Below are positions 1-64,000 of a DNA stretch of 64,000 bases, in pieces. The position numbers were made by a program, and so were the translations under genes. The stretch is from Phlyctochytrium arcticum (taxonomy: Eukaryota > Chytridiomycota > Chytridiomycetes > Chytridiales > Chytridiaceae): contig JAHLKI010000010.1 in NCBI GenBank assembly GCA_025602905.1, positions 372,001 through 436,000 on the forward strand. The letters run 5' to 3'. The first letter of the stretch is position 1, and the number at the start of each line of letters is the position of its first letter. Under the pieces are notes generated by a model, which had not been told where the DNA came from, ran no database searches, and saw nothing but the letters and a program-made list of their open reading frames with translations.

Positions 1-2
1 AA

Positions 3-680
3 TCTTGGAAGAGCGTGACGGCAGCAATCGACGATGGTGATGTGGAGTGCCGGTGCACAATTCGCAAAGTTTATGGTGTGCCGTGCGGCCATGAAGTCAT
101 GAGTATCCTCGAGAAGAAGGAGCAGCTCAGCTACCGGCAGTTTGACGCGCGATGGTACTTAGTCGATGAACCCCAAGACAACACAATTGCTCCAGACATT
201 GCCGGCGCTAGAGAACCGCAGCAAAAGCAAGGCATTGGAAGACCACGAAACCAGTGGCAAGAACCCCGCATTCACAGTAGTGGCGAGGATCTTGGTCTTG
301 CTGGAGATGCTGAAGATGGCGAAGACGACCTGAGCGCGCCAGGAGACCAGCCAATTCCGGAGTCCGACCCGGAAGACAAGGACGAGATGATTGACTTGAG
401 TGGGGAGGACGATCTTATGGCTGATTTGCGTGCACTGTGCGCCAGTGTTGAGAATATGGAGATGGGGGCGGGTGAGGACGCGTCTAGTCTTGGTTTGGAC
501 TTGACAAAGCCTCCCACGAAGCGTCGGTGCACAGGGTGCGGATCGACCAAGCACCAGTACGACCATGTTCTGAAGCAGTGTGGGAAGGTTCGGAAGGCAG
601 CTCCCAAGCCCAAGACTACTGGACGAGGTCGAGGAGGACGCAGAGGACGAGGTCGCGATGGTGGTTCTACGCGTGCGTGA
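3..680 (+). CDS. MULE-like transposase, C-terminal part with SWIM zinc finger (5' partial)
   Basis: The frame is open to the left window edge, so the gene starts outside; the first in-window GTG is not a believable start. Near its beginning it carries a CxC...GxPCxH pattern (VECRCTIRKVYGVPCGHE), the SWIM finger typical of Mutator-like transposases and related transposon proteins. An acidic, disordered middle follows. Then comes a zinc-knuckle-like CTGCG...H...C cluster at about residues 170-190 and a basic Arg/Gly-rich tail. SWIM plus knuckle plus a basic tail suits the DNA-binding end of a MULE transposase. A host SWIM protein cannot be excluded, because the catalytic DDE domain is not in view. 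Confidence 0.6.
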   Translation, partial: SWKSVTAAIDDGDVECRCTIRKVYGVPCGHEVMSILEKKEQLSYRQFDARWYLVDEPQDNTIAPDIAGAREPQQKQGIGRPRNQWQEPRIHSSGEDLGLAGDAEDGEDDLSAPGDQPIPESDPEDKDEMIDLSGEDDLMADLRALCASVENMEMGAGEDASSLGLDLTKPPTKRRCTGCGSTKHQYDHVLKQCGKVRKAAPKPKTTGRGRGGRRGRGRDGGSTRA

Positions 681-1044
681 AGTGTTGACGTCCGTAATAA
701 ACATTCGTTGCTATGGCAATCTGTCTTTTTTTGTTGCTGTCTTGTTTCTCTTTGACCACCTGTTCTATTTATTGTCATAATTTTTCATTCTCAATGTTAT
801 CATAATCGTTGTTGGGTGTGTCTGGCAAAAATCTGTTGAATTGTGGACATTGTGAAAAGTGTATGAACATAAACAAACATTGTTACAGATGAAGAACTAG
901 GTCCGAAACCGTGGTTTAGAGGCTCTGGGAGCACATCTGGCAGCACAAAGACAAAAAGTTGTCCTAAAAAGGATATAGCGCGTCCCCCAGTGGGAGAACC
1001 CCGCATTTTAGCGATCGGCACCGTGCATTCGAGGCGCTCCCAAG
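681..1044. other. Gene-free stretch, 3' flank of transposase
   Basis: I see no coding frame, RNA gene or obvious repeat here. The stretch ends abruptly where similarity to the viral element begins, at about 1045. Confidence 0.5.
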
Positions 1045-1088
1045 AGATTCGACATAACTTATTCTATCTATTCAAAAAAAATGAGCAT

Positions 1089-1610
1089 CTATCGTCTGCC
1101 AAAGAGGTGAGAAAATGCAGCACTTGGTGGTTCATAATATTCTTCATATAAGTCGTCATCAAAAACCATCCTTTTTGTTGCTGGTTTTGGTGTTGGTGTT
1201 GGTTGTCTCATTGGCGGTGCAACCTTGTTTGGAATATTAGAGACATTGACCTTCTTTGCAGCAGTACGTTTGGGCTTACTTGCTGCAATGTACTTTTCAA
1301 TAGCCTTCCGCGCTATCTCTTCGTCCCGTTCCCGTTGCTTCAATAGCCTAGCATTCTCTTCCTCCCTATCATGCTGCTCTTTCAACTTCTTCATCTCTCG
1401 CAAGTTCTCGGTACGTTTGGCCTGAGCTTTCTTCATATTCTCTAGCTGTTTAGACGTTCGTTCCTTCTTTTTGCTCTTGACGTCTTTGACGACTTTGTCA
1501 ATAGGATCGTTGCTGTTCAGTCCACTTTGTTCAACACTTTGTTCACTACTTGAATCAAAAGCTTCTTCGCCTTGAATTGAGTTTTCTTTTGGTGTTTGTT
1601 GTTCAGACAT
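1089..1610 (-). CDS. Charged coiled-coil viral protein, diverged copy
   Basis: This 173-residue protein is a paralogue of the one at 21554-22066. It has the same MSEQQ start, a central Lys/Glu/Arg-rich stretch (about residues 45-115) that should form a coiled coil, a Pro/Thr-rich linker, an acidic patch and the same terminal HxFGRR motif. The frame is intact although the neighbouring gene is broken. In the larger element the gene sits between the penton-like gene and the capsid gene, so a minor structural role is likely; that is inference. I do not recognise a named family. Confidence 0.7.
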   Translation of the reverse strand: MSEQQTPKENSIQGEEAFDSSSEQSVEQSGLNSNDPIDKVVKDVKSKKKERTSKQLENMKKAQAKRTENLREMKKLKEQHDREEENARLLKQRERDEEIARKAIEKYIAASKPKRTAAKKVNVSNIPNKVAPPMRQPTPTPKPATKRMVFDDDLYEEYYEPPSAAFSHLFGRR

Positions 1611-1637
1611 TTGTTACTTAGTGAATAACAAAAAAAC

Positions 1638-2310
1638 TTACAAGTTCATAATGTCATTGTAGTCATCTAGAATACCAATAGTCAGAACACTCGGTTGGGT
1701 CATTTTGATCGTATGAAACGAGGTAGAGTCTACTATACTGTAGTCTATTGAACTTGGAGTTATTGCGTTTGGTAGAATAACAAACTTGTTGCTTGGGTTC
1801 GTCCAGGTGACAATGTCACTAAAATCATCAGGTTGGATACAAGCGAGGATGTTCTGATTGCTCTCGATTCCTGCGGGATAAAGAATAGAGCCATTCAAAG
1901 AGAATGTCCTCGACGTTAACAACACAGGTTGACTTGCACTCAGATTCACAGGGTTGGCAAAAGTGGCATTCTTAGCAGAGACGGTGTTATCGATGTTGCC
2001 CAACTGATAGTATGCTGTGCCTCCACCTTGCTTTCCCAGCACCTTGAAGTCCTTTGGTCCAGTGGTACTCAATGAGATTCTGCGGGTTACTTGATCGTAT
2101 GTTGCGGAATATGGCTGGGTGGCATTTGAGGTCAAAAGTTGCGCCAAAGCTGTGCAGATTAACGGTAATAGGGGCATCGTTTGCTTCTTGTACAACGAGC
2201 TTGTTGTTGTTCAGCTCATGCGAAATGCTGTCCCAAGATTGGATAAAAGAGAATGCTTCAATTCTGAACGCGTGAATTGTCAGGGGGGAAATTTGAAAAC
2301 TGTTTTGCAA
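1638..2310 (-). pseudogene. Penton-like minor capsid gene, frameshifted copy
   Basis: Two overlapping minus-strand frames (1638-2195 and 1987-2310) together cover the whole protein seen at 20791-21524. The N-terminal frame leaves homology after APITVNL and the rest continues in another frame, so a frameshift lies at about 2170-2195. The C-terminal part (ILYPAGIESNQNIL, SIDYSIVDSTSFHTIK) matches the other copy closely. As in that copy, the N-terminal frame has no ATG, only a TTG at the same place. Confidence 0.75.
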
Positions 2311-2320
2311 CGAACTAAGG

Positions 2321-3420
2321 CAAGATATTCACCCAATTCTGCCCGTCAAGGTCTATGTAGGCTCTCAAAATGCTTTTCACAGACTCAATCTTGCACTTGC
2401 CATCAGTCTGTTGATGATGAGCCGTTGCGACTTCCTGCTTAGTACCTAAGTTTCCTATCAAGGTCTTCCAGAAATCGGATAAGAATTGGCTGTCTCTGTT
2501 GCTGACAATTACTTGCAGTACGCTTCGTTCTTGAGAAAGTGTGAAGTGAAGAGATCTATCTCTTGGCTCCCCATTTCTATTTTGCATGGAATCAGATACA
2601 CATGAGTAGAGAAGTAATCCACTATGACGGGTGCAGCATTGTAATTATTGCCATTTTGGCTATGCTTCCGTTCACACAATTCCATGCGAGGCAAAGACAC
2701 AAAGTCCATAACAATTGTATGCCAATGCAACATCTCGTGATGTGGGTTGCAATCGCTGACATTGTGGGCATGTAAGTGACATTGTCCAAAACATTGCATT
2801 CCATATCAGGCCAGTAATGATCCTGGAGCAATTTAGTATAAGTCAAAAGCTTTCCGGTGTGTCCCCCCATCAACAGGGAATCGTGATATCGCGTTAGCAT
2901 TGCAGTGCGTAACATGTTGGGGACATAGCGGCGACCCTCCTATAAGAGCCACGAGGCCTGCTTGCCATCACATATCTTTTTTCCAAGGTCCTCTTCTTCG
3001 AAGAATCGAGATAGTCTCCGGCGCTTTCAACTTATCCTTTTAACTCGCTCTTGGTTTAATAGCATAGTCGTCCAATTGAACCAATGTGACCTACTTACTT
3101 TACAGGGTCGGAAGGAAACTCTTCCAGTAACCTTAATCCTCGGACAATGTTCGGAAACTGAACCGTAGCAGCATGAATCATCTGTTCGAGGAACTTGGCC
3201 CTCTTCCTGCGAGTAGATCAAAGACATGTGGTCAACGAAAGCACAAAATGGCTCTCATAAGGAACTGTTGGTTTGCCTTCAGCATCTTGACAAGAGCGCA
3301 ATTCCTGCTCATAGATCGGGTACCGAGTCTCTGCATTTTGCATCTTTCTTGAAAAGTACAAGATGGGACACAGCCATGGTAGATTCTTAAACCCTTTAAT
3401 AAATTTCCTCCCATTAACAT
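2321..3420 (-). pseudogene. Decayed Ty3/gypsy pol fragment (RNase H to integrase)
   Basis: Broken minus-strand frames keep hallmark pieces in the expected order. At about 3270-3370 is the RNase H motif KMQNAETRYPIYEQE. At 2622-2915 there is an integrase zinc-binding-like start (HDSLLMGGHTGKLLT). At 2315-2587 is an integrase core piece (VSNRDSQFLSDFW...HHQQTDGK). Several frameshifts separate them and I see no LTR nearby. The viral fragment abuts its integrase end. Confidence 0.75.
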
Positions 3421-3540
3421 CTTTTCAGCTTGCTTATACTGTCTATTCGTTCTTTACAGTCAGGTCCTTATGCCTGCCTTGTCTACTGTCTCTGTTTTAG
3501 CCTGGGGAATTTTTCCATGGCCAAACGCATGCTGAGAATC

Positions 3541-3699
3541 TACCATAAATCACTGGCTCCTGACCCCCCCCCCCCCCCCCCCTCTTCAAGTTCATGGCTG
3601 TGCCTGATTTTTAGAAAACTGTGCCCGTAATATTTACTATATTTGGGAAAATTTGGGGGGGGGGGGGGGGGGGGGGTCAGGAGCCAGTGATTTACGGTA
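3541..3699. mobile_element. Mariner-type MITE with C-tract/G-tract inverted repeats
   Basis: A 159-bp element begins TACCATAAATCACTGGCTCC and ends with the reverse complement, one mismatch apart (TACCGTAAATCACTGGCTCC). Each arm continues into TGACCC and a long C run (left) or G run (right). The TA dinucleotide at each end would be the target-site duplication of a Tc1/mariner-family transposition. The roughly 70-bp centre has no coding capacity. Confidence 0.75.
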
Positions 3700-4828
3700 G
3701 TAGTTTTGTAAATTTCTCAATTTCTCAACCTTTTTGGCTGCTTCTCTGCTATATTTTAATTTTTTACTATTTTCATTATTTGTATTTACCCTTGAAAAAC
3801 ATTTCCTCCCATTCATTTTAATATTTACCCATTCCGCTTCTACCATCTCTGTTTGTCTGTTTCTGTGCTTTATTACAATGCCAACAAATCACAATGGATT
3901 GATGCTTTCTTGTCTTAAGTGGTGTCCTCTTTCTATTCTCTTTCTGACCGCTAACTATGGCATCATTTCCTCAGTTACAGTTGCTCATAACTTGGCAATG
4001 GTAATTTTTCCACCCCTATAGTTCTCTGTTGCTTCTCCTGTCCCTGTACTACATTTCAGGTCTCTTCCCATCTTTACTTGAATCTCCAGGATTTTTGTTT
4101 GAGTTTCCCTTCTAATGGCAGCAAATACATAACAGGTCTGGCAAGGCAATCCCCACCTGCAAGTTGGAATTTGTCATCATGCTCCCCAAGTGGCACAAAG
4201 TATATGTCCATGGGCACAGTGTTGCAAACCCCACAACTGGAGAAGTGCAAGTGTACTATCTGCAAACCATTCCTACCCTAAGAGATAACTCTGTTCTACT
4301 ACAACTTGGGTCCATTCTCATTTCCAAGATGGAAAATTAAACCAGAGTTACGCCCTCAGGGGCGCAGCTCACCAGGGCATTAGTTGTGATTTGAGTTGAA
4401 CAAGTCCACTTCCAAAAAACAGACTATAAGATGCAAAACCTCTAGCTGTATGTCAAAACCATCAAAATCTGTGATGTTGTCTCTGATGCAAAGGCTAAAA
4501 CTGGCTGGCTTGAGAATTTGAACCCAGTCACAACCACCTAGAACAGCCATGCACATATTCATTCACCAGACAGCAGAGGAAGAAAAGGGCCATGGCATTC
4601 ACATCCGCAGGACCATGCATGGCCAGTGTCTCAATATATTGGTAGATCTACAAATAAGCATTCAAAGGATGGGCACTTCTGATCTGAATTCCGTGCTATT
4701 TCTGTAAGTTAGCTCTACTATTTACACCACTGATACAGAGTGAAAATCATCAGAATCACGTAAAACTATTCAAAACCTTTGACCTTTGCCTGTCATCAGA
4801 TTTTGAACTTGTCAACTGTGCCAGAATG
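3700..4828. other. Gene-free interval
   Basis: Only short frames without recognisable motifs occur here. It is AT-rich between the MITE and the piggyBac element. I see no RNA gene or clear repeat. Confidence 0.4.
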
Positions 4829-5133
4829 TTAACCCTTTGATTACTGCTGTCCCAATATTGGGACAAATCACGCGTTTTTCAGAATGGATCCGATTTTTCC
4901 CAAACTTACACTAGAAAATTTGTGGTTTGGAAGCCAGGATTGTCTGGTCCCAATGAATGTAAACCAATCCATCTAATTGGCCAAGGTCGGTTGTCCAGTG
5001 GGTATCGTCAGGAAAAATGTTCATGTTTTGGACACCCTGGCTCTGACGCGTTCTCATTTCACAGCATTTCCCCCACCCAAAACTCCGCTCATCGCCTGCC
5101 AAGCCAGCAAACTCCAGAACAGCATTATAAACA

Positions 5134-7236
5134 ATGCTGCTCTCCTGCTACATACTGGGATCAACGTCCGCATCTGCATTGTCCTCTTCGGCTAGTACAC
5201 CGGGACCAAACGCCTCCAAGCGCGCCAAACAAATCGGTCCTATGCATCAGATGTTGCTTGCAACTGCCAAGGTGATGGGATTGAAAGGAGTGACACTCAA
5301 GAGGAAGGCTGAATTGGAAGAACTAGTCAATGAAGCAGCGGCGGTGAATGCCAACAATAGAACGCATCAAGAGCCGAGCGGATCCCAGCTGCCAATGACC
5401 CACGGTACGATCCTGTTGACCCACACCCGTGCTCCCAGAGCGTGCACTCCTTGAAACGGACCGATTGTTTGAGGACATGATGAGCAACACTGAGGACATT
5501 GAACCTGTGCTGGAGGGAGAACTCGATGACAGCAACTCAGATGATGATGATGACGAGGTCATCGCACGAACAGAGGAGTGGGTGGTGGCAAATGCTTTCG
5601 ACATCTTTTTTGATAAAACTGTTATGGAATATACTGCCATGTGTACAAACAATAACACCACTCGCCGCAAATGCTTTTGACATCTTTTTTGATAAAACCG
5701 TTATGGAATATATCGCCACATGTACAAACAACAACGCCACTCGAAAGCGAGCTGCTGCTGGCGTGGATGCCTCATCATCGTCTGATTCGGATTCGGATTC
5801 GGATTTGGAAGTGGAAGCACCCAAAAAGAAGAAGAAGAAGAAGAAGGGCTGGAAACGAACCAGTGCCAAGGAGATGAGGAGATTTTTCGGGTTATTACTA
5901 TGGATGGGGCTGACAGTTACCGTCGGCTTCTAGATACTGGAGCAACAATCCATTGTATCGTTCCAATGTACTCGAAATGACTGGAATTTCACGAGACCAA
6001 TACATGTTTTTGATGCACTACCTGCATTTCGAAGGGACAGATGAAGCGATTGCAAATTCTACCTCTGCCACAAAAAAAATTGATGAGTTCTTTGCTCTCA
6101 TGCAGGCCCGCTGCAAAGCAGTGTATACCCCAGGACGAGATTTGTCCGTCGATGAGTGCCTGGTCAAGTATAAAGGTCGGCTATCCTTTGTTCAATACAT
6201 ACCCGCAAAGCCAGCAAAAAGAGGCCTGAAATTATTCATTGGAGCCAAGTCATCGTCAGGGTATATTTATTCATTTTCCGTCTACCAGGGGAAGGACAAA
6301 GACGCTTCCGACCCTAATATTGGAAGCAAAGGTGCGCAAGTTGTCATGAAGATGGTCGAAGGGTACACAGACAGCTACAGAGTGGTTTGTGCCGACAACT
6401 GGTTTTGCACTGTTGGCTTGGCTGAACAACTGTATGCGGTGAAAACGTATATGGTAGGAACAGCCCGTTGGAATTGCAAGGAATTTCCGCAAGTTGCCAA
6501 AGTCACGCCAAAAGACCCTACAGGCATGTACCATTGGGCGCGGAGGGGCAACGTGACTGGTGCAGGCTTTGTTGACAAGAAAGCCTTTCATATGATCACC
6601 ACTTGCCACGAGGGTGGGGATACCGATGTGACAAGCTGGTATAATGCCTACACCAGGAAGAAAGATAAGGAAGTTCAGCGGCCGGCCATGGTTTGCATTT
6701 ACAACCAAAACATGGGTGGCATGGATTTGGCAGACCAGTTGATGCAAACGTCCCATTCCCAGAGAAAAAATCAAAAACATTGGTACCATAAATTATTCTT
6801 CTGGAGGCTGGACGCTGCTGTCCACAACGGCCGAGTCATCTACAAGGCGCACAAGGCAGCCGTGCATGATGCAGCGAGCGACCCCAACCGGAAGCTAGCA
6901 AAGATCACAATGAATGAGTTTAGAGAGAAGCTTGCGCTTGAATTGATGAGAGACCCTGACCAAGAGGCCCAAGCTGAGCCAAGAAGACGCCCACGGAGCA
7001 GCACCGGCTTTGTGGAGCCCCATGCTCTCTTCAAATATTTTGGCAAAAGGTTCTGCCACCTAGCAAAGTACGATCTCCTACCAAAATGGGCGACGCAGAT
7101 TAGATGCCACGTCTGCAAAGGTAAAACCACGTTTGTCTGCTCATGCGGTGTCGGTGTGTGTGCGGGTCCTTGCCATTACAAACACATTACGCATATTGAT
7201 CTGCCCGAATGCCATTTGCCTGCATCTTGCTGCTGA
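5134..7236 (+). pseudogene. piggyBac transposase (DDE_Tnp_1_7), frameshifted N-terminal part
   Basis: The catalytic core is open from 5953 to 7236 (427 codons). It holds the three conserved Asp contexts of piggyBac: LSVDECLVKYKGR, VCADNWFCT and MGGMDLADQL. A C-terminal Cys/His cluster (CHVCKGKTTFVCSCGVGVC...CH) is the cross-brace zinc finger that binds the ends. Upstream, the acidic N-terminal region and the RFFGLLLWMGL segment are in other frames. A 79-bp tandem duplication (5588-5745) shifts the frame once, and a small indel at about 5905-5935 shifts it again before YWSNNPLYRSN. Unless introns are hidden there, this copy cannot make full-length transposase. Confidence 0.85.
5588..5745 (+). 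repeat. 79-bp tandem duplication inside transposase
   Basis: The segment starting GCAAATGCTTTCGACATC at 5588 is repeated from 5667 with few differences. The period of 79 is not a multiple of three, so it moves the reading frame. Confidence 0.85.
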
Positions 7237-7577
7237 TTGTGTTGGATGGTATTTGTGGTGGATTTATAGATTCATAGAGTATTGTTAGACTGGTAGAAGT
7301 TCTTTCCTAGCTGCTAGCGTTTGTGTTGTATTGTATCAAAAATGAGTTCGCCCATTGTGGAGTTGAATTTGGTCGGAGTTGCTGACGCAAGCGGCCAAGC
7401 CATGCCTTATATGACTTTGCCACTAGCGCGTCACACATCTTGGCCTTGAAGCCTGAAGTTACCCATCCTATTCAGATGACCCAAATCACTGCAATCACAA
7501 CCAGATGAATGGAATAAAAACAATATATAATACTATATGTTGTTCTATATTAAAAAATGAGAAGCTATGTAAGAAGC

Positions 7578-7964
7578 TCATTGCCTGACTGGAGAGGGAG
7601 CGGCCTTGAATCCCATATATTCCTCACTCGGGAACTTCTCCCAAACAAATCCTTTGACACAGGAAGGCAAACACCGCCGCTTGCCGTGGATACCGAGCAG
7701 TTTGGCCGCCACTTTGTATAGGTGCTTACGATGCACATTGTTTGGGACTTCAGTAGCAATTTGCTGGATCCTGAGTTCCTCAAAAAACTCTTTGTCATTG
7801 ATGAGACAGCCGGAGATAACAAACTTCGAGCAACCACAGGGGTTGTTGTGAGTGAGGGAACTCATTGATATTCGGATATGTTTTAGAGGAGGTGATTCTG
7901 AATATACTATGTTAGCACCCCAATCAGCTTCTACAATGAAGTACGCGCTCCTCGCTTGTGCCAA
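7578..7964 (-). CDS. Small accessory ORF of the piggyBac element, opposite strand
   Basis: This 128-codon frame lies between the transposase stop and the right inverted repeat, on the other strand. The protein is Cys-containing and ends with a dense motif, GIHGKRRCLPSCVKGFVWEKFP, followed by EEYMGFKA. It has no introns or frame breaks, unlike the transposase. I do not recognise a family with certainty; the compact (K/R)RxLPxCV...FP...YMGFK motif looks conserved rather than random. It could be an accessory protein of the transposon, a captured gene, or an exon of a longer gene. Confidence 0.45.
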   Translation of the reverse strand: MAQARSAYFIVEADWGANIVYSESPPLKHIRISMSSLTHNNPCGCSKFVISGCLINDKEFFEELRIQQIATEVPNNVHRKHLYKVAAKLLGIHGKRRCLPSCVKGFVWEKFPSEEYMGFKAAPSPVRQ

Positions 7965-8361
7965 AACTCAAAATTCTGAAACTTTGAAACAAAAATGCGC
8001 CACCACCATTGACTGGCCAGCGGCATGGACTATATGGACAAAGAGGGCATATTCCGCTCTTTCTTGGGATATCACGGGTCCATCCGGCAATCTACCCAAC
8101 AAAATCTATGGACTCATTGAGTTTTGTCCTGATATTGGGACAGGCCGGATTTGAACCCCAATTTATTTTCCCTTTGACATATAAAGTTAAGGTTAAAATG
8201 ACATGAGCTTGAAGTTGGAACCATGTTCTCTGACGCTTTATACCGGGTTCATGGGTGCTGGTCAACTTCTATGGCTTGTTTATCCAAATTAAACGCAACA
8301 TTGCTTGTCCTGATATCGGGACAAAACGCGCCGTAAGCAAAGGGTTAAGGGTGATCTACAA

Positions 8362-9047
8362 GCTATAATTGAATTTTTCAGATGCATCCCAGTCATGGCT
8401 GGCCACTGAGCCGCAGGCATTGTTTGAAATTTTGCCAGCAACGAAAACGGCGTTTTTACCATCCTGCACCTAACTTTTTCATCTGAGGTTGTATTGCGCT
8501 AATGACAACATATTCGGAATGCTCACGGTCGACTGCATAATCCGATGCATGGACAGGGTCGGTTATTTTGCAATTTTTGGTATAAAGTGATGGTGAGGTC
8601 AAGTTTTATCCAGAGTTTTACAATACAAGTTTTGTGTCAGATCTGTTTGATATGACCTCTGGTAAAATATATGAATCCGATGATGAAGAAGTGACATTGT
8701 TTGCCAACTTTGGCAAAGACATCCATTTGCCACCTTATAGAACTAGCTCGGAATTCAGACATATTGAGGCGCTGTCCATGCATGGATTTGTGTAGCTCAT
8801 CTCTAGGATTGAAATGCCGTTGGCGCTCACTGAATGCCTGGCCTCCAAAAGCAATTTTCGATTTTTGAATTTCTGCTGCCCCGACAATTAGAGCTGTGCA
8901 TCCGAAAAAATATGCATTTTTCACTAGTAGCGCGTAGACCACCCTTAAAAACACCATTTTTGCTGATGGCAAATTTCAAACAATGTCTGTGGCTCAGTGG
9001 TCAGCCATGACTGGGGACTGGCATGTGTAGAAAATTTTAAGTATAGC
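8362..9047. mobile_element. Non-coding element with ~95-bp imperfect terminal inverted repeats
   Basis: The left arm at 8362-8457 (containing CAGTCATGGCTGGCCACTGA) pairs with the right arm at 8947-9047 (containing the reverse complement of CAGTCATGGCTGACCACTGA). The arms share GCTATA outer ends and a TTTGAAATTTTGCC-type stretch. Nothing between them codes for a protein. It starts 14 bp after the piggyBac right end. It is probably a MITE-like element; the superfamily is unclear because I cannot define a target-site duplication. Confidence 0.65.
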
Positions 9048-12000
9048 ATATTCAACTTTCTGAGCCAGCGTTTTGTGACCTAGATCTAGGTTCCTAAAAC
9101 TTTTCTGCTCAATTGCATAGATAGATGTCCTGATGATTACAGTATTATTTTCATGGCACATTTTCTATCCAGAATCAATCAAGTTTCAGCTTCGCCTACT
9201 TGAAGCTTGCCAGCTAGGATATGGTCCTAACTGTGCTTGTTTTAACACACATTCTTGGTGATTTGGAAAACTATGCATCTAAGAAATGTCCCGTCCAAAT
9301 TAAATCAAAAAATATTAGATTTGAGTATGATCTTGCTGTTCTATGTCAAATTCCTCCTTATTCAAAATGCATCAAACACACATCTGCTCAAAACTTCAAA
9401 AGGAAAACTAGGATGTGATAGCCATAGTTAGCTGTGATGGTAGTTCTCCTATAAAAGCAGTCATTGCCTCGCACCCCTTGTAAAGAATAGCCAGCCTCAT
9501 CTCTTGAATCATATTAAATTGCATGTTTTCATACAAGTCCCTATGAACCCTTGCCTAGCCAAGTCATCTGTCCCTGCTATTGTTACAAAAGAAAGCCTCT
9601 GGTCAACCACTTCCCTCAAAAACCGTTCGATGGAGGTGTGTCTGAACATCAACAAGTTTGCTGGGTATTTCTGACAAGCGGTGTTAGTTGGGACCAAGTA
9701 GTCATCCTGGCCACCAAAATGTTTGTGGAAGCTGAAAAGAGCAAGTTCACCCTACTACATGTTTTCAACAAATTTGAGAACAGTATCAAGTAGCACTTTA
9801 TGTTAGCAATGACACCCTCATCAGCAACGACAGTCAAGAACGCCCTTCTGGTGTAAAAAACACTCACAAACAAGCTTGGCACTGATTCTGAGGAACACAA
9901 GCTGGCAAGGCAACACATGGATTTGATGGAGCAGGAGCTTGAGCTAAAGGGGATGAATTCCTCCTGTTTCAAAACAAAAGAGTGTTTCAAATGAATCATT
10001 TAGGGAAAAGACTTCTATTGTCATGCATAAACAAAGAGCCAGTGAAGTGAAAAAAAAACATGTTCCCATGGTTGTAGAGACAATCAGACAATCTGTGCTT
10101 TGTCTTGCTGGCTTCCAACATTGACGGCAATGAGATCCTGCCCAGAGCCCCATTTGCCACCACTGGCGGTCGCCAAAACTTATGCCATTCTGCTTTGCAG
10201 TGCACAGTAGTTGCAAGGAATCCCCTCTTCTTCTGCCTATTGAGCTGTTTGGTCATATCCCATTCTGCCGGTGCTCTTGCCATGCTCCTTGCAATGTCTT
10301 CTTCCCGAGAGGAATCCGGGGTTCATGCCAGCACCATCCTTTGTCACATTTTAAGTAGTTTGAATCAGTGAAGATGCACTTTGTCTTTCAATTACATGAT
10401 ATTCTATAGGCATCTTTGACTGGTGGTTGGACCAATTCTGTTGATGCAAATACATGGATTGCTACTGTCCATCAAATCAGATGCGAGAATCTGAGTCCAC
10501 AAGTCTGGGTTGGGAGGCAGCCAATATCTTGGGTCAAATATATAGATCTTAGGTCATTAATGATCTTACCCTTTTTGGTCAAAATGAGTCAAAGGCTCTG
10601 CATTTCAGTCAAAAGCTCTCTGCACTTTCGGTCATCTCCATGAGAAGGATGGACAGAGGGTGAAGGAGAGCAGAAAAAGGACAGACAGAGGGGGAAAAAG
10701 AGGACAGAAAATGGGAAGGGGCTAAAGAGGGCTATGAAAATGGCACAGGTCATGTAAACATAAATTTGTTTTAACCAGTATCAATAAAATATTTTGTAGA
10801 ATAGAGAATTTTTCTTTCTTGAGAAGTGCTTTTGTAATTGATTGGGAGAAAGAGATATTCAGGCTATTTTTCCAGCTAAATTGCCACCAGATGCCCAAGT
10901 GTTCTTAACACTCTGAGCCAAGAAACCTAGATTTTGGTTCAACATTGCTCAAAAAATCTTTGCATCTTTGACAGCTCAAGAGTTTTGGCTATACTCTCAT
11001 ATCTACAGCTTTTTGCCGGGAGGAGAGAAAAAGAGTGGGAGAAGGGAGAGCAAGAAGGGAGAAAAGAGAGGAAGAGCGAGGAAAGAAGGAGGGAAAAAGA
11101 GTAACTTTGATAATTTGTTATTATGGATGTGTTGCCCCAAATACTCAGCTAGCCTGCACTTTCTAACTTAGTCCTTTCCTGTCCTTCGCACACTGGCCGG
11201 TTCTTTGGTGGCGGTTCCCATGGATGTTCTTCTTGGGGCTGTATGGTGCGTCTGGTGCGGGCAATGCGGCTGCCAAGTCCTCAATCCGCACAAAGAGTAT
11301 TGGGCCGTGGTGGTCTTGCTCTTGGGTGTGAAGATGTTGCAATGCTGGTCTTGGTCTTGCATTCTGCTGTGCAACCGGTTCAAGGGCGCATCCTGGCTTG
11401 TTGGCAACGCTTGTCCTGGATGTGGCTTGGCCCTGCACCATACCTATGCCACATCCCTACCTTCTTGTATAGTCCTTCCCCAGACACCCTCTTACTCCCT
11501 AGCTAATATATACTTACTCTGACAATACTGCCACCTCACGTCCAAACAATCTTTAAGTCCAATGGTTGGAAGGGGAACACTAAACTAGGAGCTGCCAGGA
11601 CAAGGTGGGTCGGGATATATACAAAAGGGAGAGCTGGGAAGTCAGGGAACACGGGGGTACTATTGTCAGGACAAACAGATGACAATCTGTTACAGTAGGT
11701 AACCCTGACGGGCAGCATTGCAAGCAATGCTTCCCATGTTCTGCTTATCCTACACTGTGCCTACAAACCGTACTGGACTGGAAACGGGCAGTAAGGCATT
11801 GGCAAAGTTGCATGCCATCATGGAGCTGGTTGACCAGCTCTTCACGCTGGACGAGATGAAAGTCACTGTACAAACCGGTACAAAAGGTTGGAATCCAAAA
11901 TTAAGGTCCCATGCACCCGGAATCAGTACTGGTACATAGGAGAAAAATCCTAGCAGCAACACGTGGCATCATTTAGCCAAAAATGGGGAGTTGGGATATA

Positions 12001-12960
12001 AAATGACAGGGCAAAATGCCGTAGAATGCAAAACATAGCGGGGTAATGTAAGGAAGGCATATAGGGAGGAGATGCAGCCGAAGGATTTTGTTGAGTGAGA
12101 TGATGTTGAGGAATCTGTTGTAACCGGCAAAAGAATACAAGAACCATGGTAAGGCACCATTAAAGGTATTCATAGTGAAAAGGAAAATGTGGAGAAGGTA
12201 TTGCTGCCATGTACAGCCAGGAAATCAATATATGTGGGGAAAACAACAAGGAATGAAAAATCCCCAGAAAAATCAAATGAGTGAAACTGGAAGATCGTCA
12301 GCGTTGTAACGGACAGCAGGAGATTTCATCAGCTGTATAGAGATGGTAAAAGGGATAAACGTGACGAGCAAATTGTAGAGAAGAAAATATCATGTCCCAG
12401 CGGAAATAAAGCAAAAAGGATAGGAAAAAAGTGCAGAAACCACGGAAATTCTTGAAATCAGCAAAATATGGACAAAGGGAAGATTGAAAAGCCAAACAGA
12501 GCTAGTAAACAGCAAGGGGATGTAGAGAAAATTATAGAGGAGGAATTGATGCCTTGCCCCAGCGGAAAGAAAGAAAATCAAAGAAAATCCACATGTTCAA
12601 AAAAATTTGGCCAAAAAGCACAGAAATTTGGGAAATGGCCAATATACCAGATTGTCATCGTGGCAACAAACAAAGAGAGAACAGAATAGCCTAAACAGAG
12701 ACAGTAAGAGGGGTAGGAATAACGAGCAAATTGTAGAGCACAAATTAATACCATAACCAAGTGGAAAGAAACAAAACAGAAATTCCTTGGAAAATTAAAA
12801 GTTTTGGAAAACCAGCGATCCTTTTGAAATTCAGGAAATCAGCAAATTTAGCGGAGAAATAGGATATGTAAGCAGATAGGGTGACTGTGAGGAGCCCCAC
12901 GACTGCGCCACAAAGCTTAACAACTAAAACATTCTGTTGTGCATCCCCAGGCCCCTCTAC
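9048..12960. other. Gene-free interval with purine-rich low complexity
   Basis: No coding frame with family motifs was found. Two G/A-rich stretches stand out at about 10660-10740 and 11020-11105. The rest is AT-rich, non-repetitive and probably old transposon debris. Confidence 0.4.
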
Positions 12961-13987
12961 AACTCTGGATCATGCATTCCTGGCAATTTCTTCTTGCTTA
13001 TTGAGCTCTGCAAGTGCCTCCAGCTCCAATTCATCGTCTATCCCACCAGACTCGACACAGATGATGTTGTGGAGACACAGAAGAGCCATCACCAGGCGAA
13101 CTTGGATGTCAAATGGATAGCTGTTCCCTTTTTGCAAGATGGGAATCTTTTTTTTGACAATACCAAAAATTGGTTTGACGGCATTCCAAACAGATGAGTG
13201 GCGGAGGTTGAATAACTCCCTGGCATTCTGCGGCCTGTGCAAGACCGCTAAATTATGGCTGCAATTGCATTGCAAACATGCGGAGTTACCTTTGGTTTCC
13301 TGCTGCCCATTCCCTCAAATGATAGCGGACGCCGTGGTATGGAGTCAAAAAACTTCAATAGTCAAGTATGATATACAGAAAAGCTCCACGTTGGAGTCAA
13401 TGGCTCATAACACAGTTCAAACTCCAACACTCATAAATCCCAAAATGCAAAATGAAGAGGCGCAGTGACAGTGCGCAAAATTCAGCATATTACAATTTGT
13501 CGTCCCCATCTTTGGTCACAAAAAAATTATGTAATTAACCTCTGTGCTGTTAGGAAGAGAGCTCACTTTGTTTGCAATAAAGAATTGCAACATTCTGGTA
13601 CATATGAATTCTAATTTTTGTTTATCTATTAACCCTCTGAGCCATGGTTTTAGCAACCTAGATTGAGGGCGTGTTTGGCAACCGGATTCGAGCAAAACAG
13701 ATTCCCCAGGAACTCATTTTGGGCAGGGTTGGAATCTGGGTGGCTTGGCTCAAAATCTGGAATGTGACAGCCAAACGCACCAAGGAAGATGATGAGCTGT
13801 TGCACATTGGAGATCCAGGGGAGGAATCCTTGACCAAATACTTGCTCCTCATGATTGACGGGCGCCCTGACTGCAGCAATTCGTCTACATACTGCCGACC
13901 GGAGAGAAGAGAACTTTGATAAGGAATCTTCTTGCCAAAGGCTCCCTCAATGTATGTTGCTGTCCCCAGAATTGCAGCATCCATCAA
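12961..13987 (-). pseudogene. PIF/Harbinger (HARBI1-like) transposase relic
   Basis: The minus frame 12970-13275 gives the C-terminal part of a DDE_Tnp_4 nuclease: ELFNLRHSSVWNAVKPIFGIVKK followed by a Pro-Phe-Asp segment and LCLHNII. About 0.6 kb upstream on the same strand, the frame ending at 13658 starts with a HARBI1-like N-terminal segment, LLSGRQYVDELLQSG. The central catalytic region is missing or interrupted, so the gene is dead. A segment at about 13667-13785 begins GGGCGTGTTTGGC and ends with GCCAAACGCACC, which may be a separate small inserted MITE. Confidence 0.65.
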
Positions 13988-14269
13988 CTTGGTCTCGAGC
14001 TCTATCTCCTCCTGTATTCGCTAATTGATGTCCATAGGGTTGGTTGTTGCTCATAGTGAAGGTGAGGGAGAGAAAGGTTTATTATAGGTAGAGAGTTTCA
14101 ATGGAGGTATGTAGGGGTGCTGTATTTTATTTATTTTTGAAATGAATACAGCAGATCTTATGGACAGGAACATGTTCCTGATGCTCTGGGGAGACAAAGC
14201 CCTAAACGAGCTCTATCCCCTTAAAGTAAAGCTCCCAATGTCCGAAGAGTGCCATCCCTCCTGAGATCT

Positions 14270-14620
14270 GCAACAGCAGCAAGTTCTATCCTTACTTCAA
14301 GGGATGCGTTGGGTCTATCGATGGCACCCATATCACTGCTAGAGTGGAAGCAAGTGAGCAAGCCAACTACTGAAATAGGAAGGGCTCTCTGAGCCAGAAT
14401 GTTTTGGCTGCATGCTCTTTTGATCTCAAATTCCAGTATGTTCTCGCTGTGGGAGGGGTCTGCTACCAATGGCAAGGTCTTGGCAGGTGGCCTTACCAGG
14501 CACAACTTTGTAGTTCCGGAGGGCAAGTATTTTGTGGCCAATGTGGGGTACTCCGTTACTGCAGAGTTTAACAAATATTTTCCTTCCAGACCAGAGTTCC
14601 CCAACAAGAGTTTTCCCCCT
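14270..14620 (+). pseudogene. PIF/Harbinger transposase core fragment
   Basis: On the plus strand the translation reads FKGCVGSIDGTHI, then a stop in QANY*NRKGSLSQNVLAAC, then FQYVLA. In a neighbouring frame it continues WEGSATNGKVL and VVPEGKYFVANVGYS. SIDGTH and the WEGSAxDxxVL region are the hallmark catalytic stretches of HARBI1-type nucleases. At least one stop and one frameshift are present. The direction is opposite to the relic at 13.0-14.0 kb. A GC-rich hairpin repeat cuts it at 14611. Confidence 0.7.
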
Positions 14621-14695
14621 GCAAGGGCCGCCGTCAGGCGGCCAAGGGGGTGCAGGGGTTGTCCCCCGCCCAATCAATCCCTAAGGGACTTGAGC
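14611..14695. repeat. GC-rich hairpin repeat, copy 1
   Basis: CTGCAAGGGCCGCC and GGCGGCCAAGGGGGTGCAG can fold into a strong double stem, standing out from the AT-rich surroundings. A diverged copy lies at 14813-14875. Confidence 0.65.
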
Positions 14696-14812
14696 AATAT
14701 GGAAACCGGCCATCTTGATGCTACACTGGCATTTTTGCATTCCAGTTTTGATTGCAAATGGTGATTCCTTAGGGGAGATTCACCACATACTCGAGGATCT
14801 TCCTCACAGTTT

Positions 14813-14875
14813 GCGCCTCTGCGAGGGCCGCCAGCAGGCGGCCGGGGGGGTGCGGGGGTCTCCCCCACCAGTCAG
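14813..14875. repeat. GC-rich hairpin repeat, copy 2
   Basis: CTGCGAGGGCCGCC, AGCA, GGCGGCCGGGGGGGTGCG and a CCCCC run share layout and most bases with copy 1. Both resemble mobile GC-cluster hairpins; their origin is unknown. Confidence 0.65.
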
Positions 14876-15214
14876 TGATGCCTGTGATTTGTCATTTTTT
14901 AAAAGCCTAGAGAATCACCAATAAACTCAACTGTAAATTCTATCAAACAATGATTAGATAGCTATGTACAAGCCTTGACATGCTTATTTCAGTCCTCTGG
15001 GAATGACTATCTTTGGCAATTTTCTGAACACACATGTTTTGGGCACAGCTCATAAGGGAGATCCCTTGTTCATGATGGTATTGACAAAGTGGACATCACC
15101 CAGCTTCCACAAGGAGCCACTCAGTTATTTCCGTAGTCAGCTAGCTCATCACTTGAGACAATCTAAGATCACTACCCTCCATACAAGCAATGCATCAAAT
15201 TAAGCACGGATGGT
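14876..15214. other. Gene-free spacer
   Basis: No supported gene. Short frames only, ending at the palindrome at 15215. Confidence 0.4.
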
Positions 15215-15264
15215 GTTATAGTGCAGACCCTATAGTGGTACCACTATAGGGTCTGCACTATAAC
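15215..15264. repeat. Perfect 50-bp palindrome
   Basis: GTTATAGTGCAGACCCTATAGTG is followed by GTAC and then its exact reverse complement. The 23-bp arms meet on a self-complementary GTAC, so the whole 50 bp reads identically on both strands. It opens an array of CAATAGTG-containing short repeats. Confidence 0.95.
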
Positions 15265-15430
15265 AGACCCAATAGTGGGAAGGTCACTATTCAAGAACCA
15301 ATAGTGGAAAGTTGAAGAACCAATAGTGCAAATGCGCTATTCAAGACCCAATAGTGGAAAATTCAAGACCCAATAGTGACAATTTCAAAAACCAATAGTG
15401 CAAATGCGCTAATCATGACCCAATAGTGGT
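15265..15430 (+). repeat. Array of (A)CCAATAGTG short repeats
   Basis: About seven irregularly spaced copies of ACCAATAGTG or ACCCAATAGTG, with intervening GCGCTATTC or TCACTATTC in some units. The core ATAGTG is shared with the palindrome next door. No coding frame. Confidence 0.8.
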
Positions 15431-15639
15431 AAGGCCGGCCATCGCTCTTGTATTCTCCTTTCACTCTCCTTCTCTTCTTCTTGATTCTAATTCGCTTCTC
15501 AAAAAATCGTATTCCGCTTCCTCTCTAAGTCATGAATACTCTTATACTCCTATAACCTTACTCACTATACTCTAATAATATCTCGCCCGTTTTATTGGGA
15601 TTCACGCCTTGTTTGTATTTGATGGTTACTCGAATCCAT

Positions 15640-16060
15640 ATTCTGTCAGCCCTTTTTTCACTAATTGATGTACACCCTTTTTTATAATTGATTTTTTGCA
15701 ACTTCCTCTATTTGATGAATACTCAAATCCATATTCTCTCAGCTCTTTTTTTACTAATTGATGTACACCTGTTTTTATAATTGATTTTTTGCAACTTCTT
15801 CTAATTGATGAATACTCAAATTCATATTCTGTCAGCCCTTTTTCACTAATTGATGTACACCTGTTTTTATAATTGATTTTTTGCAACTTCCTCTAATCGA
15901 TGAATACTCAAATTCATATTCTGTCAGCCCTTTTTTCACTAATTGATGTACACCTGTTTTTATAATTGATTTTTTGCAACTTCCTCTAATTGATGAATAC
16001 TCAAATCCATATTCTCTCAGCTCTTTTTTCACTAATTGATGTACATCCTTTTTTAAAATT
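15640..16060. repeat. Minisatellite, ~93-bp unit, about five copies
   Basis: The landmark ACTAATTGATGTACA occurs at 15660, 15753, 15845, 15938 and 16031, giving periods of 93, 92, 93 and 93. The minus strand reads a 31-residue repeat (KKSIIKTGVHQLVKKGLTEY), but the 92-bp unit breaks the frame, so coding is unlikely. Confidence 0.88.
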
Positions 16061-16105
16061 GATTTATCCTCATATCAATACAACACAACCCAGTACTAAC
16101 ATTTG

Positions 16106-16141
16106 TTAGGGGCACTTTCACATTTTCAAAAGTGCCCCTAA
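16106..16141. repeat. AGGGGCACTTT hairpin, copy 1
   Basis: TTAGGGGCACTTT, a 10-bp loop, then AAAGTGCCCCTAA, preceding the methyltransferase gene. A near-identical hairpin lies at 16445-16482, and half-copies lie between them at about 16163-16200, 16256 and 16371. Confidence 0.85.
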
Positions 16142-16444
16142 ATTTCGAGTGGGTCGCATCTTGGGGCACTTTTGAAAAAATAACTGCCCCTAAAAGTGCC
16201 CCCAACTTTTCGTGTGGGGACGCACTTTTTAAAACTCGAATCGTTAGCGTAATCTTTTAGGGGCACTTTTTTTATAAAGTTTGGAGTATATAATTATCCT
16301 TTTTTTTTGAGGTCGCTGCCACCTCACCTCTTTTTTTTTCAAAACTCATTTTCTTTTCCAAATTTCCCTCCAAAAGTGCCCCTAAATCCCCACACGAATT
16401 TACTCTCCATTTCTCTTATATATCCCCTCCCCCTAACGAAAAAA

Positions 16445-16482
16445 TTAGGGGCACTTCTCAAAATGTCAAAAGTGCCCCTAAA
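16445..16482. repeat. AGGGGCACTT hairpin, copy 2
   Basis: TTAGGGGCACTT..AAGTGCCCCTAA, flanked by CCCCTAACGA on the left and CCCCACACGA on the right. The same two flanking motifs recur in the inverted repeats at 24.0-24.2 and 26.9-27.2 kb, tying these regions to one element. Candidate terminal, replication or packaging signal. Confidence 0.8.
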
Positions 16483-16578
16483 TCCCCACACGATTCCCCA
16501 CTCCTCACGCTCTCTCTATCTCTCTGAATTTCTACCTGTCTCCATATCTCGCTCTTGATGTGTATCTTCCCCCACTCA

Positions 16579-17523
16579 TCACCTCTCTCTATCTCTCTGA
16601 ATTTCTACTGTCTCCATTGATCTCACTACATCTTGTATGCATATGCTTCTTTTGTAGAAGACCACATCTTTCCTATATTCCATAACCTTAGCTGCAATCT
16701 TGTTGATCTGCTCTTCACCAACACACTCTTCAAGGTAGATTGCAATGTATTCCATGTGAGAGGGGATATGATCAAACATACTATCTGTCACCCAGTACCA
16801 CCTAAACTGTCTGTAATATCTTCCAATTAACAGAATGTTCTTTGATAACATTGGACGTGTTTTCAACAGATGTATGCCAAGAATACCATATTCTGGGATG
16901 CAAGTGTCAAGTTTTTGTATAGGTGATGTTTCGCCTTTCTCAAAGACAGACCAGAAGGCATCATAGTCGAATATCTTGTTTGTTCTAAACTTGTAAAAGG
17001 ATTTCGCAGGCACAAGTCTCCTGTAGGACAGTTTGAATCCATCATATCTGGCCACAGTTGCAGCATGTGGAAGTACCATACAGATAAGACTTGGATCATA
17101 GTTCTTCACAGCGTGACGGATAAACTCAATAGATAACTTACAGAGTACACCATAAGGCGGATTGAAACCAATTGCAACATTTTTCATGTTAGCTTCATTT
17201 GTTGTCTGTAGGAAATCCTGTACAATGACATTGGAATATGTATCTTCTGGAGAATACATATCATACGATATATATTGGATATTTGGTAACACTTGCTTTA
17301 GCTTGAATTCAAGGTAACCATCTCCGGCAGACGAATCAATGAACCACTGAATATTGTTCTTGATGAGTAACGGCACCAGTTCATCTGTCACAATTGAATC
17401 AATTAGCTCTTTCTTTGTATAATACTGTTCAAGTGAAGTCTTGGCTATTTCTTTTCGTTTTTCAAAGGCCATACTTTTACTTTTATTCAATATTTTCATA
17501 TAATCAACAATGAAACCATTCAT
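16579..17523 (-). CDS. N6-adenine DNA methyltransferase, NPPY type
   Basis: The 314-residue frame has an SSAGDGYLEFKL segment (SAM-binding motif I context) at about residues 64-75 and the catalytic FNPPYG at about residue 119. This is the order of the gamma-type adenine methyltransferases (TaqI/type I-like). There is no target-recognition domain of restriction enzymes that I recognise and no nuclease beside it. The annotated ATG overlaps the divergent Dam-like gene by 14 bp; the inner ATGs (MKILNK at 17499, MAFEKR further in) would remove the overlap. The C-terminal 25 residues run into CT-rich repeats. It probably methylates viral DNA; the target is unknown. Confidence 0.8.
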   Translation of the reverse strand: MNGFIVDYMKILNKSKSMAFEKRKEIAKTSLEQYYTKKELIDSIVTDELVPLLIKNNIQWFIDSSAGDGYLEFKLKQVLPNIQYISYDMYSPEDTYSNVIVQDFLQTTNEANMKNVAIGFNPPYGVLCKLSIEFIRHAVKNYDPSLICMVLPHAATVARYDGFKLSYRRLVPAKSFYKFRTNKIFDYDAFWSVFEKGETSPIQKLDTCIPEYGILGIHLLKTRPMLSKNILLIGRYYRQFRWYWVTDSMFDHIPSHMEYIAIYLEECVGEEQINKIAAKVMEYRKDVVFYKRSICIQDVVRSMETVEIQRDRER

Positions 17524-18319
17524 CTCTTATGTTGGATCCAAATCGAAAATTATGAAAGAGATTGACTCAAAGTTACCCAAAGTCATCAACCGATACTTTG
17601 AACCATTTGTTGGAGGGGGGAGCGTTCTTTTCCATATAGGAACAAAATACCAGAATATAGCGCAACTTTTCATTAATGACAAAGACGTGGAAATCATTAA
17701 TCTGTACAAGTCTGTCCGGGACAACTGTACAGAACTGATTCATGAACTTGAAGAATTGAATACCTACCGAGATAAAGAGTCATTCTTGATGTTCTTGGAC
17801 ATATTCAATAATGAACGGAAAGGAATGAGTCAAGCGGCTAGAAGTGCTTTATATATATACTTGTTGAAGCTCTCTTTCAATAACAATCTGAAGCATGATG
17901 GAGACATCATCAAGCCAACGTATTCAAAAACCAATGCCAAATCCAATCTCTACAAACAGGAAAATATTCAGGAGGTTTCCTCTTTCTTGAGTAAAGTGAA
18001 TATTCTCAACATGGACTATGTCACATTTCTAAAAAGTATTTCCTTCAGAAAGGGTGACTTTGTATTTCTTGATCCTCCATATGATGTAGCTTCAGTCAAA
18101 CAATACTACAGCACAACATTTGAGGAAAGTGACTACAAAATATTGTTATCTGTATGTGATTACTTACACAATGCAGATGTGAACTTTCTCTTGACTCTTG
18201 ATTGCAATGTGCATCACACGAGACTCTTTGAAGAGTATAATGTTCATCAGTATTGCAGATATTCCTTTGTTTCAAACGGACAGAACCAAGACAACGAAAT
18301 AATCATAACAAATTACTAG
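17510..18319 (+). CDS. Dam-like D12-class DNA adenine methyltransferase
   Basis: The 269-residue protein starts ISYVGSKSKIM and continues with FEPFVGGGSVLFHI (motif I, SAM binding) at about residues 32-45. It ends its catalytic part with FLDPPYD at about residue 186. The order and the length of about 270 residues are typical of the Dam/D12 family, which methylates adenine in short palindromes such as GATC. It is divergent from, and overlaps the 5' end of, the NPPY methyltransferase, so both are probably controlled from one shared region. No cognate endonuclease is visible. Confidence 0.9.
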   Translation: MKPFISYVGSKSKIMKEIDSKLPKVINRYFEPFVGGGSVLFHIGTKYQNIAQLFINDKDVEIINLYKSVRDNCTELIHELEELNTYRDKESFLMFLDIFNNERKGMSQAARSALYIYLLKLSFNNNLKHDGDIIKPTYSKTNAKSNLYKQENIQEVSSFLSKVNILNMDYVTFLKSISFRKGDFVFLDPPYDVASVKQYYSTTFEESDYKILLSVCDYLHNADVNFLLTLDCNVHHTRLFEEYNVHQYCRYSFVSNGQNQDNEIIITNY

Positions 18320-18348
18320 TATTTTTTAGTCTTCATATACTAAAAAGA

Positions 18349-18483
18349 ATGAGGTATTTGTATAAAAGTGAGGATCCCTTGTGTGATCAAAATGAACGTA
18401 TTCTAGATATATTTGACGATATTGTAACTCACAAGGACAAATTGAGATTCATTGAATCAGTAAAGAATATCAAGCACAATTGA
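18349..18483 (+). CDS. Small hypothetical ORF (44 aa)
   Basis: ATG at 18349 follows the methyltransferase stop by 29 bp on the same strand. The short acidic/basic product starts MRYLYKSEDP. No family is recognised. It is supported only by position and composition. Confidence 0.35.
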   Translation: MRYLYKSEDPLCDQNERILDIFDDIVTHKDKLRFIESVKNIKHN

Positions 18484-18502
18484 TGAATCCATTATCAAAA
18501 AA

Positions 18503-18619
18503 ATGGAGATGGATATGGAAATTGATATACTGAAAGAGTCATTCAAAGAAACTTTCAAGAAGTCTGAAGTGATGGTCAAAAAGCCTCGGAAAAATCCGAC
18601 CAAGAAGACAAATGTATAA
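18503..18619 (+). CDS. Small basic-tailed ORF (38 aa)
   Basis: The frame begins MEMDMEIDILKE and ends in a Lys/Arg-rich tail (KKPRKNPTKKTNV). It ends 5 bp before the convergent stop of the chromodomain segment. Possibly a small virion or DNA-binding peptide; function unknown. Confidence 0.3.
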   Translation: MEMDMEIDILKESFKETFKKSEVMVKKPRKNPTKKTNV

Positions 18620-18624
18620 TTTGA

Positions 18625-18903
18625 CTACTCTATATTCCGTTCAAATTCATCAAACAATCCTCTCTCATCTTGAACAAATTGAGACCTTTCTTCCCAAGAA
18701 GCTTGTGAAATCGGAAACCCCTTCCACTCTACCAGGTATTGTTTCACTCTGCGGCTGTTGACTCGTTTCATTCTAGAGTCAAGTATTCTCTCTACTTCAA
18801 AAACATCGTCATCTTCATCATCATCATCATTGTTGTTATCCTCATTGTTGTCGTCTTCATTATCCTCTTGTGTTGCTGATTGAGCACCCGGTGCTCCTAT
18901 GTC
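18625..18903 (-). pseudogene. Integrase C-terminal chromodomain, cut off by in-frame TAA
   Basis: Directly after the integrase stop (TAA at 18904-18906) the same minus-strand frame stays open for 92 codons. It runs through an Asn/Asp-rich acidic linker, then a chromodomain-like segment, VFEVERILDSRM...VKQYLVEWKGF...ASWEE, then a stop at 18625-18627. YLVEWKGF and the W-E pair are the classic chromodomain aromatic-cage core. It must once have been, or through stop readthrough may still be, the tail of the integrase. Some Maverick/Polinton and chromovirus integrases end this way. Confidence 0.85.
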
Positions 18904-19959
18904 TTATGTTCCCTCAGGAACCAATCGTAACATATAAGCGGCGAATACACCACTGAGCTCCACATTACTGTCAAGGTCCAGTAGTTTATATCCATCTTGG
19001 TACTGCGGAAACTTGCTTGGTACTCTGTCCGTTACTCTGTAAATCTTGGCACCGAAATATTCTGTTCGAGCACGTTTTAGAAGACCTGTGTCCTTTGCTG
19101 TTATGTAACGACGCACCTTATCTCCAATCTTGAAGGTCTTGAATTTGCTTGAAACACCTTTGTTTCTATCCTTCCTTCGAGCCTCTGCTATTTCTTCAGT
19201 GTTCTCTTTGATGTACTCTGGTGTTCTTGGCTTTCTGCCTGCACCAAATGAGATCGTGTTGTTGATGGACTGAATCACATTTGGTAAGATTTGGACCCAA
19301 TTCTTATTATATTGAGATCCCATATATAGCGCTCGCTTAATGGTCTGATTCATCCTTTCAACCTGACCGTTTGACCACGGGGAATGCGGTTTACTCGTAC
19401 GCCAGAGAATACCATATTCCTCAGCAAAATCCTGAGTTTCTTTACTAACATTCTCAGTTCCATTATCAGATTGGATCGTCTTGATTTCCACGCCATCGTC
19501 AATCATGGATTGAAGCAAAGCAACAACACCGCGCGCATTAACTCTTTTCAAGGGACGTGTGTAGACCTTCTTTGTTAGAATGTCAACTGCTACCACAAGA
19601 GCCATATATCCATTAAATGGCCTCATGAATGTGCAGTCTAACTGAAAGTGTCCCTCCTCCTTCGATAATATCGGCCTCACCATACCACGCTGTGTGTGGG
19701 GTTTCAAAAAACGTTGATACACAGTCTGTTTCTTGAGAAAATCTTCAAGTAATGTTCTCTGACTCAATTTAGAGGTGGGGTATCTTTGTTTGTATAAGAA
19801 ATACAAGCGATCCCTGCCCATCAAGGCGCCACCATTTGTGTACATGTCGAGCAATTGGTTGTAATCTTGTGTTTTGATAGGCTTCCAGTATCTAGCAACT
19901 TCATCTTCATCACTGTTCATATTCTGTCTCTTATTATGAATCATCTTTTTCTTCTTCAT
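18904..19959 (-). CDS. Retroviral-type (rve) DDE integrase of the viral element
   Basis: The core shows all three catalytic acids: Asp in FQLDCTFM, Asp in IQSDNGTEN and Glu in SNGQVERMNQT. Downstream is an SH3-like region (FKIGDKVRRYI) as in Ty3, Polinton and Ginger integrases. The N-terminal quarter (GGALMGRDRLYFLYKQRYP) is probably the HTH-like LTQ/zinc-binding analogue. The longest frame starts at 19959, but ATG 19920 (MNSDEDEV) lies 4 bp after an ATAAGAGACA motif and is the likelier start. The 5' end overlaps the ATPase gene. The ORF ends at a TAA that separates it from a chromodomain. Confidence 0.92.
   Translation of the reverse strand: MKKKKMIHNKRQNMNSDEDEVARYWKPIKTQDYNQLLDMYTNGGALMGRDRLYFLYKQRYPTSKLSQRTLLEDFLKKQTVYQRFLKPHTQRGMVRPILSKEEGHFQLDCTFMRPFNGYMALVVAVDILTKKVYTRPLKRVNARGVVALLQSMIDDGVEIKTIQSDNGTENVSKETQDFAEEYGILWRTSKPHSPWSNGQVERMNQTIKRALYMGSQYNKNWVQILPNVIQSINNTISFGAGRKPRTPEYIKENTEEIAEARRKDRNKGVSSKFKTFKIGDKVRRYITAKDTGLLKRARTEYFGAKIYRVTDRVPSKFPQYQDGYKLLDLDSNVELSGVFAAYMLRLVPEGT
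19925..19934 (-). promoter_or_regulatory. ATAAGAGACA motif upstream of integrase
   Basis: Minus-strand ATAAGAGACA, 4 bp before ATG 19920. It is shared with the primase-helicase and, with one change, the SYGLKH gene. Candidate viral promoter or initiator. Confidence 0.45.
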
Positions 19960-20698
19960 TTACTACTATCTTTGCCGGTTTTCCCTTTATAAAAACATCT
20001 TCATTGCGCAAAGCTTTGACATCTATATAGAGGAATGTATATGGTTCCTTTGTGTAATCATTGGCCATCTCAACAAATTCTTTATTTGATAGGTGACATC
20101 TCAATTCTGGTGCAATTTTTTCCAACTGTGCATCGTTTAGTCTATATAGTATAGCATGAGTAGCATTAACGCGCTGAACTGGTGTACATTGGAGGGTATC
20201 GTGAAAACTTACGCAAATTGACATCCCGTTGTGACGTGCTGTAGAATACAGAATATCGAGCATCTGTTTGATACCACTTGATACTTTCTCCTCATGTTGA
20301 AGTGGTTTGTCAAGAGGTGAGCCAGTTTGTCTGGCCAGTATTCCGTAGTCATCAATGATGAGTAGCATATGATTCTTGTCCTTGTCATTTTGGTAAATCT
20401 TCTTCTGCTTTTCGAATAGATTGTTCAGAATATGATTTGAGATTGTCTGTGAGGTATACACATTGTTATATTTCTTTAAAGCCGTCCAGCTCACATCATC
20501 TATAGAGGGAGAATAGATGATAATATTCCGATAAGTATGAGCTACTTTCTTTATCAGATTGATGATACATGTTGTCTTACCCGAGCGTGAGCTTCCAATA
20601 CACGAAAGGGTGAAAAACTTCTTCGGGTATCCAACAGGAGTATTGTCAACAATCTTTTGTCTGTACTGTTTAGGTACAGAAACTTTCTCCACATTCAT
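19934..20698 (-). CDS. A32-like genome-packaging ATPase (FtsK/HerA superfamily)
   Basis: The 254-residue P-loop protein has Walker A GSSRSGKTT at about residue 35 and Walker B LLIIDDYG at about residue 115. A conserved SFHDTLQ sits at about residue 170, in the sensor position. Length and spacing match the packaging ATPases of Polintons, PLVs, virophages and other nucleocytoplasmic-type viruses, which pump DNA into the capsid. It is divergent from the penton-like gene and lies in the capsid gene cluster. Its 3' end overlaps the longest integrase frame by 26 bp. Confidence 0.9.
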   Translation of the reverse strand: MNVEKVSVPKQYRQKIVDNTPVGYPKKFFTLSCIGSSRSGKTTCIINLIKKVAHTYRNIIIYSPSIDDVSWTALKKYNNVYTSQTISNHILNNLFEKQKKIYQNDKDKNHMLLIIDDYGILARQTGSPLDKPLQHEEKVSSGIKQMLDILYSTARHNGMSICVSFHDTLQCTPVQRVNATHAILYRLNDAQLEKIAPELRCHLSNKEFVEMANDYTKEPYTFLYIDVKALRNEDVFIKGKPAKIVVNEEEKDDS

Positions 20699-20786
20699 TG
20701 CAATAGCTTTTTCTTATTATCTATTGTAGTAATAAAAGGGAAGCAAGCATGTACAGATAGATTGTCCTGAATACTGCAATCCTTAG

Positions 20787-21524
20787 TTCGTTGCAAAACA
20801 GTTTCCAAATCTCACCCCTTGCGATTCATGCGTTCAGAATCGAGGCATTCTCCTTCATCCAATCTTGGGACAGTATTTCGCATGAGTTGAGTAACAACAA
20901 GCTTGTTATTCAAGAAGCAAATGATGCACCTATTACCATCACCCTACCTGATGGTGTTTATGATGTCTCTACCATCTGTACGGCCCTGTCTCAAATTTTG
21001 ACTTCAAATGCTACTCAGCCGTATATCGCTGAATATGATCAAGTCACCCGCAGAATATCACTGAATACAAGTGGTCCTGCAGAATATCACTGAATACAAG
21101 TGGTCCTAAGGATTTCAAGGTCCTTGGGAAAGCAGGGGGAAGTACGTCTTATTACCAGCTCGGGAATATGGATAACTCTGTCTCTGGCAAGAATGTTACA
21201 TTTGATAATCCTGTGAATCTCAGTGCGAGTCAACCCGTCCTATTAACGTCTCGAACATTTTCATCCAATGGTTCTATTTTGTATCCAGCAGGTATTGAGA
21301 GTAATCAGAATATTCTAGCATGTATTCAACCAGACGAATACGGTGATACCGTGACTTGGGTGAATCCCAGTGACAAATTTGTAATATTACCAAACGCGAT
21401 AACACCAAGTTCCATAGATTACAGTATAGTAGACTCTACATCCTTCCACACCATCAAAATGATCCAACCCAGTATTCTGACTATTGGTGTTTTGGATGAT
21501 TATAATGATATTCTGAACTTGTAA
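20787..21524 (+). pseudogene. Penton-like minor capsid protein, broken by 29-bp duplication
   Basis: The N-terminal part (IEAFSFIQSWDSISHEL, then a LPDGVYDVSTICTALSQIL segment) resembles the start of the penton/minor capsid proteins of PLVs and adintoviruses. The C-terminal part, from 21168, is the jelly-roll-like remainder (SIDYSIVDSTSFHTIK). A 29-bp tandem duplication at 21051-21108 shifts the frame, so the two halves are not joined. There is no ATG at the N-terminus; the frame opens after a stop at 20758-20760. CCTTAG at 20781-20786 looks like a splice acceptor, so a short upstream exon is possible. Confidence 0.75.
21051..21108 (+). repeat. 29-bp tandem duplication
   Basis: CAGAATATCACTGAATACAA and the next nine bases occur twice head to tail, with starts at 21051 and 21080. 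The truncated copy of the gene at 1.6-2.3 kb lacks the duplication, so it arose in this copy. Confidence 0.93.
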
Positions 21525-21553
21525 AAATTTTTCTATTGTTCAAAAGGTAAGAA

Positions 21554-22066
21554 ATGTCTGAACAACAAATGCCAATAGAAAACTCGACTCAAGTTCAAGA
21601 ACCTGTTGAATCAGTTACTGAACAAGTAGAAACCAACAGTAGCGATCCTATTGACAAAGTGGTTAATGATGTGAAAGGCAAGAAGAAAGAACGAACCCCC
21701 AAACAGATTGAGAATATGAAGAAAGCTCAGGAAAAACGCACTGAGAACCTACGAGAAATGAAGAAGTTGAAGGAACAACATGATAAAGAGATTGAAAACG
21801 CAAAAATTCATAAGCAAATGGAACGTGATGAAGAGATTGCTAGAACAGCTATTGAGAAGTACGTAGCAGCAAGTAAGCCAAAACGTACCACTGCAAAGAA
21901 AGTAAATGTTTCGAATATTCAAAACAAGAAACAAGAAGTACCAAAAAGACAACCAACTCCAATTCCAACACCAGTTACCACCATGGCGGTTTTTGATGAT
22001 TATGATGATGATGATGACTACTTGCCTCAAAATGATGTATTGCATCACATCTTTGGCAGACGATAG
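21554..22066 (+). CDS. Charged coiled-coil virion-like protein
   Basis: The 170 residues run as follows: acidic N-terminus, a long Lys/Glu helix (about 45-110), a Pro/Thr linker, an acidic DDYDDDDDY patch and the terminal HIFGRR motif. It lies between the penton-like and capsid genes on the same strand, 29 bp after the first and 33 bp before the second, as a late structural operon-like cluster would. It has an intact diverged paralogue at 1089-1610. A scaffold or minor capsid (cement) role is an inference; no named family is recognised. Confidence 0.75.
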   Translation: MSEQQMPIENSTQVQEPVESVTEQVETNSSDPIDKVVNDVKGKKKERTPKQIENMKKAQEKRTENLREMKKLKEQHDKEIENAKIHKQMERDEEIARTAIEKYVAASKPKRTTAKKVNVSNIQNKKQEVPKRQPTPIPTPVTTMAVFDDYDDDDDYLPQNDVLHHIFGRR

Positions 22067-22099
22067 GACAGTTTTTTTTTTGAATACATAGAATAAGTT

Positions 22100-23344
22100 A
22101 TGTCGAATTCCCTAGTTAATCCTACATTCCCTGCAAATTGGAGTTATAAACAAGAAAATTTCTTGATTCATGCAAATCCACTAAGTCAAAACTTTCAAAC
22201 GTTTCGGCCCATGAAAGACACATTTGATTCTCGGTCATCGGGTTCGAATATTGTTATTCCAATTGATTCCAATTCTTCATATTTGAGACCCCAACAAGGT
22301 TTCCTCTCTGGTAAAGTTAATGTATTCAATGCAGATGGTACAATTTACACCAATGCAACGCTAGCATCGGTTGGTATTGCCGGATTTTTTGGAAAACGTG
22401 TTATTATCTGCGGGGGGAAAGAGGTAGATGGCCAGCAATTGGATGACTACGGCCAATTAGCCTGGGATACTTATAGAGAAGAATCTGCAATCAAGAAGAA
22501 ATGGTTGAAACGATATGAGGCTTATAAAAATCCCGATGTATTCAAGAATGCAAAAGGTGAATATAAATTTAAACATATCATGATTAGCGGATTGTCAGAC
22601 AATGATAGGTTTCAACCACTGCCTTTGGCTCACTTGCCCAATAAGGCTATGGAGATTTCATATTCTTTAAAAGTACCTCACAATGCTTTTGTTGATTTGC
22701 CGGCTGGATGCTATTATAAAGTATCCGATGTAAAGTACACAGTCATGCTCGTAACTCCAGAAACTGCATTTATAGCAGCTGCCTGGCAAGGGATTCAGAG
22801 TGGGGAATACCTGAACATACCCTTTACTGGTGTGTCGCAGTTTAGACTCAATTGTAGCGGTGCTTCATTGAATTCGTTCCTCCTTCCGCTTTCAAACGCA
22901 CGCATTAAGGGCCTTACTATTCGTTTCTTGAAAGCAGCAGATCAAGATTCAGTGACAAATGACAAATACAAGCATTATACGTATGCAGGTCTGAAGAGTC
23001 TTCGCTTGAATATAGGAGCATACCGGTGGCCGTTGAATGAGGATCTAGACGTTGATGATATAAGTGTAATGAACAGTTTAACAATGAATAATACAAGTTC
23101 CTTTGCAGAAGAGGATTTCGACTATGATGATGAGAACGATCAGATTATAAAGTTAAACTTCCAATCAATGGATGAAGATGCACTCAGTGCACTCGATACC
23201 CACCAGCAAAATGGCACCGTTCGATTAACCTGTAATTTTGATCCTGCTCCTGCTAACATCCCACCCGTATCAACATCAGTACTTGTAACCGTTTACCATC
23301 ACAAGACGTTGCTCATCGGCAACACAGTTGATGTCATTAATTAG
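22100..23344 (+). CDS. Major capsid protein, double jelly-roll type
   Basis: The 414-residue product has the typical PLV/Polinton/virophage capsid opening: NFQTFRPMKDTFDSR, then SNIVIPIDSNSSYLRP, then an SGKVNVFNADGT strand pair. A helical insert (YGQLAWDTYREESAIKKKW) follows. The second half has jelly-roll-like strands (TAFIAAAWQGIQSGEY, IPFTGVSQFRLNC, LRLNIGAYRWPL) and an acidic surface loop before the last strands (TSVLVTVYHHKTLLI). It is shorter than many known capsid proteins of this class (often 500-600 residues). The frame is intact. Its first three codons also end the truncated copy at 1.05 kb. Confidence 0.85.
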   Translation: MSNSLVNPTFPANWSYKQENFLIHANPLSQNFQTFRPMKDTFDSRSSGSNIVIPIDSNSSYLRPQQGFLSGKVNVFNADGTIYTNATLASVGIAGFFGKRVIICGGKEVDGQQLDDYGQLAWDTYREESAIKKKWLKRYEAYKNPDVFKNAKGEYKFKHIMISGLSDNDRFQPLPLAHLPNKAMEISYSLKVPHNAFVDLPAGCYYKVSDVKYTVMLVTPETAFIAAAWQGIQSGEYLNIPFTGVSQFRLNCSGASLNSFLLPLSNARIKGLTIRFLKAADQDSVTNDKYKHYTYAGLKSLRLNIGAYRWPLNEDLDVDDISVMNSLTMNNTSSFAEEDFDYDDENDQIIKLNFQSMDEDALSALDTHQQNGTVRLTCNFDPAPANIPPVSTSVLVTVYHHKTLLIGNTVDVIN

Positions 23345-23468
23345 AAATCTTCTTTATATACAAGATTTACATCGATACAAAATGAAGCTAGTGATATGCA
23401 AACTATTCATGTAGTAACTCTTAGATAGTGCTCAAACGCAGCTATTATATACAAGATCATGTCAAAAA

Positions 23469-23909
23469 CTAAATGAAGTAGTTTGCTGCCGTATGTTCCT
23501 TGTTCAAGATGCGACATTTTACCCGTGCATTAACAAGTCCCTTTTTGAAAGAGACTTCAAATCCACAGAATATCATTGCCAGGACAAATGTACCGTTTCT
23601 GATATCATGTTTGGTAACCTTTTCAAATACATGTTTCAAGCCATAGCTATTATATTTCGAAAATGTGCGTTGAGAACCGAATATATCTGGTATTGCCATG
23701 ATTGCATATTCAACTTCTTGTAAATCAAAGAGTCGCGCATTTGACTTTACATCGCTTTTTGCACATGAGCGATCATTTTTCAAGTATGGGGACCTTGACC
23801 CCAACTCGTTTCCATATGGTGTGAGTAGTACGTTATTGGGGAGTTTGCTCAATATGTCTTCAATTTCTTCGTATTTCATTCTGTTTTGTCTATTATGCAT
23901 ATTATGCAA
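23469..23909 (-). CDS. SYGLKH-motif viral protein, unknown function
   Basis: The longest frame codes for 146 residues. The likely start is ATG 23879 (MKYEEIEDIL), because an ATAATAGACA motif sits 7 bp before it, inside the longer frame. The C-terminal half reads SYGLKHVFEKVTKHDIRNGTFVLAM and then GFEV. A Ser-Tyr-Gly-Leu-Lys-His helix followed by an NG-x-F turn is a pattern I associate with small proteins of other DNA viruses, but I cannot name the family. It converges on the capsid gene and lies before the inverted repeat flanking the helicase. Confidence 0.6.
   Translation of the reverse strand: MHNMHNRQNRMKYEEIEDILSKLPNNVLLTPYGNELGSRSPYLKNDRSCAKSDVKSNARLFDLQEVEYAIMAIPDIFGSQRTFSKYNSYGLKHVFEKVTKHDIRNGTFVLAMIFCGFEVSFKKGLVNARVKCRILNKEHTAANYFI
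23887..23896 (-). promoter_or_regulatory. ATAATAGACA motif upstream of SYGLKH gene
   Basis: One base differs from the ATAAGAGACA sites at 19925 and 26673. It lies 7 bp upstream of ATG 23879. Confidence 0.4.
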
Positions 23910-23962
23910 GAAATGTAAAATTTACATAATTTACATCAAACGCATTATGCGTTTCAAATGCA

Positions 23963-24238
23963 GGAGAATACACACCTTACACACCTAGAGACACACCTTT
24001 TCTGCTGAAAAGTCCACAGTCATACACTGCCCCTAACGAGAATACACACCTTACACACCTTACACACCTTTTTTCAAAGTTCTTATGAAAAATATGATGT
24101 TCTTAAAGTATGTATATTTTACAAACTAAGCAAAATACAGATGTGTAGGTGTGTTAGTTGTGTTTTTGCCTTCCCCTAACGATTTTTTTTTCTCACAAAA
24201 TACACATCTTTCCCCACACGAAAACACTCTAGAAACCA
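23963..24238. repeat. Long inverted repeat, left arm, flanking primase-helicase
   Basis: This arm of about 270 bp matches the reverse complement of 26945-27217 over its whole length with few differences. It contains ACACACCTT iterons in tandem and the motifs CCCCTAACGA (twice) and CCCCACACGA. It directly abuts the 3' end of the primase-helicase. Confidence 0.93.
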
Positions 24239-26662
24239 TTACAACTTCAAGTACACTGGAGTACCTTTATGTCTACTTTTACTACGATCCTTAATAATCA
24301 AGATTTTTCGAATCTTCATAGAGAATCCTATCTTGGCCATGATAGTGCGAACGCTCCCTGCCTTTTTATCCTCAATGAACTTTATGTATTGATCGAAAAT
24401 ATGATCCATAGTCGTCTCGTGTGTCGCACCCTTCTCATAGTATTCTCCATACACTACATCGCTTCTCATGTTTCCATCCTTTACATCTTCAACAAACATT
24501 TCGAGTGGGCTCATTGCATACACTTTCATATCCTCTTTGGCTTGAGTAAATGGGATATCACCAACCTCAAATTCGGAGAGATCCAATGACATGAGATATG
24601 TGTAGTAGTGATTTGCTGTTTCTTCAGTCAACGTGCCACGCAACTTTCTAAAATATTCTCGATTGCCGATATATTTGCTGGAAGTATGGAGCACCCAATA
24701 ACGGCGATCAGATTTCTCGACTTTAACACAATCATCATCATTAGACAGGAACAGATAGTTGTTAAAATCCCCAATCATCACAGGATCGACTCCTTTAAGC
24801 TCGAGTTTTTGCATCTCTTGAGATATTTTCGACTTCATGATGCTATTATTCTTGTGACCATTCGACCAAAGAACTTCATCACCGATGGTGAATATTTTGC
24901 CAGTACATAGTCCAGTGAATTGACCACACAAGTCATCAATTGTGTTCACATACAGATAATGATCCATTCTGATAATCTCCTTTCCAAACCATTCAAACAA
25001 CAAGCTCTTACCAGTTCCTTGGTCACCATGAATTGCAGGAGATACCTCGGTCTTCCTATACGGTTTCTGAAGAAACGATGCAAACCAACGCTCCCCGTAT
25101 TCCATCTGTTCATTCTTACAGTCATAAAATACCTCAAACATATGATTTTGCACCGGCTTAATGATCTCCGGGTCATATGAATCCAGTAATTTGGCCTTGA
25201 ATCCACGAAACATATTCAGTTCTAGTCCGGGTTTGTCACCAATGTAACGCGGATCCATCACGATATGTTTAAAAGTAAGCAACTCTCTGGAACGGGCCCA
25301 CATGCTGAAAAGAGAAACAACTTTTTTCTCGCCTTTTGACTTTATGGTCATAGTGAGATGTGAGGTTGCGCTCACTGTATTGATATAATTCCGTACAATC
25401 CATTTTTCGGCTGGATTACTTCTAAAGCAGTAGAATGCGGATTTCTGGTGAGTAACCTTGGAGAAATACTTGTTGAGACAATGAATCAATTGAGACTTGT
25501 CCTTTTTGTGTATGGCAGCGGCTGTCTTGCAACAGAGTTCGTGCTTTTCAGGTGAATAACTGTCTTCATCATTAGTGGACTCCAAATCGACCAGAGTAAA
25601 TTCATCTTCAGAATCAGATTCCTCACAGTCATACATGTCATATTTGGACAAAACGCCTTTAATAATTTGCTGCTTCTTTGGTGCACGTATCGCTTTGGAT
25701 TTGCAAGAGAAACATGACAAATTCACACAAGTCTCGTTGACATAAATACAAGAGTGTTTCTTTTCAGAATGTTCTTTGCGCGGATTCACCAAACATCGCA
25801 AGCAATTAGGGACCACTTTGATGGTGTCATCCTTGCGAAAGGTGTCCCAAGTAGTTTCCATATCAAAATAAGTGTCGAGTACTTCAATTTGAATATTCTT
25901 GTCCAATGCCTTCCAACCATCTTTGTCTACTTGACCAACTGGTGCCGCCTCCTGTTTGACGTGAAGTTCTTCAAGTTTCCACACCGCTGTGTTGAATCCA
26001 CTCGAAACATTCTGAATCAAGTATTTGTCCAGAGACTCATCATCGACCCGGTACAGAATACGAGAATCAGATGGAGATTTTTGTTTATCAACACAGCACA
26101 TCTTTCGCATGCTTTGATAGACGGATATATCAAATAATGGACCTTTAACATCTTTCAAGTAATCCGGCAAGTTCTCAGTAGGAAAGTAGTTGCTAAATGC
26201 TCGAGTCAATTCAGCATGAGTAGTTACCAAGTTGGAAAAGATGCGCCACGAAATTTTGTGACCATTCTTATTCTTTTTGACAACAAATCCTTCTCTGTCG
26301 CGACATGCAAACACAAGTTTATATTCTGATTCATCATTCTTCAATCGATCTTTGAATGCTTGTGTGACAAATTGTCGCACCTCTTCTTCATCCTCAGCAC
26401 TTGGAATTTCTTTCACAACATCCGTATCAAAATCGACGAATGCACAGATTGGTTCATTCTCATCGACTTTACCAATGAATTCACAAAGATACGGAAATCC
26501 TCTTTGTTTCTCAAGATATTCAGTCAATGTCCACTCCAAGATTTCATTGTTACCAAACTGATCTTTGCGAAAAAACATCTTCTTTTCCAGAGGTTCATAT
26601 GTGCTCAACTTCTTGATTCGTTTGTTGCTGTTTGTCATTTTTGTAGGTTTTTGCTGAGACAT
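24239..26662 (-). CDS. Primase-superfamily 3 helicase (D5-like) replication protein
   Basis: The C-terminal half is an SF3 helicase: Walker A HGDQGTGKS at about residue 545, Walker B-like IFTIGDEV, and a NYLFLSNDDDCVKV / DRRYWVL segment (motif C and downstream). The N-terminal half carries archaeo-eukaryotic primase-like motifs, ICAFVDFDTD (metal-binding acids) and HKISWRIFSN. Cys pairs at about residues 290-330 (CLRCL...C...CFSC) could bind zinc. ATG 26662 follows ATAAGAGACA by 10 bp. This fusion initiates and unwinds genome replication in PLVs, virophages and large DNA viruses. No separate DNA polymerase is seen, so a host or helper polymerase would be needed. Confidence 0.9.
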   Translation of the reverse strand: MSQQKPTKMTNSNKRIKKLSTYEPLEKKMFFRKDQFGNNEILEWTLTEYLEKQRGFPYLCEFIGKVDENEPICAFVDFDTDVVKEIPSAEDEEEVRQFVTQAFKDRLKNDESEYKLVFACRDREGFVVKKNKNGHKISWRIFSNLVTTHAELTRAFSNYFPTENLPDYLKDVKGPLFDISVYQSMRKMCCVDKQKSPSDSRILYRVDDESLDKYLIQNVSSGFNTAVWKLEELHVKQEAAPVGQVDKDGWKALDKNIQIEVLDTYFDMETTWDTFRKDDTIKVVPNCLRCLVNPRKEHSEKKHSCIYVNETCVNLSCFSCKSKAIRAPKKQQIIKGVLSKYDMYDCEESDSEDEFTLVDLESTNDEDSYSPEKHELCCKTAAAIHKKDKSQLIHCLNKYFSKVTHQKSAFYCFRSNPAEKWIVRNYINTVSATSHLTMTIKSKGEKKVVSLFSMWARSRELLTFKHIVMDPRYIGDKPGLELNMFRGFKAKLLDSYDPEIIKPVQNHMFEVFYDCKNEQMEYGERWFASFLQKPYRKTEVSPAIHGDQGTGKSLLFEWFGKEIIRMDHYLYVNTIDDLCGQFTGLCTGKIFTIGDEVLWSNGHKNNSIMKSKISQEMQKLELKGVDPVMIGDFNNYLFLSNDDDCVKVEKSDRRYWVLHTSSKYIGNREYFRKLRGTLTEETANHYYTYLMSLDLSEFEVGDIPFTQAKEDMKVYAMSPLEMFVEDVKDGNMRSDVVYGEYYEKGATHETTMDHIFDQYIKFIEDKKAGSVRTIMAKIGFSMKIRKILIIKDRSKSRHKGTPVYLKL

Positions 26663-26672
26663 TAGCAATACT

Positions 26673-26682
26673 TGTCTCTTAT
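26673..26682 (-). promoter_or_regulatory. ATAAGAGACA motif upstream of primase-helicase
   Basis: Identical to the 10-mer before the integrase start; 10 bp upstream of ATG 26662, preceded by an AT-rich TTTATAAAT. Confidence 0.45.
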
Positions 26683-26764
26683 TTATAAAAAAAAGCTATC
26701 AATATGCTGAAACGCACTCAATTTTTTATTATGTCATTTATGTAATAAGTGATATCATACAAGA

Positions 26765-26947
26765 ATGTCAAAGAACATGTATGAAGCAATTGTATCGCGT
26801 TTTGATCAGGAGAGACGCTATATGGCAAAGTCTATCTTGGCATTGTCTAAAGAGTTGGGGATAGATCGAAATACATTGAGTAAAATATACAAAGGGAAAC
26901 CATCGGCTTGGTCCAAGTACATTGTAATTAAAAAGGTATCAGGCTGA
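26765..26947 (+). CDS. Small helix-turn-helix protein (60 aa)
   Basis: MAKSILALSKELGIDRNT followed by LSKIYKGKPSAWSKY has the spacing of a HTH/homeodomain-like DNA-binding fold (ALSKELGI-DRNTLSKIYKG). It starts 102 bp from the divergent primase-helicase ATG and its stop sits at the edge of the right inverted-repeat arm. It might bind the iterons or the shared upstream region; that is inference. Confidence 0.55.
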   Translation: MSKNMYEAIVSRFDQERRYMAKSILALSKELGIDRNTLSKIYKGKPSAWSKYIVIKKVSG

Positions 26948-27217
26948 AGAAACATACCTGTTTCGTGTGGGGAAAGGTGTGTTTTTTGTGAGTAAAAAAT
27001 CGTTAGGGGAATGCAAAAACACAACTTACACACCTACACATCTGTATTTTGCTTAGTTTGTAAAATATACATACTTTAATAATATCCTTTTTTTCATAAT
27101 AACTTTGAAAAAAGGTGTGTAAGGTGTGTAAGGTGTGTATTCTCGTTAGGGGCAGTGTATGGCTGTGGACTTTTCAGCAGAAAAGGTGTGTCTCTAGGTG
27201 TGTCAAGGTGTGTATAT
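26945..27217. repeat. Long inverted repeat, right arm
   Basis: Reverse-complement partner of 23963-24238. It carries CGTGTGGGG, TCGTTAGGGG (two copies) and three tandem AAGGTGTGT-type iterons. Together the arms enclose only the primase-helicase and the small HTH gene. Confidence 0.93.
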
Positions 27218-27281
27218 GGTAACAAATTCAATTATTATTACAAAGCAGAGGTCATATTATACAAAGTATTTCACATCTAGT

Positions 27282-28415
27282 CTAACTATCCTTACAATAA
27301 GCACCGCTCTCCTTCTTATCGTGATGCATATTCCTACTAAAGAATTTGATTGCGTTTTGGCTGAGTCGATCCTTGCGAATCATAGTAGCGTGCGTTCGGC
27401 GAAGGTTCAAGGGACGATACAACTTTGCGTCTCCTTTCAGCACATTCTTCAAAGACGCTTCAACTCGTCCTCCATATCCATCGAAGGCGTTCTTCTCGTC
27501 TTTTTCACCATAGGCCTTCCCGTTTACATCGTAAAAAACGTATTCCTTCACTGCGCGAAACCTTTTCACAAATCGGGTTAGTACCTCACCAGCATACTGA
27601 GGATCAAGAAACGTATTCTTCAATTCTTCATAAGGAGGGGTAGCAAGATGTTGCAGAAAAGGGTGTCGGAGGTCATCGTCAGCCTGACTTGCAGTACTGT
27701 CAATGGTATCCATGTCAGACGATCCACTAGCATTCGTATTCTTGGTAATTGCAGATCGGTCTACCTTTCTAGTATTCCAAAGAATGGAACAGTTGTCGAA
27801 ATCGTCATAGATGAGAATATTGTCCTTTGCCCAATTGATATTCGGATACTTGAAATTTTTCAAAGTGGCCAAGTTGAGTCGCACATTGTAGAAGAGACAA
27901 GCCAGAATACCAATGACGCATTCTTGAAGATAGAAGATTTGCTTTGAATTGGCAACCGTGCAATTGTAAACCTCGAGTGCGACTTCTTCATAGTTTGCCT
28001 TGATTTTTTCACAGTCGTTGATCCAAGTTTTGCTTAGTGCTTCTACGTTAGGGTCTACGTCATTGCGACCCTCCTGAATGCGCTTCTCGATTTCGCGGGC
28101 CATGGCGTAAATGGGTAGGGAATAGCTCTTTTGCTCATCTTCGTCCATCTCATAGAGCTCCTTTTCTCTCCCAACTCTGATTGCACGACCAACAAGCCGA
28201 AGATAATCTTTCAAGGTGCTATCGCTGGGCTTATTTCCTTTCTTTGTTTTTCCAAGTAATGCTTGTTCAATGATAGAGTTGACCCGACTGAGATCCAAGA
28301 GACACTCCCAAGTATCAAACATGCCCCGAGTTTGAAAGTCTTGAATAGTTTTCAGTTCATTCTTGTTCTTGAAAATAACACTAAGATTGGCAGTTTTGAG
28401 AGGGCAGAGAGTCAT
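27282..28415 (-). CDS. Tyrosine recombinase/integrase
   Basis: The 377-residue protein has a helical N-terminal domain and a C-terminal catalytic domain. The first Arg lies in YNVRLNLATLKNF, the box II Arg in LNLRRTHATMI, and a His...Tyr end in MHHDKKESGAYC. Spacing fits the R...LRR...H...Y pattern of phage-type tyrosine recombinases, with the His before box II replaced by Asn. Between about residues 225 and 260 there is a Ser/Asp-rich insertion. It starts 99 bp before the next leftward ORF and has no frame breaks. It would make a second integration or resolution enzyme beside the DDE integrase. Confidence 0.78.
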   Translation of the reverse strand: MTLCPLKTANLSVIFKNKNELKTIQDFQTRGMFDTWECLLDLSRVNSIIEQALLGKTKKGNKPSDSTLKDYLRLVGRAIRVGREKELYEMDEDEQKSYSLPIYAMAREIEKRIQEGRNDVDPNVEALSKTWINDCEKIKANYEEVALEVYNCTVANSKQIFYLQECVIGILACLFYNVRLNLATLKNFKYPNINWAKDNILIYDDFDNCSILWNTRKVDRSAITKNTNASGSSDMDTIDSTASQADDDLRHPFLQHLATPPYEELKNTFLDPQYAGEVLTRFVKRFRAVKEYVFYDVNGKAYGEKDEKNAFDGYGGRVEASLKNVLKGDAKLYRPLNLRRTHATMIRKDRLSQNAIKFFSRNMHHDKKESGAYCKDS

Positions 28416-28608
28416 TGTCGATGTTTTTGGTTTGGATATTACTATTAGGTACCTTATATTGTAGCTGAGGAAAAAGTTTGGACTTGCCCAAAAATCGGCG
28501 GGTTTATATAAATAATAATCCTATCGATAGGATGTTTCTACTGATTGAAATATGAGTGAATCTCACATAGTCCATGTTGAAACTACGAATACTTAAATTT
28601 TCACCATA

Positions 28609-30378
28609 TTAAAGACGACTTGAAGTTTGCTTGAATTTCTTATCATAGGAAAGTTTCTCTGGTGCCTGACGTTTGCGTCCTGAGCGTCTCGGCGGAGCTT
28701 CATCCATAATTGGCACATTAGTAACAGGGGACGTACGTGTTGTTGAGTTGCGACTTAAAGTCTGTTGAAAGTTCTCATCGTATGACAGTCTGTCAGGTGC
28801 TTGGCTTTGCCGTGAGCTGCGTCTAAGATTCTCATTGAGGTTAGGCAAATCTGTTACGGGGGATTTTCGATTTGTTGGATTCTCCCCAAATATTCCTGCT
28901 CGAATGTTTCGCTCAGTTGGTGTCGTGGTCACGGGACTTGGACGCTGTAATAAAGGGGAATTCCTCGTTGATGCAGACCGAGGTGAGTTGTTTCTAGGCG
29001 GCGAAGTAACTCCAACATCTATTACTGGACTTGAACGCTGCGAACGCTGCTGCGACTTAGGTGAACTCCAGGGACTCGTATTCATTGGGCTACCACCAAC
29101 ACCTGATACAGGAACTTCATCAAGCATTCCAGGAGATGGATACTTGATTGGAGAGGTTCTTGGAATAGGTGGTACTTCAGGATAGATTTTTTCCGGCTTT
29201 ACTTGACCAAAGATCTGCTCTCGTAGACCAGAATACGGTACGTTTCCAAAGTTAGGCACGTTTGGGGATATATTCTTTGTATCAATTGGATATGGTTTAT
29301 TTGTTAATCGAGGCGCAACCTGTGTACCTCTCGATTCGACTTCTGTTACCCTTTTCAAATTTTGCAACAGACTAATCATATTTGCGGTTTCCTTTAACGC
29401 AACAGGGGAAACATCTTTCACAGCCTTCAATGTTCGTATCATGAAATCTGGGGTTGGATGTTCAGGAATACTCTCGGGATTGATACCAATACTCTCTAGA
29501 AGATGTCGGAATACGGTGTACGTCTGCAAAGTCATGGAACCAATCTGCTGATTCTGACTACCAAGTTGATCCCGCAAGATATTGTTGGATGCCTTCAGTT
29601 GATCAAGATAGATTTGGAATTTGACATCATTTGAAAACAGTGCGTCTAGAACATCTCAGTCAATTTCAGTCTCTGTTTGTGTATCTGTTGTTCGCAAATC
29701 TTTGACTGGAATATCATTGACTAATGTTTGCTCTCGATCGAATCCAGGAACGGGTGTACGAGGCACATTTCCTATCGCACCCGTTTCAACTGATTCATTT
29801 TTGAAGGTATCCGTTTGCTGCATGACGCTTCGATTGCCCAAGATGACTTTTTCTGTTGGACCATTGGCTCTTGTTGGTAATTTTGAATCTTCTTTATATA
29901 CAACACCAGGTTTGTCACCCAGACCGTCGTTATTTGTCTGGGCCCGAATATATCCCGGTTGTGAAAACATGTTATAGGTACCGTCGCCGTTGGATTGCGT
30001 TGCTATTGTACGTGACATCGGGATAGCTCGACCGCTGCGTGGGAATAAATTGTTCTTATCTAGTTCGTCAAAGTAATACTGATTGGCTTTCTCTTTTTGA
30101 ACGGCATGCAACGCTTCCACTGCTTCCTTTGACACTCTGGTCACTTTCGGACCAGGTGTCCATGAAGGACTCTCAAGTTGCAATATTTGTTCTTTTTGCT
30201 GTTTGACCGTTCCAATATTGGGCACATAGAACTGCTTGTGGAATCCTCGATCATATGTGTTTTTTGGACCACGTAAACCATTTATGAATGCATATTGTGT
30301 ACCATGAATATTCACAATTGAGTCTTCATTTGCAAATATTCCTTGCCTTGTTCGAGCTGGCAAGAGACCTAACGACAT
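28609..30378 (-). pseudogene. Large disordered viral protein split by an in-frame TGA
   Basis: Two minus-strand frames, 29656-30378 and 28609-29655, are in the same phase with only TGA (29656-29658) between them, so they form one roughly 590-codon gene. The N-terminal part (MSLGLLPARTRQGIFANEDSIV...) is folded-looking. The C-terminal part is Pro/Ser/Arg-rich with repeated RRS(S/G)RxxQAPxxLSYD blocks, two copies about 50 residues apart. ATG 30378 is preferred because it lies 12 bp from the divergent gene at 30391. It may be a virion or DNA-condensing protein; no family is recognised. The TGA is either decay or a readthrough site. Confidence 0.6.
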
Positions 30379-30390
30379 CTCTGTAATAAA

Positions 30391-30720
30391 ATGTATTCTT
30401 ATAATAAGGATACGGAAAAGAAATACATGGTCGGCTTTCTGAATAGAGCGAGGGGGCGATTGAATGGTCTCCTTGTAAGTAAACCAATCAGACAAACCAG
30501 AAACTTACTAAACAATGCGGTGAATATTGCTACGAAGGGGCACAAGCTTCTCACACATGTAAACAGCGGGATTCAAAGCAATGAGCTGTTCCACAATTCA
30601 AAAGTGAAAGACTACTCCAGACAAGGACAGGGACTCGCCGATCTCGGATTGAAGCGGGTCACGGAATATCACAAGGGTACCGACAAGTTTCTCGATCATC
30701 TCGAGAAAGCGCCGATCTGA
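30391..30720 (+). CDS. Small basic viral protein (109 aa)
   Basis: MYSYNKDTEKKYMVGFLN is followed by a basic amphipathic helix region and GLADLGLKRVTEYHKGTDKF. It is divergent from the large disordered gene with 12 bp between ATGs, so a shared promoter is likely. Small basic helical proteins in this position in PLVs are often minor virion components; that is an analogy only. Confidence 0.55.
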   Translation: MYSYNKDTEKKYMVGFLNRARGRLNGLLVSKPIRQTRNLLNNAVNIATKGHKLLTHVNSGIQSNELFHNSKVKDYSRQGQGLADLGLKRVTEYHKGTDKFLDHLEKAPI

Positions 30721-30773
30721 GATACAGGGGAAAATATCTAACTGAAATTGAAAAAAAACGAATATATGATGAA

Positions 30774-31132
30774 AAAAACTAACTAAGAAGTCTTGCTAAG
30801 CTTATTCCTTACACTAGTCCCACTAGCAGATCCACCACGCTTGTTTGTACTACCTACATCTCTACCTACGTTTGTATTCTGCGTTGTGGTGTCATTTAGT
30901 GGCGGATCCCCGGCGGGTGTCTGCTGTCGGCTTTGCTCACGACTATCAACGGGTGTACGTGGTTGACTGCTAGGCTTAAACCGCCTATCAACGCAGTCAA
31001 TCGTGAGGTGTTCTTGGATACTTCATCGGATATAATAACTCTATCGTTCTTTTTCCACCACCACAAAAGCGAATCCTCTATGTTTGTGCCGTCCAGAGTA
31101 GATGAATATAAAATATGTACAATTTCACTCAA
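30774..31132 (-). pseudogene. Possible frameshifted Ser/Thr/Arg-rich ORF
   Basis: A frame starting MSEIVHILYSSTLDGTN at 31132 runs through WWWKKNDRVIISDEV. In the next phase a frame without an ATG runs from about 31015 to a stop near 30786 (SSQPRTPVDSREQSRQQTP ... SVRNKLSKTS), with the Gln/Thr/Pro-rich style of the neighbouring viral protein. A one-base frameshift near 31000 would join them. Weak evidence. Confidence 0.3.
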
Positions 31133-31182
31133 CCCCTAAAGTCAAAGTATGAGTAAAACGTGATATCAAGTCATGCAAGTGA

Positions 31183-31695
31183 TTACCATACCGGATTAGT
31201 CAAACGTGAGTACATAGAACCTCGACCATCGCGAACCAGAGGCGGTGAAAAAAGAATACCAGGAGCTAAAAGATCAACAAGTTTAAATGCATTGCGGCAG
31301 CGACTCTTAAAGTTTTTTTTGTCTTTGAGTTGAATGAAGGCAAGCATCGTGGTTTTCGTGGCCGCCTTGACATCTTTTTCCACAGCCTTCCAATAGTCGT
31401 CAAAACCATTGAACCCTGGGAAGGTATCCTTTCCCAACATCGCTCCAATTTCGACCAGAAGACGATGAATGAGATATTTGGAGTGGTCCACAGTTGTTTG
31501 ATGAATTATAATAGAAATGCACTTTCTTGCTATGGTGTCGTCGATTACGTCGTTGTCGTTGGTTTGGGGTTTGTAGGGTATTTTTGTTTTCAAACTAGTG
31601 TTGGTAATCTCGTAAATGCCGTCCTTAACTTCGTGCGGAGTTTTGTCTTGGAATCTCACCCACGCCAGGCAAACCCAGAAAAAAGTAGCCATCAT
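31183..31695 (-). CDS. Hypothetical protein (170 aa)
   Basis: The single frame starts MMATFFWVCLAWVRFQDKTP. It contains a helical middle (CISIIIHQTTVDHSKYLIHRLLVEIGAML) and GFDDYWKAVEKDVKAA. No signature is recognised. It lies between the viral block and a host-like secreted gene and could belong to either. Confidence 0.4.
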   Translation of the reverse strand: MMATFFWVCLAWVRFQDKTPHEVKDGIYEITNTSLKTKIPYKPQTNDNDVIDDTIARKCISIIIHQTTVDHSKYLIHRLLVEIGAMLGKDTFPGFNGFDDYWKAVEKDVKAATKTTMLAFIQLKDKKNFKSRCRNAFKLVDLLAPGILFSPPLVRDGRGSMYSRLTNPVW

Positions 31696-31871
31696 GCCAG
31701 CATTATTATTACCGCTCCGGGAGGAGACCTATTGTAGATAGACAGAGGTTGGGGTTATAGACATGCTGATTACAGGGGGGTCCAAATGAATGACGTTTGA
31801 TGCTGACGGAGAAGACAAGAAATTAAATCTTACAAGCGCCTACATACACACTGGTGGCAACGGAAATAAGG

Positions 31872-32330
31872 TCAAACTATATACACAATGATGGCTAGCC
31901 ACAAGCTGAAACTGATCAATAGATGGGACCAACTGGTTCTATTCTTGATTGCAGCAGACTGGGTTCCAGCTCCACAAAGCTTTGGTTTCTCAGAGGCAAC
32001 GCAGTTGTCGAATATCTCTCTGACCTGAGGATGGGTCTTTGGAGTCATCTCGTTTGTACACTGGTTGAATCCGGTGGGATTCACAGCTGGATCGGGGCAT
32101 ACTCGGTTGGGATCCCCGGTCTGAACTTCCATAGGCCAATTGGGAGCAACTTTTTTGATACAAGCTATGAGTCTGTCGGCCTCTGCGTCACAAAAGCACT
32201 TGTTGTCTTGAGAAATCGCATTTCCGCCGGTGCTGCTCCTGCAACCGTTGCCTGCGGTTACATGCTGGATATAGGCGGGAGCAACAATTGCTGCAAGAGT
32301 GCAGAAAACGAGGATGGGTTGGGACAGCAT
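31872..32330 (-). CDS. Probable secreted, GPI-anchored Cys-rich protein
   Basis: From ATG 32330 the product has a signal peptide (MLSQPILVFCTLAAIVAPAY), a central region with about nine cysteines, and a hydrophobic C-terminus (SWSHLLISFSLWLAIIVYIV) ending without a cytoplasmic tail. This is the layout of GPI-anchored fungal surface proteins. The longer frame to 32447 adds an unlikely second hydrophobic start. Base composition is closer to the host genes than to the viral block. Function unknown. Confidence 0.55.
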   Translation of the reverse strand: MLSQPILVFCTLAAIVAPAYIQHVTAGNGCRSSTGGNAISQDNKCFCDAEADRLIACIKKVAPNWPMEVQTGDPNRVCPDPAVNPTGFNQCTNEMTPKTHPQVREIFDNCVASEKPKLCGAGTQSAAIKNRTSWSHLLISFSLWLAIIVYIV

Positions 32331-32779
32331 GGGCAAAGTTGTTGTAAGAAAGGTTTTGCCCGTGTAAGTAAAATGGATGAGGCCAACAGCTACATATATA
32401 CATAAGATGGCGACGCCAACAATTGTGGAATTTGATGCCAAGCACACCGAATTGCGGCCGAAATCTTTCTTGGCACGCCGTAATGTGTCCCGTCAAGGAC
32501 AAAATAGCGGCGCAGCAATTGCCGGACACTGCTGAAACTCCGCTCAAGTAAATAGATGGAATCCCTTGGGAGAAAAATGGTATTACAACGGATGGAAAAA
32601 TTCACTAGACAAAAAGTACCTACATCTATATAAAGAGAACGAGACAAAGGCAAAGAGTACGAGACAAAGAAAGATATGGAGAAAGAGAAAGAGCCTGATA
32701 CGGGAATGAACAGCAGGAGCTAAATTAAAGTGTTCGGTCTACTGTAGGGGCATTGGTCGATAACTCTGCAGCTTGGGCT

Positions 32780-33358
32780 ATGTACGATGAGGCCCCTCAT
32801 GATCACCAAGCCGCCAACGAACACGATCTAATTGTGATTCAGCCCGGCGAGCCACGGTCACCAGAAGCTGCTAAGATTCTCCAGCATCTGCAGTTCAACG
32901 AAGATGATTTGACGCTGATGGAGTTTATGAACCACACGTTGGCTGAGAAGTGGACGACGACTACGAAAGCCAAAGGATTGGAGCTCAAGATAGGTCCGGG
33001 TCTCAAATTTGATCCCTTTCATTCTCATCGATTGACCTTGAATCTGGATTCAGATACAATGAGAATCTCCAATAATGAATTATCCGCAAAGATTCCTGAT
33101 AAGCTCATATTCCATGAACCAATTGATGAAGTCGATAACGAAGTGTCCTTGAAGCTTGGGAGTCGATTAGAAGTGAAAGATGGGAAACTGAATGCGAAAG
33201 ATGCGACTGAATATTTGCAGGGAAGTCAAGCCATAACCGTATATAAAGACCCGCTTGAGGCATTTGAAGCCTCTCTCGTCAAGTTGTCGGTGGATACAAA
33301 CAATCTAACGCAAGAGGGGAACCGGCTTGGTGTGAAGAGTGACGGATTGGGACCTTGA
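32780..33358 (+). CDS. Fiber-shaft-like protein with beta-spiral repeats
   Basis: The ATG at 32780 (MYDEAPHDHQ) opens a frame of 192 codons. After an N-terminal tail there are repeated segments with alternating hydrophobics and a Gly/Pro turn: LELKIGPGLKFD, LTLNLDSDTMRI, VSLKLGSRLEVKDGKL, and near the end LVKLSVDTNNLTQEGNRLGVKSDGL. That spacing is like the triple beta-spiral of adenovirus-type fiber shafts. The protein stops right after a shaft repeat, so a head domain is absent or lost. It would be an attachment fiber of the endogenous virus. A host beta-repeat protein is the alternative. Confidence 0.5.
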   Translation: MYDEAPHDHQAANEHDLIVIQPGEPRSPEAAKILQHLQFNEDDLTLMEFMNHTLAEKWTTTTKAKGLELKIGPGLKFDPFHSHRLTLNLDSDTMRISNNELSAKIPDKLIFHEPIDEVDNEVSLKLGSRLEVKDGKLNAKDATEYLQGSQAITVYKDPLEAFEASLVKLSVDTNNLTQEGNRLGVKSDGLGP

Positions 33359-34800
33359 CGCGGTCTACCAAATGTTTCCCACGTTCAACCTTGTATTATC
33401 AATATACGAAGAAGAAGAAAACGCACTAGAACCGAGAGGAAACTGACGTTCCTTGAGAAAGCTTTACCCGTCTGAAGCAGACAGGGACACATGTCAGCCA
33501 GTTAGAGCATTGGCCGATTCCGCAATGCATTATCGCTTCTGGGGGCCCATGTTAAATCTGCTAAATCATCGTCGGGGCTTTCCTTGCGATCAGGACAATT
33601 TGCCTAATAAAATGTGGTACCAAGCTCTCGGAATAGGCCGATCTTTTCTGTTTAAGAGAGACATTGGACGGGCTACATCGCGCCTTTTCCACAAATGACC
33701 TTTCCTTAGCCGCACACCCCCGTCCCGCTTTCCTATTGCCCATAAACGGCTCATATTTGGGGGTAAAGTTAAAATGTGGATGAGTCAACGCACTGAAGCA
33801 ACCCCAGAATCAACCACTCGGAGGTGTAGAAAGTGTCGGGCGCAGCGGTAAACACGCCAACAAGTAATGTTTTAATAGGTACACGACTATGGCAGACATG
33901 TGTCTATGCGAGTTCATTGGCCACAATGCCATTGCTCTCCTGAAGGGAAATTGCGGCTCTATTGATGAACGACGAAGAATGTACTGCGCACTTAAGAAAT
34001 CCCAACTGCCGTCTTGCCCTGATTGGCTTGCAATAGGACACCCCGTAGAGATGCTCTTAGTCATTAGCTCCATTACACGCGCATTATCATTGGAGAATAA
34101 AACTTGGCAAGATATCAAGAATAACAAAAGGCATTTGGTGGCATTCTGTAGCTGTCTTATGCGGTGATCTTTGCTAGATGCTACCCTTCGTAAGTAAGGG
34201 CTCCAATAAAGAGGTCGTTGCTCCTACTTTTACACATTCCCACACATAATTTTGATTCCAAGATCATTTTTTTTGTTGCATTTGCATTTCGAGCGTTTAG
34301 TCCGTTTTCATGACACATTTTTATGCCCAAAGTTGGAATTTTGATATCCTCGAGCTATCAAAGATTGGTTGCAATAATAATGCAAATGTCAAAACCATCA
34401 TACGCTCAGACCTATGTAGGATGTGATGTTGGCAGAAGTTGATGGTCAAGCCTTTTTTGGACTATTGGGATTACGCAGATAGGCAGGAAAGCCCAGAAGA
34501 GAAACAGAAAGTAGATCAACGTACTGGGCAAAGTAAAGAAACAGTCATCAGGAAAGTGTAGGGTAATCTTTAATGCCAGCAAAAGGCCGATAGAATGACA
34601 ATACGAAGAAATACCGTCTCACGCAATAAAACAGGGAAGAAACATGTTGGACATGTAATCGAAAAGAACAGGGCATGGCGGGACACACCATGAAGAGACG
34701 TGAAGGGGAGGTTGGGAGAAAAGCGAGGTCTGCAAGGATAGCAGGCAGAAAGGCTGAAGGCAGGACAAACTAAACTTAGAATATATAGATACAAAATGTA
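33359..34800. other. Poorly resolved interval; one small ORF at 33889-34167
   Basis: A plus-strand frame of 92 codons (MADMCLCEFIGHNAIALL...) is the only notable ORF. It has no recognised motif and might be an exon or chance. No RNA gene or repeat was seen. Confidence 0.3.
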
Positions 34801-34801
34801 A

Positions 34802-35856
34802 CTATACATGAATAATTTGGGCATTTTCGGGACTTTCGGCTGTTGCGTCTGTCGCCTTCAGATGGCCAACCGGCCATTTTGCAGACACTGCAGTTGATGG
34901 TGCCTCACTTTTTCTCCTTTTCATCTTCGGCGAGGCATCCATTTCTGAAGCGGAAAAGTCTTTGGTGTATGATCCCAGGCTGGACCCGCAAGCTGATAAA
35001 ATAGGGGGAGGAGGGGAGCCGTCAAATGACCCAGCTGTGCCTGGGTTGCAAGGAGGACATGCCAAGGTGCCCCGACTGTCGCCGAGTTAGCGTTATTCTT
35101 TGCATCATGAAGGTATCATGTTCATCAGGAAGAGGCGACAATCACAGCGCAACTGGAAGGTCAAGCCAAGCTTGCATTGAACAAGGAGTTGGGTGGGATA
35201 GCGGGAACGAAAGCATGTGCATAATATTGTACTGAAGATCGATATTAAATGGAAAAAATAATAGGATAATGATACACTAGCGCTGAAGAGAAAAGACGGT
35301 GGCCTGAAGATGAGCAATCTAAGATTGGAGTTCCACCTTCCCTCCTTGAGAGCTTGTTGCCTAACCATCGACCTTGAGTTGCTTCGGGAGTTCATTAATA
35401 CCAGATCTTTCGATAAGTATTCCTGTTGAATGAAAACTACAAACGCTCATATACATACCGGCCCATCTTCGACTAGGACGTCCCTCTTCGGAGCAGGGCT
35501 GATTGGCTGATGCGTCTTTCCGTCTGGGTGGATTTGGGACCAACAGAGAATGTGGGAGGGGCGGATGCCAGATGGTTAACATTTTCAAATTACATCTCGG
35601 AAAATGCGGCTCGCTCGGGGGGTAAGATACGGCTGCGTGCCTTTTAAAGTATGTTTGTTTCTGTGAAGGTTCGCCAAAGGGGTTGTCCTGAACTTTCTGA
35701 AGCAACAGATTTTCATCGCCTGGGAAAATCTCGATCCGAAAGCCGGCGAAAGCCGTAAGGATGGTAATTTGACCCATTGCAGACATATCAACAATGTGAT
35801 GCGACACGCAGCCAATCACGACGCGCTTCAATCTCGCCATACTCCGAACCCACCAG
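34802..35856 (-). CDS. Unidentified multi-exon gene (limits approximate)
   Basis: Minus-strand frames with splice-like junctions suggest one gene. A first exon begins MARLKRVVIGCVSHHIV at about 35856. A GTATGT donor lies near 35458 and a last exon at 34802-35055 (CPPCNPGTAGSFDGSPPPP ... KMKRRKSEAPST) follows a CAG acceptor near 35056. The C-terminus has a nuclear-signal-like KMKRRK. I cannot connect the middle exons with certainty and recognise no family. Confidence 0.3.
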
Positions 35857-36134
35857 CTATATATTATCGGCGAACGACCTTCATGCCAACGACCATGTCC
35901 CAACTCCATCCGCTAAAATACAGATACCTGGCGCAACACTGGAAAGTAAAAGGCAGGTCCCGAAAGCAGTGGACCGTATGCAGACTTCAAAAGTCGAGGC
36001 GCATTCTGTAGTATTTAAACATCAGACGGTGGGTAACCTGAATTCCTTTTACCCCTCCTCTTTCTAACGCTGCACTTATAGAAGTACCCTAAAGCTCTAG
36101 AATAACAGCTGCCAACAACCTACGAGGCAACATC

Positions 36135-37790
36135 ATGGTGCAACAATTCAACCCCCCTCGCCGGACCCTGAGCCGCGCATCCACCGGATCCTGGTCGTCT
36201 TCCACCTCGGCAAACCTGTCTGATGTGGCAGCAACATGTTCATCCTCAATATGCTCCTCCGCCACAAAGACATGGGACCGATCGCACACAGATCAGGGGA
36301 GCAGAGGCGTGAGCCGCGACGATGTACCAGGCCTTTGTTTACGATTCACGAAACGACCTAAGCACATTGTCATTGTCGGTTGGAACGCGGAAACCTGCGC
36401 TCAGACATTGATGCTACGTAACGGCACGAGCTCATTCGACCATCGCAATCGTATCAGTCTGTTTGCTTCGGCCCCTCTGCCCGCGGACCTATTAGCTTGT
36501 GTGGATGCAGGGGATCTTGAATGGATAGGCAGACGAGCGACACGCACGGATGTGACTGGAGCAACGCTGGTAGTTGTATGCATACCCAATTCGGAGTCTG
36601 AATCACGCAATGATCTGGCTGTCGAGGAAGTTCGTCAGTGGTGTGAAGGCAACGGTCCATTGATAGCCGTTTGGGGTGGCGGCAGGGAAGAGGAAGGGGA
36701 CGTGATAGTGGAGTGGAGCAGGGACATGACTTCAACATCACAAACAGATACCGGCAGAAGTAGTAGTCAAAAGATAGAATCAGCTGTAGCAACGGCATTT
36801 CCGAGCTTTCCCACTTCATCAACCACTTCTTATGGGAAAGAGGCTGACCACGTCCCTCCATCTCCACCCGCATCACCGTCACCAACACTTTCTTCGACAG
36901 CGTCATATGTATCTGAAAGTCACAGCTGCAGTACCGAAAACAGCACGGATGTGGACAATGTAGCAAACTTGTTGTCGTATCTCCCCACCGCCTTGCCTCC
37001 ACTCCCTTCCAACTCACCTCATCTGACGCTTCTCGGTATTGGCCCAGGATCTCCCTCTCACCTTACTTTGCTGGCTCTTCACCACATTCGCTCCGCCACA
37101 CTCCTCATTCTTGATACCCTTACCCACCCATCCATTCCCGGTCTCGCTCCACACACTCCTTATCGCATTACAAACAAACGCAAAGGCAATGCACCGCAAG
37201 CTCAGCATGAAATTCACACCTGGATACTCGACGAGTTACGGGCCGGTGGACGCGTCGTGCGAGTCAAGGCCGGTGATCCACTTGTTTACGGCCGCGGCGG
37301 CGAAGAGTATAATCTTTTTCATCATGCTCTCGGATACCCCGTTACAATTCTACCCGGCCTTTCATCCGCATTCTCAGCCCCTACATTGGCTAAAGTACCA
37401 TTAACTCACCGGGGCACGGCTTCTCAGATATTAGTGGCCACAGGTCGGAAAGCATCCCCTGACGATCGTCCCCAATATCCGAACTATGATCCAGAACGCA
37501 CTCTGGTCCTTCTAATGGCGGTCAGCACTTTGTCCGATACCACAAGTACGCTGATCAAGCAACAGCAATACCCACCTTCTACGCCCGTTTGTGTGATTGA
37601 GAAAGCTGGATGGGGGGGTGGTGAGCAGCGCATCTTTCGATCGACATTGAACACAGTAGTCGACATTGTCAAAAGGGAGGGAGTAACGTGTCATGCCACT
37701 ATTATAGTAGGAAGGGTTGTGGGAGTATTGGATCAGGTTGACGATATGGCTCTGCAAGAATTACATCAGCTTACCGGTCAGATCTGTTGA
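36135..37790 (+). CDS. MET1: Uroporphyrinogen-III C-methyltransferase (siroheme synthesis)
   Basis: This intronless 551-residue protein makes precorrin-2 from uroporphyrinogen III using SAM, the first step to siroheme needed by sulfite and nitrite reductases. The C-terminal half is the SUMT fold: LTLLGIGPGSPSHLTLLA (SAM-binding P-x-G-D/S-like start), VKAGDPLVYGRGGEE, LPGLSSAFSAPTLAKVPLTHRG and LVLLMAVSTL. The N-terminal part (HIVIVGWNAETCAQTL, VVVCIPN) looks like a degenerate Rossmann domain of the Met8/CysG type, followed by a Ser/Thr-rich linker. This arrangement is that of fungal Met1. Confidence 0.9.
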   Translation: MVQQFNPPRRTLSRASTGSWSSSTSANLSDVAATCSSSICSSATKTWDRSHTDQGSRGVSRDDVPGLCLRFTKRPKHIVIVGWNAETCAQTLMLRNGTSSFDHRNRISLFASAPLPADLLACVDAGDLEWIGRRATRTDVTGATLVVVCIPNSESESRNDLAVEEVRQWCEGNGPLIAVWGGGREEEGDVIVEWSRDMTSTSQTDTGRSSSQKIESAVATAFPSFPTSSTTSYGKEADHVPPSPPASPSPTLSSTASYVSESHSCSTENSTDVDNVANLLSYLPTALPPLPSNSPHLTLLGIGPGSPSHLTLLALHHIRSATLLILDTLTHPSIPGLAPHTPYRITNKRKGNAPQAQHEIHTWILDELRAGGRVVRVKAGDPLVYGRGGEEYNLFHHALGYPVTILPGLSSAFSAPTLAKVPLTHRGTASQILVATGRKASPDDRPQYPNYDPERTLVLLMAVSTLSDTTSTLIKQQQYPPSTPVCVIEKAGWGGGEQRIFRSTLNTVVDIVKREGVTCHATIIVGRVVGVLDQVDDMALQELHQLTGQIC

Positions 37791-38014
37791 ATCTAGCTAT
37801 TCTTAAATTATCTTCGTGTACATATACCGTTCAGCCGTTGATCACTCTGTTTATAATTATATATATATATATATACTGATGCTCCATCATCTGTGCTCTC
37901 TCCCCTCTTGGCCACATCATGTACATTGGTCTCCGAGCGTTATAACTCATAAGAGGGCTGATGTATTGAAAGCTACTCGGTCGTTTACAATTGGGCCCAT
38001 ATCCAACAACCGCC

Positions 38015-39653
38015 TCAGCTCGTCTTTGGCGGGTCCCGAAGATGGAAACTCTTCAATTTCGTCAGGTAATCATATCTAAGAAAGTATTGAATCAATAATC
38101 ATTACACGACGCGCAAGACTTGAATCAGGCATACCCAAACTTAGACAAAGACACTCCTCTTCCCGAATCTTTCCATCCGGTCCACGCTAGTCCTGGATCC
38201 AGGAAATCACAGCGGTTGACAAAAACAGTTCCAGCCTCCACTTTCTCGCACACTTTCAGCCCAGCACCTACATCCCGAGTCCAGATTGAGGCCGACAGGC
38301 CAAACTCAGAATCATTCATTAAACGGATGGCTTCTTCGTCCGACGACACTTTATATAGGACTGCGACAGGACCAAATGTCTCTTGTGTTGCCAGATCTGC
38401 TGAAGGAGGTACATTCACAAAGATATTGGGACTGATGTAATTCTCTGGAAGGCCGGAAGGTGGGTCACCACCGTTCGGAAGAAAACCTTTTGCGCCAAGG
38501 GCAAGGGCCGCTGAAATATGGGCAGCAATCCGTTTCCCACTTGCGAGGGAGACGACGGGCCCAACGGTCGTTGCTGCATCCGTGGGTTTACCCAATTTCC
38601 AATCCTATCGATCAATGTTAAAACTTGAAATATGTTGCCACATGAAAGACATGCGTATTTCACCTGCAAAAACTTGGTTGCTTTCGCTACAAAACCATCA
38701 TACACTTTCTCATGCACGTAAATCCTCTCCACCGCGCAGCAGCTCTGCCCGGCGTTATAACAAACACCCTCCACGATATTCTCCGCCGCATGATCCAAAT
38801 CCGCGTCTTCACGAACATAGGCTGGGTCTTTACCTCCCAATTCAAGATTTAGTGGGATAAAACGCGACGCCGTCTGAGCTGCAATGGCCCGGCCGCCAGC
38901 TACAGATCCGGTAAATGTAACGAGTGATACGAGAGGATTCTGAAGAATGTGACTAGTTGTGGCATGCGACATTGGAACTGCCTAGGAATATTTTTACATG
39001 CGGAAACGTCACAAATCGTCAATCTCTTTGATCAATGTTCATCCACTTACCTGGAATAATCCATCGGGTACTCCTCCAAGTTTAGCAGCTTTGGCCAGCC
39101 TTTCCGCAATCAAAAATGTCTGAGGAGCATGCTTCAGTAGAACTGCATTACCCGCTACCAGTGCAGGTACTACGCTATTGACGGCAATCAAGTAGGGATA
39201 GTTCCAGGCTGCAATGACCAAACACACCCCGACCGGTTCCTTCCGCATAAACTTTCGGAAACCAGGGACTGGCGGCTCCACCGGTGTGTCAGCCAGAGCA
39301 TCAGGGGCTACTGAGAGAAGGTAGTCTGCCCTTGCTTTGAATCCATTCAATTCGTGCTTGGAGTGCTGCACGGGTCGCGCAAGACTGTCAACCAGTTCGC
39401 GCGCAATGTCGTCCGCATCCTTCACAACTTCTTCCACAAGCTTGCGGATTACAGTAATACGTTCGTCCAGAGAACGGGATTTCCAGGATAAGTGGGCTTG
39501 GTGTGCACGGTCGAGCGCTGCTGAAGCGTTTGATGGGGAAAGAAGTGACACCGTTTGAACGGCTTTCGGCGACGAATAGTCGATCGGCGAAATAATGGTA
39601 TAAGAATCCGAATCTTTAGTCGGATCAGGGTGTGCGGTAGTAGTTTGGGACAT
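38015..39653 (-). CDS. NAD(P)-dependent aldehyde dehydrogenase (succinate-semialdehyde dehydrogenase-like)
   Basis: Four exons (39653-39051, 38981-38664, 38604-38135, 38075-38015) join in frame to 483 residues. Signatures are EPVGVCLVIAAWNYPYL (cofactor-binding WNYP), VTFTGSVAGGRAIA, LNLELGGKDP (catalytic Glu) and NAGQSCCAVERIYV (catalytic Cys). The end, TGWKDSGRGVSLSKFGYDYLT, is typical of class 3-like aldehyde dehydrogenases and of fungal Msc7/SSADH relatives. There is no transmembrane anchor, so it is probably soluble. The start is ATG MSQTTTAH; an upstream GTG-initiated extension is not expected. Substrate is inferred only from resemblance. Confidence 0.88.
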
Positions 39654-39954
39654 TGTGCCAGTCTTTGGGTATTCAAGATGCAGGTCCAGAAATTCGTAGA
39701 TGATCGAACTGGAGTTCTGGACCAACACTGCTCACGTCACGCGACAGAGCCGGCAACATTTCATATTTCGCAACCAGCTGAAAGACAAAAATCAACAAAA
39801 TTGAACAAATAGGGATGACTGGCGAAATAGACAAAAGAAAAACATTGTGTGAAATTTGTGTCTGCATAAGACAAAACTAAGGTATCCTTTCCCCAAACTG
39901 CGGCCTATGGCTGCGCAACCTTCCAAAAAAGATTCATACGCAAATTATAAGTCT

Positions 39955-41881
39955 CTACTTCTTCATCAGGCCTTCTAATTGAGCCTCCAGCTGACGTATC
40001 CTAGCATCGCGCGTCGACACTGTATTCTTGAGCTCGTCATTTTCTTTTCGAAGGGAATGGTACGCGTCCTGGTACTATATCAAATAATAAGTATATTGCC
40101 AAACTTCCGAAAAAGCAAACAGGTGTGACTCTTACCTCCTTCTCGGAAGAAGGTGCCTTCTCATTCTTTTCATCTGGTGGAGGGGCTGACGTGACAAACT
40201 CCTTTGCAGGTGCAGCAGTGAAGCCGGTTTCGAGAGAAATGAGCTTGGGGTTGGCAGTCTTGCCGCTGAAAAACTCGTCAAGGGTCAACGCGGGCTCGGC
40301 GCCAATACATTCTGGGTATAAGTCGGATTGGAACAAGTCGGACTGCAAAATGTAGGTAAGATTAGCGATCACATCAGAAAGGACTTTACTCTACGCACCT
40401 TGCGGGGAACCTTGAAGGAAATCGGCTCGACACATGCAGGATGAACCTTGAAGGCGCGAGCAATTTCTGTTTCCGCCACATTGACGGCACGCTTGGGCAA
40501 GAATCCAATACCACGCTGTGGTTCGGCAGATTTGTATTCGGACAAGAAGTGCAGACCTTTCTCGTCATCGACCCATTCGTAGTATCGGATGTTTCCATCA
40601 CCCTGGACAGCATTGTTAAAGTATATGAGAGCAACGGACTGACAAGCCGACATTACCTTTCCGGCAAGGTAAAGCATGCAGGTATCGGCATCAAAGAATG
40701 GGATCAACATGCTAAATTGGAAAGACATTAGGCGCAGATCCCTCGTTCCTCTGAAAATATTCGCACGACATACCCAGAGGCAGTGTCGATAGTCTCCTGC
40801 TTCAATGGCTCGGCCAGATTTTTGGTATCATAAATGAAAACTTGTCGGTCGCTCGTGCGACTGAATCCGGTAGTGACCAACCGATTTGCATTGCCCATCC
40901 ATGTGACACGCGCACCCTTAATGCCCTGGTGTCCATTGGTTTCCTGCACGACCTGGTTGGATCGAACATCAAATACACGCAATTTCTTGTCCTTGCAAGT
41001 TGTGGTCAAAAGGGTTCCGTCATAATTCCAGCAAAGAGACTGGATGATTTCAGTGTGGCCCGTCAATTCCTGTCGTTCTTGGCCCTTGGCGATATCCCAA
41101 AGCTTGATGGTAAAATCCGCACTGGAACTAGCCAAGAGGTTGTCGGCCACGGGGTGGAACAACACATGACCAACCTAATTATAGGTGCAGACCTTGCATT
41201 AGTCGTCCACTTTCTCAAAATCTGGATTGCAAGTCGCACCTTACGTCCGTGCCCGTTAAGCGTCAAAGCAGGAGTAGACACACTTTCCGTTGGTCCCCCT
41301 TCAGGAATCTTCCAGATCATGACGCGAGTATCCTCAGAAGCGGATGCCACAACATGATCGTTGAATGGGTTGAAGTTTGTGTCCAGGACCGCAGCTGTAT
41401 GACCGTTGAAAACAGGCAACGTCTCGGGAAGCTTTCCAGTTGTGCCATGAGGAATTACAGCAAATGCACCGCCTAATATGATCCCATGTAAGTCCAATTT
41501 GCTTCCAATAGAAGGGATCTCAATACGCACCACCACCGGCTTCAAGGTTAATGGAAACAAAAAGCGGGTTGGCTTGCACAAGGTTCGTGTCCCAAGCATT
41601 TCGGGAAACCTAAAGCCCGCAAAAGACATTAATGCTTCGGTTTCCCAGAAAACATCTTCTAATCATGTTCTACCTTGACGTTGTCAAAACATTGATCACG
41701 CTTGGAGGCCGTCCCAAAGACGTGGCGGTCTGCGTAGAGTGGCAATCAAATAGTATGTCGACAAAGAAATTTTGATTGAGATGAGGCAAAATATACAGGT
41801 TAGAATCCGTCCATTCCGGCGAAAAAGTCAGTTCGATCCGCTCGCCAACTTACATTTCGAAGCTCGAACAAATCGAGACAT
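39955..41881 (-). CDS. CRN1: Coronin, actin-binding WD40 protein
   Basis: Nine exons can be traced from ATG 41881 (MSRFVRASK/YRHVFG) to the stop at 39955. The MSRFVRxSKYRHVFG start is diagnostic for coronins. WD repeats follow: FNGHTAAVLDTNFNP, VASASEDTRVMIWKIPE, LASSSADFTIKLWDIA and LTGHTEIIQSLCWN. The conserved YLAGKGDGNIRYYEW and FKVPRK segments come next, then a unique linker, and a C-terminal trimer-type coiled coil (RIRQLEAQLEGLMKK). It cross-links and remodels cortical actin with Arp2/3. All introns are GT-AG and 50-190 bp. Confidence 0.93.
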
Positions 41882-42514
41882 GATGGTTCGTCGCGACTTT
41901 TCTGTTAAGTGCTCTCGTCCTCTAGTGTGGTTATCTCGAGCCTAGGAAGCTAGCTAGGCGGATCGCGTGAGATTTGAGATGAGGGGAGCGCAAGTAGGAA
42001 AGGAAGAACGCGTCGCCGCCAGTGGCGTCCTCCCATCCCAGCGGCTGCGTAAAATGTAATCTTGGCAGCAATCTCAAGAGATGTCGAGCAAATCAAGGAC
42101 AGATTCTGAGCGATGTTTCCTTGCAGCCTTCCCAATCCGTGAGCGAGCAATCCTCTCCTCCCAGTCCTGCGCGTGTCGTCGTCGCGTCTTCTTCATCGCC
42201 ATCTCTTCCGCCAATCAACTCGTCCAACTTACATGTTTCGCGACCGTTGTTCAATAAGCGTTGATTCGTTTGAGCTTCAGAATGCGAACAACACATGAAA
42301 GAGTGCAGCAAGCTAGAATTCGCTCTTGCAGGTGTAAACGCCACCTTGCCCTTGTTTGTACGGGTACCCTTGCGGGGGCGGGGTGTCTATGCAGAGTACG
42401 TCAGCGCATCTAGTGTTATTCTTTCGCTTGAGATTATGGACTAGTAGGTAAGTATCGCAGAGTATTATATTTGACGGCTGATAAAGTGGGAATGAATGAG
42501 TGAAAGCGGGATGT

Positions 42515-43666
42515 CTATCGGTCCTTTCGAGCATCCGATCCACCTTGCTTCTTCTCTAATTCTACCATGCGATCCGTCAATCGCATATATTCTAAAACTT
42601 GATCAATCACCCAAGAACCACGACAGAAAGCTGAAGAAAACTAACCGTCATGCGTCTGCTTGGCCTGACGCTTGACAACTTCCAGATCTTTCACTTGCTT
42701 CTGTGCCTCAGCGAGCTGTGCTTTCATAGAGTCCATTTCTGAGTCCTTGCTCTGCTCCCCCGTTCTGCGCTCAGCCATTGTTATAATCGTGACAAACGAG
42801 TATGCTTACATGTTCTTTGTCCAATAAACGCTGGTTGAAGCAAATGAGTCTCATGTTTCAAAGCAATGCAAACAGACGACAGACAGACACATACCATGTA
42901 TTCTTTGCTCTGCTTGGCAGCTTGTTGCTTCAGAACCTACGTGGTGACCGTCAATATTGCATGCTTCCTTCGGAATACAAATGGAAGGCCTGACCTCGGC
43001 TTTACTCTCATTGGACATCAGCTCGGTGACCATTGCAATGAAGCGGTTCAAGACCAGCGAGAGGAACAAAACTGCGCCCGTCAAGTACCTAAAGATGCAT
43101 CAGCCCCATGTCTGGTTCATGATCTTTGACATCGCCTCAACTGACATGTTGCGCTGCTCGTAAAACTTGCCCGCGCGCGAGTAGGGATCATGAATAGAAT
43201 GATGATGGTGTCCCTCTTCATCCGCCTTTTTTCGCGCTTTCATGACAGAATCTGATGCCCTTGTTAGCAATTCGATCTACAAAGCGTAGGACCCAAACTT
43301 GACGGACCAACAAACATGATGACAACGGGAACCAGGAAGATCATGAGCCAGTACCGCGCTTTAGCGACAGCTGGCGATTTGGACAGCCAAAGCTGAACGC
43401 ATCCCCCTTGTGTTAGCTTTACTACAAACTATTCTCCCACAGCCACCAACTTACAAGCATGGGCCGTCGGACAGCTAGTGGGACGGGAACTGCATGTATC
43501 CATGGTTAGCTTTTGTCCATACTCCAATTACATCCTTGATGGTTACCGATCAGAATGGTAAATAGAACCATCTTCAAAGCAAATTTAGGCAAGTGGTTCG
43601 TATTGGAAGGCATCGGAAACCTACCTCCAATAGCAGGAAAAAGTAGACAATATCATAGAACAGCAT
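42515..43666 (-). CDS. BAP31/Yet-family ER transmembrane protein
   Basis: Exons read in order: MLFYDIVYFFLLLE; MVLFTILI; VPVPLAVRRPM; LWLSKSPAVAKARYWLMIF followed by FVDSV; then KFYEQRNMYLTGAVLFLSLV and LNRFIAMVTEL; and a coiled-coil tail (DSMKAQLAEAQKQVKDLE, RMVELEKKQ). Three hydrophobic segments followed by a cytosolic coiled coil, plus the FYxQRNxYLTGxxLFLSLxLNR signature, define BAP31 proteins, which handle export and quality control of membrane cargo in the ER. At least eight exons; small exon limits near 42780-42920 are approximate. It ends in a polar KDR rather than a KKXX signal. Confidence 0.85.
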
Positions 43667-44072
43667 GACTGCGCGATGTGTGTGGAGTAAAGTTTTCCTG
43701 TAAGATGTTCTGGTTGTCTAGAAAAGAAATGCACGGCAACTCTCCGATTTCGCTCCGGAGATCGCCGTGGCAGGATTCTGATGGTGGTGACGTTTGTCAG
43801 TGGCGCAGTCGTTGGTTTCTCAATGACACTTCCCAGCCTGGCCAGACTTGAGAACAGACCCATTAGCTTAACTGAAACATTAAAGGCCTTCCCATAGATT
43901 TTATTGCTACTAAGAGCATTTCCTGCCCAGCAAAAGACATAGATTCACAGCCCGTATACTTGATCTACATACTCACGACGACTTGAGCTACTCGGTGTCT
44001 GAAATTTCATATTGTGCTTGACGTCTAAACTCTGAGAAGACATATACAGAAACGCCAACAAAAGGACGAACG

Positions 44073-45373
44073 ATGTCTTCCTTATCCCCCATTCACGAGT
44101 TCCCAACTGGAAAAAAGCTTATATTGTACCACGCAAATTGGGCCACTTATGCCCGCAACTTTCAGATCAAGGACCTCCCCATCCAGTTCATCACCGACAT
44201 CAACTACGCATTCCTTGACTTGCAACCTTGCCCGTGTCCTCGTCATCAGAATCGGCCAGACTGGCTGGTCCCAACGCTCACGGATAAGTGGGCCGACACG
44301 GATAAGCGCTTCACGCAGCCTGGCGAAGGTGTGCCCCCACCAGATGCTTGGACTGACGGCACCGGGCCCGAGGACACGTTTTACGGCAACTTTGGGCAGT
44401 TGATGAAACTGAAAGGAATGGGCATCAAGTTCAACGTTGGGATGAGTATCGGGGGATGGACACTCAGCAAGCGGTTCTCCGACGCTGTAAAGCGCCCAAG
44501 CGAACGTGAGGCCTTTGTCGATGGCATCCTTGAGATCATGGACAAGTACCCTGGCCTATTCAACCGGGTTGATATAGATTGGGAGTACATCAGTCCACCA
44601 CACCAGAACTACGGCGCACCGGGCAATGCAGTTCGAGCGGAAGACCCAGCTAATTTCGGCATGTTTTTGGCCATGTTGAGGCAGAAGTTGGATGCCACAG
44701 GAAAGAGAGCGTGTGAAATATCGGCTTGTGTCACTGGGGATCCGGCCAAGATGGACGTCTTACCAGTCCGCGAAATGGGAATGTACCTGGACACCATCAA
44801 TGTTATGACTTATGGTATGGATGCACAACATCGAGAACTTTTGCTCTTACGATCTAACTTGCTATTATAGACTTTGCCTCGTCCGCATGGGGACCCTGCC
44901 CTGCCGGTCACCAGACCAATCTCTATGCAACCCCTTATGCCGCCCTCTCAGTTCACGGTGCCATCTCCCATTTGCTCTCCCTCGGACTTCCCGCCCATAA
45001 GCTCGTGATTGGTGCTGCTGCTTATTCGCGTGGCTTTGCCAACACTGCCGGGCTCGGTCACCCTTCCCAAGGGACTGTAGAGGACCAATCATGGGAAGCT
45101 GGCGTGTGCGACTTAAAGACGTTGCCACGTCCGGGTGCCCAAGAATATTGGGACGAACAAGCCCGTGCCTCCTACAGTTATGATCCCACTCGAAGAACCT
45201 TGAACTCGTATGACACACCAAGAAGTGTAGCCGAAAAATGTCGATACGTATGGGAGCGGGATTTGAGAGGTGTCATCGTATGGGAGAGCTCAGGAGATTA
45301 CGGCGTGCAGGATGAGAGGCGGAGCATAGTTAGGGGGTTGTGGGCAGGATTGGCCAGGGATCCAAGAACGTGA
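44073..45373 (+). CDS. Glycoside hydrolase family 18 chitinase
   Basis: Two exons (44073-44814 and 44871-45373) with an intron GTATGG...ATTATAG join as MTYDFASSAW. Motifs are GMSIGGWTLSKRF (SxGG) and FNRVDIDWEYISP (DxxDxDWE catalytic motif, Glu as acid); MTYDF follows at the splice junction, and GVIVWESSGDYG comes near the end. No N-terminal signal peptide is seen, so it may act inside the cell or leave by a non-classical route. It hydrolyses chitin beta-1,4 links in wall remodelling. The length of about 414 residues is normal for a bare GH18 domain; no chitin-binding module. Confidence 0.9.
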
Positions 45374-45444
45374 TTTTCGTGCACCTCAGACTTTCTACAC
45401 TGTTTCCCATGTACATCTGCCTCTGTACTTATCGTTGTATACAT

Positions 45445-45914
45445 TTACTCTGGTTCTGTTGCTTGAAGGTTCTCATTTTCTGCACGTACAACCTTCATTG
45501 TCGTATCAGGAGTAAGATCCTGGATATGACCAGCCGGGGAAGATCCCTCCAGAGCTCTTCGTATTCCTTCCTTTTTCTCTGCCAGTCTCTTCTGCTCAAT
45601 TTCTAGCTCAATTTCCAACTCTTGCTCCGTCTTGTCTACTCCATCCAACTCCAGGATATCTTGCCACCCATCCTCTAATCGGTACTTTAAAGAACGAATC
45701 TATGATGGTTGTTAGACTAGAAAATTGCCAAACATCTTACAAAGCTACACACAAGACGGTGGACTTGCTCTGCGTGTGTCTGGGAGGTGGTTGTAGGTGG
45801 AGGTGCCGGCTGGCGCATAAGCGAAAGTATGTCAGTCACGGAGTTGAGGAAGGAATAGTTTTCCGCGGAAAAAGATGGAGGTGGTGGTGATTCTGGTGCG
45901 GGATAGGTCGACAT
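45445..45914 (-). CDS. Mediator subunit 9-like protein
   Basis: Two exons (45914-45741, 45699-45445) give about 142 residues. The pattern ENYSFLNSVTDILSLM, a Pro/Thr linker, EQVHRLVCSFIRSLKYRL, LELDGVDKTEQELEIEL and a long charged helix resembles Med9: a hydrophobic helix, then LxxLxxK...I..L.GI..s.EeQ. Med9 sits in the Mediator middle module, bridging activators and RNA polymerase II. The resemblance is by helix layout rather than strong identity, so another small coiled-coil protein is possible. Confidence 0.5.
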
Positions 45915-46048
45915 AGTTGCGTTTTTTCTAATCCGCATGCAAGTCTTCAAAACTGTTTTTTTGGAGTTTCACCGGCAGCACCTCGACCCGAAAAACAAGT
46001 CGCGTTTGGCGATCTGGAAATACAAACAAACGGGACAAAAGCGTCCTT

Positions 46049-47745
46049 ATGGCGGACCTTGACGATCTACTTTCCGTCCTCTCGGTCAACGCTTGGTGGG
46101 TTGGAGGGTTTCATCTCTTTGATTTCTTTACCACAGACTTGTGGTCCTGCATAGACCCAGAATGGCGAGAATTCGTCGACTCGGCAGGTCCTTCACTCTT
46201 AGACGACCTGCTTGATATTGCTATTGATGGAGTGCCCAAAGTAAGAGCAAAATTGTTTTCATTGCAACAAGTCCAATTTGTTCATTTCTTTGTTTCCAGC
46301 CCACATTCCCGGATAGTCTTCAGCAACATCTCAACACAGTTCAGAAATTAGTCCTTGATCGAACTGTTCGCCCTGTTCCCAACTTGGGTATTGATCCGAC
46401 GCAGGATGCCTCTTGGGATGTAAGCAGTTCTATACATCGATCCAAAGCATCGTCATTCTCATTCTTGACTTGAATAGGCATACGCATGCACCAAAGCGGC
46501 CATGTCAATGAAAAAATTACATGAAGTGGACCGTCTTTCGAGGGTGATCAAACGGTTAGCCGCAGAGCAGAAGGTCCAGGTAAGTGAATGTAAGGTAATT
46601 GAAGTTATATATGGCAGCTTAACTTATTCTTTTTCCATAGTCGATCGTTGATGTTGGAGCAGGACATGTACGATTTCCTCAAGAACCGGTAGAATCAGAG
46701 AAATGACCCAGCTTTTCATTTATAGGGGTACCTTACACATGCTGTTGCAGAGCAGTCTCCGAGCATCCAACTTTACTCAATAGATTGTGACGATGGCCGG
46801 ACTTGTGGCTCCAAGCGTCGTGGCACACAAATTCTAAACTCTGTTCATCACCGAAAATCCCCCGGTCCCTCAGCAGTCGGCAATATAACCCCCAGCCGTG
46901 AGAGTTCAAAACCAGTTCTCTATGTCACCGCCCTCCTCGACCCCGCTACTCTCCCCGAGCATATCCACAGTAAGCAAAACATGCTGATTGGTCTGCATAG
47001 TTGTGGTGATTTGGGAGGAAAGACGATGCTCAAAACGTTTCTGGAGTGTAAAAGTGTGACGGCTTTGGTTATTGTAGCATGCTGCTATCAACGTATGGAA
47101 ACATTGGATGACAAGGAACAAACTGCACGAAACTTTCCGCTCAGTTTGGAGGTGAAGAGTGCAATGCAGAAGCAAGCGTCACCGCTCAAGCTTAAGCATC
47201 GATCCCTCGCGACCGCATGTCTGACTTTTGCATCTTTTGCGGATCGCATTGCCATCCTTTCATCCATCAGGGGGCACTATCATCGTTCATTATTTGAGCT
47301 TCTCTGTCAGAAATGGGAACCTCTCATTATTCACCGCCAGCAACCGCTACTGCCAATCGGAAAACTTCCCCGTGAATCGGAGAGAGACTTTCAGTCATAT
47401 TCCTTGGCAGTCTGCCATAAGCTTGGACTATTGACCAGTCCTGAAGCTCGGTCGAGTTTGTTGTCCGCTGTGGCCGCCGTCGAAGCAAACCGTGACCTTT
47501 TTCTCAACCGAATCGCGTTTGTTTGTGTCGTCAAATCTCTTATTGCTCCTTGCGTAGAGCGCTTGATTTTGCACGACAGAACGTCTTACTTGAAGGAAGG
47601 TTTAGGGATTCCCCTTCAGGAAGACTTCGTGGAAGGAAAAGGGGGCGTGTGGCTAAAGCCTTTATTTGACTTTGACATCTCACCGCGAAACATGGTCATC
47701 ATTGCGCGAAAAGATGGAGGACGTGCTTTGCATTCGCTTATATAA
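46049..47745 (+). CDS. METTL25/RRNAD1-like methyltransferase
   Basis: Five exons (46049-46240, 46300-46419, 46478-46579, 46641-46667, 46726-47745) splice in frame. The signatures are AMSMKKLHEVDRLSRVI, the SAM-binding SIVDVGAGHGYLTHAVA across an intron, then LIGLHSCGDLGGKTML and VIVACCYQRM. The tail ends DISPRNMVIIARK. This order is that of the METTL25/RRNAD1 family, class I methyltransferases with poorly known substrates. No targeting signal is evident. Very short exon 4 (27 bp) codes for part of motif I. Confidence 0.85.
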
Positions 47746-47821
47746 CATTCGATGTACAGAAGGCTAGCGGAAAGTACACATCAAAAACACCGCAAAAGTC
47801 ACCACGAGGAGATTGTAAATC

Positions 47822-48750
47822 TCAAAGGAAAATCGACCGATATGTGGGACACAGTTTCGTGATGACTTTCAGAGCGGGTTCGCCGCCAGCGACTTCGCAT
47901 GCCCGGAGAGCATCATAGACCAGCTCACGCAAATCGCCGGCCAACACCCGGGATGCGACAGGGGGAATCAAGGTGGGAAGGAAAGGGACAATATCAGGGC
48001 CGACCAGCGTTGCGATGCGTGTCAAAGTATCAAGAGCCGTAATAAAGGCCACCTGGGAGCAAGGAAATCAGTAAATGCAGGACCTCGTGTCGACTGAGAA
48101 AAACAGGATTCTCACCCTCGTTTTAATGCTCAAAGCGGCTCGCAACGGCGGAACACATCCACTGAGAACGCCGCGGACTTTTTCCTCTGCCCCTGGCGCC
48201 TCTAACGCCTCCTTTAACCCTTCACGGACCAAAAAGACATATGGGTGTTGGGTTTCCCGGAGGCCATCGCATAGAGCTGTCAGAAGAGGGTGGTAATCAA
48301 GGGTGGCAGGAGGGCGTGTCCATCCGATCTGAAAAGACGAATGAATAACCCCATATAGATGCACTTAGATAGATGTATAGATCTACCTTATGTTTGACGG
48401 ACCCATGATCTAGCTTGCTAAAAATACAATGTCCCTTTTAGTTGTCTCGTACGTTCTTCGATCAATGAGATGGACTTACCATGGTATTTCGCCTTTGGCA
48501 TACAGTGCGCTGAATGATCTGAGTCGTAATAGACAGTCAATATTCAAAGGAGGTTTAGGAGAAATATATGAATTGTAACCAACGTCAAATGCTTCTTATT
48601 TCCCATAGGGCTGACCACGGGCGGATTTAGACGGAAAGAGGGTTTGCGAGATGAGTTCAAGGATGTCTTGGACGACGATACAGATTTGACGCCATTGCTC
48701 AAAGAATGACTACTACTATTGAAGCTAGATTGGCCAGAATTTGTGGATTT
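47822..48750 (-). CDS. PACRG-like protein of ciliary doublet microtubules (5' end uncertain)
   Basis: Exons at 48584-about 48750, 48518-48480, 48417-48387, 48328-48116 and 48052-47822 join in phase. The product reads FRLNPP, SFSALYAKGEIPCKLDHG, KHKIGWTRPPATLDYHPLL, then DGLRETQHPYVFLVREGLKE, and ends LCPTYRSIFL. This follows the PACRG family closely (FRxNPP, FYxRGDxPxxxxH, LDYHHYLPxxxDGLxE, VPTYES). PACRG links A- and B-tubules of axonemes. The first exon lacks a clear ATG in frame, so a further upstream exon is likely. Its presence suggests flagellated zoospores. Confidence 0.82.
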
Positions 48751-49070
48751 GGATGTACGGATCTATTATGATCGTCAGCAAATTTGCAAAATCAGACCAA
48801 GGCATTTCTTCCCCTCTCACATCATCTGAACTGCCGCTTTTGAGGGATGCCCCAGACAACCTCCCTGTGGATGTTCGTGATAACATTTGCACAAAAAATC
48901 AGAATTCGTCTCGGATGTGGCGGGGAATGCTGTAAACTTGCTGACGTGAAAAAGACAGTAAAAACAAATAACTTAAAGACAGTGTGTAATGACAAGAAAT
49001 GTATTAAAATACAACCAGCAGTTCAAACAAGGTGAAACGTGGCGGAAACTCAAAAAGAAAAAAGTGAAAT

Positions 49071-50672
49071 CTAGTTCTTCTCGAGGTCCTTCTTGCGGGT
49101 ACCGTAGAACGAAGCCTTCTCGCTGGCAGTCTGGAAACGACCGTGACCAAAGTTGGAGGAGGTGTCGATGAACTTGAGCTGCACCTTCTCGAGAGCAGAG
49201 CGACGGGTGTGGACGAGGAGGGACTTTCGGAGGGTAAGGACACGCTTCTTGACACCTGGGGCTGAACCCTTGACCATGATCCAGTCCTCGTTAACGAGAC
49301 CGTAGTGGGGGAATCCACCGAGAGGGGTGATGGTCTTCTCGGTCAGATCGTACTCGGTAGCGGCGCTGGACTTGTCACCGGCAGTTCCGACACGGTAGAT
49401 CTTCTTATTCATCTCGGTACGGTGATGGTAACCGTCCTGACCGGCACGGGGCACGGAGTACATGACACGGGAAGGATGCCACGCTCCAATACAAGCGACC
49501 TTACGGAGACCCTTGTGAGTCTTACGAGGAAGCTTCTTGGTTCCCCAACGGTGAGTGACACCCTCGAAACCGTGACCCTTGGTAACACCGATGATGTCGA
49601 TCATCTCATCCTGCTCGAAGACGCTCTTGATGTCAACCGTCTTCTCGAAGTGCTCCTTGGCCCACTTGACCTTGTCGGCGATGGATCCACCGTTGAGCTG
49701 GATCTCCATGACGTGAGCCTTCTTCTGGCCAATCTTGACCTTGCGGACCTGAGTGTGGGCAATGACACGGATGACCTGGCAGTACTTGGTGATGCGCTCA
49801 AGCTGCTGGGTAATGGGTTTGCCACCTTCAGCGTACTTCTTGGCGTACTTCGTGAAGGCCTTCTTCTTGGAGCGGTACCAGTTCTTGTAGAAGCGACGCT
49901 TGATCTCGTCGGACAAGTGCTCGGCCCAGACAGTGGCGAGGGATCGGAGACCACGGGGGGTTTCGACGTATCCGACAACACCAACAATGACCAGAGGGGG
50001 GGTCTCGATGATGGTAACAGCCTCGACAACCTCCTTCTTGTGCATCTCTGCAAATATACTATTAGTGCCATGCAATAAAAACAACGTACAAAATAGTCAA
50101 ATAACTTACTGGATCCAGGACGGTCCAAGTCACGGACAATGTGGGTCATACCAGCCTTGTAACCTAGGTAAGCCGTGAGGTGCACGGCCTTGGTGGGGTC
50201 ATCCCGGGGGAATGACTTAACCTTTCCACGGTGACGGCGAGCACGCTTACGGGGCAAGAACCCAAGGGAACCCGTACGGGGATGTTCAAACTTGCGGTGA
50301 CTCTAATGACCAGAAAGAAAAAGACGGTGTGAGATCTCCGAAAGAACGTTATGTATCGGCACTTTGCGGGCGCACTAGAGAAGTAGGAAACCCCTCTACG
50401 GTTGCCGCGTATGCTTCGACATGAACGACCATCCAGAGTCTCATGGGAACCTTGCCTATACTAAGGAATCGCCTGTGCTGGCAGACCAAGTTCGCAATTT
50501 CGAACCCCATCCTCAGCATGGGCAAGGTCTTTCCCACGGTGGCTGCTGAACAAATCATCCATCCGTCGCAACAAACGCTGCCGTCCAAAGTCGACGTCCA
50601 TCCATCTGTCCATCCATCCGAGCTTCTTCTCTACTGCTCGCTGCCTTGATGCCGGGGTCGTCAACTTACCAT
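49071..50672 (-). CDS. RPL3: 60S ribosomal protein L3
   Basis: Three exons: the ATG alone at 50672-50670, then 50302-50110, then 50047-49071. The start reads [20 protein letters not shown]. The hallmark W-finger region [24 protein letters not shown] and [28 protein letters not shown] are present. L3 sits at the peptidyl-transferase centre and factor-binding corridor of the large subunit. Codon use is strongly biased (GC-ending), as expected for a highly expressed gene. A first exon consisting of only the ATG followed by a 367-bp intron is common in fungal ribosomal protein genes. Confidence 0.97.
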
Positions 50673-50829
50673 TGTGATGTGCCGCTGCCGCTGGTTGAAA
50701 GGAGGGAAGGATCCGTCGTTGCTTGCAGCTTCAAAAGCCGGAACAACCAGCAATCACATGATACGCGTCACGTGTCTCCTGGCGAGCCCAAAGTCCCAAA
50801 GTTCCGAAACTTCCCACAGAGCATGTCAA

Positions 50830-52539
50830 ATGTTCCACTGGCGCAAAGGTATGATCCACCGTCCTGCCGTACGGGCCTATCTTAGATGTAGAGGCAACAT
50901 AGCACATTGCCATAGAGGCCTTACAACGCTCCAGCATATACCCGTGCTGGCAAAGGAAGTCGTGAGTGTACTACAAAAGGCCTCCAGCTCAGAATACCAA
51001 CCACTCTATTGTGATGCCACATTCGGTGAAGGGGGATACACCCGCCAACTTCTCGGTCAGTTTCCTGAATCCATATTGTCCTAGAAAAAGCTCTCGTCTG
51101 ACGAAAACATGTAAACAAAAATAAACAAAAGATGCTACCAGCAAAGGTACTGTAATTGCTGTGGATCAAGACCCATCAGCCTATGAAAGGGCTGTACAAC
51201 TCGCTGCTTCCCCAAAGTATAAGGGTCGCATTATACCCGTCCACGGCAAGGTTTGCCCAATGCCAATTTAAGTGGAAAGTGACTGATCATTGGGTTGGCA
51301 AACAGTTTGGCGATTTGGTCCATCATCTGGATCACTTGGGATACCACGGACAATGTCTAGACGGAATTGCCTTTGACATTGGCGTCTCATCACAGCAAAT
51401 AGATGATCCATCTCGAGGCTTTTCATTTCGTAACGATGGTCCATTAGGTGCGTGCGACCTACTGCACCCAAGTTGACCCATCATGAGTCTGATGATGGAA
51501 CTCTAGACATGAGAATGGGTGGAACAGGCGATCAGACCAATTCTACACGACATTTGTCGGACAGTCTCACCGCTGAAGTTGTGGTAAACAGTACGTACCT
51601 TTCTTTGCATCATGGCTACCCCGCGAGAGAATCGCTAAACTGGATGTGGACACAGCATTCTCTGAAGAACAGATTGCCGATATCCTTTACCAGGTATACA
51701 TTCTGACTATGTCCTTTCCGTGCGTCTTACTAATTGCAATGGCAGTATGGAGAAGAAGGCCGGTCACGGCGTGTCGCTCGCGCGATTGTGAGTGCTCGTT
51801 CCAAAACCAGTTTGCGCACGACGGGGCAGTTGCGAGATGCCGTCATTTCCGCTCTGGGGATTCGTTCTGCCCATGGATCGGATGGGTTCAAACATCCCGC
51901 GACGCGCACGTAAGCTGCTGAGATGTGCTCTTCGCCCTTATATTTTACTAACGTAGCCACTTCCATTGCTAGATTCCAAGCGTAAATAGCATGTTTTTTT
52001 GTCCTGGAACGCTCGTTGAGCCTAATACTCACTTCCAAACCTTGTTTTCCCACAGACTGCGCATTTACGTTAACGATGAGCTGGGTCAACTACATCGCGG
52101 TCTAAGCGCAGCCGAACACCTCCTCAAACCCGCTCGCCCATTAGTCTGCGTCACCTTTCATTCCCTAGAAGACCGCATCGTCAAACAATTTTTACAATAC
52201 CGGTCAGCCGTGCCCTCAGCAGCTCAGGACCTACCAATTCTGGAATTCGATTCCGTTGAAGGTATTTTACTGCTTGAAAATACCAATAGACTGGATCACC
52301 TAAACCCTGGTAAAGGCCTCGCAGATACAACCGACCCGACCGACCGCGACATTGAAAAATCATATACAAGGGCCAAACGCGAAAAGTACCTGGCCAAGAA
52401 ACGGAAATCCGCTTCTGGACTCTTACACCAAACGGCATCGTCATCCACATCTTCCCCACTACCGCCCAACCCCGATTCACTCCCTACGTTCCAATTACTG
52501 TTCAAGAAAGCCGGTATTGTTCCACGGTCCAACTTGTAG
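50830..52539 (+). CDS. Mitochondrial 12S/16S rRNA m4C methyltransferase (RsmH/METTL15 family)
   Basis: At least six exons can be followed. The N-terminus from ATG 50830 is basic ([21 protein letters not shown]), fitting a mitochondrial presequence. Then come [38 protein letters not shown] (SAM motif I split by an intron), [43 protein letters not shown] and [14 protein letters not shown]. These are the RsmH signatures; the enzyme makes N4-methylcytidine in the small-subunit decoding region. The exon borders near 51540-51630 and 51910-52060 are approximate. Divergent from RPL3 with 157 bp between ATGs. Confidence 0.87.
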
Positions 52540-53114
52540 CACTAGAAGCATTTTTCTTATTGTTTGTCGCTTGATTACAGTCACACCAGAACGAAGCGAG
52601 GTTGAAAGCAATCGACGGGCGCGGTGCGTGTAGCATGTCTTTCATTCATACTTTGTCAGCAGATCGACTAAATGGCTTTGCTCATTGTAGATCGGCAAAG
52701 TTACGCGCAGCCTTGAGGACAGAGCATTTAATCTGATCACTTCTGTGGCCGAAAGCAGACCTCGGGCAAGCTCACGAGTTGGGCGACTTCATAAAGATTT
52801 TACTACGAGAAAAGAAGTGGAGGCAACACTATACAATAACTTTTTCGGCTGGTGATAATCGCTCTACCCATCTCGCTAAAAAAAAGGAAATTTCTCTATA
52901 TATGCAAGTTCTACGTCTCAGCAAGTGCAGATCGTAATAATACCGCCAAGGGGTACAAATCTGAGGAAAGGGGAGGGAGGTCGGGTCAGGTGTGGTGGTT
53001 GTACTATATTACAGTGAGATGCTACGCAGGGGAGGGATGGTGCGGTGGAGATGTGGATAGGCCCTGCGGCTTCTCGTGCGTGTTTCCGTGGTGGTATTGG
53101 GACGACCGTAGGAA
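52540..53114. other. Intergenic, convergent gene ends
   Basis: No supported gene between the RsmH stop and the stop of the PSP1 protein. The GT-rich stretch at about 52980-53110 is not repetitive. Confidence 0.4.
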
Positions 53115-55396
53115 TTACTTCATGAGATGGCTTTTCAGTAGCATGGGGTTCACGGCACACCTTTGAAAAAAGAAAAATATGTCAAAGACAGTCCAGGAGT
53201 GCGTAGCACATACTATACGACTTACATCCAAATGCGGGTCTTGTAAATTTTAAACAATTCCCGAACCAGTTCTCGGAAATCAATGCGACGGTCAGCGACA
53301 AAGTAGAAGGTCAACTTTCGACGATCCCTATTCAATGAAACTGATTAGAATCATGTCGGAGGGCAGGGCAAGGCGGCGGCACTTACCACTGATACTCGGC
53401 ATCAACAATCTCCATTGGCAATTTCTTTTGGCGAATCTTGGCGGTACACAATTCCATGGCTTTGGCTTCGTCCTGACTCTTTGAGACGAGTAATGTCACC
53501 TCAGATGGATGGGCACACCGGAAAATTCGCTTTGGGTGCACTTCCTTATTTCCGTTATGAGCATCGATGATGGTATCCGTATGCGAGGCTTGATACATTT
53601 GCAACTGTTGATGATTCATGATGCAGTCTTCAATGACTTTGCCCAGATCCTTTCCTCGATCAGCCTCGACAATGACCAGGTCACCCTTTTTGACCGGACC
53701 GAGGGTGGGATCTGCTAGGTAGAAATAATCTGTTCGACCAGCCTTAAATTCGACGACATGTAGAGGCCACTGCATCGTGTAAGATTGCATCTGAAGGTTC
53801 TTGCCAGCTTCCACCCATGCACGCTTTCTTCGTTTGGTGTTTTCAAAGTAGTCGTCAATTTCATCCAGGAATGGTGTGTCAGAGTGATCATTCAAATTGA
53901 GGCTGTCCATTCCCTCCACCAAATATCTAGCAGCTGCGTCTCCGTAGACAGCGGGGCCGGCCAAAGAGTGACGTCGTCGCGCGAGGTCATACATGTCCTG
54001 CTCAGACGGCTGACGCATCGCCATCTGCGGCTGAAAATCTCCGTAAAGCCCTGGCGCATGAGAAAACCGGCGATGACGATACTGGTCCAAGCGATCCATC
54101 ATGGGAGCAGGGGAAGGTCCTCGGTGCTCCCAGTGAGTAGCAGACGACGTGCTAGAGCCGCGGCGATGCATCATGGAAGCATCACGAGCAGATACCCCTT
54201 GAGTTCTCGCCCAGATAGAGTTAAGATCGGGATACTCGCTTCCAGGAGGAGTAACGGGGCTTGATGGTTCAACAGGAGGATACCGGTATGCAGCCTCGTC
54301 TTCTCCAGTCAGTAATCCATAGATTTCGGAAGATGACTTTGATCTGGTACGAACTTTGCTAAGGGTCAGTTGCGCTTCGTACTCATCAGAATCCATTTCG
54401 TCGTCACCCCCGCGTAGAGGCACAGTAGTTACGCGGTTGCGGTCAAACTTTTCGTCACCGCCTGGCGGTGCACCATCTAGTCCGCGCATGGAAGCGAGAG
54501 AGAAGGAAAAGCTACGGTACTGTCGCGAAGGGAACGCAGATGAACCTTCAACGGGTCCTTGCCCGGATCGTGATCTGTCCATTGAACCAGAAGTGGATGA
54601 CGGCCGGCCCTCGGGCCACAACGAAGGGGACGAGCCGCGCCAGTTTGAAGAGTTCCATTTGGCATTTGCATCTTGAGTTTTCGGGCCAAATCCTGGTGGA
54701 TAAGAACTGTCGGTGGGTGTCTCGGCTGCAGACACCAAAGGGCTCGGAGTGGTTGCAGCACGGGTTCGAATACCACGTTGTCGCGACAAAATCAACTCAT
54801 CCGCGTCATCAGCATCGATACTTGAGCCACGCTGAGAATAAGACCGTTCTTTGGCCATATCAACTTGACCATTGTCACTACCGGGCCTCTCTGGAGTGGG
54901 AGGCACCGAGAGCGAGAACCGTCGAGGGGGACTTCCGACAACTTTCCACGCTTGCTCAGGGCCACCGGAATAGTTGGAAGCGGCCAATGCCAAGGCAGCC
55001 GATGTGATGGGCAACGAGTGCTTCCGAGCTTTTAGGATATCAGAGGAAGTGGCAGGTCCATTAGGTCTCATGCCTTCTGCTGGGTGGAAAAATGGGTTAG
55101 ATTTATTACTTACAAGAACCAGAAAGTTTCAAAGAGACCATACCTTCTCTAGAGCGACCCCACGGTCCCTGCGGCATCCGTGGCTGCGGCTGTTGGAGTT
55201 GCTGATTGAATTGTTTTGGAGACGGAGATGCAGATTTGCGAGGAGCTATTTGAGTGGGCGATTCAGCACGGGGCATGGCACCAGCCGAAGACCGAGCAGC
55301 AGCTGCAGCTGCAACTTGGGCAATAGTAGGTTTTCCGTTGCTGGAGCTCACGGGACGGTGTCCTGTAGGCGAAGCAGAGTGTTCTCTACGTTGCAT
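53115..55396 (-). CDS. PSP1 C-terminal domain protein
   Basis: Four exons (55396-55144, 55076-53387, 53327-53226, 53160-53115) total 2091 bp, in frame, 696 residues. A long Ser/Pro/Arg-rich disordered region is followed by the PSP1 domain: [101 protein letters not shown]. The last exon adds a short tail ([14 protein letters not shown]). PSP1-domain proteins bind RNA-related partners in trypanosomes and fungi; the precise role here is unknown. Translating past the exon 3 donor instead would end at once with TAA. Confidence 0.85.
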
Positions 55397-55661
55397 TTTG
55401 GAATTCGCGTGTGACTAGCTCTTTTCTATCGTCGTGTAATGCAATCCGCTGTAGCACCGCTTGACTCTTGCGCGCAGTGAATGAGGAACTGTAGAAGTCT
55501 ACGTGGATTCGACGAGGGTCTTTGAAGTGTTGTGTGGAGAAGGTTGAATATATAAGGGGGTGTACGAGATTTTGCGCAAGGAGACGGCAATCGTTTCGAC
55601 CCCGACTGTTTACTGTTCTATACGGCTCTCTCTCCGAACCAGCGTACGGCCGCTCTACGCT

Positions 55662-56240
55662 CTATCCGACAACCAAAAACAGTCCTAGAATGGGGAGAAA
55701 GTCAATGAGAATGCGCACACAAATCGCCACCACCGCGGTCAAGGGGTAGCAAACACGAGAGAAAAAACGTACCGGCTGAGGCAGACTCGTCTTTGCTGTT
55801 GGCGTTTGCCGTGGAGGGATGCAAGGTAGGTGGGACTGCCAATGGCGATGGAGGATCAGTGTTGCGGGGGGAAAGAAGGAGGAGCGTGGGAACGGCACAC
55901 CAGCCAAAGAAAGGGGTTGTTCGCTGTGTGTCAGCGCGAGCCCAACGGATATGGGCTTTTGCGAGGCGCGCTTTGCTTATACTCGGCGGAATCTTCGCAA
56001 TCTTTTCGCCAATCTCAGTGGCAATCTCAACCGGCAAGGCGACTAAGAACAACTTCAAAAGGACGACCCCCACCCGCAGCAAGGGGGGAAAGGTGGAAAG
56101 AGGCGCTTCAGGTTCAGGTTTAGGCTGCTTGTGCCGAGGCGCTCCGTGTGCGGATCCCAAAAACAGCGATCCCAAAAACAGCCGGCTACAATACGGGAGA
56201 AACAGTGCTTCAAACAAAACAAGAACCAGCTACTTGTAGT
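55662..56240 (-). CDS. Unidentified membrane protein, 5' exon unresolved
   Basis: A minus-strand exon open from about 56235 codes LFEALFLPYCSRLFLGSLFL, then LLRVGVVLLKLFLVALPVEI and PFFGWCAVPTLLLL, so about three hydrophobic segments. It is followed by a GTACGT donor, an intron to TTCTAG at about 55690 and a short last exon (GLFLVVG, stop at 55662). There is no ATG in the first exon, so an upstream exon must exist; TAG before CTGGTT near 56235 could be its acceptor. Family unknown. Confidence 0.35.
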
Positions 56241-56440
56241 CTTGGAATAGGAGAGAAGCGGACGGCCGTCGCGGCCTTTTTGTCTGCGCGCAAGGAATCT
56301 GCTCCACCGCTTGACGGTATTTGGGGCCGAGGGCTGGGCTATTTGCGGGCTGCGGCGCGTCAAGCTCAGAGTTATTGCATTCTCTAGTAGTTCTAGTGGG
56401 CGGCTTTCGAATTGGCAGACTCGACTTTGTGGACTGTTCA

Positions 56441-57010
56441 TCATATTACAATAGCTTCATCCGGGAATACCGTCAATACGCGCCTTACCCATGCGAAACA
56501 GTCCTGAAGCAAGTTCCGGTATTGTCTTTGGAATGCTACTGCCCAGTGCCTACCTTATAGTAATAGGCGCATTGTGATTTGTTGGGAAACTTGGGATATG
56601 CTCTCTTGAGTCTCTTCTCGAGCCAAAAGGCGCGGTCCATTTGATGATAAATTGGCCAGTGCTGGATGGAGTATCTTAGACCTGGCATTCGACCTGAGCC
56701 TGCTTATAAAGACCACATTTTCCACCCCGCAACATCATTCAGCGCTGTTATCCCGCACGGTAAAATCCCAGCAGTGATATGATATTGTGCTCATCATCCA
56801 AAAACAGGTAAGCAGACTCATGAGCGCCATGTTTCAAAACTGTCAAACCACACTTGAATTACCGGAGTGTCATGCATTCCATCGCATTTCAGTGAGGACC
56901 GCCTGGAGAGAGAGCGCGATACAACGAACGCTTTCGAACTTTGCAACAGTAAAGGACGAATTTTAACGGCATAGTGTTCGGAAAGTATACCATTTGCGGC
57001 TACCAGTAAA
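56441..57010. other. Gene-free interval
   Basis: No frame with family features. It probably holds the promoter of the glutaminyl cyclase gene. Confidence 0.4.
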
Positions 57011-58198
57011 TTGCGGCATATGCTCAAAACGCGCCCAAGGACTCAGAGTGATGGTCAACCACGGAATGGCCAACAAAGCAGACGCCCACTACTCCCCTTC
57101 CCCCTCCCTGTTGTCTTCCTTCTCCTTTCCCTCTGCTCCATCACCCTATTCCACAACTCACACGCCAATGCCCGCCTGCTGCATCACCGACAATCTTCAG
57201 ATCAGGATATGACGACCCTGGCCTCGTATTCGGCCAAGGAAAATCTGACCGTCACCGGCTCTACCCTCGCTCCATTTATGATTGTGCGAACATCAGGGAC
57301 TCCCGGCAATGTCAAAGTGCAAAACCATCTAATCGATACGTTCAAACGCTTGAATTGGCAGGTCGAACAAGATCGATTCAATGAGACGACACCACAGGGT
57401 GTAAAGCCATTCAATAACATTATTGTCACCAAAAACCCGAATGCGCCCCGCAAATTGGTCCTAGCCGCTCATTTCGACTCAAAGTTTGCAGCCGATTATG
57501 ACTTTATCGGCGCGACCGATTCAGCTGTGCCCTGTGCCATCCTGGTCGATGTGGCCATCACACTCAATCGGTTGCTGGAACAGGTTGAATTCCCGGCCGT
57601 TACCTTACAACTCATCTTCTTTGATGGCGAGGAAGCATTTGGCACATGGTCCGACACAGACTCTCTCTACGGATCGCGGCACTTGGCGGCCAAATGGGAG
57701 AATACCATTGTGATGGATTCTACGGTGCAATCGTCAGGATTCGCGGACCGGCATTTGATGCTCCGCGACCCAGGATCTGCTCGCAATGTCCTTTCTCAAA
57801 TCGATGCATTTGTACTATTGGATTTGCTGGGGACCCCCGAAGTTAAGATGGTCAACATGTACCAGGATACGGCCCAGCACTGGAATAGTTTAATTGAGAT
57901 TCAACGGAGGCTGGCCACAATGAATCTCCTTTCCCAGGGCGTGACAGCCCGAGTGAGTGCGACGACGGGCGACAACGGCTACTTTACAGCTGGACCAGCC
58001 TATGGCCACATTGAAGATGACCATAAACCATTTTTGGAGCGTGGTGTACCCATCGTCCATGTTATACCATCATCATTTCCCACTGTGTGGCATACGCAAC
58101 AGGACAACGCCAATGCCATCGATGCCGGGACTGTACATGATTATGCCCTCATCTTTCGCGTTTTTGTTGCCCAATACCTCAACCTCCAGATTGTATAA
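57011..58198 (+). CDS. Secreted glutaminyl-peptide cyclotransferase (M28-like)
   Basis: The intronless 395-residue frame has a hydrophobic segment at about residues 30-55 (LPFPLPVVFLLLSLCSITLF), a signal peptide or anchor; ATG 57029 (MLKTRPRTQ) may be the true start. Catalytic-domain motifs are LVLAAHFDSK, GATDSAVPCAILVD (zinc Asp), LQLIFFDGEEAF (Glu pair), YGSRHLAAKW and VPIVHVIPSSFPTVWHTQQDN (zinc His). These match animal and plant-pathogen glutaminyl cyclases, which turn N-terminal Gln of secreted peptides into pyroglutamate. The enzyme would work in the secretory path or outside the cell. Confidence 0.92.
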   Translation: MRHMLKTRPRTQSDGQPRNGQQSRRPLLPFPLPVVFLLLSLCSITLFHNSHANARLLHHRQSSDQDMTTLASYSAKENLTVTGSTLAPFMIVRTSGTPGNVKVQNHLIDTFKRLNWQVEQDRFNETTPQGVKPFNNIIVTKNPNAPRKLVLAAHFDSKFAADYDFIGATDSAVPCAILVDVAITLNRLLEQVEFPAVTLQLIFFDGEEAFGTWSDTDSLYGSRHLAAKWENTIVMDSTVQSSGFADRHLMLRDPGSARNVLSQIDAFVLLDLLGTPEVKMVNMYQDTAQHWNSLIEIQRRLATMNLLSQGVTARVSATTGDNGYFTAGPAYGHIEDDHKPFLERGVPIVHVIPSSFPTVWHTQQDNANAIDAGTVHDYALIFRVFVAQYLNLQIV

Positions 58199-58345
58199 GA
58201 CTTTTCCTACATGATTTGGCCGGCACCCTCACAATGCATGCGTGCAGGACTTCACTGTGTATATATATTGGAAGTTAAATATAATTACAAATGGCTACTG
58301 TACATATGAACATGATAAATGGACTGGATCAGCAAAACGTGGGCC

Positions 58346-61300
58346 CTACGCGAACCGCGTGAAATCCAAGATAGTTTCCCATTCAGCAAACGCCGGCAGA
58401 GAATCGAGTCCTCCTGCGCCAGAGGCAGATCCACCAGGCAGATTTCCACTCGCTTGTTTCTTGAAAAGTTTATGTGCTGATGTGGCCTGTGACCTGGACG
58501 GTGTACTCTCGGTAGATTTGCTTGGGCCACCAGTCGTTTCAGCCGACCCAACCTTATGCATCTCGGCCCGAACCTTGATCTGCTTGATTTGCCGCAACCG
58601 TTCGCGGGCATTGGAAGGATGCTGGTCGATATTGCCAGCATTCTGGAATAATTGTGATAAAATATTGGCGTGCATGGCCGCTTGGCGAACAAAAGGTACC
58701 AAAGACACAGCCGAAACAATTTTGGGTTCAGCAAATAGTCCAATGTCTGGCATATCAGCGCGGGTACGCGTCCACACTTTGAAGAACTGCCGGGCATACG
58801 ACGGTGGAGAAGGAGATGCCCGCACCTCCCCAGTGACTCCTCGGGTGTTAACGCTATCTTGAGCGCTTTCAATAAGTTCACTTCCTAGCGATCCAGCCGC
58901 CTCGATGATGATATTTACAAAGTTGAATTGCCCGGGTATCGTGTCAAACGCGTATTCTTTCCCGCTCTCATTCCACACAATGGTCACAAAGTCATTGCCG
59001 ATATGCCGCTTTTTGGCCGTGCCCAGTGGGTCGTGTGGATTGTTTGGCATCATAGTTGTGCAATGAAAAATAGTTTGGGAAAGATCGTCTTGACAATAAA
59101 TGGCATGAGTTCCATCCAAATCCTCAGAAGTATCCAGTCCGCCAGTATAGACTTGTCGGCATCCGCGGAGAGTGACAAAGGTGCCCAGAGTTTGGAGGAA
59201 ATGCCCATAAAAGCGGGAACCCCTGTTATTGGCCAAAATCTCCTTCTCAGTGTATTGCGCTGGCCCTACATACACCACCCCAATCTTGTGCAAATCAATA
59301 ACCGGCGTACGGTCCAATACAGATAGGCTCCGTTTTGTTGTCTCATTATCTGGCAGTTGAATGAGGGAGTCGCGGGAAAGAAGGTTGGGATATGAAATGA
59401 ATTGGGAGAGAATGAAACTGGGATCAATCGATGCTTGCTCTTCGCAACTTCTGATGGCGGAAATCGCTGAACTCATATCTCCAGTGGAAGTCGTCGGGCT
59501 AGAGAACATGTCGTCTGCGGCCCGCGGTGCGAGATGTGGTGCTGTTCGCCCATCAGAAGGTTCCGGGCCTTTGACAGAAGAAAATGATGTTGACCTTCCT
59601 CGTCGCCCTCCTACGCTACCATGGCTAGACGCATGACCAATGTCGCCAAAATAATCGTTTCTCTTGACTTCACCGGGAGAATTCATCAACTCCAAAGATT
59701 GAGTGTGGCTAGAGGAATCGATTGAGGGTGGTGTATGGGGCCCGAGGAGTAGTGATGAGAGCGATGTAACTGAAATGGACCGTGCATGCCGTCGAGGAGC
59801 GACCGGTCTACTATCTGAATCACTTCGTTTAAGCATGTACTTTGTAGTACCGCTGCTACCGGGGCGGTACGTTCCCTTGCTTTTGGGTACTGCACCTCGC
59901 GCACTCCGTGCCCGCTGCAGTGCAACTTGCACAGAAAGCGGTAATTGAAAAGTCACTTCAACCTTGAGCCGATTTTCTAGCATGATGTTGAAGGAAATAA
60001 CACCCGTGGGACGCCGTATTGTAACATGAGCCCATCCGGGTTGATCCGCTACCTGCACGGTCAAAAGTGAGTTTCCTTGAGACCACACGCGGCTTTGACC
60101 TTGCTGTGTCTTGGTCAACTTATTGGTGCTGTCATCAGGCTTGGGAAAACAATCCGCGAATGAGTGATGAATCAAGAGATCCAAGACCAGCTCGACATTC
60201 TCATCCAAGGTTTTGGAGCTCTCCCCTCCCAATAGCAGGTAATGTATTATGAATGGAACATATTTTCTCCGCTCAGCCAGTTTGAGACCCACAAACCAGG
60301 CAAGCAGAACCTGATAGGCAAGGCGAACGACAAATGCTGCAAGCTCGTGTTGCGCATTGAACGATGTGTTGATGTATTGCAACGCAATCACAAAAACCCT
60401 CTTTAGGTCGGCATCAGTAAAGTTGACGCGCAACATGGGCAGTCCCGCCAGGGTTGCCAAAAATTCCAGATTTGACGCAGCCATGGCGGTGGACATCATT
60501 TGCGACACTTTCAGCAAGGTAGCGGGGAGGAGCTTGGTCATACTTTGAGGCAGTTCCAGTAAAGCAAGTGTCAATGCTTTAATACAGCTTTTGCCGGCAA
60601 CCGGCCAGCGGTGCAATCCCGTTTGAATGGCTGCAAGGACTTCGTCCTCATCTTGTCGGGCAAAGAATGACCGATACGCGAGGAGTGTCGTCAATATGCG
60701 TAAAACGGGGAGATAAATTTCGGATTTTCTCACGCTTGGGGGTAGATCCACAATGGTGGCGGCGGCTCGTTCTTGAGATACCATTTCACAAAAAAATGAT
60801 TTTAAAACCGTGAGTTGAGGCCCCGCGCTTTGAAAGAATCTGAGGTTGGATAGCTGATCATTGATGTTGCAGATTATGAACCAATACACCTCCCAGTCCT
60901 TCTCTCTCGTCAGAATTAAAAGCAAAGCAGCAGCGTGCTGGGCAATAGGAAGAATGGTTCGGCTCTCAGATGGTTCTTTTTTCTCAACGACACTGCCTAT
61001 TGAGTCGCTTGCTGGTGTTTTAACCAGGCAGGAGAGGGTCGACCTCAAAAGGATCGGCGTAGACTCTGTAGTTTCAATAGCAGTTGCAGAGGGCAAATTC
61101 TGCGTATGCTCAAGTGTAACTTGCGGTAAAAGAACTCGATGAGAAGAGTCTGCCCTTAAACTCAGTAGATATTGTAAGCAGGCCAGTCGAATAGCGCGTG
61201 GTGTCGCATGGAATGTTGGGATGCGTACAAGATACTTGAAAATTAGCAAACATCCGACACCGCCATACTTGATAGCACGAGTTTCAAAAAGCTTCAACAA

Positions 61301-63151
61301 CTGTGTGAGAGCGAAAAGGGACATGTCAGTAGAGAGCGCACCGTTGCCGGGAGTGATGGCAACAGATGCTTGCGCTGCCATGGCTGATAAAAGTTCCGCT
61401 AACAACAACATACTAGGAATGGCCTCCGATGTGGTATTGAGAAGATTTTGCACGAGAATTTCAACCACTTGGATAAATATAAGATCAGACGATGTCTCTG
61501 CCAGCCGCCCCAAGAGTAAGATTAACCCATGGAAAATCTGTGGATCTTTCTCGTATGGCAGGCGACGCGCCATTGGGACAATCACATCTTCAAACAACGT
61601 CGTGCGCTCATCTTCCGTCAAGATAGGAAACTTTGACTCCACCGTTTCCAACCAGTCTTGACGTTGACGCTGATTCGTCCCCTCAAGATAAAGGCACGTG
61701 GACAAATCACAAAGGCTCCCGATATAATCAAGGTTGCTTGGATATATAGTGGGAGCTGTTAAATGCCGAAAAAGTGATTTTGCAAGGTCGTCAGCCATCA
61801 CAGCACCTGATGCCTTCAACAATTTTGACAGATAATCCACCCGCTGTCCGGACAAGTTCGAGAAGATTGGCCCACATTCGGTCAATAAAATGTTGAACCG
61901 CTCCACAAGTTCAGCAAAGTCGCTTTCCGACATCGTTTCCGATGTAACATCATCTCTAAATTTCCGGAAATGACCGCTAACCTCTACCAGAACCTTCAGA
62001 ATTAAATCCCATTCCGTACACCCGAGTTCAGTCGCATACATTATGCAGTGGCTTATAGAACCTAACAGCTCCATATCAACCAATGGATGCCCACATATCG
62101 CAGCCCTTTCAAAATGGTGCAATATGTGAGAAACCGGATAAGTCAAATTTTTCACATGCTGAGGCCCCCAACTTGCTGTGCTGATGATAAAAATAGCTCC
62201 ACGCATCTTCAGCAGTGCGCTTTGGTCGCCAAGAGACATCAAACGCAAAAGCTTGTCGGTCACTTTGTACACTTTATGTGATTTCAACAGGTTGCGCGTA
62301 ATTCCCCAAGTTATCTGAGTATGTGCCCCCAAATTGATTGTCGCACACAGAGTATCCGCAATGGCATGTAACGAGGCAGATGGAGCCGTACCGTAACGGA
62401 CTGCGGTATCCAAAAGATTCAGCACGTCCGTGATAATCAGGTTATCAGTTGTTTCGGCCGCTATATAACAGCAACTATTGATCAGGCTAGCAATATGATG
62501 CTTGGGGAGACTCAGGAAGGAGTACTTGAGAACATCTGTGGCAAGGGTGATGACTTTTCGCACAGCTGCAGATGAGTTCTTGACGTTGCCGTCCTTTTTT
62601 TTCTCAATGTTAACTTGCTGATTTGGAGCAAGCAATGGCAAGTTGTGCAACCATTTGCAGAGCTGTTCTCCAATCTCATCTTCCAGATCCCTTAGATCTC
62701 GCCCATTCTTAATAAGGTCTCTAATGATATGGATCCTTTGGGTGGTCAAATCTTCAATCCAAACGTCGCTGACTAGCGCAGTATAAATAGAGTTACGAAG
62801 CGTTTTACTCTGGGCCCCTTCGGATAAGACACATGCTTGAGCAAGGGAAAGAAGTGCTCCTTGAACGTCTTTAGAGTCCCCACGAAGATGGTGAAAGGCC
62901 GCCTGCCACAGATACTCAATCTCGTCATTAAGGACAGTGGTTTCAATCAGATGGGCAATGGTTTGGATGGCTTCTGAGCGCTCGAGTATGGTACGATCCA
63001 CACCTGGATCAAGCTGACAAGAGAGATCATAAAGTCTGTTAAATAGGACGTCGTCAGGAGATAAGTGAGTGGAGTTCCCCGTCGACGGAGCCCGGTGCTC
63101 AGGGAGCCTTCCTTTAAACCTTTGCTTCAATCGCTCTATCGGATTTGACAT
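58346..63151 (-). CDS. TSC2: Tuberin (TSC2), RapGAP-domain protein
   Basis: A single uninterrupted frame of about 1600 residues from ATG 63151 (MSNPIERLKQRFKGRLPE). It has a long helical HEAT-like N-terminal region, a middle tuberin-type region, a Ser-rich linker, and a C-terminal RapGAP domain. The domain includes VIDLHKIGVVYVGPAQ, GSRFYGHFLQTLG, and RHIGNDFVTIVWNESG with the catalytic Asn thumb, then FDTIPGQFNFVNIII. TSC2 inactivates Rheb and so restrains TORC1 under starvation. The frame continues 54 codons upstream without a better start; MSNPI fits the family. No intron in 4.8 kb is unusual beside intron-rich neighbours. Confidence 0.93.
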   Translation of the reverse strand: MSNPIERLKQRFKGRLPEHRAPSTGNSTHLSPDDVLFNRLYDLSCQLDPGVDRTILERSEAIQTIAHLIETTVLNDEIEYLWQAAFHHLRGDSKDVQGALLSLAQACVLSEGAQSKTLRNSIYTALVSDVWIEDLTTQRIHIIRDLIKNGRDLRDLEDEIGEQLCKWLHNLPLLAPNQQVNIEKKKDGNVKNSSAAVRKVITLATDVLKYSFLSLPKHHIASLINSCCYIAAETTDNLIITDVLNLLDTAVRYGTAPSASLHAIADTLCATINLGAHTQITWGITRNLLKSHKVYKVTDKLLRLMSLGDQSALLKMRGAIFIISTASWGPQHVKNLTYPVSHILHHFERAAICGHPLVDMELLGSISHCIMYATELGCTEWDLILKVLVEVSGHFRKFRDDVTSETMSESDFAELVERFNILLTECGPIFSNLSGQRVDYLSKLLKASGAVMADDLAKSLFRHLTAPTIYPSNLDYIGSLCDLSTCLYLEGTNQRQRQDWLETVESKFPILTEDERTTLFEDVIVPMARRLPYEKDPQIFHGLILLLGRLAETSSDLIFIQVVEILVQNLLNTTSEAIPSMLLLAELLSAMAAQASVAITPGNGALSTDMSLFALTQLLKLFETRAIKYGGVGCLLIFKYLVRIPTFHATPRAIRLACLQYLLSLRADSSHRVLLPQVTLEHTQNLPSATAIETTESTPILLRSTLSCLVKTPASDSIGSVVEKKEPSESRTILPIAQHAAALLLILTREKDWEVYWFIICNINDQLSNLRFFQSAGPQLTVLKSFFCEMVSQERAAATIVDLPPSVRKSEIYLPVLRILTTLLAYRSFFARQDEDEVLAAIQTGLHRWPVAGKSCIKALTLALLELPQSMTKLLPATLLKVSQMMSTAMAASNLEFLATLAGLPMLRVNFTDADLKRVFVIALQYINTSFNAQHELAAFVVRLAYQVLLAWFVGLKLAERRKYVPFIIHYLLLGGESSKTLDENVELVLDLLIHHSFADCFPKPDDSTNKLTKTQQGQSRVWSQGNSLLTVQVADQPGWAHVTIRRPTGVISFNIMLENRLKVEVTFQLPLSVQVALQRARSARGAVPKSKGTYRPGSSGTTKYMLKRSDSDSRPVAPRRHARSISVTSLSSLLLGPHTPPSIDSSSHTQSLELMNSPGEVKRNDYFGDIGHASSHGSVGGRRGRSTSFSSVKGPEPSDGRTAPHLAPRAADDMFSSPTTSTGDMSSAISAIRSCEEQASIDPSFILSQFISYPNLLSRDSLIQLPDNETTKRSLSVLDRTPVIDLHKIGVVYVGPAQYTEKEILANNRGSRFYGHFLQTLGTFVTLRGCRQVYTGGLDTSEDLDGTHAIYCQDDLSQTIFHCTTMMPNNPHDPLGTAKKRHIGNDFVTIVWNESGKEYAFDTIPGQFNFVNIIIEAAGSLGSELIESAQDSVNTRGVTGEVRASPSPPSYARQFFKVWTRTRADMPDIGLFAEPKIVSAVSLVPFVRQAAMHANILSQLFQNAGNIDQHPSNARERLRQIKQIKVRAEMHKVGSAETTGGPSKSTESTPSRSQATSAHKLFKKQASGNLPGGSASGAGGLDSLPAFAEWETILDFTRFA

Positions 63152-63341
63152 CCCGGTGCGACAGATTTCGCTCGGAATTTGAATCGAGTCAAGAGTGATG
63201 CACCGGAATTCCACTCTTCCACTACGGTCATTCCACGTGACCACAAACCCTGAGCAGATTTCCCACGATCTCATATTCCAGCGGCAAAGATCGAGGAGCA
63301 CATGTATGTACATATTAAAAATTTATTGTGCCGATGCTACC

Positions 63342-64000
63342 CTATTTTACAGCCTTCTTCAAGATTGTCTCGATCTCCATGTAGCTGTCGGTTGGGACAC
63401 GAATGATTTCTCGCTTGAAGTGATCCTCAATCGCCTTCATTTGCGTGTAACTGCCTTCGTTATGCACAAAGTTGATGCTAACTCCTGTTCTGCCAAATCG
63501 TCCTGTTCGCCCAATACGGTGAAGGTAAGTCTCAAAGTCGGGGCGATGGTACACGTCCACAGGCATGTCAAAGTTGATGACCAAATTGACTTGTAAAATA
63601 TCGATACCACGAGCAATCACGTTGGTGGTGATAAGGACTTTGAATTTGCCATCACGGAAGTCATTCATGGCTTGGTCACGTTCGGCAGGGTCGAAACCTC
63701 CATGTAGCACAACGCAAACGTGGCCCTGTGCCGTTAAAGCTTCCCCGAGCCTAACAGCATCTTGTCGTTGCTAGTTCCATTATGAGTACATCAGAAGGAT
63801 AGTGAGCATATTTGAAAACTTACGCGACAGAAGATAATACTTTGTCCAATTGTCAGCAAACCATAGAGGGCGCAGAGCACTTCAGTCTTATGCTCCTCAC
63901 TTTTGCAATCCATGTAAAACTGCTTGATGCCTTCTACAGACAGCTCTTCCTGACGAAGGGAGATCATGTTTGAATTGGGAGCAAACTTGGCTGCGAATTG
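63342..64000 (-). CDS. DBP5: DEAD-box RNA helicase Dbp5/DDX19, C-terminal part (5' partial)
   Basis: Exons 63770-63342 and 63824 to beyond the window edge join as [17 protein letters not shown]. Helicase motifs of the second RecA domain are present: [42 protein letters not shown] and [14 protein letters not shown]. The preceding [14 protein letters not shown] and the conserved [16 protein letters not shown] with an insert after MPVD distinguish Dbp5 from eIF4A. Dbp5 remodels mRNPs at the cytoplasmic face of nuclear pores. The N-terminal RecA domain lies outside the window. Confidence 0.9.

What the first reader, a model, noticed from the sequence alone, without database searches (positions are those of the whole stretch)
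16106..30720. Endogenous Polinton-like virus with an unusual gene set in a fungal genome
Seen: capsid, penton-like, A32-like ATPase, rve integrase, primase-SF3 helicase, tyrosine recombinase and two DNA methyltransferases in one AT-rich block. Known: true Polintons/Mavericks carry protein-primed polymerase B and an adenoviral-type protease; PLVs and virophages often use primase-helicases. Inference: this is a hybrid-type fungal PLV lineage, perhaps undescribed, with an unusually short capsid protein (414 aa).
Basis: partly seen in the sequence, partly recalled or inferred. Interest (0 to 1): 0.92.

Follow-up and report, generated by a model that had tools for sequence, protein, structure and literature searches.

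The report
Palindrome-ended viruses in a chytrid genome
This stretch of a soil chytrid fungus is a partly broken integrated DNA virus, one of dozens in that genome; many of the inserts are bounded by long palindromes that may act as hairpin ends when the viral DNA is copied.

Summary
The window holds a decayed Polinton-like provirus of the chytrid Phlyctochytrium arcticum. It starts at 15214 and stops, truncated, near 33358 inside a fibre-like gene; no right end was found. ATPase, rve integrase, SF3-type helicase and Dam-type methylase are real. The capsid is probable, the 'penton' is a broken piece, and the tyrosine recombinase rests on conserved residues only.

The genome holds 44 capsid-gene places in about four clades (22-96% identity). 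One relative outside this genome was found among 5.8 billion proteins.

Unexpected feature: elements are bounded by palindromes of about 46-69 bp (TG...CA), with the same core at both ends. Motifs fixing only the outer letters match 54 and 85 places (reversed controls 0 and 1); 65 of the 73 places listed are palindromic through the free core. Eleven of 13 tested pairs show an exact 5-bp target duplication. Neighbouring elements can share one palindrome. Some elements are near-symmetrical, with arms up to 10.6 kb. None of 14 PolB matches lies inside a listed palindrome pair.

Best reading: rve-integrated viruses with self-complementary, hairpin-type ends and exchanged gene modules. Integration is shown; hairpin replication is inferred.

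The parts
15214..33358 (.). Truncated provirus: left end at 15214; right end not found
   Evidence: Alignment with the sister copy on C4 (91-94% DNA identity over 16569-28703, 78-87% over 29114-31626); end structure; fibre gene cut off
15214..15265 (.). Terminal palindrome, 52 bp, TG...CA; left 5-mer outside it is GATGG
   Evidence: folds as a perfect hairpin, z -11.2
15266..15432 (.). Short subterminal repeats of the terminal inverted repeat
15619..16065 (.). 93-bp tandem repeats, 4.8 copies
16579..17523 (-). Putative DNA methylase, 314 aa, weak
   Evidence: phrog_799, E 7.9e-5
17510..18319 (+). Dam-type N6-adenine methylase, 269 aa
   Evidence: PF02086, TIGR00571
18904..19959 (-). rve (retroviral-type) integrase, 351 aa
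   Evidence: PF00665; retroviral integrases in PDB
19934..20698 (-). A32-type packaging ATPase, 254 aa
   Evidence: PF04665; 32 proteins with its family profile
21168..21524 (+). 118-aa C-terminal piece of a penton candidate
   Evidence: 239-248 aa in three other copies; no fold evidence
21554..22066 (+). 170-aa ORF between penton candidate and capsid candidate
   Evidence: Conserved position
22100..23344 (+). Probable major capsid protein, 414 aa
   Evidence: 50 matches in the genome; sub-threshold PF16903 in 3 of 7 members
23469..23900 (-). 143-aa ORF, also in the C4 sister
23979..24217 (+). Inverted repeat on one side of the helicase gene, with 9-bp iterons
24239..26662 (-). Primase-type SF3 helicase, 807 aa
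   Evidence: PF19263; PHROG primases; PDB 6k9c
26965..27203 (-). Second, inverted copy of the iteron-bearing repeat (92% complementary)
27282..28415 (-). Putative tyrosine recombinase, 377 aa, by conserved residues only
   Evidence: 13 matches in the genome including itself; alignment; no profile match
28609..29535 (-). 308-aa ORF; fused with the next one in some copies
29656..30378 (-). 240-aa ORF, conserved in clades A and B
30391..30720 (+). 109-aa ORF, conserved in elements of clades A to D
31183..31695 (-). 170-aa ORF, also in the C4 sister (75%)
32780..33358 (+). Fragment (192 aa) of a fibre-like protein that is 1600-1895 aa in three other copies
   Evidence: 58-94% identity to them over 98-165 aa; PF06536 avian adenovirus fibre, 20.6 bits, below cut-off 22.7

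Best explanation
The window holds a decayed provirus of a Polinton-like virus lineage of chytrid fungi. SHOWN: (1) its capsid gene has relatives at 44 places of this genome, in about four clades; (2) 16 pairs of palindromes with the same core enclose element-sized stretches, with genes of clade A, B, C or D or none of those searched; (3) most tested elements have a 5-bp target duplication outside TG...CA ends, as expected of an rve-type integrase; (4) integrase and capsid/ATPase genes have different nearest relatives, so modules were exchanged; (5) the helicase gene lies between inverted iteron-bearing repeats that also occur near both ends of a sister element. INFERRED: the free viral DNA is linear with self-complementary ends; each end folds into a hairpin and primes its own completion, or is a closed hairpin, so that no protein primer is needed; the primase-helicase starts copying at the iterons; fold-back copying gives the near-symmetrical elements; the integrase inserts copies at their TG...CA ends; recombination between two terminal palindromes leaves solo palindromes. 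My estimates: provirus of a Polinton-like lineage 0.95; palindromic ends with rve-type integration 0.95; hairpin-type end replication 0.5; recombinase acting on the palindromes 0.2. The figure in the confidence field is for the whole account including the inferred part.
For: Homologues and clades. Palindromes: 54 and 85 places against reversed controls 0 and 1; 65 of 73 listed places palindromic at 9 or more of the 10 outer core positions, chance per site 3e-5. Same-core pairs. Target duplications: 11 of 13 tested same-core pairs, plus one element without palindromes (C9:387383-408646), the two-element C18 array as a unit, and two solo palindromes. Shared palindromes at C18:135668 and C4:1407293, a hybrid one at C4:1431258. 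Long inverted arms in four clade A elements: 1.1, 3.26, 8.9 and 10.6 kb, up to 100% identical. Asymmetric palindrome centres occur both as mirror images (C25 exactly; C6:775923 and C7 nearly, by my reading) and in the same orientation (C1, and C3:1361095, which shares its flanks). 0 of 14 PolB matches lie inside a listed pair. Iteron-bearing repeats.
Against: No free genome, virion or replication product was seen. Two of 13 tested pairs lack an exact duplication: C4:900747 matches 4 of 5, and C6:103489 has inverted identical flanks of at least 194 bp. The C4 array has no matching outer flanks. One element integrated with ends lacking the palindrome, so it is not needed in every case. The palindrome lists were capped (50 of 54 and 50 of 85 shown), and the true ends of PolB-bearing elements were not determined, so the link between replication gene and ends is weak; a non-palindromic match (C36:185259) lies about 1 kb from a short PolB match. 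For several palindrome-bounded elements no replication gene was identified. A palindrome (C4:361619) lies between the helicase and ATPase genes of the D element used in the comparison, so nesting is possible. The capsid fold is unproven. Identical arms could also come from gene conversion after integration.
Confidence: 0.55

Rival explanations
1. The palindromes are attachment sites of a tyrosine recombinase. Circular viral DNA inserts at a palindrome already present in the genome and ends up with one copy on each side; hairpins play no part.
For: A shared palindrome between neighbours with a target duplication only outside the whole C18 array is what such insertion would give; the half-palindromes there fit one element lying in the centre of the other's palindrome. 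A candidate recombinase occurs in clades A and C and in one B element.
Against: Matching 5-bp duplications outside the palindromes point to rve-type integration. The candidate recombinase has no profile match and was not found in most clade D elements. Cores are the same at both ends of an element but differ between families.
Confidence: 0.2
2. The palindromes are only the recognition ends of the integrase: a terminal inverted repeat doubled by chance early on and kept because the integrase reads both sides; replication uses another, unseen end mechanism such as a terminal protein.
For: The outer letters are shared by all families while the cores differ, as expected of an integrase site. Small elements of 1.7 and 4.6 kb without any searched gene have the same ends.
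Against: Cores differ in sequence and yet remain palindromic, which a pure end-recognition site does not require. Near-symmetrical elements suggest fold-back copying.
Confidence: 0.25
3. An ordinary decayed Polinton/Maverick with nothing new.
For: rve integrase, A32 ATPase, capsid and target duplications are Polinton-like; PolB occurs near four clade B capsid genes.
Confidence: 0.05
4. The palindromes and symmetrical elements are assembly artefacts.
For: Arms are up to 100% identical over 9.9 kb; the C6 element has inverted identical flanks of at least 194 bp.
Against: Arms are separated by different centres of 3.2 and 5.3 kb, and outer flanks are different host DNA with matching 5-bp duplications. 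The short palindromes recur in many families on many contigs.
Confidence: 0.04

Closest known systems
Polinton-like viruses (PMC4642659, passages read; S. punctatus group of PMC7805220, passages read)
   Same: MCP candidate, ATPase, primase-helicase, terminal inverted repeats, integrated in a eukaryote; one was reported in the chytrid Spizellomyces punctatus
   Different: PMC4642659 states that PLV lack rve with one exception; this has rve. Capsid family without a close relative in the databases searched. I saw no report of terminal palindromes.
Polintons/Mavericks
   Same: rve integrase, A32 ATPase, terminal inverted repeats, target duplication; clade B relatives carry PolB nearby
   Different: No PolB or protease domain recognised in the window element; TG...CA palindromic ends; 5-bp instead of the 6-bp duplication that I recall for Polintons
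Hairpin-ended or self-priming viruses (poxviruses, parvoviruses; features recalled)
   Same: Self-complementary ends; symmetrical fold-back forms; both orientations of asymmetric palindrome centres; D5-like helicase in clade C
   Different: Hairpin-ended free DNA has not been seen; integrates through an rve-type integrase; other proteins not compared
Protelomerase systems such as phage N15 (recalled; PMC12624138 seen as a listing only)
   Same: Palindromic site of about 50 bp and a candidate tyrosine recombinase
   Different: The candidate shows no detectable similarity to solved structures; palindromes also bound elements in which it was not found

Membership tests
Polinton-like viruses | Double jelly-roll major capsid protein | tested here: inconclusive
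   PF16903 below cut-off in 3 of 7 members; no PDB match; structure prediction off
Polinton-like viruses | A32-type packaging ATPase | tested here: met
   PF04665, E 7.7e-10
Polinton-like viruses | Minor capsid (penton) protein | tested here: inconclusive
   Conserved gene between ATPase and capsid gene, no domain or PDB match; broken in the window
Polinton-like viruses | Capsid related by sequence to a described PLV group | not tested
   No described PLV capsid sequence was at hand; database searches found only P0002 outside this genome
Polinton/Maverick | rve integrase | tested here: met
   PF00665, PDB integrases
Polinton/Maverick | Protein-primed PolB | tested here: not met
   No PolB domain in the window element's ORFs; PF03175 occurs elsewhere in the genome but not here
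Polinton/Maverick | Adenovirus-type protease | tested here: not met
   No protease domain in the ORFs scanned from the element; the element is truncated, so a lost gene is possible
Polinton/Maverick | 6-bp target duplication (recalled) | tested here: not met
   5 bp in 11 of 13 related pairs; the window element itself lacks its right end
Hairpin-ended viruses | Self-complementary termini | tested here: met
   for the window; for relatives
Hairpin-ended viruses | Free genome with closed or self-primed hairpin ends | not testable with these tools
   Needs viral DNA
Tyrosine recombinases | Catalytic R-K-R-H-Y residues in a recognised fold | tested here: inconclusive
   R, K and R-R/H-H/Y positions conserved in the alignment, the C-terminal ones in 6 of 7 rows (one row is cut); no profile or PDB match

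The most novel reading that the evidence does not exclude
A lineage of Polinton-like viruses in fungi uses an iteron-flanked primase-helicase cassette in place of protein-primed PolB and has hairpin-type palindromic ends: an intermediate between protein-primed Polintons and hairpin-ended large DNA viruses, still integrating through an rve integrase, with symmetrical fold-back elements, gene-poor passengers and solo palindromes as by-products.
Probability: 0.4. Interest if true: 0.9.

Novelty: new variant of a known kind. Interest (0 to 1): 0.78.

Why it matters
How ancestors of large DNA viruses moved from protein-primed to hairpin-ended, primase-based replication is an open question. Here both kinds of replication gene occur in related elements of one chytrid, together with clear ends, target duplications and recombinants, so the change becomes open to direct study. 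The survey of protist insertions in PMC10120064 excluded Fungi (passage read), so the lineage may be under-reported.

Tried and rejected
Scans of viral contigs with the window, clade C and clade D capsid proteins, P0002, the window ATPase and an ATPase alignment found no relative; no clade B capsid was scanned, and a mixed capsid alignment could not be scanned. These scans are seeded by short exact peptide patterns, so distant relatives can be missed. Two palindrome patterns in viral contigs gave 7 stretches and 0; in the stored parts of the 7 none of the window proteins was found, and one match is palindromic (12 of 13 core positions), four partly (8 of 11), two not. PF16903 against the own genome: no match, and no control rang either, so uninformative. 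PDB searches for capsid, penton candidate, recombinase and fibre gave nothing relevant. Rejected: that neighbours on C18 came to share a palindrome by deletion between two separate inserts (the outer flanks of the array match); an ordinary Polinton; treating the capsid fold as proven. The 50 capsid rows became 44 places because six fragment rows were merged with neighbours; three of the 44 are weak (E 7e-5 to 1.2e-4). The nearest-palindrome count (27 of 44 within 30 kb) is crude: it includes neighbours' palindromes and one non-palindromic match. By position, 13 of 44 lie between a pair of one family; one search adds palindromes 2-3 kb from the C19 and C45 capsid genes. All these are lower bounds because lists were capped.

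Literature: nine searches. Among the papers listed I saw none that describes terminal palindromes in Polintons or PLV, or viruses of P. arcticum; the library holds open-licence papers only. Of eight papers I saw search passages, of the others the listing only.
Full report
WHERE IT IS. The window is contig C10:372001-436000 of a 31.5 Mb genome of 91 contigs. Proteins named as Phlyctochytrium arcticum (P0003, P0004, P0005, P0020) lie on contigs with the lengths of C4 and C3, so the host is that chytrid (Chytridiomycota).

WHAT IS IN THE WINDOW. From the left: palindrome 15214-15265, repeats, putative methylase, Dam-type methylase, rve integrase, A32 ATPase, a piece of a penton candidate, a 170-aa ORF, the 414-aa capsid candidate, a 143-aa ORF, the helicase between inverted repeats, the putative recombinase, ORFs of 308, 240, 109 and 170 aa, and a fragment of a fibre-like gene ending at 33358. 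The nearest sister, on C4 from 1370138, is 91-94% identical in DNA over 16569-28703 and 78-87% over 29114-31626; it has a second end at 1407344. The fibre-like frame is 1600 aa there, 1895 aa on C18 and 1741 aa at C4:351425-356650. The window element is truncated and no right end was found in the window.

RELATIVES. The capsid protein has 50 matches in the genome, which I merged into 44 places: clade A 77-96% identity, B 34-42%, C 24-27%, D 22-26%, plus a 56-residue fragment at 36% (the clade borders are mine). In the protein database, besides proteins of this genome, only P0002 was found, a 408-aa protein on a 2290-bp ENA contig (42%). The ATPase profile finds 32 proteins: three of this genome, three of Gaertneriomyces semiglobifer (55-61% identity), and others of Powellomyces hirtus, Thoreauomyces humboldtii, Gaertneriomyces sp. 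and Spizellomyces 'palustris', the rest from unnamed or metagenome sources. ATPases of this kind are thus spread among chytrids.

MOSAIC. One element per clade was compared. Capsid: A-B 37%, C-D 44%, other pairs 23-31%. ATPase: A-B 58%, C-D 56%, others 23-27%. Integrase: A-D 39%, C-D 33%, A-C 30%, B with the others 25-28%. The window helicase is 74-76% identical to that at C4:357358-359750, which lies in the palindrome pair C4:348975-373784 with an ATPase 26-30% identical to the window's. A further palindrome at C4:361619 lies between those two genes, so the helicase may belong to a nested element. The clade C element encodes a different Prim-Pol/D5 protein. PolB has 14 matches, four of them within 9 kb of clade B capsid genes (C3, C7, C25, C54).

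INVERTED REPEATS ROUND THE HELICASE. In the window they are 239 bp, 92% complementary. The clade C primase gene and the C4:357358 helicase gene are also flanked by inverted repeats (88% and 80%). The clade A repeat carries 9-bp iterons; the C4:357358 repeats carry a similar motif with a changed letter (by reading). The clade A repeat also lies about 440-450 bp inside both ends of the C4 sister and near an element end on C2. A replication origin is the simplest reading; that is inference.

ENDS. Clade A ends carry a 52-bp palindrome followed by short repeats. Palindromes with other cores but the same outer letters led to a pattern that fixes eight letters on each side and leaves 18-48 free. It matches 54 places, the reversed control 0; a related pattern matches 85, control 1. 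The answers list 50 of 54 and 50 of 85. Of the 73 different places so listed, 65 are palindromic at 9 or more of the 10 outer core positions. Of the other 8, two are slightly imperfect clade A ends, four belong to one non-palindromic repeat, and C36:185259 and C4:1142488 stand alone. Sixteen pairs of one family enclose element-sized stretches (1.7-39 kb): clade A on C4, C9 and C18, B on C6, C on C3 and C4, D on C1, C15, C40 and C4, two with only some of the genes (C13, C3:1361095) and four with none of the six genes searched (C25, C32, C6:775923, C7).

TARGET DUPLICATIONS. Thirteen of the 16 pairs could be tested; C25 was not fetched, and two share a palindrome with a neighbour. Eleven match at all five letters outside TG...CA; two of these, C1 and C3:1361095, share flanks and count as one. 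C4:900747 matches 4 of 5. C6:103489 has flanks that are inverted copies of each other over at least 194 bp and no duplication. C9:387383-408646, whose ends lack the palindrome, still has a duplication. Two solo palindromes (C17:430589, C8:569209) have one each, like solo LTRs; a third (C11) is damaged on one side.

ARRAYS. On C18 two elements share the palindrome at 135668, and the array as a whole is flanked by GGTGC; the single-letter differences between half-palindromes fit the first element lying in the centre of the second one's palindrome. On C4 a shared palindrome lies at 1407293 and a hybrid one at 1431258, but the outer flanks do not match.

SYMMETRY. Terminal inverted repeats measure 1.1 kb (99.3%), 3.26 kb (99.9%), 8.9 kb (97-100%) and 10.6 kb (96% in the outer 0.7 kb, 100% over 9.9 kb) in four clade A elements. 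Inverted pairs of matches on C1, C2, C24, C30, C40 and C58 suggest the same elsewhere; their DNA was not fetched. In C9:387383-408646 both arms carry the same gene fragments: either decay came before the duplication, or the arms convert each other.

MECHANISM. The ends show rve-type integration with a 5-bp duplication. Hairpin-type replication is inferred from self-complementary ends (fold z -11.2), symmetrical forms, both orientations of asymmetric centres and the absence of PolB from the listed palindrome pairs. The last point is weak, since lists were capped and the ends of PolB-bearing elements are unknown.

PRIOR ART. PMC7805220 reports an integrated PLV in S. punctatus and PLV genes in Allomyces (passages read). 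PMC10120064 excluded Fungi (passage read). PMC4642659 states that PLV lack rve with one exception (passage read). Among the papers listed by nine searches I saw none on terminal palindromes in this group; whether this lineage is the S. punctatus group could not be tested.

Noticed in passing
window 1042-2320: A second, inverted fragment of a related element (start of the capsid gene and the two genes before it), 74% identical in DNA to the main element and about 79% to copies on C9 and C18.
   Followed up: partly
G000 C6:103489-127694: A clade B element whose host flanks are inverted identical copies of each other over at least 194 bp, with no target duplication; unexplained.
   Followed up: partly
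G000 C1:1308264-1323982 and C3:1361095-1387075: Two elements of different length with the same flanks and target duplication, probably a segmental duplication.
   Followed up: no
G000 C2:707991, C2:1495513, C3:71734, C9:383642: A non-palindromic dispersed repeat that also carries the outer letters GTGCATA...TATGCAC.
   Followed up: no
L023:6427-7608: A MULE-like transposase ORF in the unique centre of the symmetrical C18 element (PF10551, E 6.3e-6).
   Followed up: no
window 31700-32970: Stretch inside the element limits without DNA similarity to the C4 sister, GC about 48%, possibly an insertion.
   Followed up: no
window 58346-63313 and 57020-58198: Host genes: a tuberin-like protein (Tuberin, Rap_GAP domains) and an M28 peptidase.
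   Followed up: no
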